DNA from: Brachionus manjavacas | Lineage: Eukaryota; Rotifera; Eurotatoria; Ploima; Brachionidae | Direction: 5' to 3' | Length of the DNA: 64,000 bases | Assembly: GCA_019054805.1 (NCBI GenBank) | Contig: JAHQIY010000011.1 | Location: 1,555,001-1,619,000 of the forward strand | Shown: piece after piece, positions 1-64,000 of the stretch | How the letters are laid out: every line of letters starts with the position of its first letter | Numbering within the stretch: position 1 is the stretch's first letter | Notes under the pieces: model-generated | The model's database searches: none | What the model was told of the DNA's origin: nothing | The model's input: the letters and a program-made list of their open reading frames with translations, nothing else | Program-made: the position numbers and the translations under genes

Positions 1-134
1 TTAATTTAATATTTTATTTCGATTTTGATTTTTTAATTTATTCTGAATAAGCCCTAGCTCGGTACAGAAAACAAATAAATAAAAATAAAATAATACATTA
101 TTAAACTTATTTTTAAATTTTGTATTTGGTTATT

Positions 135-408
135 TGTTACCCTGAATAATCACTTATTCATCAGCTTGTCAACTGATGCACAAAGATAAGTAAGAATTAT
201 ACTTGTCACGTATCTCAGAAGTTAGACGCTTCGAAATGCTGACATATACATTAAGCACTAAGCTCACATCTTGAGTAAATTATAAGCTCGTGTTCTTGAC
301 ACGAGCATCTAGGTATAAATAAGAATTCCATTCTTAGAACTTCAGAACGTTCAATATCTTAAATAAAGCTTTTAAAGATTAAACATTGTTTATTATAAAC
401 CGGTTACA
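135..408 (-). mobile_element. Solo LTR (274 bp), inverted copy
   Basis: On the minus strand the element begins TGTAACCGG and ends GGTAACA, the TG...CA ends of LTR retrotransposons. It is flanked on both sides by tatt (AATA on the minus strand), a 4-bp target duplication. Length and flanks match the copies at 8254-8527 and 37858-38131, so it was copied with the unit and is not a separate insertion. No internal region or second LTR lies beside it. Confidence 0.8.
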
Positions 409-599
409 TATTACCTCTTTTATAATATAGATTAGGCTTTGATTTTTTATTATTTAAACAAGAATCTGTGTTTTGGTTGTCTTTCCTACAAATTTTACAG
501 TAAAGTTTTTTTGTATTTCTGCTATTATTTCTCTCTTTATTATGAAAAGGATAGCTATAATGTTTCCTTTCTTCTTTAGAAAATTTTTTCTGTTAATCA

Positions 600-2330
600 T
601 TAAAATATCTACATATTTTGGATGGCGGAGGAATTAAACCTAGTATAATCTACAGCGTATTACATTGCCAGTTGTAATGATTCTGAATTGCGAAGCCTAA
701 AGTTATTTCAGTCAGTTCAAATAATCCTTTATTAAATAAAATAAGTCATTAATATAATTTCCTATATCTTTATCTTGTCTAAGACCTCTTAACTTATCTC
801 TCATGTGAATTATTCGATTCGAATTATTATCGATCTGGTGTGCAGGGCGGTGGTGTAATAATCTATGTCAATAAAGCTTTAAAATCGTATGAGGTCACTA
901 ACGATATATTTAACTCGAATGAAATTGAATATATTTGGTTTAAAATAGCTGCGGGCAAAGAAACATTTCTGGTTGGATGTATCGTTTAGATCACCGAATT
1001 CTAGTCGAGAAATATCACTTAAGATAAATGAAATCATCAGACATGCAAAACTTCTAGTCGATCAAAACGTTTTTAGTTCTATCTAAATTTTTGGAGATTT
1101 CAACTTTCCAAATATTTCGTGGTCAAATTTAGGTGGTCATTGTCAATCAAAATTCGCACAAAGTTATAAGTTCCTAGAAAATCTAGAAGAAAACTTTTTG
1201 TATCAATCGGTCTTAGAACCAAATTAAAAAAAAAATATCCTAGACCTAATCATCACCGAAAATTTTAATCTTATTTTTACAGCGTATTACATTGCCTGTT
1301 GTACAAGTACATCCATGAATAATAGCTTACACAACAGCCTGAACTGGGAATTTTCGGTTCTCAGTTCGATACCAAATGAAGAAAACTCTAATGAAAAGTT
1401 AAATAATAACTTCAATAAATTAACTTTAATCAATTCAGTGACAAACTGAATAGTTATGATTGAATCAAAGAATTTTACAACTTAAACGTCGAAGAAATGT
1501 ACAAGCGATTCATCGAGTTTTACAACCAAAACGATGAACAACTTATTCCTAAATTCAAATCAAAGAAAGATAAGACAAAAGACAAAAGAAAGCAAAAGAA
1601 AGATCCGAGTGGATCAATAAGCACTTAAAGTCACTTTGTCGTAAAAATATAAGCTTTGGAACAAATTAAGAGCTAGCTCAAATAATACTGAGACCAAAAA
1701 AAAATACAACATATGTTATAAAAGTTCAAAAAAAGATATCAAAAAATCGAAAAGCTCTTTAAATTTAGCTGGCCAAAGACACCAAAAAAATCCGAAACTA
1801 CTATTTCCATATATTAAAAAAAAACGGCTTTTAAAGATCATAAAAAGTCGTTATTAGACCAAAAAGGCCAAACAAAAACTGATAAAATTGATATTCTTGA
1901 GATATTGAGTGATCAATTCTACGGTGTTTACAAAAAAACTAACTCAACCGACTATGTCAAGACGATTACACCATTTATTAAAAATAAATGTGCGGTTAGT
2001 GATGTTATTTTTAACGATTTTTTAGTAAACGAAGAGTTTAAAAAAGTAGAATAAAAATAAATCAGTTGGTGTTGACGGAGTTAGTCCGGTGTTGTTAAAC
2101 GAATGTACCTTGAATTTCTCGATCCCGATATCCATGATTTTTAAAAAGTCCTTTAATAGTTCGGAACTCCGAGCAGTTTAGCGTCATGCGAACATTACAC
2201 CAATATTCAAAAAAGGTCAACGTAACTTCGCATCAAATTATAGGCCTATTTCACTGACATCAATTACTTGTAAAAAATGGAAACAATGATAAAAATGCCT
2301 TGGTCAAGTTTTTAGATAATGAAAACTACT
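600..2330 (+). pseudogene. Decayed LINE (LINE-B): endonuclease and N-terminal RT remnants
   Basis: There is no continuous frame, but reading across frames gives remnants of a non-LTR retrotransposon ORF2 in the right order. An endonuclease piece with GGGVIIYVNKAL lies near 855. GDFNFPNISW (the catalytic Asp/Asn loop) lies near 1095 and LDLIITEN near 1240. A basic Lys-rich linker follows, and then RT motif 1-2 remnants: VGVDGVSP near 2070, ITPIFKKG and NYRPISLTSITCK near 2195-2270. Many stops and frameshifts make it clearly dead. It is more diverged from LINE-A than the LINE-A copies are from each other, so it is an older, different family. The string acagcgtattacattgcc occurs twice (about 653 and 1281), bracketing part of the endonuclease. 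Confidence 0.7.
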
Positions 2331-2461
2331 GTAAAATCTCACTTATTTCATCCCAAATGTCTCTGGTATCAAGCTGGGATTAAACTAATAGGTGACAAAA
2401 CTGTTTATATAAAGTTCACGTTTATATATTCTGAAAGAGCATAAAATTTTCTACATGCTGA

Positions 2462-2555
2462 TGTAATTTAGAAGAAAAAAAAGAGTGTGGCGGTTTTTGT
2501 TTGCTAAAAAAATCTCCTCCGAAGGATCAAATATGACCCGATTTTTTTTTCATAA
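2462..2555 (+). repeat. Direct repeat, copy 1 (partner at 5262-5385)
   Basis: The segment taatttagaagaaaaaaaag, followed by a gtgtggcggttttt block and a GATCAAATATnACCCGATT block, recurs in the same orientation at 5262-5385. Both copies abut an aaattttatgct-like string. The two bracket about 2.8 kb holding LINE-B remnants, the GC-rich module and the small minus-strand ORF. Related copies occur near 18840, 27700 and 35710 in reverse orientation. Confidence 0.6.
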
Positions 2556-2859
2556 AAATATCAATAGAATATTAATATACAAATTTTTTAATTTTCACAT
2601 GATTGAAGACAAAAAAGTTAAACTGAAAATAAAGAAGTTAAACAATAGAATTGTTCATAATATTGTTTAGATTATGAACAATATATTTCAAATATTCAAG
2701 TCAGTAACTTGACTTTGACTTTTTGACCTCTGAAAAACTTTGTGCAAAATAAAATCTAAGTCCTTATTATGTTCAGTGACCATGTTTCCATCTTAGCATG
2801 CTTATCAGTTTTATTTTCAGTTTTTGAGAAATTAACGTAGCACGTAACAAAGGAGTATT

Positions 2860-3660
2860 ACTGTTCTCTTGTTAGTTGACTTTCGCAAGACTCTCGTCTT
2901 TGTAGACCCAAATCTCTTACTTTGCAAATCAAAGAGAGTTGGCTTTAGTGAAAAAGTTCTTGTTCTTATCAAAAATTATTTCTCTGGATGAATACAAGCA
3001 GAATCCTTGGGTGGCGTTCTTTCTGAATTTTCTAAAATAGACCTTGATTTCAAGAGGTAAGTGTGTTAGGTCCTCTTTTCTTCTTAATTTTTCTTTAATG
3101 ACCTAGCTTTTTTTCTTAAAAATCACAACATTAATTGTAAATTATTTGCTGATGAAACCTCCATCAATTTCTGTAGTTCAAACTTAAAAGATTTAATAGA
3201 CAACTTCAGAAATTGCTCAAAAATAGTGTACTAATGGTGCTGTAAATTAAGGTTTTACCTCAATTGAAGCTTTTAGGTGTTACAGTAAGTAATAAATTAA
3301 ATTTTACTAGTCACGTTAGCTATATTAAAGCTACAATTAATAAAAGGCTTATCTCAATTAAGCAATTATTCTTTCTTACCAAAACAAGTCCAAAAACTAT
3401 TTTTAAAAACGTTCATCTTGCCCTACATTGGTAATTGTTTATCACTTGTCATTTATTTCTCCAAACCAGCTATTCAATATCTATCCAATGAAAATTATAT
3501 TTAACTCTTTATATTATCCATTTCAATGATAAAGTAAATTTCTCTAAAAAAGATTTTGAAAATAAATTTTATGGTTTAAGATTAAGGCATTTTAACTCAA
3601 GTTAAAACTAAACTTTTACATTTAATTGTTTAGGTTAACATTTTTGAAATTAGTAAAACA
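2860..3660 (+). pseudogene. Decayed LINE-B: C-terminal RT remnant
   Basis: Interrupted plus-strand frames show the later part of a non-LTR reverse transcriptase. LLVDFRKTLVFVD lies near 2870 (RT motif A area) and LFADETSINF near 3145, corresponding to the YADD box with the first two catalytic positions altered. LLGVTVSNKLNFTSHVSYIKATI-like sequence follows near 3270 (thumb region), and then a C-terminal tail. Stops interrupt every segment. The GC-rich module at 3718 follows directly and could be this element's 3' untranslated end; that link is inference. Confidence 0.65.
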
Positions 3661-3717
3661 ATTGTTCATTTTAATTCAGAAAAAATTTAAAGAAGAAATA
3701 ATAAAAATAAGATTTAA

Positions 3718-4180
3718 ATGCCCCATAACTCTGCCGTAAGCCGGTCCCAAGCCCAGGATGAGAAAAGAGGAGGGTGGTGGCAGCCACACAATGTGGTCTT
3801 CTACGAGTCCAAAGAAGAGCTGTATTACGGGTACATAGATCTACGGATCTTTGTCCTAGTCTTGTCGTATGAGGGTGCCGCTGGCTTCGACCATCACCCA
3901 GTATAGAATCTTAACAGAGCAAGAACTTGTTTTACAGCTGACCCTCTTTGGATAGCCGTAACTTTGGAAGCGTTAAAGTTAAGGCATTCTCTCTTAAAGA
4001 GATTGTCGCTTGGTTTGTGGTTCCAAGCTAGTCTAAATAGTTGTCGAGTTCGCAGCCTTTAAGTGCTCGGATGAGTGACGCTGTTTATGATGAACGTCCC
4101 ACGTGCTTCTTAGGGGAAGACGCCGTCATAACTATGCCGTTTGCCGGTCCCAAGCCCGGATGAAAAAATAGGAGGGTGAC
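3718..4180 (+). repeat. GC-rich 0.46-kb module with terminal direct repeats
   Basis: This island has much higher GC than its surroundings. It begins atgccccataactctgccgt and is bounded by two imperfect direct repeats of about 48 bp (about 3718-3777 and 4123-4180), each carrying GCCGGTCCCAAGCCC, a purine-rich GA stretch and GGAGGGTG. Four more copies lie on the other strand at 17199, 22896, 26060 and 34083. It contains a 62-codon open frame that is probably incidental. It may be the 3' end of a non-LTR element, since similar GGTCCCAAGCCCGG strings are, from memory, typical of such tails; I cannot assign a family. Confidence 0.6.
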
Positions 4181-4814
4181 TAATTTTTTTGAAGAATACC
4201 AGTTGATCTAGAATTTTTTCTTAAATCACATGAAACACTTACTGCCAAAAGATTTTCACATTATGAACTTGAAATAAGGATGCTTGTCCAATATTTGGTA
4301 TTTTGTCTAATATGCAAAATATTAGACAATATTGAATCGTTCTAAATAAATATTGTAGCCCAAAAAGTTTGCGAAACTTCACAGTTGTCTTCAGAATCTA
4401 CAAAATCTAGATGTATACTAAATGTTCCTTTTTCTTTTTAGTATAGGTAGGTATTTGTCCTGTTGATTTTTTGAATCTGAATTTATTTATTTTCCTCCAA
4501 AAAGGCCTCCTTGAAAGTGGGTTTTTTCCATGAAATCTAGCCAGTTTTTGTTCAAAAATTCTTTTATCTTGAGTTGTTTCTCAGATATCAGCCTATTAAA
4601 GGCTCCTTTCAGAGAAGGGCATCTTGATTTTGAAAAAGTCTTCTTTCCTTTCATTAATTAAAGATACAATTTTCATTTGGAAGATAATTTGAAAAATTTC
4701 CTGTTGTTGAGTGGTATTCTTTTATTTACGGCATAAGTAATCTTTTCTGAGATGTGTTCGTTTAGCTCATCAACGTTTTTGCAAAGACCATTAAGTTGAC
4801 TAAAAAGAACAATA

Positions 4815-5258
4815 TCAGGACATTTTTTTCAAAAACTTTTCTAAAAGATGTTTCTTACTAGGTAAGTGAAAACAGTTACAGTGTGTAATTACCAACCTGT
4901 TTTTAGAAAATATGGTGTTTGTTTTTTTGTTTGGCGCCTCAGAAGTTGTTGAAGACGACGCTTTTATTTTTTCTTGATTGAGAATTTTTAAAAGATGTCT
5001 CTTCAGCAAGGTTAGTTTTAAATTTTTTTGCGTGTCTTTTTGATCTGCTTTCCCCAAATCGCTATAATTAATCACAAAGTGGTTCTTCACTGAATTACTC
5101 AAGGCAAGTTCATTATCGTGAAATTCATCCAAGTTAATTAACTCTTCTGTACAATCAGTTCTTTTTCCAATTAATTTTGAGACTAAATATGTAACTGGAT
5201 TGCATTCTTCTTCTTCATGACTTCCAACTGAAAATTTTTTGCATAGCATAAAATTCAT
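4815..5258 (-). pseudogene. Unknown 147-codon ORF of the composite repeat (possible LINE endonuclease N-terminus)
   Basis: The minus-strand ATG frame encodes 147 residues, beginning MNFMLCKKFSVGSHEEEE and ending near KHLLEKFLKKMS. Five copies exist in the window. This one and the one at 33004 are open, and three are frameshifted in G or A homopolymers. The C-terminal string ITHCNCFHLPSKKHLLEKFL and the next-frame continuation PDIVLFSQLNGLCKNVDEL resemble the start of an apurinic-type LINE endonuclease, where an Asn motif is followed by a PDI-L-E segment. On that reading this is the 5' part of a decayed ORF2. The N-terminal acidic half has no family I recognise. A host protein-coding role is unlikely given its repeat context. 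Confidence 0.45.
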
Positions 5259-5261
5259 TAA

Positions 5262-5385
5262 TTGCTAATGTAATTTAGAAGAAAAAAAAAGGGTGTGGCG
5301 GTTTTTGTTGGCTAAAAAAAGGAAAAAAATGTGTTTTTTCTGGTTTAAATCGTATCTCCTACGAGGGATCAAATATTACCCGATT
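5262..5385 (+). repeat. Direct repeat, copy 2 (partner at 2462-2555)
   Basis: This is a longer version of the 2462-2555 repeat, sharing the tgtaatttagaag start, the gtgtggcggtttttgtt block and the GATCAAATATTACCCGATTTT end. It has about 30 extra bases in the middle. It sits immediately upstream of the start codon of the small minus-strand ORF. Confidence 0.55.
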
Positions 5386-5696
5386 TTTTTATTTTCTTGA
5401 ATCTAGACAAGATTATGAACAATTCTTTGGTTTTACTTTTTTATTTTATTGCTTTATTTTTGTTAAAAAATGTCTTCAAATCATTTAATAATTATAAATT
5501 TGTATATTAATATTCTATTGATTTTTTTTTCTAAATTTTACTAAAAACTTATCTAAGTATAATTAATTTAAGTGATAATTTCAGAAGAGCCTTATTTAAA
5601 GTTTCGTAATTATTAGACAAAATTGTTGTCGATAATATCAACGTTTAAAAATTAATATTTTGTGCAAGGAGAACGATGGAAAAACGTATATATAGC

Positions 5697-5784
5697 GTTC
5701 TGTCGTATGGTCAGAACGGACCGTCATGGTCGAATTAATAAATTAACTAGCCTTCGAAGGTCGAAGACTCATTGCTAGAATGAG
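5697..5784. other. Cluster of four short inverted repeats at palindrome centre
   Basis: Four stems follow one another. GTTCTG/CAGAAC lies at 5697-5717, GACC/GGTC at 5719-5731, the perfect palindrome CCTTCGAAGG at 5751-5760, and CTCAT/ATGAG at 5768-5784. They end exactly where homology to the FAS-like 3' end begins. The surrounding 5386-5783 is not repeated elsewhere in the window. The function is unknown; a rearrangement breakpoint or a transposon end are both possible. Confidence 0.5.
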
Positions 5785-6232
5785 TTCACTTAATTGATGG
5801 TGAACAAAAAACTTTTTTTAATGGGAGAGAGTGCCACAAAAATTGCTTCAATCTTGAACAGCTTCTTGGCAGCTGAATTCTAACTTTCTAACTTTTCTAA
5901 TTTCAACGATGTTTGGTTTCTTTTTAATAGTATTTTATGATTTTTAGTTGGTTTTTTATTTTTTTATTTGAAATTTTTATTTTTATTTTTCAAAATAAAC
6001 ATTTTGAACTTAGCGAATTTTTTTTTTTTTTTTAATCAGCACCAATTAATTTTGAAATTTTTTTTTCAAGCTCAAATTAGATCACAAGATTAGATAATTT
6101 ACTTTTAAAATTCTTAAGTAAGCAAGCATAAATTGAATCACTATTAAATAAAATAAGAATAAATTTAAATTTTATTTTTGCGCTAAAAAAAAATTAGATA
6201 GCATCTTTATCGTAATATATTAGAAATTTTTT
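5784..6232 (+). pseudogene. Fragment of FAS-like gene 1: last ~30 codons plus 3' flank
   Basis: This matches the reverse complement of about 40930-41388, covering the last codons of the FAS-like gene at 41296-45673, its stop and about 350 bp of downstream AT-rich sequence. The match starts at gttcacttaattgatggtg and fades near 6232, where the palindrome arm begins. One extra base in the T run near 5813 shifts the frame, so this is a broken gene end. It shows that the repeat block and the FAS-like locus have exchanged DNA, or that the composite unit once flanked this gene. Confidence 0.85.
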
Positions 6233-6299
6233 GATACATAAACGTGAACTTTATATAAACAGTTTTGTCACCTATTAGTTTAATCCCAGCTTGATACCA

Positions 6300-8030
6300 G
6301 AGACATTTGGGATGAAATAAGTGAGATTTTACAGTAGTTTTCATTATCTAAAAACTTGACCAAGGCATTTTTATCATTGTTTCCATTTTTTACAAGTAAT
6401 TGATGTCAGTGAAATAGGCCTATAATTTGATGCGAAGTTACGTTGACCTTTTTTGAATATTGGTGTAATGTTCGCATGACGCTAAACTGCTCGGAGTTCC
6501 GAACTATTAAAGGACTTTTTAAAAATCATGGATATCGGGATCGAGAAATTCAAGGTACATTCGTTTAACAACACCGGACTAACTCCGTCAACACCAACTG
6601 ATTTATTTTTATTCTACTTTTTTAAACTCTTCGTTTACTAAAAAATCGTTAAAAATAACATCACTAACCGCACATTTATTTTTAATAAATGGTGTAATCG
6701 TCTTGACATAGTCGGTTGAGTTAGTTTTTTTGTAAACACCGTAGAATTGATCACTCAATATCTCAAGAATATCAATTTTATCAGTTTTTGTTTGGCCTTT
6801 TTGGTCTAATAACGACTTTTTATGATCTTTAAAAGCCGTTTTTTTTTAATATATGGAAATAGTAGTTTCGGATTTTTTTGGTGTCTTTGGCCAGCTAAAT
6901 TTAAAGAGCTTTTCGATTTTTTGATATCTTTTTTTGAACTTTTATAACATATGTTGTATTTTTTTTTGGTCTCAGTATTATTTGAGCTAGCTCTTAATTT
7001 GTTCCAAAGCTTATATTTTTACGACAAAGTGACTTTAAGTGCTTATTGATCCACTCGGATCTTTCTTTTGCTTTCTTTTGTCTTTTGTCTTATCTTTCTT
7101 TGATTTGAATTTAGGAATAAGTTGTTCATCGTTTTGGTTGTAAAACTCGATGAATCGCTTGTACATTTCTTCGACGTTTAAGTTGTAAAATTCTTTGATT
7201 CAATCATAACTATTCAGTTTGTCACTGAATTGATTAAAGTTAATTTATTGAAGTTATTATTTAACTTTTCATTAGAGTTTTCTTCATTTGGTATCGAACT
7301 GAGAACCGAAAATTCCCAGTTCAGGCTGTTGTGTAAGCTATTATTCATGGATGTACTTGTACAACAGGCAATGTAATACGCTGTAAAAATAAGATTAAAA
7401 TTTTCGGTGATGATTAGGTCTAGGATATTTTTTTTTTAATTTGGTTCTTAGACCGATTGAAACAAAAAGTTTTCTTCTTGATTTTCTAGGAACTTATAAC
7501 TTTGTGCGAATTTTGATTGACAATGACCACCTAAATTTGACCACGAAATATTTGGAAAGTTGAAATCTCCAAAAATTTAGATAGAACTAAAAACGTTTTG
7601 ATCGACCAGAAGTTTTGCATGTCTGATGATTTCATTTATCTTAAGTGATATTTCTCGACTAGAATTCGGTGATCTAAACGATACATCCAACCAGAAATGT
7701 TTCTTTGCCCGCAGCTATTTTAAACCAAATATATTCAATTTCATTCGAGTTAAATATATCGTTAGTGACCTCATACGATTTTAAAGCTTTATTGACATAG
7801 ATTATTACACCACCGCCCTGCACACCAGATCGATAATAATTCGAATCGAATAATTCACATGAGAGATAAGTTAAGAGGTCTTAGACAAGATAAAGATATA
7901 GGAAATTATATTAATGACTTATTTTATTTAATAAAGGATTATTTGAACTGACTGAAATAACTTTAGGCTTCGCAATTCAGAATCATTACAACTGGCAATG
8001 TAATACGCTGTAGATTATACTAGGTTTAAT
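6300..8030 (-). pseudogene. Decayed LINE-B: endonuclease and N-terminal RT remnants (arm copy)
   Basis: This is the inverted twin of 600-2330, with the same broken endonuclease (Gly-Gly-Gly-Val motif near 7810, GDFNFP near 7575, LDLIITEN near 7425) and RT remnants near 6400-6600. It is dead in the same way; the stops are shared with the other copies, so it decayed before the unit was duplicated. Confidence 0.65.
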
Positions 8031-8253
8031 TCCTCCGCCATCCAAAATATGTAGATATTTTAATGATTAACAGAAAAAATTTTCTAAAGAAGAAAGGAAA
8101 CATTATAGCTATCCTTTTCATAATAAAGAGAGAAATAATAGCAGAAATACAAAAAACTTTACTGTAAAATTTGTAGGAAAGACAACCAAAACACAGATTC
8201 TTGTTTAAATAATAAAAAATCAAAGCCTAATCTATATTATAAAAGAGGTAATA

Positions 8254-8527
8254 TGTAACCGGTTTATAATAAACAATGTTTAATCTTTAAAAGCTTTATT
8301 TAAGATATTGAACGTTCTGAAGTTCTAAGAATGGAATTCTTATTTATACCTAGATGCTCGTGTCAAGAACACGAGCTTATAATTTACTCAAGATGTGAGC
8401 TTAGTGCTTAATGTATATGTCAGCATTTCGAAGCGTCTAACTTCTGAGATACGTGACAAGTATAATTCTTACTTATCTTTGTGCATCAGTTGACAAGCTG
8501 ATGAATAAGTGATTATTCAGGGTAACA
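8254..8527 (+). mobile_element. Solo LTR (274 bp)
   Basis: The element begins TGTAACCGG, ends GGTAACA, and is flanked by AATA on both sides (8250-8253 and 8528-8531). It contains a TATA-like tatttatacc at 8341-8350 and a perfect 8-bp hairpin, GCTCGTGT/ACACGAGC with a 5-nt loop, at 8356-8376. A second stem, CATCAG/CTGATG, lies near 8484-8503. The copy of this region at 29821-29860 lacks the element and has a single AATA, which confirms the ends and the target duplication. A four-base duplication and TG..CA ends fit Ty3/gypsy- or BEL-type integrases. Confidence 0.85.
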
Positions 8528-8808
8528 AATAACCAAATACAAAATTTAAAAATAAGTTTAATAATGTATTATTTTATTTTTATTTATTTGTTTTCTGTAC
8601 CGAGCTAGGGCTTATTCAGAATAAATTAAAAAATCAAAATCGAAATAAAATATTAAATTAAAGTTAATAAAATGAGATAAAAAAATCAAAATAAAGTAAA
8701 TAAGCTAAAAAAAGAAAGTTTAGAAGACATAGATTGTTACATGTAGCATATATTTAAATAATTCAAGTTTCACGAAAAAAGGAGGAAATAGTAAAAGCGA
8801 TTACACAA

Positions 8809-9433
8809 TTGAGTTGGGTATTCAATATATCTCGATTCGAAACCTTTTTTGTATTACACATTAATGAATTATGTAAGAGTTATGAAATACTAAAAAATTT
8901 CACTTCTTTCAAAGGTGAAAAAATAGAAACTGTGTTTGACACGGTTGCATCTATTTCTTTAGTTAGTCTAAGTGTAGCCAAAAAACTAAATTTAAATATA
9001 AACCCATCACATCAAAAAATTATCACAGCCGATGAACTACTCACAATGTTTTAGGTAAAAAAGACTTAATTAAAATAGAAGTTGAAGACACCTTAGCTCA
9101 TTTTAATTTCGTAATAACCAATATTTTACACATTGAAATACTATTGGGATTAGATTGGATTGAACAAAAAAAAGCCATTATTGACCCTTCTAGAAGACAG
9201 CTTTTATACCGGGAAAAATAATATATCTAAACCCGAAATCTGAGGAATCAGATGATGAATATTCTTATAATTATATTTATAGAATTGAAGATGGTAATCT
9301 GACAAACGAGATAGTCGAATTGAACTATAATGATTATCCTCCCTTTAGCGATTATAAGAAAATAAATACAAATAAAAAAACACAATATTTGAATGTATCT
9401 TCCTTAAAAATCACATCTTTGCCGACAATTTAA
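8809..9433 (+). pseudogene. Retropepsin-bearing gag/pol fragment, broken
   Basis: The frame from about 8809 encodes an aspartic protease of the retropepsin type: an FDTxAS active-site loop near 8937, a hydrophobic SLVSLSVAKKL segment, then after a one-base frameshift near 9040 the flap and second-half sequence ending ILLGLDWIEQKKAIIDP near 9140-9190. The GLDWL/I and ID pattern is typical of Ty3/gypsy proteases. A third open stretch (about 9220-9433) is acidic and Tyr-rich and stops at 9433. Here the catalytic DTGA is DTVA; the copy at 38413 keeps DTGA. No reverse transcriptase or integrase follows. After the stop, near 9450-9530, a short hydrophobic segment could be a remnant of a membrane protein. 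Confidence 0.65.
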
Positions 9434-9914
9434 ACAAATAAACTTATAACAGTGGTATTTCATCCTGCTTACCAAATGATTTATATTGCCATTTGTTTTA
9501 CTCTATTGTTGTTAGGAATAACAAAAGTGTGAAAAAATCTCAATAAAAAAATTTTATCATGGTTTAAAAATTATGAGAAATGGAAATCTTGTTTTCTCTG
9601 CATCAGAACAATACCTTTTTTAAATACTATTTTGATGGCTATTTATATAAACATATATTCTATTTATATAAATGTAACAGTAAAATTCCTTAACATGTAA
9701 ATTTCTAAATTTACTGGTCCATCAGTAAATATGTTAAATGAATATGAAAAAAATTATGTTTTGTTTTTTTACTAGTAATTTTGTAAATTTACTTTTCAAT
9801 CAGTAATTATGTAAAACAGTTTTTATTGCTTCAGTAATTAACTGAAACTAATTTCAGTAAAAAACTAAAACTTTTTCAGTAAATTTTCTGAATTTGTAAT
9901 TTGAAAAATAAAAA

Positions 9915-10418
9915 ATGAATTTATCAATACTTTTGGTTATTTTTGCCATGGTTCTAGACCTGGCAACTAATTCTCAACCCGAAATTTTAAATGTTGATCA
10001 AGAACGCATGCACAGAGAAAAGTTTTATTCAGCATTCGAAGCGTTTACGATCGAAGAAAGCCTCAAAAATCCCGATAAAAAGAAAAAAAAACTCGGACGA
10101 TTACATCGGCGACTGAATATCAAGCTTTAATTCTCAAAATCGAATCTGCACTAGAGAAAAAAACAAAGAAAACTCCTGAAGAATATTATTTTCTAAACCA
10201 ATATGAAATTTTAGTTGTTGGAGATACTAAAAAAATAATAAAAAAAAGGAAAAACCAGGACGAACCGATTAGATTTCTCGTTCCTTGGGACCAAATTTTT
10301 GAAACGATTTATCGTATCCACGATCAAATCGGACACAAAGCACGTGATATTATGATAAAAAAATGTAACGAAAATCACTTAAACATAACAGTTGACATGA
10401 TCGTAAGTAAGTTATGAA
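9915..10418 (+). pseudogene. Ginger-type integrase: N-terminal and zinc-binding region, frameshifted
   Basis: The first frame (9915-10130) starts with a hydrophobic segment and leads into FYSAFEAFTIEESLKNPDKKKK. The protein then continues in another frame from about 10105 with ITSATEYQALILKIESALEKK, TPEEYYFLNQYEILVVGD and FETIYRIHDQIGHKARDIM..KC, ending in a stop at 10418. The H-x4-H...C pattern is the zinc-binding domain of retroviral-like integrases, and the upstream part resembles KRAB-A domain-containing protein 2 and its Ginger relatives. Everything between this domain and the next ORF, where the DDE catalytic core should be, is absent. A gtaagtaag string sits at the end and would be a good splice donor, but I see no matching acceptor that would restore the core. 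Confidence 0.65.
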
Positions 10419-10905
10419 AAAATTTAATTCAATGTTGGGAATAAGAAATAATGTTCGTGAAAATCAACAAAAACAAGCAAAAAAAATGATGACAAGAAGT
10501 AAGAAATATATCCCAGAAGCTTATATTGGAGACATTGTTGTTTTGCCCATACCAGAAGTTGATAAAGGTCTCACTGAAGCTCCGAATTTGGTCTGTCGAA
10601 TAGTTGACATTGACTTTGATAAGTCATTATATGAATTAGCTTGTGAAGCTGGAGTGCTTAATACTCTGTTTGCAAGAAACAGCTTTGACTTGGTAAAAGA
10701 TTGTTCTATAGAGCTAAATTTAAAACTAGACAAAGCTTTAAGTGTGAGGCAAGCAGTAAATGAATTATCAATTGGTGGTGGTCAAGGCATGGTAAAGTGT
10801 AACTGTACTGGTCAATGTATGACAAATCGATGTGGTTGTAAAAAGTCGCAGTTGTTATGTAACTCAAGATGTCATGGAGGCAATTCAAGCTGCAAAAACA
10901 AATAA
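10414..10905 (+). CDS. C-terminal part of KRBA2/Ginger-type integrase with cysteine-rich tail
   Basis: The open frame encodes 163 residues beginning MKKFNSMLGIRNNVRENQQKQ. The first half, with a basic KKMMTRSKKY segment and then IGDIVVLPIPEVDKG, corresponds to the region after the catalytic core in KRBA2-like proteins. The C-terminus is a compact Cys-rich module (CNCTGQCMTNRCGCKKSQL, then further Cys and His to the end) resembling the CXC-type tail found on these transposases. The frame is intact although the catalytic core is missing, so it may be a recent deletion derivative that could still make a DNA-binding fragment. It overlaps the preceding stop by a few bases. Confidence 0.6.
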   Translation: MKKFNSMLGIRNNVRENQQKQAKKMMTRSKKYIPEAYIGDIVVLPIPEVDKGLTEAPNLVCRIVDIDFDKSLYELACEAGVLNTLFARNSFDLVKDCSIELNLKLDKALSVRQAVNELSIGGGQGMVKCNCTGQCMTNRCGCKKSQLLCNSRCHGGNSSCKNK

Positions 10906-10934
10906 GCTTTTTTTTTATTAGACTAACTAAATAA

Positions 10935-11116
10935 ATTACTATAACTTAAAGAGATAAATATTTGTTTTTTTAAATTATGAAAATCTACGTTTCGTTTCAG
11001 TAATTTACTAAACTAGTTTCAGTAAATTACTAAAACTTAAAGAGATGAATATTTGTTTTTTTATATTATGAAAATCTACGTTTCATTTCAGTAATTTACT
11101 AAACTAGTTTCAGTAA
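10935..11116 (+). repeat. 91-bp tandem repeat, two copies, inside the transposon
   Basis: Units begin at 10935 and 11026 (attacta.aacttaaagaga) and a third partial unit starts at 11117. Each unit contains ttcagtaatttacta and agtttcagtaa, the same subterminal motif seen in opposite orientation near 9780-9895. Clustered subterminal motifs of this kind can be transposase binding sites. Confidence 0.7.
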
Positions 11117-11300
11117 ATTACTGAAAAAATTAAAAAATCAGTAAATAACTAAAATTTATTAATTTTTTTATGTTTTACATATTTACTGATGGACCAGTAA
11201 ATTTACAAATTTACGTGTTTTAAAAATTTACGGTAACATAAATATAAATATATATTCTATTTATAGCAATTTTAACATTAATTAAAATTGCATGCCTGAA

Positions 11301-11692
11301 ATGACTAATATTAAAACGGTCGATAAAGATCGTTTGGAAGCCCAAGTTACTGTCAAGAGCCTCGACCAGTGGCTCTACAGAAGACTACAAGAAAGACTAC
11401 AAGACTAAAAGATACAGAAGACTACAAGAAAGTCTTCTTTCGCCCGGACAGAACACCGACTGAACAATCCGACTTTAATAAATTAGTAGAAGAAAAAAAC
11501 GCTGCAAACGAAGATTTGAAACTGCATTACTTGCACAACCAGCCCTTTCGATTTATCATCCGAGCCGATAGAGTCGTGTGCATCGACACAACCAAGACCA
11601 AAACTGTCAACGGTTATACGGTTCACCCTTTAGTCCCCTACCGAGTCGCAAAGTCGGCAAGAGCCGGCGAATACACCACCGATAGCCAATAA
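11301..11692 (+). pseudogene. LINE-A ORF1 C-terminal remnant
   Basis: An ATG frame from 11301 gives about 35 residues and stops. The longer frame runs from about 11369 to 11692 (about 107 residues), with RPDRTPTEQSDFNKLVEEKNAANED and a basic, hydrophobic FRFIIRADRVVCID segment. The pattern resembles C-termini of jockey/CR1 ORF1 proteins, where a Glu/Lys helix precedes a short strand. A purine-rich internal duplication (agaagactacaag repeated) near 11376-11430 probably caused the frame change. No zinc knuckles are visible because the 5' part is missing. Confidence 0.5.
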
Positions 11693-11723
11693 TTCCCAAC
11701 ACTCGCCCTGCCCAAATAAATCA

Positions 11724-14651
11724 ATGCAAAGTCAGTCAAAAATAAAAATTTGTTACACAAATGCCACTTCTTTAAACAGAGAAAAGCTCACAGAGTTGGA
11801 AAGTATAGCCATTCGCCGTGACATAGATGTACTATGTGTAACAGAGACATGGTTCAAACCAGAATCTGTACGAAACATCCATAACTATGAGCTCTTCAGT
11901 CTAGACAGAAATGGAACTGGAGGTGGCGTGGCGATTTATGTAACAAACAAGTTTAAGTGCTTTGAAACCATTGATCCTATACTAAACTGCGTAGAAGTGG
12001 AACAAAAATGGTGTATAATTAACACAAAAGCATCAAAACTTTTAGTCGGATGTATTTACAGGCCTACTGAATCTTCTTTAGACAAATCCAGGCGAATTAT
12101 TGAGTCAATTAAAACAGCAGTCCGTCTAAAAAATCAAGCTAAGTGCTCGGACATATTAATCCTTGGCGATTTTAATTTTCCAGACATTCAATGGACTAAA
12201 GAGGGCTCAGTAATTTTGTCTGGTCCAGGTTCGATTGAACATGAATTTATCGACTTGCTGAACGACAACTTTTTACAACAAATCATCGACTTCCCGACTT
12301 TCAAGTTTAACGAACAGACAGAGCCTGTAAACACACTTGATTTAGTCATCACGAATGACATTGAACGCATCGACTTTATAGATAGAGGTCCGCCTTTGGG
12401 ACACACTCCAGCTGGCCGAGGTCATTTCCTTATTCATTTTGACTTTATTCTTAAAGATCCCTGTGAAACAGAGTTCTTAAGAGATATTTATATTTATAAA
12501 AAGGGACGTTAAAAAGAAATGAGAGACTTTCTAGCCAACAAGGACTGGACCAGCATGTTCAAGAGTAAAGGGGCCGATGAGTATTACGAACTATTTATCA
12601 ATGTCTATAAAGAAGCATGTGATTTATTCATACCCAAATCCAAATCTACTAACTTTAGAAAAACTCAGCCATGGATAGACCGAGATGCTGCTAAAGCAAT
12701 AAGGCAAAAACATTCATTTTTCTACTCGAATAAATTTAGACGCGATGCTAATTCGAAAAAACAGTTTAATAAGCTTTGTAAAGAGGTAAAAAAGCAAATT
12801 AAAAGATCAATGAGAGACTACGAGCGAGAACTGGTCCTAAAAGCTAAACATGCCCCATAATTGCTATACTCATATGTAAAAAAGAAACAAAATGTTAAAC
12901 CTCAACTCAGAGCCCTAAAAAATTGTGCAGGACAGCTAATAACAGACGGTAAAACCATGGCTGAAATGCTCTACGATCAGTTTAAATCGGTTTTCGTGAC
13001 AGAAACTAATACAGTAATGCCAACTTTTGAAGATAAATCTGCTAATATTTGCGATGAATCTATTTGGCACTCAGCGTCTTCCGCAAAAAAAATTTTAGCC
13101 CTACTCTTGAAACTCGATGGCTCTAAATCCACTGGTGGCGATGGAGTACACCCACTGGTCTTAAAAAGTGCTGCCGAAGGATTTGTCACGCCAATTAAGA
13201 TTATATTTGACGAAAGTTATCAAACTGGTATTGTGCCGAAACTTTGGAGATTAGCAAACGTCTCACCAATATTTAAAAACGGCTCAAAGCAAGATCCAGC
13301 AAACTACAGACCAGTTTCACTGACGTCGATCACATGCAAACTTTTTGAAATAATTTTGAGAGACATCTTAGTCGATTACTTAACGTCAAACAAGCTCTTA
13401 TGTGACGAACAATCAGGATTCGTCCCTAAAAAATCCTGCCTTACCAATCTACTAGAGACACTAGACATAATTACAAATGAAATCGCCAAAGGAAGGCCAC
13501 TGTGTGTGGTATACTTAGACTTTGCCAAAGCATTTGATAATGTTCCACATAAAAGGCTAATACATAAGCTTCAAGTATATGGCATACGTGGCAAATACTT
13601 GGAATGGATTGAGAATTTTCTCAATGAGCGAAAACAACGAGTTTTACTAGGCAATAATCAGTCAAACTGGACTGAAGTGACCAGTGGTGTCCCGCAAGGC
13701 TCTGTCTTAGGCCCGATTCTTTTCATCATTTTCATTAATGACTTACCAAGCGTTGTCCGAAATCTCTTCAAAATGTACGCAGACGACTCAAAAATTGTAG
13801 CTGATGTGTTGACCAACGAAAACTGTTTAATCCTTCAACAAGATATTGATAATGTAACAAAATGGTGTGAAACTTGGTGTAAAAAATGCAAGCTCATTCA
13901 CTTTGGCAATTCTCAAGTGGTCGAAAAGGTTGAACAAACATACAACATGGATTTTAAGGGCAAAATTACTGCTTTAGAACTTAGCGAGTCGGAACGAGAT
14001 CTTGGAATTCAAGTTCAGCCTGATCTTAAATGGAAAGAGCACAGTCAAATCTGTGTCAATAAGGCATCTCGGGTTCTCGGAGTGCTCAAAAACACCTTTG
14101 AAAGCCGAGACTGCGAGCTTTGGTCTAATTTATTCAAAACTTTCGTAAGGCCCCACTTAGAGTTTGCAGTGTCAGCCTGGTCCCCTCCCAACACGGCCGA
14201 GATCATGCTACTCGAAAAAGTTCAACAAAGAACCACGAGAATCCCCGCCAAGCACTTCAACTTAAACTACGACGAAAGATTGAAGAACATGAAACTAACA
14301 ACTCTCGAGCTAAGAAGAAAACGAGGTGATCTCATTCAATTCTACAAATTTGTTAACCAAGTCGATGCCCTTAACTTACTAAATAAACCTTTGCCTAGAG
14401 ATAGCCTACTACTACAAGGGCCTTCATCGTCTACAAGAGGCAACAGTAAGAGAGTGAGATCCCAAAGCTTCAACGCGAGAGAGAGAAACGATTTTTGTTC
14501 ATCAGTCAATACTAGACTTAACTTTTTCACAAACAGAACAAGCAAGTGGTGGAATAAATTACCTAATGACATAGTCGTAGCGAAATCGGTCAACTCGTTT
14601 AAAGCAAAGCTAGACAAATGGCTGGAATCGAACGAGTCAAAACTAATTTAA
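11724..14651 (+). pseudogene. LINE-A ORF2: endonuclease and reverse transcriptase, two stop codons
   Basis: One reading frame runs the whole length and is broken only by TAA at 12510 and TAA at 12858. The endonuclease part shows CYTNATSL, TETW, IYRP, ILGDFNFP and LDLVITN. The usual terminal SDH motif is changed to GHF near 12420. The RT part shows ANYRPVSLTSITCK, QSGFVPKKSC, VVYLDFAKAFD (motif A), SGVPQGSVLGP, MYADDSKIV (catalytic box) and a thumb/C-terminal region of about 250 residues. Compared with copies 2 and 3, a 15-bp deletion near 13879 removes five residues just after the palm. RT residues are otherwise intact, which suggests recent inactivation. Confidence 0.85.
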
Positions 14652-14782
14652 ACTAATTTAGTAAAAAAAAAAAAATATTAAATTAATATTTTTTATATAA
14701 TTAGAAAATGTATAGGACTGCTATAGCTGGAAATAAAACGCTCAGGCGTTCTCAGCTTTGTGGATAAGATCCACGCAGTTAT

Positions 14783-14801
14783 CTACTACTACTACTACTA
14801 T
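14783..14801 (+). repeat. (TAC)n microsatellite tail of LINE-A
   Basis: About six TAC units end the LINE. The same tail follows the copies ending at 20494 and 31691. Short simple-repeat tails in place of poly(A) are typical of CR1/L2-group elements. Confidence 0.75.
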
Positions 14802-16118
14802 ATTTTCTTTTATATTTTATGTTTTAAGTTTATTTTTTTTTAATCTCAAAGAGCTATAGCCGGGCACAAATAAACAATTTAATCATCTACAAATAATTAA
14901 ATAAAATTTAAAATTTATCAAAAAAAAAATTTATCTAAACTTTTAATATTATTATTTTGCTAAAAATGTATTGGTCTTCAAATTCAAACCTGTAATTTTA
15001 ATTTTTTTTACATTAAAAAAAATAAATTTTTTTCCTTAATTATTTTTTTTAATGTAAAATTATTTCATTTGAGATCATAGAATTTCATTTAAATAAGAAA
15101 AATAATTAAAAACTAATTCTAATATAAATTCATTGATTCAATTAATTTTATAATTTGATATCGCTAATACAAAATTATTCTTACTGACAATGGTCCTTGT
15201 ATTTTTTTTTCAAAAGAAAAGTCCTTAAAATTTTATACACCAGGTTATTTAATTAAATCTACAGATCTTCAATTTCTTCAAAATGTAATTATTATTATTT
15301 ATTAGTTCCAAGCCTCACAGGCTAAAAAGATAAAAAATAAAAAACTTTGTACAAATTTTGATTACGTATAAAAGTCTATTTTCAGTAGATCATTTAATAG
15401 TTTAAAAATGCAAAAATATTCTTACCCGAGTTCCATATTTATTTTTTTTGCGAGAACACAAACTTGAAATGAAAATTATTGTACTAATAGAGAGAGAAAA
15501 AAATTGACTTTGATTGACAAAAAAAATTATAGGTCGGAAAATTATATCCCTTAAACAATTTAATCGTAGAATGAAATAAATGTCCATCAAAAAAATTTAG
15601 ATTGTAAATAAAATTAGAAGATAAGAAAAACATTAATCACCTGTAACAGTCTTTAAAGTATTAAAGATTTTTTGACTATCGCCATCATTTATTTTAATTG
15701 TGTAATCAAGAAATAATCTTTTACAGTGGGTAGAGTTTTCTAGTAAATTCTCAATCTTTTATTCACATAGATATTTATTATAATTGAGTGAAAAATTAAA
15801 ATAATCAAGTCATCTTTATTAAGTTATAAAATTTAATAAAAAAAATATAAAAAAATAACCAAATTAGTAAAAATTTGAAAGAATAAAAATATTTTGGATT
15901 TTTTTCTCATGACAATGAAATCTCTATTGTAATTCTTTTTCAAAATCTGACATTACAAAATAAAAAAGAGAATTTTACTGACATTTATCAACTTTTGTAA
16001 CTAAAAAGTTCAATTGAATTATTTGCTAAATTATTAGAAATTTTATATAAGTAAAATCGAATTTTACTGACATTAGTCGTCCTGCTTGATTTTAAGACAA
16101 AATAATAATTAGCATGTA
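14802..16118. other. AT-rich tail of composite unit, no gene seen
   Basis: No supported coding frame is present. The segment includes agctatagccgggcacaaataaac near 14853 and ttccaagcctcacaggcta near 15305. It recurs at 20495-21813, in part at 24008-24978, at 31692-33003 and at 39258-40573. Copies differ mostly in lengths of A and T runs. Confidence 0.7.
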
Positions 16119-16617
16119 ATGAATTTTATGCTATGCAAAAAATTTTCAGTTGGAAGTCATGAAGAAGAAGAATGCAATCCAGTTACATATTTAGTCTCAA
16201 AATTAATTGGAAAAAGAACTGATTGTACAGAAGAGTTAATTAACTTGGATGAATTTCACGATAATGAACTTGCCTTGAGTAATTCAGTGAAGAACCACTT
16301 TGTGATTAATTATAGCGATTTGGGGAAAGCAGATCAAAAAGACACGCAAAAAAAATTTAAAACTAACCTTGCTGAAGAGACATCTTTTAAAAATTCTCAA
16401 TCAAGAAAAAATAAAAGCGTCGTCTTCAACAACTTCTGAGGCGCCAAACAAAAAAACAAACACCATATTTTCTAAAAACAGGTTGGTAATTACACACTGT
16501 AACTGTTTTCACTTACCTAGTAAGAAACATCTTTTAGAAAAGTTTTTTGAAAAAAATGTCCTGATATTGTTCTTTTTAGTCAACTTAATGGTCTTTGCAA
16601 AAACGTTGATGAGCTAA
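16119..16617 (+). pseudogene. Unknown small ORF of the composite unit, frameshifted copy
   Basis: This copy matches the 147-codon ORF at 4815-5258 on the opposite strand, but an A8 run near 16347 (A7 in the open copy) shifts the frame after residue 79. The second half is read in another frame (16369-16617). The downstream stretch to about 16970 encodes a Lys-rich continuation, RLISEKQLKIKEFF, in yet another frame, consistent with a decayed retroelement protein. Confidence 0.45.
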
Positions 16618-17198
16618 ACGAACACATCTCAGAAAAGATTACTTATGCCGTAAATAAAAGAATACCACTCAACAACAGGAAATTTTTCAAATTATCTTCC
16701 AAATGAAAATTGTATCTTTAATTAATGAAAGGAAAGAAGACTTTTTCAAAATCAAGATGCCCTTCTCTGAAAGGAGCCTTTAATAGGCTGATATCTGAGA
16801 AACAACTCAAGATAAAAGAATTTTTTGAACAAAAACTGGCTAGATTTCATGGAAAAAACCCACTTTCAAGGAGGCCTTTTTGTAGGAAAATAAATAAATT
16901 CAGATTCAAAAAATCAACAGGACAAATACCTACCTATACTAAAAAGAAAAAGGAACATTTAGTATACATCTAGATTTTGTAGATTCTGAAGACAACTGTG
17001 AAGTTTCGCAAACTTTTGGGCTACAATATTTATTTAGAACGATTCAATATTGTCTAATATTTTGCATATTAGACAAAATACCAAATATTGGACAAGCATC
17101 CTTATTTCAAGTTCATAATGTGAAAATCTTTTGGCAGTAAGTGTTTCATGTGATTTAAGAAAAAATTCTAGATCAACTGGTATTCTTCAAAAAATTAG

Positions 17199-17660
17199 TC
17201 ACCCTCCTATTTTTTCATCCGGGCTTGGGACCGGCAAACGGCATAGTTATGACGGCGTCTTCCCCTAAGAAGCACGTGGGACGTTCATCATAAACAGCGT
17301 CACTCATCCGAGCACTTAAAGGCTGCGAACTCGACAACTATTTAGACTAGCTTGGAACCACAAACCAAGCGACAATCTCTTTAAGAGAGAATGCCTTAAC
17401 TTTAACGCTTCCAAAGTTACGGCTATCCAAAGAGGGTCAGCTGTAAAACAAGTTCTTGCTCTGTTAAGATTCTATACTGGGTGATGGTCGAAGCCAGCGG
17501 CACCCTCATACGACAAGACTAGGACAAAGATCCGTAGATCTATGTACCCGTAATACAGCTCTTCTTTGGACTCGTAGAAGACCACATTGTGTGGCTGCCA
17601 CCACCCTCCTCTTTTCTCATCCTGGGCTTGGGACCGGCTTACGGCAGAGTTATGGGGCAT
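17199..17660 (-). repeat. GC-rich module, copy 2
   Basis: This is the minus-strand copy of the 3718-4180 module, nearly identical, with the two imperfect 48-bp direct repeats at its ends (about 17199-17250 and 17600-17660). Confidence 0.6.
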
Positions 17661-17689
17661 TTAAATCTTATTTTTATTATTTCTTCTTT

Positions 17690-19517
17690 AAATTTTTTCT
17701 GAATTAAAATGAACAATTGTTTTACTAATTTCAAAAATGTTAACCTAAACAATTAAATGTAAAAGTTTAGTTTTAACTTGAGTTAAAATGCCTTAATCTT
17801 AAACCATAAAATTTATTTTCAAAATCTTTTTTAGAGAAATTTACTTTATCATTGAAATGGATAATATAAAGAGTTAAATATAATTTTCATTGGATAGATA
17901 TTGAATAGCTGGTTTGGAGAAATAAATGACAAGTGATAAACAATTACCAATGTAGGGCAAGATGAACGTTTTTAAAAATAGTTTTTGGACTTGTTTTGGT
18001 AAGAAAGAATAATTGCTTAATTGAGATAAGCCTTTTATTAATTGTAGCTTTAATATAGCTAACGTGACTAGTAAAATTTAGTTTATTACTTACTGTAACA
18101 CCTAAAAGCTTCAATTGAGGTAAAACCTTAATTTACAGCACCATTAGTACACTATTTTTGAGCAATTTCTGAAGTTGTCTATTAAATCTTTTAAGTTTGA
18201 ACTACAGAAATTGATGGAGGTTTCATCAGCAAATAATTTACAATTAATGTTGTGATTTTTAAGAAAAAAAGCTAGGTCATTAAAGAAAAATTAAGAAGAA
18301 AAGAGGACCTAACACACTTACCTCTTGAAATCAAGGTCTATTTTAGAAAATTCAGAAAGAACGCCACCCAAGGATTCTGCTTGTATTCATCCAGAGAAAT
18401 AATTTTTGATAAGAACAAGAGCTTTTTCACTAAAGCCAACTCTCTTTGATTTGCAAAGTAAGAGATTTGGGTCTACAAAGACGAGAGTCTTGCGAAAGTC
18501 AACTAACAAGAGAACAGTAATACTCCTTTGTTACGTGCTACGTTAATTTCTCAAAAACTGAAAATAAAACTGATAAGCATGCTAAGATGGAAACATGGTC
18601 ACTGAACATAAGAAGGACTTAAATTTTATTTTGCACAAAGTTTTTCAGAGGTCAAAAAGTCAAAGTCAAGTTACTGACTTGAATATTTGAAATATATTGT
18701 TCATAATCTAAACAATATTATGAACAATTCTATTGTTTAACTTCTTTATTTTCAGTTTAACTTTTTTGTCTTCAATCATGTGAAAATTAAAAAATTTGTA
18801 TATTAATATTCTATTGATATTTTTATGAAAAAAAAAATCGGGTCATATTTGATCCTTCGGAGGAGATTTTTTTAGCAAACAAAAACCGCCACACTCTTTT
18901 TTTTTCTTCTAAATTACATCAGCATGTAGAAAATTTTATGCTCTTTCAGAATATATAAACGTGAACTTTATATAAACAGTTTTGTCACCTATTAGTTTAA
19001 TCCCAGCTTGATACCAGAGACATTTGGGATGAAATAAGTGAGATTTTACAGTAGTTTTCATTATCTAAAAACTTGACCAAGGCATTTTTATCATTGTTTC
19101 CATTTTTTACAAGTAATTGATGTCAGTGAAATAGGCCTTTAATTTGATGCGAAGTTACGTTGACCTTTTTTGAATATTGGTGTAATGTTCGCATGACGCT
19201 AAACTGCTCGGAGTTCCGAACTATTAAAGGACTTTTTAAAAATCATGGATAACGGGATCGAGAAATCAAGGTACATTCGTTTAACAACACCGGACTAACT
19301 CCGTCAACACCAACTGATTTATTTTTATTCTACTTTTTTAAACTCTTCGTTTACTAAAAAATCGTTAAAAATAACATCACTAACCGCACATTTATTTTTA
19401 ATAAATGGTGTAATCGTCTTGACATAGTCGGTTGAGTTAGTTTTTTTGTAAACACCGTAGAATTGATCACTCAATATCTCAACAATATCAATTTTATCAG
19501 TTTTTGTTTGGCCTTTG
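17690..19517 (-). pseudogene. Decayed LINE-B, truncated at array junction
   Basis: Minus-strand remnants run from the RT C-terminal region (17690-18520) through the 2462-type repeat (about 18840-18960) into the N-terminal RT region (18990-19517). The copy is cut at 19517-19518, where the sequence jumps into LINE-A. An open stretch of 71 codons at 19325-19540 on this strand is a chance product of the junction. Confidence 0.6.
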
Positions 19518-20494
19518 TCAAGATATTGATAATGTAACAAAATGGTGTGAAACTTGGTGTATGGAACTTAACTGTAAAAAATACAAGCTCATTCACTTTG
19601 GCAATTCTCAAGTGGTCGAAAAGGTTGAACAAACATACAACATGGATTTTAAGGGCAAAATTACTGCTTTAGAACTTAGCGAGTCGGAACGAGATCTTGG
19701 AATTCAAGTTCAGCCTGATCTTAAATGGAAAGAGCACAGTCAAATCTGTGTCAATAAGGCATCTCGGGTTCTCGGAGTGCTCAAAAACACCTTTGAAAGC
19801 CGAGACTGCGAGCTTTGGTCTAATTTATTCAAAACTTTCGTAAGGCCCCACTTAGAGTTTGCAGTGTCAGCCTGGTCCCCTCCCAACACGGCCGAGATCA
19901 TGCTACTCGAAAAAGTTCAACAAAGAACCACGAGAATCCCCGCCAAGCACTTCAACTTAAACTACGACGAAAGATTGAAGAACATGAAACTAACAACTCT
20001 CGAGCTAAGAAGAAAACGAGGTGATCTCATTCAATTCTACAAATTTGTTAACCAAGTCGATGCCCTTAACTTACTAAATAAACCTTTGCCTAGAGATAGC
20101 CTACTACTACAAGGGCCTTCATCGTCTACAAGAGGCAACAGTAAGAGAGTGAGATCCCAAAGCTTCAACGCGAGAGAGAGAAACGATTTTTGTTCATCAG
20201 TCAATACTAGACTTAACTTTTTCACAAACAGAACAAGCAAGTGGTGGAATAAATTACCTAATGACATAGTCGTAGCGAAATCGGTCAACTCGTTTAAAGC
20301 AAAGCTAGACAAATGGCTGGAATCGAACGAGTCAAAACTAATTTAAACTAATTTAGTAAAAAAAAAAAATATTAAATTAATATTTTTTATATAATTAGAA
20401 AATGTATAGGACTGCTATAGCTGGAAATAAAACGCTCAGGCGTTCTCAGCTTTGTGGATAAGATCCACGCAGTTATCTACTACTACTACTACTA
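19518..20494 (+). mobile_element. LINE-A copy 2, 3' fragment
   Basis: From 19518 the sequence matches LINE-A copy 1 from about 13840 onward. The frame to 20346 covers the end of the palm (WCMELNCKKYKLIHFG) and the complete C-terminal domain. It retains the five residues deleted in copy 1. The 3' UTR and (TAC)n tail follow. The left edge is an array junction, not a natural 5' truncation, since it abuts LINE-B sequence cut at the same base. Confidence 0.8.
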
Positions 20495-21813
20495 TATTTT
20501 CTTTTATATTTTATGTTTTAAGTTTATTTTTTTAATCTCAAAGAGCTATAGCCGGGCACAAATAAACAATTTAATCATCTACAAATAATTAAATAAAATT
20601 TAAAATTTATCAAAAAAAAAATTTATCTAAACTTTTAATATTATTATTTTGCTAAAAATGTATTGGTCTTCAAATTCAAACCTGTAATTTTAATTTTTTT
20701 ACATTAAAAAAAATAAATTTTTTTCCTTAATTATTTTTTTTAATGTAAAATTATTTCATTTGAGATCATAGAATTTCATTTAAATAAGAAAAATAATTAA
20801 AAACTAATTCTAATATAAATTCATTGATTCAATTAATTTTATAATTTGATATCGCTAATACAAAATTATTCTTACTGACAATGGTCCTTGTATTTTTTTT
20901 CAAAAGAAAAGTCCTTAAAATTTTATACACCAGGTTATTTAATTAAATCTACAGATCTTCAATTTCTTCAAAATGTAATTATTATTATTTATTAGTTCCA
21001 AGCCTCACAGGCTAAAAAGATAAAAAATAAAAAACTTTGTACAAATTTTGATTACGTATAAAAGTCTATTTTCAGTAGATCATTTAATAGTTTAAAAATG
21101 CAAAAATATTCTTACCCGAGTTCCATATTTATTTTTTTTTGCGAGAACACAAACTTGAAATGAAAATTATTGTACTAATAGAGAGAGAAAAAAATTGACT
21201 TTGATTGACAAAAAAAATTATAGGTCGGAAAATTATATCCCTTAAACAATTTAATCGTAGAATGAAATAAATGTCCATCAAAAAAATTTAGATTGTAAAT
21301 AAAATTAGAAGATAAGAAAAACATTAATCACCTGTAACAGTCTTTAAAGTATTAAAGATTTTTTTGACTATCGCCATCATTTATTTTAATTGTGTAATCA
21401 AGAAATAATCTTTTACAGTGGGTAGAGTTTTCTAGTAAATTCTCAATCTTTTATTCACATAGATATTTATTATAATTGAGTGAAAAATTAAAATAATCAA
21501 GTCATCTTTATTAAGTTATAAAATTTAATAAAAAAAATATAAAAAAAAATAACCAAATTAGTAAAAATTTGAAAGAATAAAAATATTTTGGATTTTTTTT
21601 TCTCATGACAATGAAATCTCTATTGTAATTCTTTTTCAAAATCTGACATTACAAAATAAAAAAGAGAATTTTACTGACATTTATCAACTTTTGTAACTAA
21701 AAGTTCAATTGAATTATTTGCTAAATTATTAGAAATTTTATATAAGTAAAATCGAATTTTACTGACATTAGTCGTCCTGCTTGATTTTAAGACAAAATAA
21801 TAATTAGCATGTA
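20495..21813. other. AT-rich tail of composite unit, no gene seen
   Basis: Near-identical copy of 14802-16118, differing mainly in homopolymer lengths. No coding frame or RNA gene is supported. Confidence 0.65.
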
Positions 21814-22312
21814 ATGAATTTTATGCTATGCAAAAAATTTTCAGTTGGAAGTCATGAAGAAGAAGAATGCAATCCAGTTACATATTTAGTCTCAAAATTA
21901 ATTGGAAAAAGAACTGATTGTACAGAAGAGTTAATTAACTTGGATGAATTTCACGATAATGAACTTGCCTTGAGTAATTCAGTGAAGAACCACTTTGTGA
22001 TTAATTATAGCGATTTGGGGAAAGCAGATCAAAAAGACACGCAAAAAAAATTTAAAACTAACCTTGCTGAAGAGACATCTTTTAAAAATTCTCAATCAAG
22101 AAAAAATAAAAGCGTCGTCTTCAACAACTTCTGAGGCGCCAAACAAAAAAACAAACACCATATTTTCTAAAAACAGGTTGGTAATTACACACTGTAACTG
22201 TTTTCACTTACCTAGTAAGAAACATCTTTTAGAAAAGTTTTTTGAAAAAAATGTCCTGATATTGTTCTTTTTAGTCAACTTAATGGTCTTTGCAAAAACG
22301 TTGATGAGCTAA
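21814..22312 (+). pseudogene. Unknown small ORF of the composite unit, frameshifted copy
   Basis: Same sequence and same A8 frameshift as the copy at 16119, giving two overlapping open stretches (21814-22134 and 22064-22312). The shared lesion shows that these two units derive from one parent. Confidence 0.45.
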
Positions 22313-22895
22313 ACGAACACATCTCAGAAAAGATTACTTATGCCGTAAATAAAAGAATACCACTCAACAACAGGAAATTTTTCAAATTATCTTCCAAATG
22401 AAAATTGTATCTTTAATTAATGAAAGGAAAGAAGACTTTTTCAAAATCAAGATGCCCTTCTCTGAAAGGAGCCTTTAATAGGCTGATATCTGAGAAACAA
22501 CTCAAGATAAAAGAATTTTTGAACAAAAACTGGCTAGATTTCATGGAAAAAACCCACTTTCAAGGAGGCCTTTTTGGAGGAAAATAAATAAATTCAGATT
22601 CAAAAAATCAACAGGACAAATACCTACCTATACTAAAAAGAAAAAGGAACATTTAGTATACATCTAGATTTTGTAGATTCTGAAGACAACTGTGAAGTTT
22701 CGCAAACTTTTTGGGCTACAATATTTATTTAGAACGATTCAATATTGTCTAATATTTTGCATATTAGACAAAATACCAAATATTGGACAAGCATCCTTAT
22801 TTCAAGTTCATAATGTGAAAATCTTTTGGCAGTAAGTGTTTCATGTGATTTAAGAAAAAATTCTAGATCAACTGGTATTCTTCAAAAAAATTAGT

Positions 22896-23356
22896 CACCC
22901 TCCTATTTTTTCATCCGGGCTTGGGACCGGCAAACGGCATAGTTATGACGGCGTCTTCCCCTAAGAAGCACGTGGGACGTTCATCATAAACAGCGTCACT
23001 CATCCGAGCACTTAAAGGCTGCGAACTCGACAACTATTTAGACTAGCTTGGAACCACAAACCAAGCGACAATCTCTTTAAGAGAGAATGCCTTAACTTTA
23101 ACGCTTCCAAAGTTACGGCTATCCAAAGAGGGTCAGCTGTAAAACAGGTTCTTGCTCTGTTAAGATTCTATACTGGGTGATGGTCGAAGCCAGCGGCACC
23201 CTCATACGACAAGACTAGGACAAAGATCCGTAGATCTATGTACCCGTAATACAGCTCTTCTTTGGACTCGTAGAAGACCACATTGTGTGGCTGCCACCAC
23301 CCTCCTCTTTTCTCATCCTGGGCTTGGGACCGGCTTACGGCAGAGTTATGGGGCAT
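22896..23356 (-). repeat. GC-rich module, copy 3
   Basis: Near-identical to the copies at 17199 and 34083, including both terminal direct repeats. It differs by single bases such as aaacaggttc in place of aaacaagttc near 23143. Confidence 0.6.
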
Positions 23357-23369
23357 TTAAATCTTATTT

Positions 23370-24007
23370 TTATTATTTCTTCTTTAAATTTTTTCTGAAT
23401 TAAAATGAACAATTGTTTTACTAATTTCAAAAAATGTTAACCTAAACAATTAAATGTAAAAGTTTAGTTTTAACTTGAGTTAAAATGCCTTAATCTTAAA
23501 CCATAAAATTTATTTTCAAAATCTTTTTTAGAGAAATTTACTTTATCATTGAAATGGATAATATAAAGAGTTAAATATAATTTTCATTGGATAGATATTG
23601 AATAGCTGGTTTGGAGAAATAAATGACAAGTGATAAACAATTACCAATGTAGGGCAAGATGAACGTTTTTAAAAATAGTTTTTGGACTTGTTTTGGTAAG
23701 AAAGAATAATTGCTTAATTGAGATAAGCCTTTTATTAATTGTAGCTTTAATATAGCTAACGTGACTAGTAAAATTTAGTTTATTACTTACTGTAACACCT
23801 AAAAGCTTCAATTGAGGTAAAACCTTAATTTACAGCACCATTAGTACACTATTTTTGAGCAATTTCTGAAGTTGTCTATTAAATCTTTTAAGTTTGAACT
23901 ACAGAAATTGATGGAGGTTTCATCAGCAAATAATTTACAATTAATGTTGTGATTTTTAAGAAAAAAAGCTAGGTCATTAAAGAAAAATTAAGAAGAAAAG
24001 AGGACCT
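23370..24007 (-). pseudogene. Decayed LINE-B C-terminal fragment, cut at junction
   Basis: Matches 17690-18310 and stops at about 24007, where the sequence jumps to the middle of the AT-rich tail (equivalent to about 15155). The junction shares only one or two bases, so simple unequal exchange at long homology is not supported. Confidence 0.6.
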
Positions 24008-24978
24008 AATAATTTGATATCGCTAATACAAAATTATTCTTACTGACAATGGTCCTTGTATTTTTTTTTCAAAAGAAAAGTCCTTAAAATTTTATACACC
24101 AGGTTATTTAATTAAATCTACAGATCTTCAATTTCTTCAAAATGTAATTATTATTATTTATTAGTTCCAAGCCTCACAGGCTAAAAAGATAAAAAATAAA
24201 AAACTTTGTACAAATTTTGATTACGTATAAAAGTCTATTTTCAGTAGATCATTTAATAGTTTAAAAATGCAAAAATATTCTTACCCGAGTTCCATATTTA
24301 TTTTTTTTTGCGAGAACACAAACTTGAAATGAAAATTATTGTACTAATAGAGAGAGAAAAAAATTGACTTTGATTGACAAAAAAAATTATAGGTCGGAAA
24401 ATTATATCCCTTAAACAATTTAATCGTAGAATGAAATAAATGTCCATCAAAAAAATTTAGATTGTAAATAAAATTAGAAGATAAGAAAAACATTAATCAC
24501 CTGTAACAGTCTTTAAAGTATTAAAGATTTTTTTGACTATCGCCATCATTTATTTTAATTGTGTAATCAAGAAATAATCTTTTACAGTGGGTAGAGTTTT
24601 CTAGTAAATTCTCAATCTTTTATTCACATAGATATTTATTATAATTGAGTGAAAAATTAAAATAATCAAGTCATCTTTATTAAGTTATAAAATTTAATAA
24701 AAAAAATATAAAAAAATAACCAAATTAGTAAAAATTTGAAAGAATAAAAATATTTTGGATTTTTTACTCATGACAATGAAATCTCTATTGTAATTCTTTT
24801 TCAAAATCTGACATTACAAAATAAAAAAGAGAATTTTACTGACATTTATCAACTTTTGTAACTAAAAGTTCAATTGAATTATTTGCTAAATTATTAGAAA
24901 TTTTATATAAGTAAAATCGAATTTTACTGACATTAGTCGTCCTGCTTGATTTTAAGACAAAATAATAATTAGCATGTA
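24008..24978. other. Partial AT-rich tail of composite unit
   Basis: Equivalent to 15155-16118. No coding frame is supported; it begins abruptly at the 24008 junction. Confidence 0.65.
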
Positions 24979-25477
24979 ATGAATTTTATGCTATGCAAAA
25001 AATTTTCAGTTGGAAGTCATGAAGAAGAAGAATGCAATCCAGTTACATATTTAGTCTCAAAATTAATTGGAAAAAGAACTGATTGTACAGAAGAGTTAAT
25101 TAACTTGGATGAATTTCACGATAATGAACTTGCCTTGAGTAATTCAGTGAAGAACCACTTTGTGATTAATTATAGCGATTTGGGGAAAGCAGATCAAAAA
25201 GACACGCAAAAAAAATTTAAAACTAACCTTGCTGAAGAGACATCTTTTAAAAATTCTCAATCAAGAAAAAATAAAAGCGTCGTCTTCAACAACTTCTGAG
25301 GCGCCAAACAAAAAAACAAACACCATATTTTCTAAAAACAGGTTGGTAATTACACACTGTAACTGTTTTCACTTACCTAGTAAGAAACATCTTTTAGAAA
25401 AGTTTTTTGAAAAAAATGTCCTGATATTGTTCTTTTTAGTCAACTTAATGGTCTTTGCAAAAACGTTGATGAGCTAA
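24979..25477 (+). pseudogene. Unknown small ORF of the composite unit, frameshifted copy
   Basis: Third copy with the A8 frameshift. It matches 16119-16617 almost exactly, with the same split into two open stretches. Confidence 0.45.
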
Positions 25478-26059
25478 ACGGACACATCTCAGAAAAGATT
25501 ACTTATGCCGTAAATAAAAGAATACCACTCAAGAACAGGAAATTTTTCAAATTATCTTCCAAATGAAAATTGTATCTTTAATTAATGAAAGGAAAGAAGA
25601 CTTTTTCAAAATCAAGATGCCCTTCTCTGAAAGGAGCCTTTAATAGGCTGATATCTGAGAAACAACTCAAGATAAAAGAATTTTTGAACAAAAACTGGCT
25701 AGATTTCATGGAAAAAACCCACTTTCAAGGAGGCCTTTTTGGAGGAAAATAAATAAATTCAGATTCAAAAAATCAACAGGACAAATACCTACCTATACTA
25801 AAAAGAAAAAGGAACATTTAGTATACATCTAGATTTTGTAGATTCTGAAGACAACTGTGAAGTTTCGCAAACTTTTTGGGCTACAATATTTATTTAGAAC
25901 GATTCAATATTGTCTAATATTTTGCATATTAGACAAAATACCAAATATTGGACAAGCATCCTTATTTCAAGTTCATAATGTGAAAATCTTTTGGCAGTAA
26001 GTGTTTCATGTGATTTAAGAAAAAATTCTAGATCAACTGGTATTCTTCAAAAAAATTAG

Positions 26060-26520
26060 TCACCCTCCTATTTTTTCATCCGGGCTTGGGACCGGCAAAC
26101 GGCATAGTTATGACGGCGTCTTCCCCTAAGAAGCACGTGGGACGTTCATCATAAACAGCGTCACTCATCCGAGCACTTAAAGGCTGCGAACTCGACAACT
26201 ATTTAGACTAGCTTGGAACCACAAACCAAGCGACAATCTCTTTAAGAGAGAATGCCTTAACTTTAACGCTTCCAAAGTTACGGCTATCCAAAGAGGGTCA
26301 GCTGTAAAACAAGTTCTTGCTCTGTTAAGATTCTATACTGGGTGATGGTCGAAGCCAGCGGCACCTCATACGACAAGACTAGGACAAAGATCCGTAGATC
26401 TATGTACCCGTAATACAGCTCTTCTTTGGACTCGTAGAAGACCACATTGTGTGGCTGCCACCACCCTCCTCTTTTCTCATCCTGGGCTTGGGACCGGCTT
26501 ACGGCAGAGTTATGGGGCAT
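26060..26520 (-). repeat. GC-rich module, copy 4
   Basis: As the other copies, but one C is missing in the ggcacc(c)tcat run near 26366. This changes the incidental open frame from 62 to 78 codons and argues against selection on it as a protein. Confidence 0.6.
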
Positions 26521-26529
26521 TTAAATCTT

Positions 26530-29500
26530 ATTTTTATTATTTCTTCTTTAAATTTTTTCTGAATTAAAATGAACAATTGTTTTACTAATTTCAAAAATGT
26601 TAACCTAAACAATTAAATGTAAAAGTTTAGTTTTAACTTGAGTTAAAATGCCTTAATCTTAAACCATAAAATTTATTTTCAAAATCTTTTTTAGAGAAAT
26701 TTACTTTATCATTGAAATGGATAATATAAAGAGTTAAATATAATTTTCATTGGATAGATATTGAATAGCTGGTTTGGAGAAATAAATGACAAGTGATAAA
26801 CAATTACCAATGTAGGGCAAGATGAACGTTTTTAAAAATAGTTTTTGGACTTGTTTTGGTAAGAAAGAATAATTGCTTAATTGAGATAAGCCTTTTATTA
26901 ATTGTAGCTTTAATATAGCTAACGTGACTAGTAAAATTTAGTTTATTACTTACTGTAACACCTAAAAGCTTCAATTGAGGTAAAACCTTAATTTACAGCA
27001 CCATTAGTACACTATTTTTGAGCAATTTCTGAAGTTGTCTATTAAATCTTTTAAGTTTGAACTACAGAAATTGATGGAGGTTTCATCAGCAGATAATTTA
27101 CAATTAATGTTGTGATTTTTAAGAAAAAAAGCTAGGTCATTAAAGAAAAATTAAGAAGAAAAGAGGACCTAACACACTTACCTCTTGAAATCAAGGTCTA
27201 TTTTAGAAAATTCAGAAGTACGCCACCGAAGGATTCTGCTTGTATTCTTCCAGAGAAATAATTTTTGATAAGAACAAGAGCTTTTTCACTAAAGCCAACT
27301 CTCTTTGATTTGCAAAGTAAGAGATTTGGGTCTACAAAGACGAGAGTCTTGCGAAAGTCAACTAACAAGAGAACAGTAATACTCCTTTGTTACGTGCTAC
27401 GTTAATTTCTCAAAAACTGAAAATAAAACTGATAAGCATGCTAAGATGGAAACATGGTCACTGAACATAAGAAGGACTTAAATTTTATTTTGCACAAAGT
27501 TTTTCAGAGGTCAAAAAGTCAAAGTCAAGTTACTGACTTGAATATTTGAAATATTTTGTTCATAATCTAAACAATATTATGAACAATTCTATGGTTTAAC
27601 TTCTTTATTTTCAGTTTAACTTTTTTGTCTTCAATCATGTGAAAATTAAAAAATTTGTATATTAATATTCTATTGATATTTTTATGAAAAAAAAAATCGG
27701 GTCATATTTGATCCTTCGGAGGAGATTTTTTAGCAAACAAAAACCGCCACACTCTTTTTTTTTCTTCTAAATTACATCAGCATGTAGAAAATTTTATGCT
27801 CTTTCAGAATATATAAACGTGAACTTTATATAAACAGTTTTGTCACCTATTAGTTTAATCCCAGCTTGATACCAGAGACATTTGGGATGAAATAAGTGAG
27901 ATTTTACAGTAGTTTTCATTATCTAAAAACTTGACCAAGGCATTTTTATCATTGTTTCCATTTTTTACAAGTAATTGATGTCAGTGAAATAGGCCTATAA
28001 TTTGATGCGAAGTTACGTTGACCTTTTTTGAATATTGGTGTAATGTTCGCATGACGCTAAACTGCTCGGAGTTCCGAACTATTAAAGGACTTTTTAAAAA
28101 TCATGGATATCGGGATCGAGAAATTCAAGGTACATTCGTTTAACAACACCGGACTAACTCCGTCAACACCAACTGATTTATTTTTATTCTACTTTTTTAA
28201 ACTCTTCGTTTACTAAAAAATCGTTAAAAATAACATCACTAACCGCACATTTATTTTTAATAAATGGTGTAATCGTCTTGACATAGTCGGTTGAGTTAGT
28301 TTTTTTGTAAACACCGTAGAATTGATCACTCAATATCTCAACAATATCAATTTTATCAGTTTTTGTTTGGCCTTTGTGGTCTAATAACGACTTTTTATGA
28401 TCTTTAAAAGCCTTTTTTTTTTTAATATATGGAAATAGTAGTTTCGGATTTTTTTGGTGTCTTTGGCCAGCTAAATTTAAAGAGCTTTTCGATTTTTTGA
28501 TATCTTTTTTTGAACTTTTATAACATATGTTGTATTTTTTTTTGGTCTCAGTATTATTTGAGCTAGCTCTTAATTTGTTCCAAAGCTTATATTTTTACGA
28601 CAAAGTGACTTTAAGTGCTTATTGATCCACTCGGGTCTTTCTTTTGCTTTCTTTTGTCTTTTGTCTTATCTTTCTTTGATTTGAATTTAGGAATAAGTTG
28701 TTCATCGTTTTGGTTGTAAAACTCGATGAATCGCTTGTACATTTCTTCGACGTTTAAGTTGTAAAATTCTTTGATTCAATCATAACTATTCAGTTTGTCA
28801 CTGAATTGATTAAAGTTAATTTATTGAAGTTATTATTTAACTTTTCATTAGAGTTTTCTTCATTTGGTATCGAACTGAGAACCGAAAATTCCCAGTTCAG
28901 GCTGTTGTGTAAGCTATTATTCATGGATGTACTTGTACAACAGGCAATGTAATACGCTGTAAAAATAAGATTAAAATTTTCGGTGATGATTAGGTCTAGG
29001 ATATTTTTTTTAATTTGGTTCTTAGACCGATTGAAACAAAAAGTTTTCTTCTTGATTTTCTAGGAACTTATAACTTTGTGCGAATTTTGATTGACAATGA
29101 CCACCTAAATTTGACCACGAAATATTTGGAAAGTTGAAATCTCCAAAAATTTAGATAGAACTAAAAACGTTTTGATCGACCAGAAGTTTTGCATGTCTGA
29201 TGATTTCATTTATCTTAAGTGATATTTCTCGACTAGAATTCGGTGATCTAAACGATACATCCAACCAGAAATGTTTCTTTGCCCGCAGCAATTTTAAACC
29301 AAATATATTCAATTTCATTCGAGTTAAATATATCGTTAGTGACCTCATACGATTTTAAAGCTTTATTGACATAGATTATTACACCACCGCCCTGCACACC
29401 AGATAGATAATAATTCGAATCGAATAATTCACATGAGAGATAAGTTAAGAGGTCTTAGACAAGATAAAGATATAGGAAATTATATTAATGACTTAATTTA

Positions 29501-29640
29501 TTAATTATTTTAATAAAGGATTATTTGAACTGACTGAAAATAACTTTAGGCTTCGCAATTCAGAATCATTACAACTGGCAATGTAATACGCTGTAGATTA
29601 TACTAGGTTTAATTCCTCCGCCATCCAAAATATGTAGATA
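26530..29640 (-). pseudogene. Decayed LINE-B, near-complete degenerate copy
   Basis: Running right to left on the minus strand are endonuclease remnants (open stretch 29151-29348 with a WLDVSFRSPN segment, GDFNFP near 29130), the Lys-rich linker, RT N-terminal remnants near 27960-28190, the 2462-type repeat near 27690-27780, and the RT C-terminal region 26530-27390. Lesions are shared with the other copies. Confidence 0.65.
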
Positions 29641-30182
29641 TTTTAATGATTAACAGAAAAAATTTTCTAAAGAAGAAAGGAAACATTATAGCTATCCTTT
29701 TCATAATAAAGAGAGAAATAATAGCAGAAATACAAAAAAACTTTACTGTAAAATTTGTAGGAAAGACAACCACAACACAGATTCTTGTTAAAATAATAAA
29801 AAATCAAAGCCTAATCTATATTATAAAAGAGGTAATAACCAAAAAACAAAATTTTAAAAATAAGTTTAATAATGTATTATTTTATTTTTATTTATTTGTT
29901 TTCTGTACCGAGCTAGGGCTTATTCAGAATAAATTAAAAAATCAAAATCGAAATAAAATATTAAATTAAAGTTAATAAAATGAGAAAAAAAAAATCAAAA
30001 TAAAGTAAATAAGCTAAAAAAAAGAAAGTTTAGAAGACATAGATTGTTACATGTAGCATATGTTTAAATAATTCAAGTTTCACGAAAAAAGGAGGAAATA
30101 GTAAAAGCGATTACACAATTGAGTTGGGTATTCAATATATCTCGATTCGAAACCTTTTTTGTATTACAAATTAATGAATTAT
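29641..30182 (+). other. LTR-free paralogous segment and truncated retropepsin leader
   Basis: This corresponds to 37660-38475 but lacks the 274-bp LTR: gaggtaata runs directly into accaaaaaac near 29831-29850. It continues to the leader of the retropepsin fragment and is cut at 30182, where LINE-A sequence begins. The open frame at 29646-29969 exists only because the LTR is absent and looks incidental. Confidence 0.7.
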
Positions 30183-31691
30183 AAAGGATTTGTCACGCCA
30201 ATTAAGATTATATTTGACGAAAGTTATCAAACTGGTATTGTGCCGAAACTTTGGAGATTAGCAAACGTCTCACCAATATTTAAAAACGGCTCAAAGCAAG
30301 ATCCAGCAAACTACAGACCAGTTTCACTGACGTCGATCACATGCAAACTTTTTGAAATAATTTTGAGAGACATCTTAGTCGATTACTTAACGTCAAACAA
30401 GCTCTTATGTGACGAACAATCAGGATTCGTCCCTAAAAAATCCTGCCTTACCAATCTACTAGAGACACTAGACATAATTACAAATGAAATCGCCAAAGGA
30501 AGGCCACTGTGTGTGGTATACTTAGACTTTGCCAAAGCATTTGATAATGTTCCACATAAAAGGCTAATACATAAGCTTCAAGCATATGGCATACGTGGCA
30601 AATACTTGGAATGGATTGAGAATTTTCTCAATGAGCGAAAACAACGAGTTTTACTAGGCAATAATAAGTCAAACTGGACTGAAGTGACCAGTGGTGTCCC
30701 GCAAGGCTCTGTCTTAGGCCCGATTCTTTTCATCATTTTCATTAATGACTTACCAAGCGTTGTCCGAAATCTCTTCAAAATGTACGCAGACGACTCAAAA
30801 ATTGTAGCTGATGTGTTGACCAACGAAAACCGTTTAATCCTTCAACAAGATATTGATAATGTAACAAAATGGTGTGAAACTTGGTGTATGGAACTTAACT
30901 GTAAAAAATGCAAGCTCATTCACTTTGGCAATTCTCAAGTGGTCGAAAAGGTTGAACAAACATACAACATGGATTTTAAGGGCAAAATTACTGCTTTAGA
31001 ACTTAGCGAGTCGGAACGAGATCTTGGAATTCAAGTTCAGCCTGATCTTAAATGGAAAGAGCACAGTCAAATCTGTGTCAATAAGGCATCTCGGGTTCTC
31101 GGAGTGCTCAAAAACACCTTTGAAAGCCGAGACTGCGAGCTTTGGTCTAATTTATTCAAAACTTTCGTAAGGCCCCACTTAGAGTTTGCAGTGTCAGCCT
31201 GGTCCCCTCCCAACACGGCCGAGATCATGCTACTCGAAAAAGTTCAACAAAGAACCACGAGAATCCCCGCCAAGCACTTCAACTTAAACTACGACGAAAG
31301 ATTGAAGAACATGAAACTAACAACTCTCGAGCTAAGAAGAAAACGAGGTGATCTCATTCAATTCTACAAATTTGTTAACCAAGTCGATGCCCTTAACTTA
31401 CTAAATAAACCTTAAACAAACAGAACAAGCAAGTGGTGGAATAAATTACCTAATGACATAGTCGTAGCGAAATCGGTCAACTCGTTTAAAGCAAAGCTAG
31501 ACAAATGGCTGGAATCGAACGAGTCAAAACTAATTTAAACTAATTTAGTAAAAAAAAAAAAAAAAATATTAAATTAATATTTTTTATATAATTAGAAAAT
31601 GTATAGGACTGCTATAGCTGGAAATAAAACGCTCAGGCGTTCTCAGCTTTGTGGATAAGATCCACGCAGTTATCTACTACTACTACTACTA
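30183..31691 (+). mobile_element. LINE-A copy 3, 5'-truncated with internal deletion
   Basis: It begins at the equivalent of 13181 in copy 1 and keeps all RT motifs: NYRPVSLTSITCK, VVYLDFAKAFD, SGVPQGSVLGP, MYADDSKIV and the MELNCKKC palm end. A deletion of about 140 bp after the residues NLLNKP, near 31412, removes part of the C-terminal domain and creates a stop at 31413-31415. The 3' UTR and TAC tail are intact. Confidence 0.8.
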
Positions 31692-33003
31692 TATTTTCTT
31701 TTATATTTTATGTTTTAAGTTTATTTTTTTAATCTCAAAGAGCTATAGCCGGGCACAAATAAACAATTTAATCATCTACAAATAATTAAATAAAATTTAA
31801 AATTTATCAAAAAAAATTTATCTAAACTTTTAATATTATTATTTTGCTAAAAATGTATTGGTCTTCAAATTCAAACCTGTAATTTTAATTTTTTACATTA
31901 AAAAAAATAAATTTTTTTCCTTAATTATTTTTTTTAATGTAAAATTATTTCATTTGAGATCATAGAATTTCATTTAAATAAGAAAAATAATTAAAAACTA
32001 ATTCTAATATAAATTCATTGATTCAATTAATTTTATAATTTGATATCGCTAATACAAAATTATTCTTACTGACAATGGTCCTTGTATTTTTTTCAAAAGA
32101 AAAGTCCTTAAAATTTTATACACCAGGTTATTTAATTAAATCTACAGATCTTCAATTTCTTCAAAATGTAATTATTATTATTTATTAGTTCCAAGCCTCA
32201 CAGGCTAGAAAGATAAAAAATAAAAACTTTGTACAAATTTTGATTACGTATAAAAGTCTATTTTCAGTAGATCATTTAATAGTTTAAAAATGCAAAAATA
32301 TTCTTACCCGAGTTCCATATTTATTTTTTTTTGCGAGAACACAAACTTGAAATGAAAATTATTGTACTAATAGAGAGAAAAAAATTGACTTTGATTGACA
32401 AAAAAAATTATAGGTCGGAAAATTATATCCCTTAAACAATTTAATCGTAGAATGAAATAAATGTCCGTCAAAAAAATTTAGATTGTAAATAAAATTAGAA
32501 GATAAGAAAAACATTAATCACCTGTAACAGTCTTTAAAGTATTAAAGATTTTTTTGACTATCGCCATCATTTATTTTAATTGTGTAATCAAGAAATAATC
32601 TTTTACAGTGGGTAGAGTTTTCTAGTAAATTCTCAATCTTTTATTCACATAGATATTTATTATAATTGAGTGAAAAATTAAAATAATCAAGTCATCTTTA
32701 TTAAGTTATAAAATTTAATAAAAAAAATATAAAAAAAAATAACCAAATTAGTAAAAATTTGAAAGAATAAAAATATTTTGGATTTTTTTTTCTCATGACA
32801 ATGAAATCTCTATTGTAATTCTTTTTCAAAATCTGACATTACAAAATAAAAAAGAGAATTTTACTGACATTTATCGACTTTTGTAACTGAAAGTTCAATT
32901 GAATTATTTGCTAAATTATTGGAAATTTTATATAAGTAAAATCGAATTTTACTGACATTAGTCGTCCTGCTTGATTTTAAGACAAAATAATAATTAGCAT
33001 GTA
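31692..33003. other. AT-rich tail of composite unit, no gene seen
   Basis: Copy of 14802-16118 with shorter A and T runs in places. No gene supported. Confidence 0.65.
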
Positions 33004-33447
33004 ATGAATTTTATGCTATGCAAAAAATTTTCAGTTGGAAGTCATGAAGAAGAAGAATGCAATCCAGTTACATATTTAGTCTCAAAATTAATTGGAAAAA
33101 GAACTGATTGTACAGAAGAGTTAATTAACTTGGATGAATTTCACGATAATGAACTTGCCTTGAGTAATTCAGTGAAGAACCACTTTGTGATTAATTATAG
33201 CGATTTGGGAAAGCAGATCAAAAAGACACGCAAAAAAAATTTAAAACTAACCTTGCTGAAGAGACATCTTTTAAAAATTCTCAATCAAGAAAAAATAAAA
33301 GCGTCGTCTTCAACAACTTCTGAGGCGCCAAACAAAAAAACAAACACCATATTTTCTAAAAACAGGTTGGTAATTACACACTGTAACTGTTTTCACTTAC
33401 CTAGTAAGAAACATCTTTTAGAAAAGTTTTTTGAAAAAATGTCCTGA
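33004..33447 (+). pseudogene. Unknown 147-codon ORF of the composite unit, open copy
   Basis: The frame is open because a G3 run (G4 elsewhere) near 33208 compensates for the A8 run near 33232, so residues 69-78 differ from the copy at 4815 while both ends agree. This back-and-forth in homopolymers suggests either neutral drift or sequencing error more than selection. See 4815-5258 for the protein description. Confidence 0.45.
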
Positions 33448-34082
33448 TATTGTTCTTTTTAGTCAACTTAATGGTCTTTGCAAAAACGTTGATGAGCTAA
33501 ACGAACACATCTCAGAAAAGATTACTTATGCCGTAAATAAAAGAATACCACTCAACAACAGGAAATTTTTCAAATTATCTTCCAAATGAAAATTGTATCT
33601 TTAATTAATGAAAGGAAAGAAGACTTTTTCAAAATCAAGATGCCCTTCTCTGAAAGGAGCCTTTAATAGGCTGATATCTGAGAAACAACTCAAGATAAAA
33701 GAATTTTTGAACAAAAACTGGCTAGATTTCATGGAAAAAACCCACTTTCAAGGAGGCCTTTTTGGAGGAAAATAAATAAATTCAGATTCAAAAAATCAAC
33801 AGGACAAATACCTACCTATACTAAAAAGAAAAAGGAACATTTAGTATACATCTAGATTTTGTAGATTCTGAAGACAACTGTGAAGTTTCGCAAACTTTTT
33901 GGGCTACAATATTTATTTAGAACGATTCAATATTGTCTAATATTTTGCATATTAGACAAAATACCAAATATTGGACAAGCATCCTTATTTCAAGTTCATA
34001 ATGTGAAAATCTTTTGGCAGTAAGTGTTTCATGTGATTTAAGAAAAAATTCTAGATCAACTGGTATTCTTCAAAAAAATTAG

Positions 34083-34544
34083 TCACCCTCCTATTTTTTC
34101 ATCCGGGCTTGGGACCGGCAAACGGCATAGTTATGACGGCGTCTTCCCCTAAGAAGCACGTGGGACGTTCATCATAAACAGCGTCACTCATCCGAGCACT
34201 TAAAGGCTGCGAACTCGACAACTATTTAGACTAGCTTGGAACCACAAACCAAGCGACAATCTCTTTAAGAGAGAATGCCTTAACTTTAACGCTTCCAAAG
34301 TTACGGCTATCCAAAGAGGGTCAGCTGTAAAACAAGTTCTTGCTCTGTTAAGATTCTATACTGGGTGATGGTCGAAGCCAGCGGCACCCTCATACGACAA
34401 GACTAGGACAAAGATCCGTAGATCTATGTACCCGTAATACAGCTCTTCTTTGGACTCGTAGAAGACCACATTGTGTGGCTGCCACCACCCTCCTCTTTTC
34501 TCATCCTGGGCTTGGGACCGGCTTACGGCAGAGTTATGGGGCAT
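34083..34544 (-). repeat. GC-rich module, copy 5
   Basis: Near-identical to the copy at 17199-17660, with both terminal direct repeats. Confidence 0.6.
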
Positions 34545-34549
34545 TTAAA

Positions 34550-37500
34550 TCTTATTTTTATTATTTCTTCTTTAAATTTTTTCTGAATTAAAATGAACAA
34601 TTGTTTTACTAATTTCAAAAATGTGAACCTAAACAATTAAATGTAAAAGTTTAGTTTTAACTTGAGTTAAAATGCCTTAATCTTAAACCATAAAATTTAT
34701 TTTCAAAATCTTTTTTAGAGAAATTTACTTTATCATTGAAATGGATAATATAAAGAGTTAAATATAATTTTCATTGGATAGATATTGAATAGCTGGTTTG
34801 GAGAAATAAATGACAAGTGATAAACAATTACCAATGTAGGGCAAGATGAACGTTTTTAAAAATAGTTTTTGGACTTGTTTTGGTAAGAAAGAATAATTGC
34901 TTAATTGAGATAAGCCTTTTATTAATTGTAGCTTTAATATAGCTAACGTGACTAGTAAAATTTAGTTTATTACTTACTGTAACACCTAAAAGCTTCAATT
35001 GAGGTAAAACCTTAATTTACAGCACCATTAGTACACTATTTTTGAGCAATTTCTGAAGTTGTCTATTAAATCTTTTAAGTTTGAACTACAGAAATTGATG
35101 GAGGTTTCATCAGCAAATAATTTACAATTAATGTTGTGATTTTTAAGAAAAAAGCTAGGTCATTAAAGAAAAATTAAGAAGAAAAGAGGACCTAACACAC
35201 TTACCTCTTGAAATCAAGGTCTATTTTAGAAAATTCAGAAGTACGCCACCGAAGGATTCTGCTTGTATTCTTCCAGAGAAATAATTTTTGATAAGAACAA
35301 GAGCTTTTTCACTAAAGCCAACTCTCTTTGATTTGCAAAGTAAGAGATTTGGGTCTACAAAGACGAGAGTCTTGCGAAAGTCAACTAACAAGAGAACAGT
35401 AATACTCCTTTGTTACGTGCTACGTTAATTTCTCAAAAACTGAAAATAAAACTGATAAGCATGCTAAGATGGAAACATGGTCACTGAACATAAGAAGGAC
35501 TTAAATTTTATTTTGCACAAAGTTTTTCAGAGGTCAAAAAGTCAAAGTCAAGTTACTGACTTGAATATTTGAAATATTTTGTTCATAATCTAAACAATAT
35601 TATGAACAATTCTATGGTTTAACTTCTTTATTTTCAGTTTAACTTTTTTGTCTTCAATCATGTGAAAATTAAAAAATTTGTATATTAATATTCTATTGAT
35701 ATTTTTATGAAAAAAAAAATCGGGTCATATTTGATCCTTCGGAGGAGATTTTTTTAGCAAACAAAAACCGCCACACTCTTTTTTTTCTTCTAAATTACAT
35801 CAGCATGTAGAAAATTTTATGCTCTTTCAGAATATATAAACGTGAACTTTATATAAACAGTTTTGTCACCTATTAGTTTAATCCCAGCTTGATACCAGAG
35901 ACATTTGGGATGAAATAAGTGAGATTTTACAGTAGTTTTCATTATCTAAAAACTTGACCAAGGCATTTTTATCATTGTTTCCATTTTTTACAAGTAATTG
36001 ATGTCAGTGAAATAGGCCTATAATTTGATGCGAAGTTACGTTGACCTTTTTTGAATATTGGTGTAATGTTCGCATGACGCTAAACTGCTCGGAGTTCCGA
36101 ACTATTAAAGGACTTTTTAAAAATCATGGATATCGGGATCGAGAAATTCAAGGTACATTCGTTTAACAACACCGGACTAACTCCGTCAACACCAACTGAT
36201 TTATTTTTATTCTACTTTTTTAAACTCTTCGTTTACTAAAAAATCGTTAAAAATAACATCACTAACCGCACATTTATTTTTAATAAATGGTGTAATCGTC
36301 TTGACATAGTCGGTTGAGTTAGTTTTTTTGTAAACACCGTAGAATTGATCACTCAATATCTCAACAATATCAATTTTATCAGTTTTTGTTTGGCCTTTGT
36401 GGTCTAATAACGACTTTTTATGATCTTTAAAAGCCTTTTTTTTTTTAATATATGGAAATAGTAGTTTCGGATTTTTTTGGTGTCTTTGGCCAGCTAAATT
36501 TAAAGAGCTTTTCGATTTTTTGATATCTTTTTTTGAACTTTTATAACATATGTTGTATTTTTTTGGTCTCAGTATTATTTTAGCTAGCTCTTAATTTGTT
36601 CCAAAGCTTATATTTTTACGACAAAGTGACTTTAAGTGCTTATTGATCCACTCGGGTCTTTCTTTTGCTTTCTTTTGTCTTTTGTCTTATCTTTCTTTGA
36701 TTTGAATTTAGGAATAAGTTGTTCATCGTTTTGGTTGTAAAACTCGATGAATCGCTTGTACATTTCTTCGACGTTTAAGTTGTAAAATTCTTTGATTCAA
36801 TCATAACTATTCAGTTTGTCACTGAATTGATTAAAGTTAATTTATTGAAGTTATTATTTAACTTTTCATTAGAGTTTTCTTCATTTGGTATCGAACTGAG
36901 AACCGAAAATTCCCAGTTCAGGCTGTTGTGTAAGCTATTATTCATGGATGTACTTGTACAACAGGCAATGTAATACGCTGTAAAAATAAGATTAAAATTT
37001 TCGGTGATGATTAGGTCTAGGATATTTTTTTAATTTGGTTCTTAGACCGATTGAAACAAAAAGTTTTCTTCTTGATTTTCTAGGAACTTATAACTTTGTG
37101 CGAATTTTGATTGACAATGACCACCTAAATTTGACCACGAAATATTTGGAAAGTTGAAATCTCCAAAAATTTAGATAGAACTAAAAACGTTTTGATCGAC
37201 CAGAAGTTTTGCATGTCTGATGATTTCATTTATCTTAAGTGATATTTCTCGACTAGAATTCGGTGATCTAAACGATACATCCAACCAGAAATGTTTCTTT
37301 GCCCGCAGCAATTTTAAACCAAATATATTCAATTTCATTCGAGTTAAATATATCGTTAGTGACCTCATACGATTTTAAAGCTTTATTGACATAGATTATT
37401 ACACCACCGCCCTGCACACCAGATAGATAATAATTCGAATCGAATAATTCACATGAGAGATAAGTTAAGAGGTCTTAGACAAGATAAAGATATAGGAAAT

Positions 37501-37660
37501 TATATTAATGACTTAATTTATTAATTATTTTAATAAAGGATTATTTGAACTGACTGAAAATAACTTTAGGCTTCGCAATTCAGAATCATTACAACTGGCA
37601 ATGTAATACGCTGTAGATTATACTAGGTTTAATTCCTCCGCCATCCAAAATATGTAGATA
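34550..37660 (-). pseudogene. Decayed LINE-B, near-complete degenerate copy
   Basis: Same arrangement as 26530-29640: C-terminal RT remnant at 34550-35420, 2462-type repeat near 35705-35830, RT N-terminal remnant near 35990-36230, linker, and endonuclease remnants with GDFNFP near 37150 and an open stretch at 37171-37368. Dead in all frames. Confidence 0.65.
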
Positions 37661-37857
37661 TTTTAATGATTAACAGAAAAAATTTTCTAAAGAAGAAAGG
37701 AAACATTATAGCTATCCTTTTCATAATAAAGAGAGAAATAATAGCAGAAATACAAAAAAACTTTACTGTAAAATTTGTAGGAAAGACAACCACAACACAG
37801 ATTCTTGTTAAAATAATAAAAAATCAAAGCCTAATCTATATTATAAAAGAGGTAATA

Positions 37858-38131
37858 TGTAACCGGTTTATTATAAACAATGTTTAATCTTTAAAAGCTT
37901 TATTTAAGATATTGAACGTTCTGAAGTTCTAAGAATGGAATTCTTATTTATACCTATATGCTCGTGTCAAGAACACGAGCTTATAATTTACTCAAGATGT
38001 GAGCTTAGTGCTTAATGTATATGTCAGCATTTCGAAGCGTCTAACTTCTGAGATACGTGACAGGTATAATTCTTACTTATCTTTGTGCATCAGTTGACAA
38101 GCTGATGAATAAGTGATTATTCAGGTTAACA
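37858..38131 (+). mobile_element. Solo LTR (274 bp), third copy
   Basis: TGTAACCGG...GTTAACA flanked by AATA at 37854-37857 and 38132-38135. Differs by a few bases from the copy at 8254 (for example cctatatgctcg in place of cctagatgctcg) and carries the same 8-bp hairpin. Confidence 0.85.
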
Positions 38132-38412
38132 AATAACCAAATACAAAATTTAAAAATAAGTTTAATAATGTATTATTTTATTTTTATTTATTTGTTTTCT
38201 GTACCGAGCTAGGGCTTATTCAGAATAAATTAAAAAATCAAAATCGAAATAAAATATTAAATTAAAGTTAATAAAATGAGAAAAAAAATCAAAATAAAGT
38301 AAATAAGCTAAAAAAAAGAAAGTTTAGAAGACATAGATTGTTACATGTAGCATATGTTTAAATAATTCAAGTTTCACGAAAAAAGGAGGAAATAGTAAAA
38401 GCGATTACACAA

Positions 38413-39037
38413 TTGAGTTGGGTATTCAATATATCTCGATTCGAAACCTTTTTTGTATTACAAATTAATGAATTATGTAAGAGTTATGAAATACTAAAAA
38501 ATTTCACTTCTTTCAAAGGTGAAAAAATAGAAACTGTGTTTGACACGGGTGCATCTATTTCTTTAGTTAGTCTAAGTGTAGCCAAAAAACTAAATTTAAA
38601 TATAAACCCATCACATCAAAAAATTATCACAGCCGATGAACTACTCACAATGTTTTAGGTCAAAAAGACTTAATTAAAATTGAAGTTGAAGACACCTTAG
38701 CTCATTTTAATTTCGTAATAACCAATATTTTACACATTGAAATACTATTGGGATTAGATTGGATTGAACAAAAAAAAGCCATTATTGACCCTTCTAGAAG
38801 ACAGCTTTTATACCGGGAAAAATAATATATCTAAACCTGAAATCTGAGGAATCAGATGATGAATATTCTTATAATTATATTTATAGAATTGAAGATGGTA
38901 ATCTGACAAACGAGATAGTCGAATTGAACTATAATGATTATCCTCCCTTTAGCGATTATAAGAAACTAAATACAAATAAAAAAACACAATATTTGAATGT
39001 ATCTTCCTTAAAAATCACATCTTTGCCGACAATTTAA
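38413..39037 (+). pseudogene. Retropepsin-bearing gag/pol fragment with intact DTGA
   Basis: Second copy of 8809-9433. The active-site loop reads FDTGAS, the functional retropepsin signature, but the same one-base frameshift near 38645 separates it from the flap and GLDWIEQ half. The acidic Tyr-rich third part ends at 39037. A hydrophobic run (MIYIAICFTLLLLGI) follows near 39080-39130. No RT, RNase H or integrase is present, so the fragment is not a functional retrotransposon. Confidence 0.65.
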
Positions 39038-39257
39038 ACAAATAAACTTATAACAATGGTATTTCATCCTGCTTACCAAATGATTTATATTGCCATTTGT
39101 TTTACTCTATTGTTGTTAGGAATAACAATAGTGTGAAAAAATCACCATAAAAAAAATTTATCATGGTTTAAACATTATGAGAAATGGAAATCTTGTTTTC
39201 TCTGCATCAGAACAATACCTTTTTCAAATACTATTTTGATGGCTATTTATATAAATA

Positions 39258-40573
39258 TATATATTCTATATATTTTCTTTTATATTTTATGTTTTAAGTT
39301 TATTTTTTTTTTAATCTCAAAGAGCTATAGCCGGGCACAAATAAACAAATTAATCATCTATAAATAATTAAATAATAGCTAAAATTTATCAAAAAAAAAA
39401 ATTTATCTAAACTTTTAATATTATAATTTTGCTAAAAATGTATTGGTCTTCAAATTCAAACCTGTAATTTTAATTGAATTTTTTTCCTTAATTATTTTTT
39501 TTAATGTAAAATTATTTCATTTGAGATCATAGAATTTCATTTAAATAAGAAAAATAATTAAAAACTAATTCTAATATAAATTCATTGATTCAATTAATTT
39601 TATAATTTGATATCGCTAATACAAAATTATTCTTACTGACAATGGTCCTTGTATTTTTTTCAAAAGAAAAGTCCTTAAAATTTTATACACCAGGTTATTT
39701 AATTAAATCTACAGATCTTCAATTTCTTCAAAATGTAATTATTATTATTTATTAGTTCCAAGCCTCACAGGCTAAAAAGATAAAAAATAAAAAACTTTGT
39801 ACAAATTTTGATTACGTATAAAAGTCTATTTTCAGTAGATCATTTAATAGTTTAAAAATGCAAAAATATTCTTACCCGAGTTCCATATTTATTTTTTTTT
39901 GCGAGAACACAAACTTGAAATGAAAATTATTGTACTAATAGAGAGAGAAAAAAATTGACTTTGATTGACAAAAAAAATTATAGGTCGGAAAATTATATCC
40001 CTTAAACAATTTAATCGTAGAATGAAATAAATGTCCGTCAAAAAAATTTAGATAGTAAATAAAATTAGAAGATAAGAAAAACATCAATCACCTGTAACAG
40101 TCTATAAAGTATTATAGATTTTTTTGACTATCGCCATCATTTATTTTAATTGTGCAATCAAGAAATAATCTTTTACAGTGGGTAGAGTTTTCTAGTAAAT
40201 TTTTTAAATATCTCAATCGTTTATTCACATAGATATTTATTATCATTGAGTGAAAAATTAAAATAATCAAGTCATCTTTATTAAGTTATAAAATTTAATA
40301 AAAAAAATATAAAAAAAAATTACCAAATTAGTAAAAATTTGAAAGAATAAAAATATTTTGGATTTTTTTTTCTCATGACAATGAAATCTCTATTGTAATT
40401 CTTTTTCAAAATCTGACATTACAAAATAAAAAAGAGAATTTTACTGACATTTATCGACTTTTGTAACTGAAAGTTCAATTGAATTATTTGCTAAATTATT
40501 GGAAATTTTATATAAGTAAAATCGAATTTTACTGACATTAGTCCTCCTGCTTGATTTTAAGACAAAATAATAA
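39258..40573. other. AT-rich tail of composite unit joined without LINE-A
   Basis: Here the retropepsin fragment runs directly (attctatatattttctttt) into the tail that elsewhere follows the LINE-A TAC repeat. It therefore looks like the unit before LINE-A inserted, or a precise loss. The copy diverges a little more than the others (for example near 40200 and 39467) and ends at about 40573, which is the right edge of the repeat block. Confidence 0.6.
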
Positions 40574-41295
40574 AAAATTGCTAAAGAGTCTAATTATAGA
40601 AAAGAGAAATTTAATTCATGATATTTTTGAAAAATCAAAAACACTTTCATCAATTGAGATATTATCTTGACTAGAGAGTTAGAAAATTAAAAAATGAAAA
40701 TCGCATTTAACAAATAATGTCTTTTTGTTAAATTAAAAAAAAATTAATTTCTATTAAATTTTATTTAAAATATTTAGAAATTATCTAAAAATTAGAGAAG
40801 AATAACTGACAAGTCACAGTCAAGAGCATTGAGTTTATTTTGCTGATTAGAAAATAGACTAGAAAATTCGATTTTAAAATTATTAATTTTTTTTCTAAAT
40901 TTTATAGTACAACATTGTAACATTTTTTCATTTTTTAAAAAATGAAAAAATTGCTAATTTATTTCGATAAAGATGCTATCTTATTTTTTGTTTAGCGCAA
41001 AAATATTATTTAAATTTATTCTTATTTAATTAAATAGTGATTCAATTTATGCTTGCTTACTTAAGAATTTTAAAAGTAAATTATCTAATCTTGTGATCTA
41101 ATTTGAGCTTGAAAAAAAAATTTCAAAATTAATTGGTGCTGATTAAAAAAAAAAAAAAAATTAAAAAAAAAATCGCTAAGTTCAAAATGTTTATTTTGAA
41201 AAATAAAAATAAAAATTTCAAATAAAAAAAATAAAAAACCAACTAAAAATCATAAAATACTATTAAAAAGAAACCAAACATCGTTGATAACTAAT
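40574..41295. other. AT-rich flank downstream of FAS-like gene 1
   Basis: No gene seen. Long A/T runs lie at 41143-41175. The part from about 40930 is duplicated in inverted form at 5784-6232. It is likely the 3' UTR and downstream region of the minus-strand FAS-like gene. Confidence 0.6.
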
Positions 41296-44200
41296 TTAGA
41301 ATTCAGCTGCCAAGAAGCTGTTCAAGATTGAAGCAATTTTTGTGGCACTCTCTCCCATGAAAAAAGTTTTTTGTTCACCATCAATTAAGTGAACTTGTAG
41401 TCTGCCATTAACGTATTGTCTCAATCCTTGGAACAGTTTCTCGACCATTTCTTGATCAACTGTTTCTTGTTGACTGAAGATCATTTCCCATGGCTGGCAT
41501 TTGATTGTTGGAACAATGTTTGGTCTGACGACAACAATTCTGTTCAATCTCAACGGTTGGCATGGCACGTATTTGCATGAAATGATCATGTAGCGAACGT
41601 ACGAGCGAACAGCAGTTTCCAAATCGACCAAGTCGAAGCTAAATTGAGATTGTTCGACAACTTTGCCAACAACAAATTTGACACGTTCGTCAAAGGTTGG
41701 TATTTGAGCCAACATTTGGTAGAATTGTTCAACACTGAGTCTAACAGCTGGAGTGACAAATTGTTGGTAAAATCTGAACAAACCGTCAAATTCACAAACA
41801 CTCTCGACGCCAAACACAAAACCATTCAAAAATGTTTGACTCAAACCAGAGTCCAACAAGCACAATGAAACAACTTGTTGTGGTCGTCTCGAAGCCATTT
41901 CAAAAGCAACTGGAACTCCGAAAGTGTGGCCGACCAAGTGAACTCTTTCAACATGTGGAACCACTCTTTCGATTTGTTGCCAGTAGAATTGAGCCAATTG
42001 TTCAGCAGTTTCGAATCTCAAGCATTCTTGGGTGAATTGAAGACCGAACACTGGAACTTTGAGTTGTTGAGCCCATGTTCTAATGTAGCTGACTGATCCT
42101 TCGATTGGCATTACAACAAACAATGGCAATTGACCATTCACGCATTCAACATTGTTCAATTGTTCAACACACTTTTGTGCCATCAAAATCATTGGTCTTT
42201 CTTGGACTTGTCGTCTAACTTTGTTGACAAGCTCGCTGGTTTGTTCAACGCCAACAGTCTGTACTTCTGGCACTCTCAAAGTGAAAAATGGCATTTGTTG
42301 CAACTCAGCTGGCAATTGAATTCGCACAGATTGCACCAACATTTGTTCCAATCTGACAATCAATTTTTTGTACTCGACTGGAACTTGGACTTGTTCACCA
42401 GTGCCGATCAAAACCATCCAGTCGACGAGCAAAGCATGTCGACCACATTCACGTCTGCGTGACTCGCAAACTCCTTCGATCATCTTTTGGATTGCAGCAG
42501 TTTGAACACCAGTGGTCATTTGGCTTCTATTGAATACAACAAATAGGCCATAGTCTGGCATGATTGTTTGATTTCTGGTGTACTTGTCCAAATGGCTCAA
42601 CGATTTGACCGAAAAAGTCATTCCTTGTTGTGGTTGTTCAACAAATAGACCACCCAAGTGGAAAATGCTGCCAATTTTTGCCTCAAAGTGCGAAGTCATG
42701 CGGCAAGCTTGTCTAACCAAAAGCAAACATTCGGTCTCATCGTTCAAGTCCAATGTGGAAACACATTTGATTTGACAGCCAAATTCGTTTTGCAAATATC
42801 TCAACTTTTGGCTTTGTTGAGCATTCAAAACAACTGGCTCGACAGTGTTCACTCGTTGAGTGGTCAATACAAGGTATTTGACACCACAATATTGGACCAT
42901 CCATTGAGCTAATTCAAGACCAAAGTCACAGTCCAAAGCGCCAACGATCAAATGAGTTAATCTCGAATTTAAAACACATGTTTGACCAATGGTCCAGTTG
43001 TTGACAAAAGTTGGTCTCACTAGTGGCAATGTGGCTGCTGCTGTGGTTGATTTAACTTGGCTGATACCAAGTGATTGAGGTTGATTTTCAACAAGTGGAA
43101 AAGCGGTTGAGTTGATTGTTGGCAAATAAGTGTTGGCAATTGTCTCAGTGATGATGCTTGGGTTGAATTGATCTTTTGGCAAAACAACTGGAGTCATTTG
43201 AATGCCAGTTATTTCGATGCCACCACAAACAGTCTTGTTGGTGTACAAATCGTGCAATACAGGCAAAGTGACAAATTTTTCAGCTCTAATCAAATGTTCA
43301 ATTGGATTGATTCTAACTGATCGAATTCTAGTTGGCAACACGAGACCACCTTTTTGTTGGCACTCAATTGTTTGTTGTTTTTGTTGAGCCAAAAAGTTCA
43401 TGTGCAACATCGAGTCCAAGAAAGGTATCCATTTGCCAGTCCACAAAAGTTCGCCTTGAGTGCCAGTCACATTTGATCTAACAATTGGCTGAAATTCGCC
43501 AATCAATTCGTAGCCACATTGTTTGAACTGGGTGTAAATTTGTTCTTGTGGAACGACCAAATTGCATCTGACTTGGCTTTCCCATTGGCTTTTGAATGGA
43601 GTGACAAAGTCAAGACCAGCTGGTACATACACTTTTCCGTTGACAATCAAATTTTTGCCTTCGACTATTTCAAATAGACCAGTTGATGGCTGATAGTTGA
43701 TTTTGAATAGGACACGTTTGTTTTGTGGAACAATGACAACTTGTTGAGCTTGTTCACGCAAAACAGTGGCACGATGAATTTGAACATTTTCAAAGCAAAC
43801 TGGTGGCAATTGTTCCAATTCACATGCTTGGCCAAATACTGAGTCCAAACAGATTGGTCCGACAACAGTTTGTTGCTGTTGTCTAAATTGAGCCAAAGCT
43901 TTCCATACCAAGTACAAATAGCCAGTGGTTGGATACAAGACACGTCCGTTGATTTGATGGTTCAACAAATAGGACTCTTTTTCCAACAACGATTCAACAT
44001 CAACAGTAAATGTGACACTTTGTAAATCAGTGTTAATGCTCATTGAATTGATGGCATTCATGATCACTTGTTCAACACTGTTGCCAATTGCTTGTTTGCT
44101 CACAATGTATGACATTTGTTCTGGTTGAATGTTCCACTGAGACAAAAGGCTCAAAACTTTTTGTTCGACTGGCACTGGATAAACAGTTGGACACAATTTG

Positions 44201-45673
44201 AATGGTACAAACAATTTCACACAATCGAATTCAACACCTTCCAAATAGAGTCGGCCCAATTGGACCAAAAAGTGTTCCAAAACAAATTGACCACTAATGC
44301 CAAAAGTGGTTGGCATCAATGGAATAATGGTTGGCATGTTGGCAGTTGGAGTTTTCCAGCCAGTGCTGGTCATCATCAAAGTTGGTTGAATTAAACTTTT
44401 TTCAACAAAGTTTGCATCAAAGATCTTGGCGAAATTTCGATCAAAATGGCACTCTTGGGCACTTGCATCAAAGATTGCTGCAACATGACCGGTGTAGTGA
44501 ACAATTTGCACAAATAGTCAATGCTCATTGTTTGATAGAGACCAAGCGAATATTGTTCTGGTTGACAACAAGTCGAGATCCATTTGGACGATCTTGTTCT
44601 CGGAACAATGTTCAATGTTTCTAGACACTTTCTCAATAGTGGCAACATGTCGACCAAGTATTGAGTGTGAACGAGACCAAAGTTTTGAACAAAAACACCA
44701 GTTGAATTTTGACCAGCATTGATGGTTGTTGTTGTTGTTGTTGTTGCTGCTGCTGATGGAATTTCTATTTCTCTAACATAGATACCTTCCAATCTCAATT
44801 GTCTCAACAAGTCTCTGACCAATTGAACTGGACCAGTGATTACAACTTGGTCGACTGAATCAAAGCAAACTGGCACAACACCGCTTGGACATCTCGATCT
44901 CAATTGATCCCATGTCAAGTCGCCAACAACTGCCATCAACGATTGTGGCAAATTTTGAGCTTGTTGCAAACAATTGGCAAAGTAGTACGAGCACATCAAA
45001 GCTTGCTCGTGTGTCAAACATTGATCAATGTAGGCACACACCAATTCACCAGCTGATTGACCAATCATGCCATCGGCTCTGATGCCAATCAATCTCAAAC
45101 AGTCGACCAAAGCGATTTGAATCGCTGTCATGTAAACATATGATTCAACACCGGTCATCACATATTGTTTGTCTTGTTGTTCGCCAGTGATCAATTGCAT
45201 CAACGGGATTCCGTATGGTTTCAACAGCTCGCATGATCTCATCATCGAACATCGGAACGAGTCCAATTTCATCATTTCTCTGGCCATGCCACATCTCCAT
45301 TGTTCAACGCCCATACCAGACAACAAGAACCAAACTGGTCTTTGAACCAAATCATCGACTTGTTCGATTTGTCTCATTTTTGTTCACCATTGATCAAACA
45401 GAATCCTCTGAATGGGAACGATTTTGGACTGTAGGTAGAATGAGCGTTCAATAGAGACTGGACAGTCAAATCACTTGCGTTTTGTTCAACATAGTCCATT
45501 ACTTGTTCTAGAGTTTGTCTGCTCTTGGCATAAAATGGCAACACACGTGGCAATTTAACCAATTCGGACACAATTTCTGGTTGTTCCCAAATACCTTTGA
45601 TGGTTTGCTCTTCAACAACTTGGGTTGGGGCAGAACCTTGGATTTCAGTAGATAAAACTTTGTATGCGTACAT
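41296..45673 (-). CDS. FAS-derived protein 1 (AT-DH-KR-TE), two -1 frameshifts in A runs
   Basis: The protein is spread over three abutting minus-strand frames: 45673-45374, 45377-44391 and 44511-41296. Domain order follows animal fatty acid synthase. A short linker is followed by AT (FLLSGMG, nucleophile in GQSAGE, His in LVHTQYL), a dehydratase with HQINGRVLYP and its partner Asp in FLDSMLHMN, a degenerate ketoreductase (GALDCDFGLELAQWM), and a thioesterase-like domain. Ketosynthase, pseudo-methyltransferase, enoyl reductase and acyl carrier domains are absent. In the AT the malonyl-binding Arg position is Phe (SYYFANC). The ketoreductase lacks the Tyr-Gly-Phe-Ala-Asn segment. The thioesterase has GHTFG in place of GxSxG, and Gln replaces the His before KTFF. 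Each frame break is one A short relative to the open paralogue or the expected frame, so assembly error is plausible. Codon use is strongly biased (Leu mostly TTG, Gln CAA), unlike its AT-rich surroundings, suggesting high expression. Confidence 0.8.
44394..45608. repeat. Inverted repeat arm 1 (AT segment of FAS-like gene 1)
   Basis: Reverse complement of 46482-47706. I saw only a handful of substitutions across 1.2 kb, plus a 9-bp difference in an ACA repeat and a one-base difference in an A run. Outside these limits the two genes are clearly diverged. The spacer between arms is 873 bp. Confidence 0.9.
44725..44755 (-). repeat. (ACA)n microsatellite encoding poly-Thr in AT domain, copy 1
   Basis: Encodes Ala-Ala-Ala followed by seven Thr, just before the active-site His of the AT domain. 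The paralogue has ten Thr. Confidence 0.85.
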
Positions 45674-46332
45674 TTTTCAATAAATAACAATAAGTTAATA
45701 TAAAAATAACAATAGATTTGAGGGTCTAAAAGATAAAATTTATTAAAATTTTTCGGCTTATAAAAAAAGGTCTTTATTTAACTTAAAATTTCTATATTGA
45801 TAAATAAAAAAATGACAATCTATTTATATATGATTACAAATAAGCTTATCCATCTTTATTTTAATCATCTTACAGATCTTTCAGCTTTTCTCGAATTTTC
45901 GTTTTCATGAAAAGCATGAAATCATGATCTTTTATTCAAATCTATTCACTAGATACCAATTTTTTGAAATTTTTCAATCTTTCATTTTTTGCAAGTGTAT
46001 TCTGAATTTGATTTTTTTTATGCTTTCTTTTAAGCTTTTCTTTTCTTGACTTTTTCATTAATCCAGGGTACTAAATTTCTCGATTAATTTTTATGAAAAA
46101 AATCTAAAGCTTTTTTTTCTTTTGAAAATTTTTGTTTAAGCTCAGCTCAATTTCCCTTTTATTTTTTTTGTAAATTCCATTTGTTTTAATTAAATAAATA
46201 AATTAAATTTTATCTAGATCGATCATATTACCTTTAGAAAAAAGTTATATTTAATTTTTTACTGTTAAAAAATAAACAAAATTTAAAATTATTTGGTTAA
46301 AATTTTAACATAAATTTAATTTAGAAAAAAAA
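45674..46332. promoter_or_regulatory. Divergent intergenic region between the two FAS-like genes
   Basis: 659 bp of AT-rich DNA between the start codons of two divergent genes. It should contain both promoters or a shared bidirectional one. No TATA box can be picked out reliably in such AT-rich sequence. The gene-2 start at 46333 is preceded by agaaaaaaaa. Confidence 0.45.
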
Positions 46333-49300
46333 ATGCAAACTTTCAAAGATATCCCTTTGATTAACAGTGAAATAAAAGAAGCAAAAGACAACTTTTTAGA
46401 TGAAATTAAAAAAAGCGGCCAAATGTTCATTAATCGTAGAGAACAAAATGATTTTAAAATGGAATTGTTAATAGGAGGTAAGCAAACCATTAAAGGTATT
46501 TGGGAACAACCAGAAATTGTGTCCGAATTGGTTAAATTGCCACGTGTGTTGCCATTTTATGCCAAGAGCAGACAAACTCTAGAACAAGTAATGGACTATG
46601 TTGAACAAAACGCAAGTGATTTGACTGTCCAGTCTCTATTGAACGCTCATTCTACCTACAGTCCAAAATCGTTCCCATTCAGAGGATTCTGTTTGATCAA
46701 TGGTGAACAAAAAATGAGACAAATCGAACAAGTCGATGATTTGGTTCAAAGACCAGTTTGGTTCTTGTTGTCTGGTATGGGCGTTGAACAATGGAGATGT
46801 GGCATGGCCAGAGAAATGATGAAATTGGACTCGTTCCGATGTTCGATGATGAGATCATGCGAGCTGTTGAAACCATACGGAATCCCGTTGATGCAATTGA
46901 TCACTGGCGAACAACAAGACAAACAATATGTGATGACCGGTGTTGAATCATATGTTTACATGACAGCGATTCAAATCGCTTTGGTCGACTGTTTGAGATT
47001 GATTGGCATCAGAGCCGATGGCATGATTGGTCAATCAGCTGGTGAATTGGTGTGTGCCTACATTGATCAATGTTTGACACACGAGCAAGCTTTGATGTGC
47101 TCGTACTACTTTGCCAATTGTTTGCAACAAGCTCAAAATTTGCCACAATCGTTGATGGAAGTTGTTGGCGACTTGACATGGGATCAATTAAGATCGAGAT
47201 GTCCAAGCGGTGTTGTGCCAGTTTGCTTTGATTCAGTCGACCAAGTTGTAATCACTGGTCCAGTTCAATTGGTCAGAGACTTGTTGAGACAATTGAGATT
47301 GGAAGGTATCTATGTTAGAGAAATAGAAATTCCATCAGCAGCAGCAACAACAACAACAACAACAACAACAACAACCATCAATGCTGGTCAAAATTCAACT
47401 GGTGTTTTTGTTCAAAACTTTGGTCTCGTTCACACTCAATACTTGGTCGACATGTTGCCACTATTGAGAAAGTGTCTAGAAACATTGAACATTGTTCCGA
47501 GAACAAGATCGTCCAAATGGATCTCGACTTGTTGTCAACCAGAACAATATTCGCTTGGTCTCTATCAAACAATGAGCATTGACTATTTGTGCAAATTGTT
47601 CACTACACCGGTCATGTTGCAGCAATCTTTGATGCAAGTGCCCAAGAGTGCCATTTTGATCGAAATTTCGCCAAGATCTTTGATGCAAACTTTGTTGAAA
47701 AAAGTTCTCTTTAATCCAATCGATCTTTTGAGCAATTCAAATGTTCCATTTGTTCTTCCACTTACACCATTGTTGAATGTAAACGTTGATCCTCAACTTT
47801 TTGTTCATCATTTCCTCAACCAACTTGGTCGCTTGTATCTTCATGCTGTTGACTTTGATTCCGTTAAGTTATTTGTTCCATCCATCTTTGAACAATCAAT
47901 TTACCCTGTTCGAATTGATCAGTCTTGCATTGACTTTTTTTCCAATCTGGATATCTTTTTTGAGCCTTCAACCTTTGTTTTACCCATTTCATCCATTTCA
48001 CCCCATCCCCAATCTTATCCTGAGATCAAAAATGACCTTCAAAAAGAGTCCAGGACTACACTTGAATTTTTTCCATTTACTGAAATTCAAAACCAATACA
48101 ACAAATCTGGTTATATCATGGTTGACAAAGACCACAATGAAAATGATTTTATCTTCAATTCAATCCAACCCACAGCTGAATCCAAGTGTTTATTGAGTGA
48201 TTTTTTCGATTTCTACTTTTCCGAATGCAATCGTTACATGAAACATCTTGTGGGCAAAATTAGCAACCCTGAGCAAAATGTCACTATTGAACCAAAATCG
48301 TTGCCAGCAAGTCTTCAAGATCAACTTGAAAAAATCACCATTTATCAGCATACAACCAGTGATCAAGTTCAAATAAAATTGACTGATTTGTTTGAAGGTG
48401 GAAGCTTTTTGAAATTTTTAATCAACACCTCAGCTTGCTTGCCAAATGAGCCAGTTGATTTAATCAAAAAATTCAATCAAGCTTTCAGCCAAGACCTAGT
48501 TTTAGATCAACTGTCAAATTCTACACTCTACTTCAAAAATTGCTTCAATCTAATTGTAGAAAATTTGTCCGACAAGGATTTGATGCTCAAAATTGTGGAA
48601 ATATCACCCAGTGCATCCCAATTGTGTGCCAACAAATGCGTAGACATTCTTTCATCTTATGGCGATCTAAAGCACGAAATTGATTATCACTTTGTTCCAT
48701 TGAACTCAAGCCTGCAATATTTGGAAAATGAGTCAGGCAATTTTAGCATCCAAGACTGGAATTTAAAAATTGCAAACGGAAAATTTGAGTCCCAAATTCC
48801 GGACGAATTTTTTGGCCAGTTTGATCTAGTTTTGCTAAATGGCTGCCTGTCTCCAGCAATGGCCTTAGCTTCAGAGCTAGAAGTCAAAAATTGGCTCCAA
48901 GGTCCGATCGAAAAACTGCTAAAACCAAGCGGATTTGTCATGTTCAACGAGTTCACCTCCAATTTCGACTTTGTTCAGAATAGTCACAAATTAGAAATGT
49001 CAATAAATGGAAATAAGATTCAGAACACCAAATTGATCCAACAAATAAAACAATTGGAGTCATTTAGAAATCAGTCATCCCAAGACATTCAGATCAAGAT
49101 TGAACAGCAGATCAAGCAATTGGAAAAATTGCTAATGCAGGACGAATACTTAAATCTTAAACTACAAGATATGGAACTATGGAGGAGATTTTTGCAAGGC
49201 TTGACTTTGGTGCCAATTGGGTACAAGACGGATTCGGCCCTCAAGACCATTTTTATCTCCCGCAAATCACCAAAAGTCTTGAATGAAACAATTGTTTCTA

Positions 49301-51177
49301 TTGATGAATTTTTGATTAACCAGACTGAAACTGTGAGTTTTTTTGACAAAATTAGCCAAAGTCTCAGTGATGACAAAATAGATCGCCTATGGCTCCTGAA
49401 TGAAAAGCCAATTCGTCCTTTGAGTCTGCAAACAGCTTTGATAAGCGTGTTCGAAGGCTTGAGGTCTCTTCCGAACGGAGACAAGCTTAGGTGCCTGTTT
49501 TTACATGATGACCAGAAGATTGTCTTCGATTCGAAAGAGATCCAAAATTTTGGTCAATTGATGGAGCGCATCGGCAAAGCTGATTTGGTCATGAATTACA
49601 TTCAATCGGGCCAGTGGGGATCTGTGAGAATAGGTGAAGTTTTGGTGGAGTTTGAGCCAGAAGAGAGCGAGGAAAAAAAATGCCAGCAAATGTTCAAACA
49701 AAATGAAACCTATGTGATTGTGAATGGCATTGATTCAGAGTTTGGTTTGAATTTAATTCAGTGGATGGTCGAGTCAGGTGCCAAGTACTTGACAGCAACG
49801 ACCAAAAAATCCAATGTGTCTGAGTTCATGAATGTTGAGTTGTTCAAAAAATTAAACGATTTGCAGGACATTTACGGTGCCGAGATCAGACTGTCTTCGG
49901 TTTTGGACCTAAATGAGGAGAATGAGTGTCTTGGCTTGGTCAAGCAGAGTTGCAAGGCGTCGCCTGAAGGCAAAATTGGCGGAATATTTCACTTGGGAAA
50001 TTTGTGTGACCAAAGTGATGTTCAATCGATGTTCAACTTGGACAGATTGACTCGATCGGGATCCATAATGCCCGATACAGGCTACTTTGTTCTCTTCACC
50101 ACTGGTCCCAATGAAGTTGTGGAAAAACTTTGTAATTTAAGATATTCGGAAAGCTCTAAACAAGCGTTGTGCATTGATTTTAATGTTTTGTTAAATGGCT
50201 TGGGTCAAGATAAATCAGAAGTCAGAAATAAAAGATGCATTGATTGTTTGGAGGATTTGCTGAGTGATTCATGCAATAAAGAGGCCAAAGAAGTTAAGGT
50301 CGAAGAGAGAGTAGCCAAAAAGCAGGTCACTTTGATGCCCAAGATGCTGATTGAGGAATTAAATGATGTTGAGTTGAGTGACGCGGCCAAATCGCCCATA
50401 TTCGTAGTGCATCCAATTGAGGGTCATGTGAACATGTTGAGAAACTGGGCTGAAAAATTCCATGTGCCAGTCTATGGCCTACAGTACACCGAGGAATGCT
50501 TAAAATTTCAAACCATCGAACAATTGAGTGAATTCTATTGGCAACAAATTGAAAAATTTGTTCCGCATGTAGAAAAAGTTCACTTGGTAGGTCACACATT
50601 TGGCGATTCAGTTGCTTTTGAAATGGCCTCTCAACGTCCACAGCAAACTTTGTCTTTGGCTCTGCTGGACTCCGGATACACAAAAACCTTTTTAAATTCA
50701 GCCATAGTTGGTGTCGAGAGCAATTTTGAAGTGGAAACTTTGGTTAAATTCTACCAGCAATTTGTTGTGTCCAATGCTAGATTAAACTTTGACCAGTTTT
50801 ATGAGGAATTGATCAAAATATCGGCCTTTAATGAACGTGTCAAGTTCGTAGTTGGCAAAATTGTTGAACAATCCCAATTTTTGTTCGATCTAAATGACAT
50901 TGAGACTGCTCTTCGATCATTTGTTCTCAAATCATCCATGGCTTTGAAGTATGTGCCAACGCAAGCATTGATTTTGAACAAGATTTTAGTAGTGAGACCT
51001 TATTTGATAAGTGGTGTTCAGCAAAGCTTTAGGAATATTTTAAATCTATATCATTATTTTGGCGGCGAAGTTTCTTTAAAGACAGTTGACTCTACTGAAA
51101 AAACATTTTTAATTGGGGAAAATGCCGAAATTGCTGCCAATCTGGTCAGAGAATATATCGGACTAGAAAAATTTTAG
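46333..51177 (+). CDS. FAS-derived protein 2 (AT-psiMT-structural KR-KR-TE), intact 1614 aa
   Basis: One uninterrupted frame of 1614 residues. Residues 1-50 are unique to this copy. About 51-455 are the linker and AT, nearly identical to gene 1, with the nucleophile in GQSAGE at about 233-238 and a ten-Thr run near 338-347. The dehydratase is missing. About 750-880 match the pseudo-methyltransferase of animal FAS (LMLKIVEISPSASQLC, FDLVLLNGCLSPAM, LKPSGFVMFNEF). About 980-1090 match the structural ketoreductase half (LRCLFLHDD, KADLVMNYIQSGQWG). The ketoreductase begins near 1125 (VNGIDSEFGLNLIQWM) without the catalytic Tyr segment. The thioesterase-like end starts near 1355 (VVHPIEGHVNML), with GHTFG at about 1420-1424 and Glu where the catalytic His should be. 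No ketosynthase, enoyl reductase or carrier domain is present. Human FAS is about 2500 residues. The codon bias of gene 1 is seen only in the AT part; the rest is more mixed. A GGTAAG at 46477 could be a splice donor but lies in open frame. Confidence 0.85.
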   Translation: MQTFKDIPLINSEIKEAKDNFLDEIKKSGQMFINRREQNDFKMELLIGGKQTIKGIWEQPEIVSELVKLPRVLPFYAKSRQTLEQVMDYVEQNASDLTVQSLLNAHSTYSPKSFPFRGFCLINGEQKMRQIEQVDDLVQRPVWFLLSGMGVEQWRCGMAREMMKLDSFRCSMMRSCELLKPYGIPLMQLITGEQQDKQYVMTGVESYVYMTAIQIALVDCLRLIGIRADGMIGQSAGELVCAYIDQCLTHEQALMCSYYFANCLQQAQNLPQSLMEVVGDLTWDQLRSRCPSGVVPVCFDSVDQVVITGPVQLVRDLLRQLRLEGIYVREIEIPSAAATTTTTTTTTTINAGQNSTGVFVQNFGLVHTQYLVDMLPLLRKCLETLNIVPRTRSSKWISTCCQPEQYSLGLYQTMSIDYLCKLFTTPVMLQQSLMQVPKSAILIEISPRSLMQTLLKKVLFNPIDLLSNSNVPFVLPLTPLLNVNVDPQLFVHHFLNQLGRLYLHAVDFDSVKLFVPSIFEQSIYPVRIDQSCIDFFSNLDIFFEPSTFVLPISSISPHPQSYPEIKNDLQKESRTTLEFFPFTEIQNQYNKSGYIMVDKDHNENDFIFNSIQPTAESKCLLSDFFDFYFSECNRYMKHLVGKISNPEQNVTIEPKSLPASLQDQLEKITIYQHTTSDQVQIKLTDLFEGGSFLKFLINTSACLPNEPVDLIKKFNQAFSQDLVLDQLSNSTLYFKNCFNLIVENLSDKDLMLKIVEISPSASQLCANKCVDILSSYGDLKHEIDYHFVPLNSSLQYLENESGNFSIQDWNLKIANGKFESQIPDEFFGQFDLVLLNGCLSPAMALASELEVKNWLQGPIEKLLKPSGFVMFNEFTSNFDFVQNSHKLEMSINGNKIQNTKLIQQIKQLESFRNQSSQDIQIKIEQQIKQLEKLLMQDEYLNLKLQDMELWRRFLQGLTLVPIGYKTDSALKTIFISRKSPKVLNETIVSIDEFLINQTETVSFFDKISQSLSDDKIDRLWLLNEKPIRPLSLQTALISVFEGLRSLPNGDKLRCLFLHDDQKIVFDSKEIQNFGQLMERIGKADLVMNYIQSGQWGSVRIGEVLVEFEPEESEEKKCQQMFKQNETYVIVNGIDSEFGLNLIQWMVESGAKYLTATTKKSNVSEFMNVELFKKLNDLQDIYGAEIRLSSVLDLNEENECLGLVKQSCKASPEGKIGGIFHLGNLCDQSDVQSMFNLDRLTRSGSIMPDTGYFVLFTTGPNEVVEKLCNLRYSESSKQALCIDFNVLLNGLGQDKSEVRNKRCIDCLEDLLSDSCNKEAKEVKVEERVAKKQVTLMPKMLIEELNDVELSDAAKSPIFVVHPIEGHVNMLRNWAEKFHVPVYGLQYTEECLKFQTIEQLSEFYWQQIEKFVPHVEKVHLVGHTFGDSVAFEMASQRPQQTLSLALLDSGYTKTFLNSAIVGVESNFEVETLVKFYQQFVVSNARLNFDQFYEELIKISAFNERVKFVVGKIVEQSQFLFDLNDIETALRSFVLKSSMALKYVPTQALILNKILVVRPYLISGVQQSFRNILNLYHYFGGEVSLKTVDSTEKTFLIGENAEIAANLVREYIGLEKF
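46482..47706. repeat. Inverted repeat arm 2 (AT segment of FAS-like gene 2)
   Basis: Partner of 44394-45608. Homology begins at gcaaacca and ends in the A run before gttctc; both ends are abrupt. The protein changes I see are Ala to Glu in MxVVGDLTW and the Thr-run length. Confidence 0.9.
47335..47376 (+). repeat. (ACA)n microsatellite encoding poly-Thr in AT domain, copy 2
   Basis: Encodes Ala-Ala-Ala followed by ten Thr. In frame, three codons longer than in the paralogue. Confidence 0.85.
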
Positions 51178-51216
51178 AATCGAAAAAACTTTTTTAGACT
51201 GTTATTTATTTATTAT

Positions 51217-51222
51217 AATAAA
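51217..51222 (+). terminator. Polyadenylation signal of FAS-like gene 2
   Basis: AATAAA lies 40 bp after the stop codon of the FAS-like gene at 46333-51177, in a short 3' region before the tRNA at 51292. Confidence 0.55.
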
Positions 51223-51291
51223 GTTTTATTAATTAAATTAAGTGTTTGATTTCTTAAATGATGATTGAAAATAATTTAAGTATTAATGCAG

Positions 51292-51364
51292 GCCCGGTTA
51301 GCTCAGTCGGTAGAGCGTGAGACTTTTAATCTCAAGGCCAAGGGTTCGAGCCCCTTATCGGGCG
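51292..51364 (+). tRNA. tRNA-Lys(UUU)
   Basis: 73 nt, no intron. Acceptor GCCCGGT pairs with ATCGGGC, followed by G73. A-box region TAGCTCAGTCGG and B-box GGTTCGAGCCC match RNA polymerase III internal promoters. Anticodon loop CTTTTAA on stem TGAGA/TCTCA gives anticodon TTT. A T-run terminator follows. Confidence 0.95.
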
Positions 51365-51431
51365 AATTTTTTCAAAAATATTTTAATTTTTTTTTCAATA
51401 CGATTTTGATTTTTTTGACAGAAAAAAAATT

Positions 51432-51504
51432 CGCCCGATAAGGGGCTCGAACCCTTGGCCTTGAGATTAAAAGTCTCACGCTCTACCGACTGAGCTAACC
51501 GGGC
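51432..51504 (-). tRNA. tRNA-Lys(UUU)
   Basis: Identical to the copy at 51292 but on the minus strand, facing it. Its T-run terminator lies just beyond 51432. Confidence 0.95.
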
Positions 51505-51515
51505 CTGCATTAATA

Positions 51516-52098
51516 AGCATTAAGATAATTCTTTTTTAGATAGTTTTATTTTAGAAGTCACAAGTCCAAGTCAAAGTTATGACTTTTTTTTCATGAATTT
51601 TATGCAAGTTTGATTTCATGTTGGGTATTTTTTTAATAAGGGTCTTCAACACTTGAATACAAGATTTTTTTTAATGATTAATCAATACTAAAAATACATG
51701 AAGACTTAACAAAATATTTTTATTTAAAACTAAATTCAACAGTGCATATCAAAATATACACAATAAAAAAAGAGCAAAAATCGTAATTTTATTAATAAAA
51801 ATACTACGACAACAAAAAATTTTTAGTTAATAAATTTACATAAACTGTTGTTTTTGGCATTTAATTATTTTAATAAGACATTAAGAAGATAAATATTTTA
51901 CTAATTTATTTTATAATTATTTTTTATTCTATCTTTAATATTATTCACCTCTTTTTAAGCTAAATTGTCTAATTGCAAAACCCTGCATAAAAGATAAAAA
52001 ATAATTTTAGTGTAATTAAACATGAATTATGATTGTTTTTCATTCATGTTTTTTTGGATTCGGAATTTATTTTTATCTTCAAAATAGGAAAAAAAATT
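51516..52098. other. AT-rich intergenic DNA, nothing recognised
   Basis: No coding frame, repeat or RNA gene is supported between the tRNA pair and the next tRNA. Confidence 0.6.
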
Positions 52099-52171
52099 CG
52101 CCCGATAAGGGGCTCGAACCCTTGGCCTTGAGATTAAAAGTCTCACGCTCTACCGACTGAGCTAACCGGGC
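52099..52171 (-). tRNA. tRNA-Lys(UUU)
   Basis: Same 73-nt sequence as the other copies, with different upstream flank (ttacattttt). The T-run terminator lies at the left. All stems pair. Confidence 0.95.
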
Positions 52172-52670
52172 TTACATTTTTGAATATCTAATAATTTATT
52201 TATTTTAATGAACACGTTTAAGCCGACGTAAAAAAAAGTAAAAAGAAAAAAAGAAAATGCAATAATAAGACAAAGTTTTAGTGTTAATTTTAATTAATTA
52301 TTTTTTTTGAAAATATTTATTTAATAATTTCATTTCTTATTTTTTGGATAAAATATTTTAACTGATTTTTTTATTAAAAATTAAATTAAATTTTTAATTT
52401 TGTCTGAGTCGTTCAATTTCTAAAGGCCATAATTTAGTCTCTGTGGAAAAATTTTCTTAGGTCAAACTCTATTTCTAATGGAATCAACAACAACCAAAAT
52501 GGGTTCGTAAATAATTTTTTGGCTTCATCATGGAATTAAATAAAATAAAAATTAAATTAAATTAAATTAAAATAAAAATATAAATTTGTAATTTATATAA
52601 TCTTTATATTAAATTAATGAGATTGATTTGATTTTAAATAATAATTTTTATTAATTAAACTTTATGCAAG
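52172..52670. other. AT-rich intergenic DNA, nothing recognised
   Basis: Only simple AT repeats such as aaattaaattaaatt near 52550-52572 are visible. Confidence 0.6.
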
Positions 52671-52743
52671 GCCCGGTTAGCTCAGTCGGTAGAGCGTGAG
52701 ACTTTTAATCTCAAGGCCAAGGGTTCGAGCCCCTTATCGCGCG
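52671..52743 (+). tRNA. tRNA-Lys(UUU) with acceptor-stem mismatch, possible pseudogene
   Basis: Differs from the other five copies by one base: the 3' acceptor strand reads ATCGCGC in place of ATCGGGC, turning the C3-G70 pair into C-C. Anticodon TTT, A and B boxes and the T-run terminator are intact. A single mismatch in the acceptor stem may lower processing or charging; it could also be a sequencing error. Confidence 0.85.
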
Positions 52744-52855
52744 ATTTTTTTTCTATTTCCACCATAAAATAAAACTCATTTATTCATTAAAAAAAATTTA
52801 GTCTCTAATGAGGTAAAATGTAAAAAAAAACAAAATAAAAATCTAAAAAATTCTT

Positions 52856-54470
52856 CTATCGAGAAACATAATTGTTATTTAAATTGTCCCTGTTGTAAAA
52901 GCCGGCGCTGCTTTGCTTCGATCTGATAGAATCAAAATAACTATCAAAATTGGCTCTTGAGTCCTCCTTGGAAAAATTGCTATCTTGGTACTGATTCATG
53001 TCTCGAATCGAATAGCCACGCTGCGACTGAATATCAATGATGGATGCAAAGCTCTGCGACGGCGAATAATTGCCTTGGTCGTACTCAACTTGTGTATTGG
53101 TTCTACTCAGTGTGTTTCTATCCAAGCCTTGGTCATTGGCATCCTCCTCTGGCTGATACAGCTCCACATTGACTCCATTGGTGCCATTCACAATATTGTT
53201 ACTTTCAAATGTGTTGTACATTGGCTCACCAAGAACCAACTGGTTGTCTATAAAAGTGGCATGTGAACAGGTGAGAACATGTGCTGGAAATCTTTTGTTG
53301 TCATCTACTTCTGAAGCGTTCTTGTGCGCATTCAAATGAGCATTCAATGCCGCTGTATACGCATCAATGGGACCAAAATCAATCTCAACAAGTTCGTCAC
53401 TAAAAACGCTGGGATCCAACTGGTCATCTTTCTCTTCTTCAGACTGTGTTGGCGTCTGATCTTTCATTGCTTCTTGGTAGATTTTTTCCAATTCTTCTGC
53501 GCTCAATTGACCAGCGTTTCTAATTACATTATCACCTGTCAAATAGCCCACAAATTTAACTTGACCAATGGAAAATTTGTGTCCATACTCTTTAATGGTT
53601 TGTGAATCGGCATCATTGAAATTTACGGGCGTAGTGCTTCCATGTGTATCGACAGGCTCTTCTGTCTGCACAGTTGAGTCCAATTGTTCGTGCTGAGCCA
53701 TCAGAGCCGAAAAACTCGGCTCTGCCTGAAGCTTCTTGGTCTCAACTTGTAGACTTTGACTTTGTGCTTGACCTGAAATGGTATTGGTCATTTGTTGGTG
53801 GCCGTATGGCGACTGTTCCGCTTGTCTTGATACCCTGTGCTGAAATTGTTCTTCCATTATTTGGCGTTGACGCTGCAGCAGCTTTTCCCTGAGAATTTCG
53901 TGTTCTCTAAGCTCAGCAATTCGTTGGGCTTGTAGTCGAGCCTCGAGTTCACCCTCTTGGAAATTTTCCGAGCTTTTGGTGTCGACTTTTTTGGGCGGCG
54001 GCTGAAGAAGGCGCCGTCCCGATTGTGACTTTTGAATCTGCATGTCCACACTTGAAATTGACTTGGCCGAATTGGTGATCTTTTGACGAAGAGAGGTCGG
54101 CGTGTCTCCTCGGGCAGCATCGGCCTCAATCGAGGCCAGTTCCTCCTCCCGTTGCTTGAGCTCGGCCTGGGCTTTGGCAAAAACTTGGGCCTGGGCTTCG
54201 GCCAGCGCCATCGCCTGCATCTTGGCCTCCACTTGAGCCTGATAGAGAGCCTGGGATGATGTTTGGGCTTGGTTGGTGCCGCTGGACACAGTTCTGCGAG
54301 CTGCAGAGTTCAACAGTTCTCTCGAATCAACATACTTGCCCGATTCCAGCAATTGAAGAGCCACTTGTTCCGGAATTTCGCTGCCATTCTCGTCCACATA
54401 GATGATGTTCTCGCGGCCCGGCTCAATTGGGTTGCCGTCCTCGTCCACAAACAAAACATCCGGAACATGA
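52856..54470 (-). CDS. Unrecognised Ala/Gln-rich coiled-coil protein, last exon
   Basis: The minus-strand frame ends at a TAG at 52856 and is open upstream past 54454 to a likely splice acceptor (ttctttaag) at 54471-54472. No in-frame ATG exists in this exon, so at least one upstream exon is expected. The start of the exon has two similar acidic segments, FVDEDGNPIEPG and YVDENGSEIPEQ. Next come an Ala/Gln/Glu-rich helix (LAEAQAQVFAKAQAELKQREEE) and a second charged helix (AELREHEILREKLLQRQRQI), both likely coiled coil. A short conserved-looking globular patch follows (GQVKFVGYLTGDNVIRNAG, SAEELEKIYQEA), then a low-complexity Asn/Ser/Asp tail. No signal peptide or membrane segment. I do not recognise the family; a cytoskeletal or scaffold role is only a guess. 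GC content and coding bias are clearly higher than the flanks, supporting a real gene. Confidence 0.75.
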
Positions 54471-56906
54471 CTTAAAGAATAAAGATGGCTTTACACCAGG
54501 CTTTTTGGCTAGATGGCGGATAAAAATTAAAATTACTTTTGACTATTAAGCTGCATTGTGTAATTAAGAGAAAATTGTTTTTATTTTTTTGTTTTAAAAA
54601 TTTTTGTGGCAACAACGCGGCCCTAGTAAATTTTTGAAATGAAATCTTGTCAGAGCGAAATTTTATGGTCTTTGCTAGACAAAGAAAAATAGATATTTTT
54701 TTGTATTATTTTTTTGTATTTAGGAAAATGAGGACATTTAATTTTGGAGAAATTCTTTTATTTAAAATTTCAATTTTTGTGTTCATTAAAGCCTAAATTT
54801 TTCAAATTTTCTCTTCTAATGACTTTAATTTGATTGATTGAAGCTAAAAAAAACTATTTGGAAAATATATTTTTTTAATGGTCATGTCTTGCGGCCTCGA
54901 GAGTCAACCCATTATCGGTCCATCTGTGGCAAATAACTCGAGGTAGATAGACAGAAAATATTTTTTCTCCAAAAGGTGTTGCTAAATAGAAATGAAAACA
55001 AATTCCGATCTTTGCACGCTCCACTGAGCCAATGGTGTTTATGGATTTTGTTGCTTTTGTCGAATTTTTCCTTTCATTTCTAGATAATTAAAATAGATAA
55101 AATACAAAATAGCTTTTAGTGTTGATGGTTATTTTTCGCAATTCCACACAAATCATTGTCTAATCTCTAGTTCAAATCGGTCACTAGGTTGGCGTTTGCT
55201 ATAAATATCAATCATATGGCAATTACTTTACATATTTTTCAAATACTTTAAAACTAAATGGAGAATTTTACTTTGACAAACGAAACAAATTCCAAACAAA
55301 TACTTGATTTTCAATAATTTATTTTTGTCATTTGATACTAGAGTGAGCAAAACTATCAAACGTAGTGCTCATCTTGGTCATGCTTGAATGATTAATTTTG
55401 TTTGCTAACTACCATGCTAAATGCAAGTATTATAACTCTTTTTGTTTAATATTTAAATAAATATGAGAAGATGCTCAGCTAAATTTTTAGATTGAAAAAA
55501 AATATATTTTTAAAAATTTTTCTAGATGCCAATTCGAACAAGAATGGTTCTGTTAGAAGCCCCTATTTTGGAGAATAATGATGGTTATGAAGTAAACTCT
55601 AGGAGTTTATTCACATTCTCTTAGATAGTGGCCTTTTACGGAAAACAAACGGCTTTTTTTAAATTTTATAAAACTTTTTTTTTATTAATAAAAATAAATA
55701 TTGTGAAAATTAATATTTTTTTAATTCCCTAATTCAACATAATATCTATGATACAAAATATTATATTTTATCATTTTCACTAAAATCTGTCATCAATGCT
55801 TTGTGAATTTAAATAAAATTATTTGAAAATAATTAGCGCTTGATCATTTTTGCATTCATTTAATAAAAAGAGTTTATATTATTATTAAATTTTATTTAAT
55901 AACCAAGCATACACAAAAATGGATATGAAATTTTTCTTAAAATAAAAAATTTATTTGGAAAATTAAAGAAAAATTTCTCAACTGTTTTAGTTTATTTTAA
56001 AATGAATTTAAAATTTAAAAACCAGGATTAACTCATTAGTATATCGATTTGGAATTTCAATCCAATTTTTTTTCAAATGATTTAAAAGCAATTTGTACTA
56101 AATCAAATTTTTAATGAGATAATTTAAATTGTATTTCAGAAAGTTCTCTTTAGAAAATAAAAAATTAATATTAAATTTTTGAAGGTTACTTATACTTACG
56201 ATCATTTGATGAATTTTTTTCAAAAATTAAATTTGCTCTACTTATTCGAAATTGGTAAGCAAACATTTAGGATGTAATTAAAAAAAATACATTTGACATT
56301 TTTAAATTAATTCCTAGCAAATATCTGATATTAGATGCTAAACCACTTGTTTAATCAAGCATTTGTAGTACCGACTCAAAGTGATCAGTTTGCCGGAAAG
56401 CAAATAAATTCAGATGGTCCGTGAGCTAAAAAAATCCAAAAATTTATTGATGCATCTTCAAAATTAGCTTCTTTTTCTAATTGATTATTTAAAAAAGCGT
56501 TCTTGTCACTTACCTGCCATCAAAAAAATAAAAAGCTAAACTTAAATTGACTTTATTTTAAAACCTATAATTTTATGCATTCGATTAATCTGTGCCAACA
56601 TTATGATTCGTATTTTTAGTTCATAAATTTGTTCAAGCGTGACCACAAAGCTCTAAACTAAACCAAATAATCAAAAAGTATTTCCAAAATATTTATTTAT
56701 TTTATCCATTCTGTGGATTTAATTATATATTTTAAAAGTCATTGATTTTTTTAAATTTTAATTGAGATAAATTTAAACATTAGTCATTGCTCCTTGCCAA
56801 CTCACCTAGTCAAAAATTTAAAAAATTTCTAGGCTTTTATTTTTAGCTATTTTAAAACAAAATATATTGCTGCGCTTGGTTCTATTTTTCATAAACATAA
56901 AAAAAG
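54471..56906. other. Intergenic and probable 5' region of the coiled-coil gene
   Basis: 2.4 kb of AT-rich DNA between two divergent genes. Slightly GC-richer patches at 54885-54950 and 55010-55070 may be untranslated first exons of the minus-strand gene; no coding exon can be supported. No RNA gene seen. Confidence 0.45.
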
Positions 56907-59900
56907 ATGTCTTTTCTAAACAATGATGATTCTAGCTATACAGTAAAAGCAATGTATTTGGGCTCGGAGCCGATGGGTGAGCTGCTCGAAGGTGAGAATG
57001 GTTCGGATGTGATTCAAGTGCCGCTCAAACGCACCATTTTGCGCACAAATTCAATCGGAAAAGAAGTTGATCTGTCGGTGGCCAGTGACTCATTGATGGT
57101 TGATTTTCTCAAAAACAATGCAGCCCCAATGAAGCTGCCAATTGAGCTTCTTGCCTACTGCGGAGCTCTGCGTCAATTGCCGCCCAACGAAATCATCACT
57201 AGAGAATTCGAGACCTTGGACAAGTCACCGCCAATGTCAAATGATCTCAATTCACCACCACTTTTTGTGACAATATTTCGGTGTCTTGAAAGCGAAAACA
57301 CGCTCTATTGCCATTCGTTTGTGATCAGGAAGGACGAAGAAGCAATGGAACTTGTCAAACTAGTTATGGAAATGTATTACAACTATGTCAAACTGAATGA
57401 ATCAATCAATTCAAATGACGAGAATGACTTGTTCAACAAAAGTGATGGGAGCAATGAATTGAATTTTAGTGATCTGAACCAGAAAAGATTTTCCCAAAGC
57501 AATGAAAAAGCAACAACCAATTTGGACAATTTGTTAAATTTGTACAATAATCAATCGGCAGAAGCCTCTCAAGGTATTTTGTCCAGAAATTTTTATTTTA
57601 ACTTAAATATTATCAGTTTTGTTTAGAGAAATCAATTGTTTCAGCAAGAGATATAATTAAAGAAGCGCTTAATTCGAGTGATTATAAGCTGGAGAAAAAT
57701 GGCGATGTACCATTGAATGAAGACGACAGCCCGATTGTGATCAAAAAAGAAAATAACGAAGAAATAGTTTACAAGCAAAATGTGTTTATCAGATGGTTGC
57801 AGCCTCCTACTCCGCCACCACCAGCTCCAATAATAAGTAATTTCTATTTTTGTTTATATAAGCCCGGTTAGCTCAGTCGGTAGAGCGTGAGACTTTTAAT
57901 CTCAAGGCCAAGGGTTCGAGCCCCTTATCGGGCGAATTTTTTAGCCTAAATTAAATGTTGAATTTTATTCCCAAAACGCAAAATTTTAACCAAATTAGAA
58001 ACATCTAATATCAAAATTAAAATTATAATTTTATTGAAAAAATTATCTTTTCGAATAATGACTAAATTGGAAAAAAGATATTATGATGTAACTCACTCAA
58101 GTCTTGCCAGCAAGCAAAATAGTTAACTCAAATTTGTTTTAAGGCTTTTAAAAAAATAATTAAATTTTTTAATTTTCTCATGTGTTAAACCTAAAGAGTG
58201 GGTGTCTAAAAATTAAGTGGAAATTAATTTTATATCTAATTTTTATTATTATAAAAAAATGTATTACAATAAATATTCTTTGAAATTTTTTATCTAAACA
58301 TTGGTCGGCGCACTTAGCTCTTTGCTTTTAAAACCAAATACTATTTTTTGATTTAAAAAAAAATTTAATAATAATTATTTTTTACAAATTTAATTAGTAA
58401 TAAATATGTTTCCTGATTAAAGCTGAGTGTTTTGTGGTAAGACTCGAAAGTGCAGTGGCCGGCGAGACAAAAATTGGTTATCGATACCAATTTTTTAAGT
58501 AATTTTAATGTATTCTTTCCGATAAGTATTTTTTAGTTTTGAAAGCCTTAGAAATTATAATCTTAGAAAATTTCATTTTTTTTTGTTTATGTATTTTTTT
58601 AATTTTTAAAAAAAAATGTTAAAAAAATGTCATTTTAAAGAAAAAAAAATGACAAAATTTTGAATAAACTTTTTCGTAATCACCTATATTGGGTCTATTC
58701 AGTAATTTGATATTTTTTATTTTAAATATATAAAAAAGAGAAAAAGTATTATTATGATGATTTTATAATTTTAGGAATAGAATACAAATTATTCTTGAAT
58801 GTTTAGTTAGATTTTTAGTTAAATTTTAGTTTGATAAATGCAATACTCCAACATATTCTCATTAATTTTAATCAAAATTATTTTATGTTACATTGATGAA
58901 TTAAGTAACCTTGTTAAACACTCAGTAATTAAAAAAATTTCTCAGTTTTTTTAATTCTGCTATAAAAAAAAGTCAATTTAAAAAATGTGAAGATTTTTTA
59001 CGAACAATTTTTAATTATAAAAAAAAAGGAAAAAGAAAAAAAATCGATGTTGTAAAATTTTTTACAAAAGAATAGAATATTTTTTTCTATAATTTCAAAC
59101 TTAAGTCTGTGAATGCAACACGTTTCAACCCTCATGGTAGTATTTTTTAACCAATATCTGTTAAAATTCAGCAAATTTAGCAGAACTTAAAAGTCAATAT
59201 ATTCGATGAATGTTGGACTAATTTGCATTTATTAATTTTGAACTTATTGAAAATAAAGGTATTTCTTATCATCATTTTTACTGTATTTTACAAAACCAAA
59301 AATTATTTCATTTCAATTGAAAAAATTAAACAAGTGTAAATTATCTGACTTTACTAGAGCGTCTTGTAACTCTATCAAAAATAGTAACATTTTTTATTTT
59401 TAATATACAAAAAAGAGTAAAAATTTCATTATTCAAATATTTTTTGTCCAGTCAGACTTCCAAAGTCGTTCTCTAGGTTTTCGAATCAAAACAAAAAAAG
59501 TTTAACAATAGCTTTATTGAAACAAAAGGTCCTAATCCAAAAACTTAACCAAAATTAATAACTCTTAAAAAAATAATAATACAACTAAAACCTATTTCTA
59601 TCAAACACTACAAAATATAAATGTAAATATTAGTTTCTAATTGAATAAAACAACTTCCTTGGGTGGTCTGCACAAGCAAACATTTTTTTTAAACAAAATT
59701 AAGATGAAAAATTAAAAAATCATTATTGTACTTAAAATTTGAATTGTTAAATTAAGAAAATTTTTTAAGAAAAATCTTTTCTAAATCTTATTTTTCCAAA
59801 ATCACAAACCCTAATTGAACATATTAATTTCGGGTCTAATGATTCAATTAATGTTAATGAAAACTGGCCAACTTCCGCAAATTTAAAAGGGATTTAAAAA

Positions 59901-61161
59901 AAAATAATATCTGACATTCTTCCTAAATTACTAAATTTAAAGAAAAAAATAAGTCAAATTCAATCTTATTCAAACAAGAACTAAATCCAATGAACGATTG
60001 TCAAGAATTATTTTTCATGTATTCTTTTTCAAACGACGAGCTTATTCAAATGAAAATTCACTTTTAAATATAATTTTAAAAAATGTCCGTAAGAATATCA
60101 ATGCCAAAAGGTACTAAGTTACTTATGGCTTATGCATTTCTTATTTTAGTATTGAAATCTCATATGATCAATTTGAGCTTTCAATTTATTGAATGATTCT
60201 ACAACCCTGTTCATTAAATCTTTGCCAATATTTAAAAAATTTTCAAAAATTTATGGAATTTTTTTTAAATTTTCAAGTACGAGAAGTCCAAGAAAAAACG
60301 CCAGAATCATTGCCCCCATTAGTGATTTATAAACAAGCACCAAGAGCTGCAACTCCACCACCCTTGATTATCCGTGAGCGTCCTCCAACCCCAATCGAAG
60401 TGCCCAAAGAACCACTGGTAATAGAGAAACGAGTTTCGGTTCCCGAACCGAATCGCAAAGTTATCATTGAGCATCTTCCTCCTCCTCCACCTAAACCCCG
60501 TGACATAATTTTAGAAAAATGGTTGCCTCGGGAGCCAGCCCCTCGTTCAGTTTATGTACAAAAATCCAAAGAGGTTTGCTACCAAAAACCTGTGTATGAA
60601 GTATTCGAAAATAAAAGTTCAAAGCATGGTCATCGTGCCAATTCGATGGAAAAAGAGGCTTCAAAAAAGTCTGTTACCCGGCGATCTAACTCAAATGAGC
60701 CGGTTTACCACTCAAATCAATCAAATGCAGTCCATTCAAACAAAAATAGCAAGCATACCAAAATAGCTGGTTATCGTATCATTAGACAAATTATTCCCGG
60801 TCCCAACTCGACCTCAAATGATATTGAAAAAGCACTGGCCAGGTCACAAAAAGTTAGCTGTACTGTATACTCGAGCCATAATCAAGCCTATTCACCATTC
60901 TATGAAAATTCAAGATATCAGTCCTGCTATTCAAATTGTGCACAAAAGACACCTGTTTGTGTTAGTTCTTATACAAATAAATATTCACCGAATATTTACA
61001 CACCACCATCAAGCTGCTATTCGGTGCTAAATTACAGTTCTCATCCAAAAGCACGCCAAGTCTCAGTTCAACAATGCTATATGCCTCAAAAAAAAAATTC
61101 TAATAAAATGGCATATAAGTGTAAGGAAATATATCGAAGTTCATCTTTCGATAGAATTTAG
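56907..61161 (+). CDS. Three-exon gene: PTB-like domain plus proline-rich repeat protein
   Basis: Exons 56907-57573, 57627-57836 and 60278-61161 join in frame (1761 nt, 586 aa) with GT-AG introns of 53 bp and 2441 bp. Residues about 10-165 (YTVKAMYLGSEPMG ... LYCHSFVIRKDEEAMELVKLVM) resemble a phosphotyrosine-binding (PTB/PID) fold, with the typical YLG strand near the start and a CHSF strand and C-terminal helix at the end. An acidic Asn/Ser-rich linker follows. Proline-rich modules of the type RWLQPPTPPPPAP, PPPLIIRERPPTP and IIEHLPPPPPKP, then ILEKWLP, span the exon 2-3 boundary. The last 200 residues are Ser/Tyr/Cys-rich and basic. Membrane segments are absent. It is probably an adaptor or cytoskeleton-associated protein; the PTB call is moderate. 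A tRNA-Lys gene lies in intron 2. Confidence 0.7.
57837..60277 (+). other. Intron 2 of the PTB-like gene, hosting a tRNA-Lys
   Basis: Donor GTAATT at 57837 and acceptor tttcaag ending at 60277; the flanking codons join as Ile-Ile-Ile-Arg-Glu-Val, continuing the proline-rich repeat pattern. The tRNA starts 25 bp after the donor. The rest (57935-60277) is AT-rich with no coding frame seen. Confidence 0.7.
57862..57934 (+). tRNA. tRNA-Lys(UUU), intronic
   Basis: Identical 73-nt gene lying in intron 2 of the PTB-like gene on the same strand, followed by a T run. Internal promoters allow its own transcription. Confidence 0.95.
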
Positions 61162-61182
61162 AAATTGTAATTAGTTTTTATT

Positions 61183-61195
61183 TCTTTAATAAAAT
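61183..61195 (+). terminator. Polyadenylation signal of the PTB-like gene
   Basis: AATAAAA follows the stop codon by about 25 bp, with a second AATAAA near 61200. Confidence 0.5.
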
Positions 61196-61305
61196 TTGAC
61201 AATAAAAAGTTCTTAAATTTATTTTAAATAATTTACTTTTTAATGAATTCAAAAATCATTTTAAAGATTGGGATAAATTTTATTTTAATTTTGAAAATAT
61301 TTAGC

Positions 61306-61378
61306 GCCCGGTTAGCTCAGTCGGTAGAGCGTGAGACTTTTAATCTCAAGGCCAAGGGTTCGAGCCCCTTATCGGGCG
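61306..61378 (+). tRNA. tRNA-Lys(UUU)
   Basis: Identical 73-nt gene downstream of the PTB-like gene, same strand, with a T-run terminator directly after. Confidence 0.95.
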
Positions 61379-62922
61379 AATTTTTTGAAAAAAATTTACC
61401 AATTAACTTTTTTAATTAATAAATGTTCTTTTTAATAGTGTCATGCTTTTAATAATTATTATATAGAATAATTTTAGCTTCTAAATATTTTTTTAATTGA
61501 ATAAGTGAAAACACAACAAATTGTTCTATTATATTCTAAAATACACTAAATTTGGCTGTCTTCATTTATTTTAATTTTATTGTAACGTTTTTTATGTCAT
61601 AATTTGGTTAAAATTTTTATGTTGCGTTTCATACCATTTTGTAAATAAATTTCTATTACATGAGTTAAAATTACTAACACATTTAAAATTATTATGTCTG
61701 ATACAACAATTTTTGATTTAAAAAATTTAAAAAAAAGTCTGTTTTAAAAAAAGAATGAAGGAGTTTTTTCGATTCTTTTTGGTACCTCATTTGAATTTTT
61801 TTCTTTAAAATCTAAAATGAATTAGTTTTTTTTATGAAAATATTTTATTTTACAAACATTAATAAAAAGAATTTACAATAAGGCTTTGAAGAGTATTTTG
61901 AACCGACTAAGAAAATAGAAAATGTAAAAAAAAATTTGAAAGTTTTAATACAAACACTTATTTAATAATGAGGAATTTGAACCAAGCCATGCTTCATTTC
62001 ATCTAAATAAAACAAGCTTTCCGTATTTTTCTAGATACCTTAATTGTAGATGATAAATTTTTTAATTGAATTGTACGAATTGTCTACACGAAAACTAAAC
62101 TAATTTAATTTTAAAATTCGAAAATTAACTAAAAAAATTATACAATTTAATTATTAAATTTTTAATTTACTAGAAATAAAATAATAAATGATATTATTGC
62201 AATTGACACTTAGAAAATTATTATCAATTTTTGGTGCTCAAAATGATATGATATTAAAATGATAAGATAAACTATTAATTATGAAATAAATTAAATTTTT
62301 TTAATAAAAATTGAATGCAGAGAGATATTTTTGGATTCAAAATTCTTTGTTAAATAATAAGGTAAACTCTGCATTATTAGAATGAACATTGTTCTATAAT
62401 AAAACAAAAATCCCACCTTCTATACTAGCTTCAAACCTTGAACGGCAATAAAATTTAAATAAGTAAAGTAACTAGCAATAACTATCTATAAGAAAATGCC
62501 AAAAAAAATTTAACTAATAGGACCGACTTATTTTCAAGTCTGGATAAACGATCGTAATTTTAATTTCCATATTTGATTTTTTTTGAATTTTTTTGAGTTT
62601 TTTAATAAAGGTTAAAAAAAATTTTTAATCTTTTTGAAATTTTGTTTTTTTAGATAAACAATTCAATTCAGGCAAAAAATATTAATTTAAATTCTCAAAT
62701 AAAAAGTCACCATATATCAAAGGAAGTAATCAATTGAAGCAATTCCACAGTAATTAATTTTTTCCTTTTTTTAATTTTTTTTATTCTTAGGAAAAATTAA
62801 TTTTTTAGCTATAAGATCAATTTAAAGTTATATTCAATAAGTCTAACTTTTTTACAATTCTTATCAAAATTTAAAATTGTGAATTCTAAATCTTCCCAAA
62901 ACAGGATTTTTATCAAAATTTT
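61379..62922. other. AT-rich intergenic DNA, nothing recognised
   Basis: No supported coding frame or RNA. It includes the 3' flank of the minus-strand channel gene. Confidence 0.6.
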
Positions 62923-64000
62923 CTAAATTTCTTCAGCAGAAGCTTCTGGTTTACATTCTAGCTCAGCCCTGACTGGATTATCTATTTTTGAATTTTTCTT
63001 TCTGATACAATTTATGCTGATTATAGCTTGGTGAATTAACAAAAACACCAGCTCAACGAATTCGATCATTGTCAACAAACTGGTTCCGATAAAAAGTCCA
63101 AAATTTCCGCCAATAAATGCAATTAGCTCTTCAGTGGTCATTACGGGAGCCTGATTTATGTGCGTGTACATCATATCATCAAAATTTACATTTATCATCA
63201 ATATGGTCTGCTGTAGTTCCTCGTATCCTGTATAATTAACCTTTTTACCATAATTTGTATAATTTCTTAAAAGATTAGTGTACCATCTATTTGGATACTT
63301 GGAAGAAGAAATGGAAGTTTCATACAAAATTTGGTTGCATTCAATAGGACATTTTTGATTGCAATCAGCTGCTCCAGTACCAGAGTGATAAATAGTTTGA
63401 ACATTTTGAAGGCATAAAATTTGGTCATCTGTTATACAAGGTTGAGCGCCCAAACTAGACAAAGGAACGGGAAACTTAAAATCATAGCAGCCACATTGTG
63501 CTATAATAAACTTTTGGAAGCAAGCCTTCAAGCAGTATCGTTGGGTGTAGTTACCCATGGTGAAATAATTTTTTAAATATGAAAACACATCATTTGTTGC
63601 CAAATTTTCTTCAGTTGAATAGTCGTCTACACAATTACTGTAGGGGGCAGGTAACCGGTTGATGATTTTTTTTTTTAGCGCAATATTTGACTGAAAGCCA
63701 ACGCTTACATCTATTCCTTCTTCATCAATGAAAGGAACAATGCTTTGGTTGTGCACCACAATTCTCATGCCAGATTTAATGCTGAAAAATTGCTGGTCTA
63801 ATTCACCAGCAAACAGTTCAAGCCTCAGACCATTCCGCCACCCTGTACTTTTAACTTCTCTGATATATGTAGAATTGTTGAATCGAAAGCAATTACCATA
63901 GTTGTAGTCATGAAAATATTCAAAGTCAGTTTCATAGCATGGATTTCCCTGAAATCGACAACTGATTAACATTTGGGACAGCCAAAATCCCATGTCGTAT
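62923..64000 (-). CDS. DEG/ENaC-family sodium channel subunit, C-terminal part (cut by window edge)
   Basis: The frame runs from the right window edge to a stop at 62923. It covers the extracellular Cys-rich region and second membrane segment of a degenerin/epithelial sodium channel. Visible family motifs in order: CF-x-N (YGNCFRFN), GLRLELF, GMRIVVHNQ, PYSNCVDDYS, YCLKACFQKFIIAQCGCYDFKFP, a CNQKCPIECNQILYETSISSSKYP block, then the pore and second membrane helix (GGNFGLFIGTSLLTMIEFVELVFLLIH). The selectivity-filter position reads GTS (family G/SxS). About 30 residues of cytoplasmic tail follow. The first membrane segment and N-terminus are absent, so the Met encoded at 63991-63993 is unlikely to be the true start; the gene continues outside the window. 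Members form trimeric, amiloride-sensitive cation channels in the plasma membrane. Confidence 0.9.
   Translation of the reverse strand, partial: YDMGFWLSQMLISCRFQGNPCYETDFEYFHDYNYGNCFRFNNSTYIREVKSTGWRNGLRLELFAGELDQQFFSIKSGMRIVVHNQSIVPFIDEEGIDVSVGFQSNIALKKKIINRLPAPYSNCVDDYSTEENLATNDVFSYLKNYFTMGNYTQRYCLKACFQKFIIAQCGCYDFKFPVPLSSLGAQPCITDDQILCLQNVQTIYHSGTGAADCNQKCPIECNQILYETSISSSKYPNRWYTNLLRNYTNYGKKVNYTGYEELQQTILMINVNFDDMMYTHINQAPVMTTEELIAFIGGNFGLFIGTSLLTMIEFVELVFLLIHQAIISINCIRKKNSKIDNPVRAELECKPEASAEEI

Follow-up and report, generated by a model that had tools for sequence, protein, structure and literature searches.

A fatty acid synthase-derived gene family lacking ketosynthase, enoyl reductase and carrier domains in the rotifer Brachionus manjavacas, with a possible non-lipogenic role

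We analysed 64,000 nucleotides of the Brachionus manjavacas genome (contig JAHQIY010000011.1, hereafter C11; C11:1555001-1619000). This whole stretch is called the window, and positions refer to it unless a contig or locus is named. Two genes derived from animal fatty acid synthase (FAS) stand head to head in it. In the following list of features, KS is the ketosynthase, MAT the acyltransferase, DH the dehydratase, ER the enoyl reductase, ACP the acyl carrier protein and TE the thioesterase.

41296-45673, minus strand: gene 1 (linker-MAT-DH-KR'-TE'), FAS-derived, broken by two 1-nt deletions
41308-42162, minus strand: TE' of gene 1, Ser replaced by Thr and His by Gln
42394-42966, minus strand: KR' of gene 1, NADPH motif without two of its three glycines, catalytic Ser and Tyr lost
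43192-43986, minus strand: DH of gene 1, His/Gly/Pro and Asp kept, residues taken from the identical stretch of gene 3
44391-45383, minus strand: second frame of gene 1, with the MAT domain
44394-44403, minus strand: second frameshift of gene 1, A6, as in gene 2, against A7 in gene 3; situated at one edge of the inverted repeat
45374-45673, minus strand: first frame of gene 1, N-terminus (MYAYK..) and KS-MAT linker, PF16197 match under its cut-off
45377-45382, minus strand: first frameshift of gene 1, A5 against A6 in genes 2 and 3
44394-45609: left arm of the linker+MAT inverted repeat
45674-46332: gap of 659 bp between the head-to-head genes 1 and 2, into which a KS-coding exon would not fit
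46481-47706: right arm of this linker+MAT repeat, 98.9% identical to the left one, with gene-1-type codon usage within gene 2
46333-51177, plus strand: gene 2 (linker-MAT-DH remnant-psiME-psiKR-KR'-TE'), a single ORF of 1614 codons, as initially annotated
46759-47712, plus strand: MAT of gene 2, Ser and His kept, Arg lost
47917-48393, plus strand: stretch at the DH position of gene 2, unmatched to FAS DH in BLASTP, with other residues where His, Gly and Asp would stand
48394-49629, plus strand: psi-ME and psi-KR region of gene 2, 23% identical to residues 1189-1521 of the genome's own FAS (E 6e-14), Pfam FAS_pseudo-KR
49708-50190, plus strand: KR' of gene 2, Pfam KR slightly under its cut-off, without the glycine motif or the catalytic Ser and Tyr
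50239-51147, plus strand: TE' of gene 2, Ser replaced by Thr and His by Glu

Gene 1 is not a single ORF but is spread over three frames, all on the minus strand (45676-45374, 45383-44391 and 44517-41296), with an ATG at about 45673, and both 1-nt deletions fall within A-runs. A near-identical intact copy, gene 3, forms an open frame of 1488 aa at C11:1544881-1549347, 5.7-10.1 kb to the left of the window. Genes 1 and 3 lie within an inverted duplication of 5,075 bp at 99.5% identity. From about codon 53 of gene 3 onwards, their coding sequences differ by three synonymous substitutions and one 6-base repeat indel, besides two single-base deletions, both in gene 1, and the final 3.1 kb are identical. 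Since the opening 50 codons or so differ, genes 1 and 3 are probably older copies that were recently homogenised. A search of the 114 Mb genome with the gene 2 protein produced 13 matches: nine on C11 (one to gene 2 itself, five to gene 1, three to gene 3) and four on contig C6, which correspond to the canonical FAS.

Several other features were observed around these genes. Positions 1-40500 of the window hold nested direct and inverted duplications, many of them 95-99.8% identical, with reverse-transcriptase and endonuclease ORFs. Six tRNA-Lys (TTT) genes lie at 51292-61379, two of them in a 100% identical inverted pair (51281-51515). Near gene 3, 12.6-14.0 kb to the left of the window, a Gln/Glu-rich ORF of 457 aa (L026:1036-2409, that is C11:1541036-1542409) looks coiled-coil-like by eye, has no Pfam match and is present as a single copy in the genome. 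Seven homologues of it were found, both named ones from Brachionus. Its codon usage is eEF1A-like (CAI 0.769, ENC 34.2), and it is not among the 25 comparison ORFs used below. It displayed no significant similarity to the Gln-rich inserts of P0032 and P0033, two relatives described below.

The products of genes 1 and 2 match animal FAS both in Pfam and in sequence comparison to solved FAS structures. The genome also encodes an intact canonical FAS of 2515 aa (L009:1864-9411), located on another contig than genes 1-3, which retains the catalytic sites tested. Pfam recognised Acyl_transf_1 and Thioesterase in both genes, together with PKS_DH_N in the pieces of gene 1 and with FAS_pseudo-KR and a sub-threshold KR in gene 2; Vitellogenin_N (PF01347) gave no match in the Pfam scan of the gene products. 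Mapped by BLASTP onto the canonical FAS, gene 1 covers residues 421-1156, 1906-2078 and 2180-2512, and gene 2 residues 421-843, 1189-1521, 1863-2074 and 2204-2510. Both alignments start at residue 421, past KS, and on this map KS, ER, the C-terminus of KR and ACP are missing from both genes, in agreement with the initial annotation as to FAS ancestry and the absence of KS, ER and ACP. ER gave no Pfam match in either gene, residues 1522-1862 of FAS being unmatched by both; at ACP the map has a gap in both genes, and no PP-binding Pfam match was obtained. KS was not found in genes 1-3. We rejected the possibility that it is hidden upstream or in an adjacent gene, given the 659 bp gap and a KS search of the genome in which none of the 11 matches lies on C11. 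A FAS split over genes 1 and 2 was rejected as well, KS, ER and ACP being in neither. Elsewhere in the genome, giant KS-containing open frames of 2384 to 4867 aa, polyketide-synthase-like, are clustered at C1:6716098-6759691.

The two proteins had been credited with one architecture. This stands for the common loss of KS, ER and ACP, but not beyond it: gene 2 retains psi-ME/psi-KR and has no recognisable DH domain, whereas gene 1 gave no significant psi-ME/psi-KR match in the comparison with the genome's canonical FAS. A stretch of gene 1 aligning with FAS 1355-1477 (E 0.17, not significant) may be a psi-ME/psi-KR remnant. As read from these alignments, genes 1 and 2 have some of their domain losses in common and complement each other in the rest (psi-ME/psi-KR versus DH).

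Catalytic residues were tabulated over an alignment of 12 relatives, MAT counts being restricted to sequences covering the site; we take the residues tallied in MAT, DH, KR and TE to have the catalytic roles assigned to them. The TE Ser is Thr in 10 and Ala in 2 of the 12 relatives and the His is replaced in all 12, with the Asp retained throughout (12/12). The KR Tyr is missing in 12/12 and the KR Ser replaced in 11/12, a Ser aligning in P0033, while the NADPH motif has its middle glycine replaced in every relative and its first glycine present in 7/12. The ER motif is missing in 12/12, and the ER and ACP regions are missing in 8/8 aligned Brachionus-type relatives; the S letters of P0007 and P0006 in the ACP-serine column are chance matches, neither protein having a PP-binding domain. 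The MAT Ser is retained in 8/8 and the MAT His in 9/9 of the sequences covering these sites. The MAT Arg, presumably involved in malonyl binding, is lost in all six Brachionus-type proteins that cover it and present in P0032 and P0033. The DH residues (HxxxGxxxxP plus Asp) are intact in 7/7 gene-1-type proteins and in both wider relatives, P0032 and P0033; in the gene 2 type the site is intact in none of three, Pro alone being kept in 3/3. Judged from these residues and domains, fatty acid synthesis by a gene 1-, 2- or 3-type protein alone is excluded, and a gene 1/3-type protein may be capable of dehydratase activity or acyl transfer. The term multi-domain pseudo-enzyme, applied initially, is too strong for the gene 1 type, in which the MAT Ser/His and the DH His/Gly/Pro/Asp are intact.

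The description of genes 1 and 2 as divergent was borne out for KR'-TE', which are 43% identical, but not for the linker+MAT inverted repeat with its 98.9%. The MAT block of gene 2 has an ENC of 37.4 and a CAI of 0.759, against 50.6 and 0.607 in the remainder of the gene. Within gene 2, gene-1-type codon usage is confined to this block, which therefore appears to have moved from gene 1/3 into gene 2, and we infer that the near-identity of linker+MAT results from gene conversion. At all three substitutions that distinguish genes 1 and 3 within the shared block, gene 1 is identical to gene 2, and the second deletion, at the repeat edge, leaves gene 1 with the A6 run of gene 2. It looks as if the frame of gene 1 had been broken by a later transfer from gene 2. 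A second such case may involve TE, where P0005 (B. calyciflorus, gene 2 type) and P0006 (gene 1 type) are 90-100% identical over a block of about 160 aligned residues, compared with 42-62% in the flanking windows. In part of this block P0005 and gene 2 likewise reach 78-90% identity, so that the core of the block is well conserved anyway.

Among named sequences, those nearest to gene 2 come from Brachionus plicatilis and B. calyciflorus. P0004 (B. plicatilis) aligns with 74% of gene 2 at 90% identity and P0005 with 73% at 53%; both are N-truncated members of the gene 2 type. Complete gene-1-type relatives of 1460-1596 aa are P0006, P0007, P0008 and P0031; P0009 and P0010 are of the same type and N-truncated. 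Orthologues with the same missing domains, which had been expected of a distinct family, were thus found: KS is absent by Pfam from the four N-terminally complete ones (P0006, P0007, P0008, P0031), and ER and ACP regions from all eight aligned. Two metagenome proteins, P0032 (2046 aa) and P0033 (2068 aa), contain a degenerate KS with Cys changed to Tyr or Phe and both His replaced, and Gln-rich inserts about 200 and 400 residues long. P0032 represents 35 member sequences from 12 contigs. These searches were based on shared words with a limited number of candidates scored, so that bdelloid members could be missed.

In a MAT+DH+TE tree (FastTree), the Brachionus-type proteins and P0032/P0033 formed a clade with support 0.999, sister to the genome's own canonical FAS with 0.998. 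Single-domain trees of MAT, DH and TE supported the clade with 0.98, 0.869 and 0.98, and the sisterhood with FAS with 0.837, 0.907 and 1.0. On these trees, the family of genes 1-3 is of common descent with FAS. The gene 1 and gene 2 types split clearly in the TE tree only; the joint tree nests the gene 2 type inside the gene 1 type, which we put down to conversion and to missing data. DH is 76% identical between gene 3 and both P0007 and P0008, other domains 58-69%. In the P0032/P0033 comparison MAT and TE are at least as well conserved as DH, and in that of gene 3 with P0009 the same holds for KR and TE.

The initial annotation had pointed to a strong codon bias in gene 1, and this bias is real. 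With five actins and eEF1A as reference, the CAI was 0.712 for gene 3 and at most 0.530 in 25/25 other ORFs scored, these being frames of 150 codons or more that lie in the window or in one of 12 fetched loci, no formal random sample and of unchecked gene status. When the reference was reduced to eEF1A and one actin, gene 3 reached 0.605, inside the actin range of 0.478-0.749, to which one actin of the reference itself contributes, and vitellogenin exons scored 0.378 and 0.446. Four of six actin frames scored lower than gene 3. Neither the canonical FAS nor a polyketide synthase (PKS) comes near the codon bias of genes 1/3. This bias, an indirect proxy, suggests high expression of the gene family. 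Transcripts making up more than 1% of B. plicatilis ESTs from starved animals do not include FAS in excerpts of PMC1925144, which argues against very high expression in those animals, as far as these excerpts go. Four matches to elongation factors, lying in both orientations and with frames of 470 aa, occur at C1:9235150-9478317, and the one that was read is eEF1A. Six vitellogenin_N copies form an array in both orientations at C3:6690831-6765469, with one weak match at C16:1875205. This array contrasts with the B. plicatilis ESTs, reported in excerpts of PMC2667189 as without vitellogenin transcripts.

We followed the fate of the gene 3 frame under simulated neutral substitution, with indels ignored and all change placed on one branch. 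At 94, 90, 82 and 67% protein identity the frame remained open in 0/30 runs per level, and every run accumulated at least three premature stops. For seven of seven metagenome-derived (jgi/lgn) relatives (P0006-P0009 and P0031-P0033), the contig exceeds the CDS by 57-538 nt, a surplus from which alone we would conclude that these contigs fit transcripts; P0009 is N-truncated and its contig may merely be cut. Outside the clade, the FAS-like P0051 and P0052 have a similarly short surplus (369 and 421 nt), and other jgi/lgn FAS-like hits, P0048 and P0011, one of 1.5-1.6 kb. Gln makes up 4-6% of three FAS proteins but 9-14% of gene 1, P0007, P0008 and P0033, with intermediate values in P0032 (7.2%) and gene 2 (7.0%). 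No hydrophobic signal peptide was seen on inspection by eye.

Strong codon bias, loss of the synthesis chemistry and retention across species suggest that the FAS derivative has a new, abundant role. We consider it rather likely that it is an old, selected, highly expressed and non-lipogenic protein, abundant and probably cytosolic, which may serve as bulk or scaffold. A rotifer FAS would have duplicated before the splits among the relatives compared. The duplicate would have been free to diverge because the canonical FAS keeps the sites tested, and would have lost condensation (KS), reduction (KR, ER), carrier (ACP) and release (TE), giving an abundant, probably cytosolic product incapable of fatty acid synthesis. 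A bulk or scaffold protein retaining the FAS fold ranks first among the roles considered, its specific job being of low certainty. DH is the sole FAS dimer contact left when KS and ER are gone. It would hold such a protein together, and the MAT Ser-His site may still bind acyl groups. Since DH and MAT residues are conserved, some chemistry may remain, which speaks against a purely structural role. Genes 1/3 and gene 2 may act as two specialised subunits because their module losses are complementary (psi-ME/psi-KR versus DH). Gene conversion, in a neighbourhood rich in inverted repeats, would keep shared blocks alike, in MAT in the present species and in TE between the B. calyciflorus gene 2 type and a gene 1 type. 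The fuller proposal, that a monogonont FAS became a top-abundance, cytosolic, non-lipogenic structural or provisioning protein with two partly converted subunit types showing complementary loss, is offered tentatively.

Retained active sites invite the alternative that only KS, KR and TE are dead and that the gene 3 protein is a residual dehydratase, with or without acyltransferase, that would work in trans, its partner being acyl-CoA or else a carrier domain belonging to the canonical FAS or to polyketide synthases of this genome. The DH His/Gly/Pro and Asp (9/9), the MAT Ser (8/8) and His (9/9), the top conservation of DH between gene 3 and P0007 or P0008, and the large KS-containing frames clustered on C1 would all be consistent with it. 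We nevertheless regard it as unlikely: the MAT Arg is lost in 6/6 Brachionus-type proteins, DH is lost in gene 2 and is not the best conserved domain in P0032/P0033 nor in gene 3/P0009, and a codon bias far over that of canonical FAS and PKS would be unusual in an accessory enzyme. By analogy with dipteran yolk proteins, which arose from lipases, the product could instead be an inert, Gln- and Val-rich cytosolic protein passed from the vitellarium to the egg. Very strong codon bias, high Gln in gene 1, P0007, P0008 and P0033 and the signal peptide not seen by eye would fit such egg provisioning or storage, as would the B. plicatilis ESTs without vitellogenin transcripts, which in the excerpts of Denekamp 2009 (PMC2667189) leave the yolk protein open. 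However, the six vitellogenin_N copies on C3 make a conventional yolk precursor likely, and a missing vitellogenin was dropped as support once they were found; P0032 and gene 2 are less Gln-rich, and conserved DH/MAT sites are unexpected in mere storage. We hold this role to be quite improbable.

Errors of assembly could also be invoked, the MAT inverted repeat or the frameshifts of gene 1 being consensus errors. The deletions do lie in A-runs, in or bordering a near-identical repeat, a setting that allows misplacement of reads, and gene 1 follows gene 2 at 3/3 of its substitutions against gene 3 in the shared block. Yet P0004 and P0010, both from B. plicatilis, overlap in some 30 MAT residues and there agree with each other at two positions at which the copies of the present genome differ from them, P0005 and P0006 are near-identical in another block, TE, and frames of 2384-4867 aa are unbroken elsewhere in the genome. 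Such errors are very improbable, and genes 2 and 3 are independent of them. Least probable of all are decaying FAS pseudogenes whose frames are open by chance or recent origin. The two frame-breaking deletions and dead KR and TE residues would suit decay in gene 1, to which it applies at most, but gene 2 has an open frame of 1614 codons and gene 3 one of 1488, four more complete orthologues exist, and no simulated frame stayed open at any of the four levels. A retained, non-lipogenic FAS derivative is the reading that we prefer.

The closest known system is animal type I FASN, represented here by the genome's own canonical copy, with which genes 1-3 share order and homology in linker, MAT, DH, psi-ME/psi-KR, KR and TE, and to which they are sister in the trees. 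They differ from it in having no KS, ER or ACP, in the loss of KR and TE residues and of the MAT Arg, and in the stronger codon bias of genes 1/3. P0032 and P0033 resemble the Brachionus type in belonging to the same clade, in missing ER, ACP and the KR Tyr, in their dead TE and in their kept MAT and DH sites, but have a degenerate KS, the MAT Arg and Gln-rich inserts. Dipteran yolk proteins are derived from lipases. They would offer an analogous event, from an enzyme family to an abundant non-enzymatic protein, and differ in the parent enzyme and in that the rotifer genome holds a vitellogenin array. Such lipase-derived proteins are mentioned in excerpts of PMC2667189. According to excerpts of PMC9235097, Aedes aegypti AaFAS6 and AaFAS-like are likewise FAS paralogue models with partial domains; unlike genes 1-3, in which KS, ER and ACP are what is lacking, they are two neighbouring models of which one has the KS portion and the other ER, KR, ACP and TE, and the authors allow for assembly error or duplication. 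As in the initial annotation, which knew of no described family, we came upon no account of a rotifer FAS relative without KS in the open-licence PMC literature, and excerpts of PMC10821554, PMC3701536, PMC11954553, PMC5336670, PMC3253786 and PMC12837320 contain nothing relevant on a FAS-derived family. A B. calyciflorus FASN transcript of 981 aa (PMC6768451) and FAS transcripts of diapausing eggs (PMC7721884) could, as given in excerpts of these papers, be canonical or of the derivative. CRISPR editing works in Brachionus manjavacas, according to excerpts of PMC10395877.

If the proposed reading is true, a giant metabolic multienzyme has been repurposed into an abundant non-metabolic protein, and an intermediate is preserved, with a dead KS in P0032 and P0033 and KS gone in the Brachionus type. 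The database names of P0004, "fatty acid synthase isoform X1" and "oleoyl-[acyl-carrier-protein] hydrolase", do not fit its active sites. As a consequence of such misnaming, changes in rotifer "FASN" transcripts may not always mean lipogenesis.
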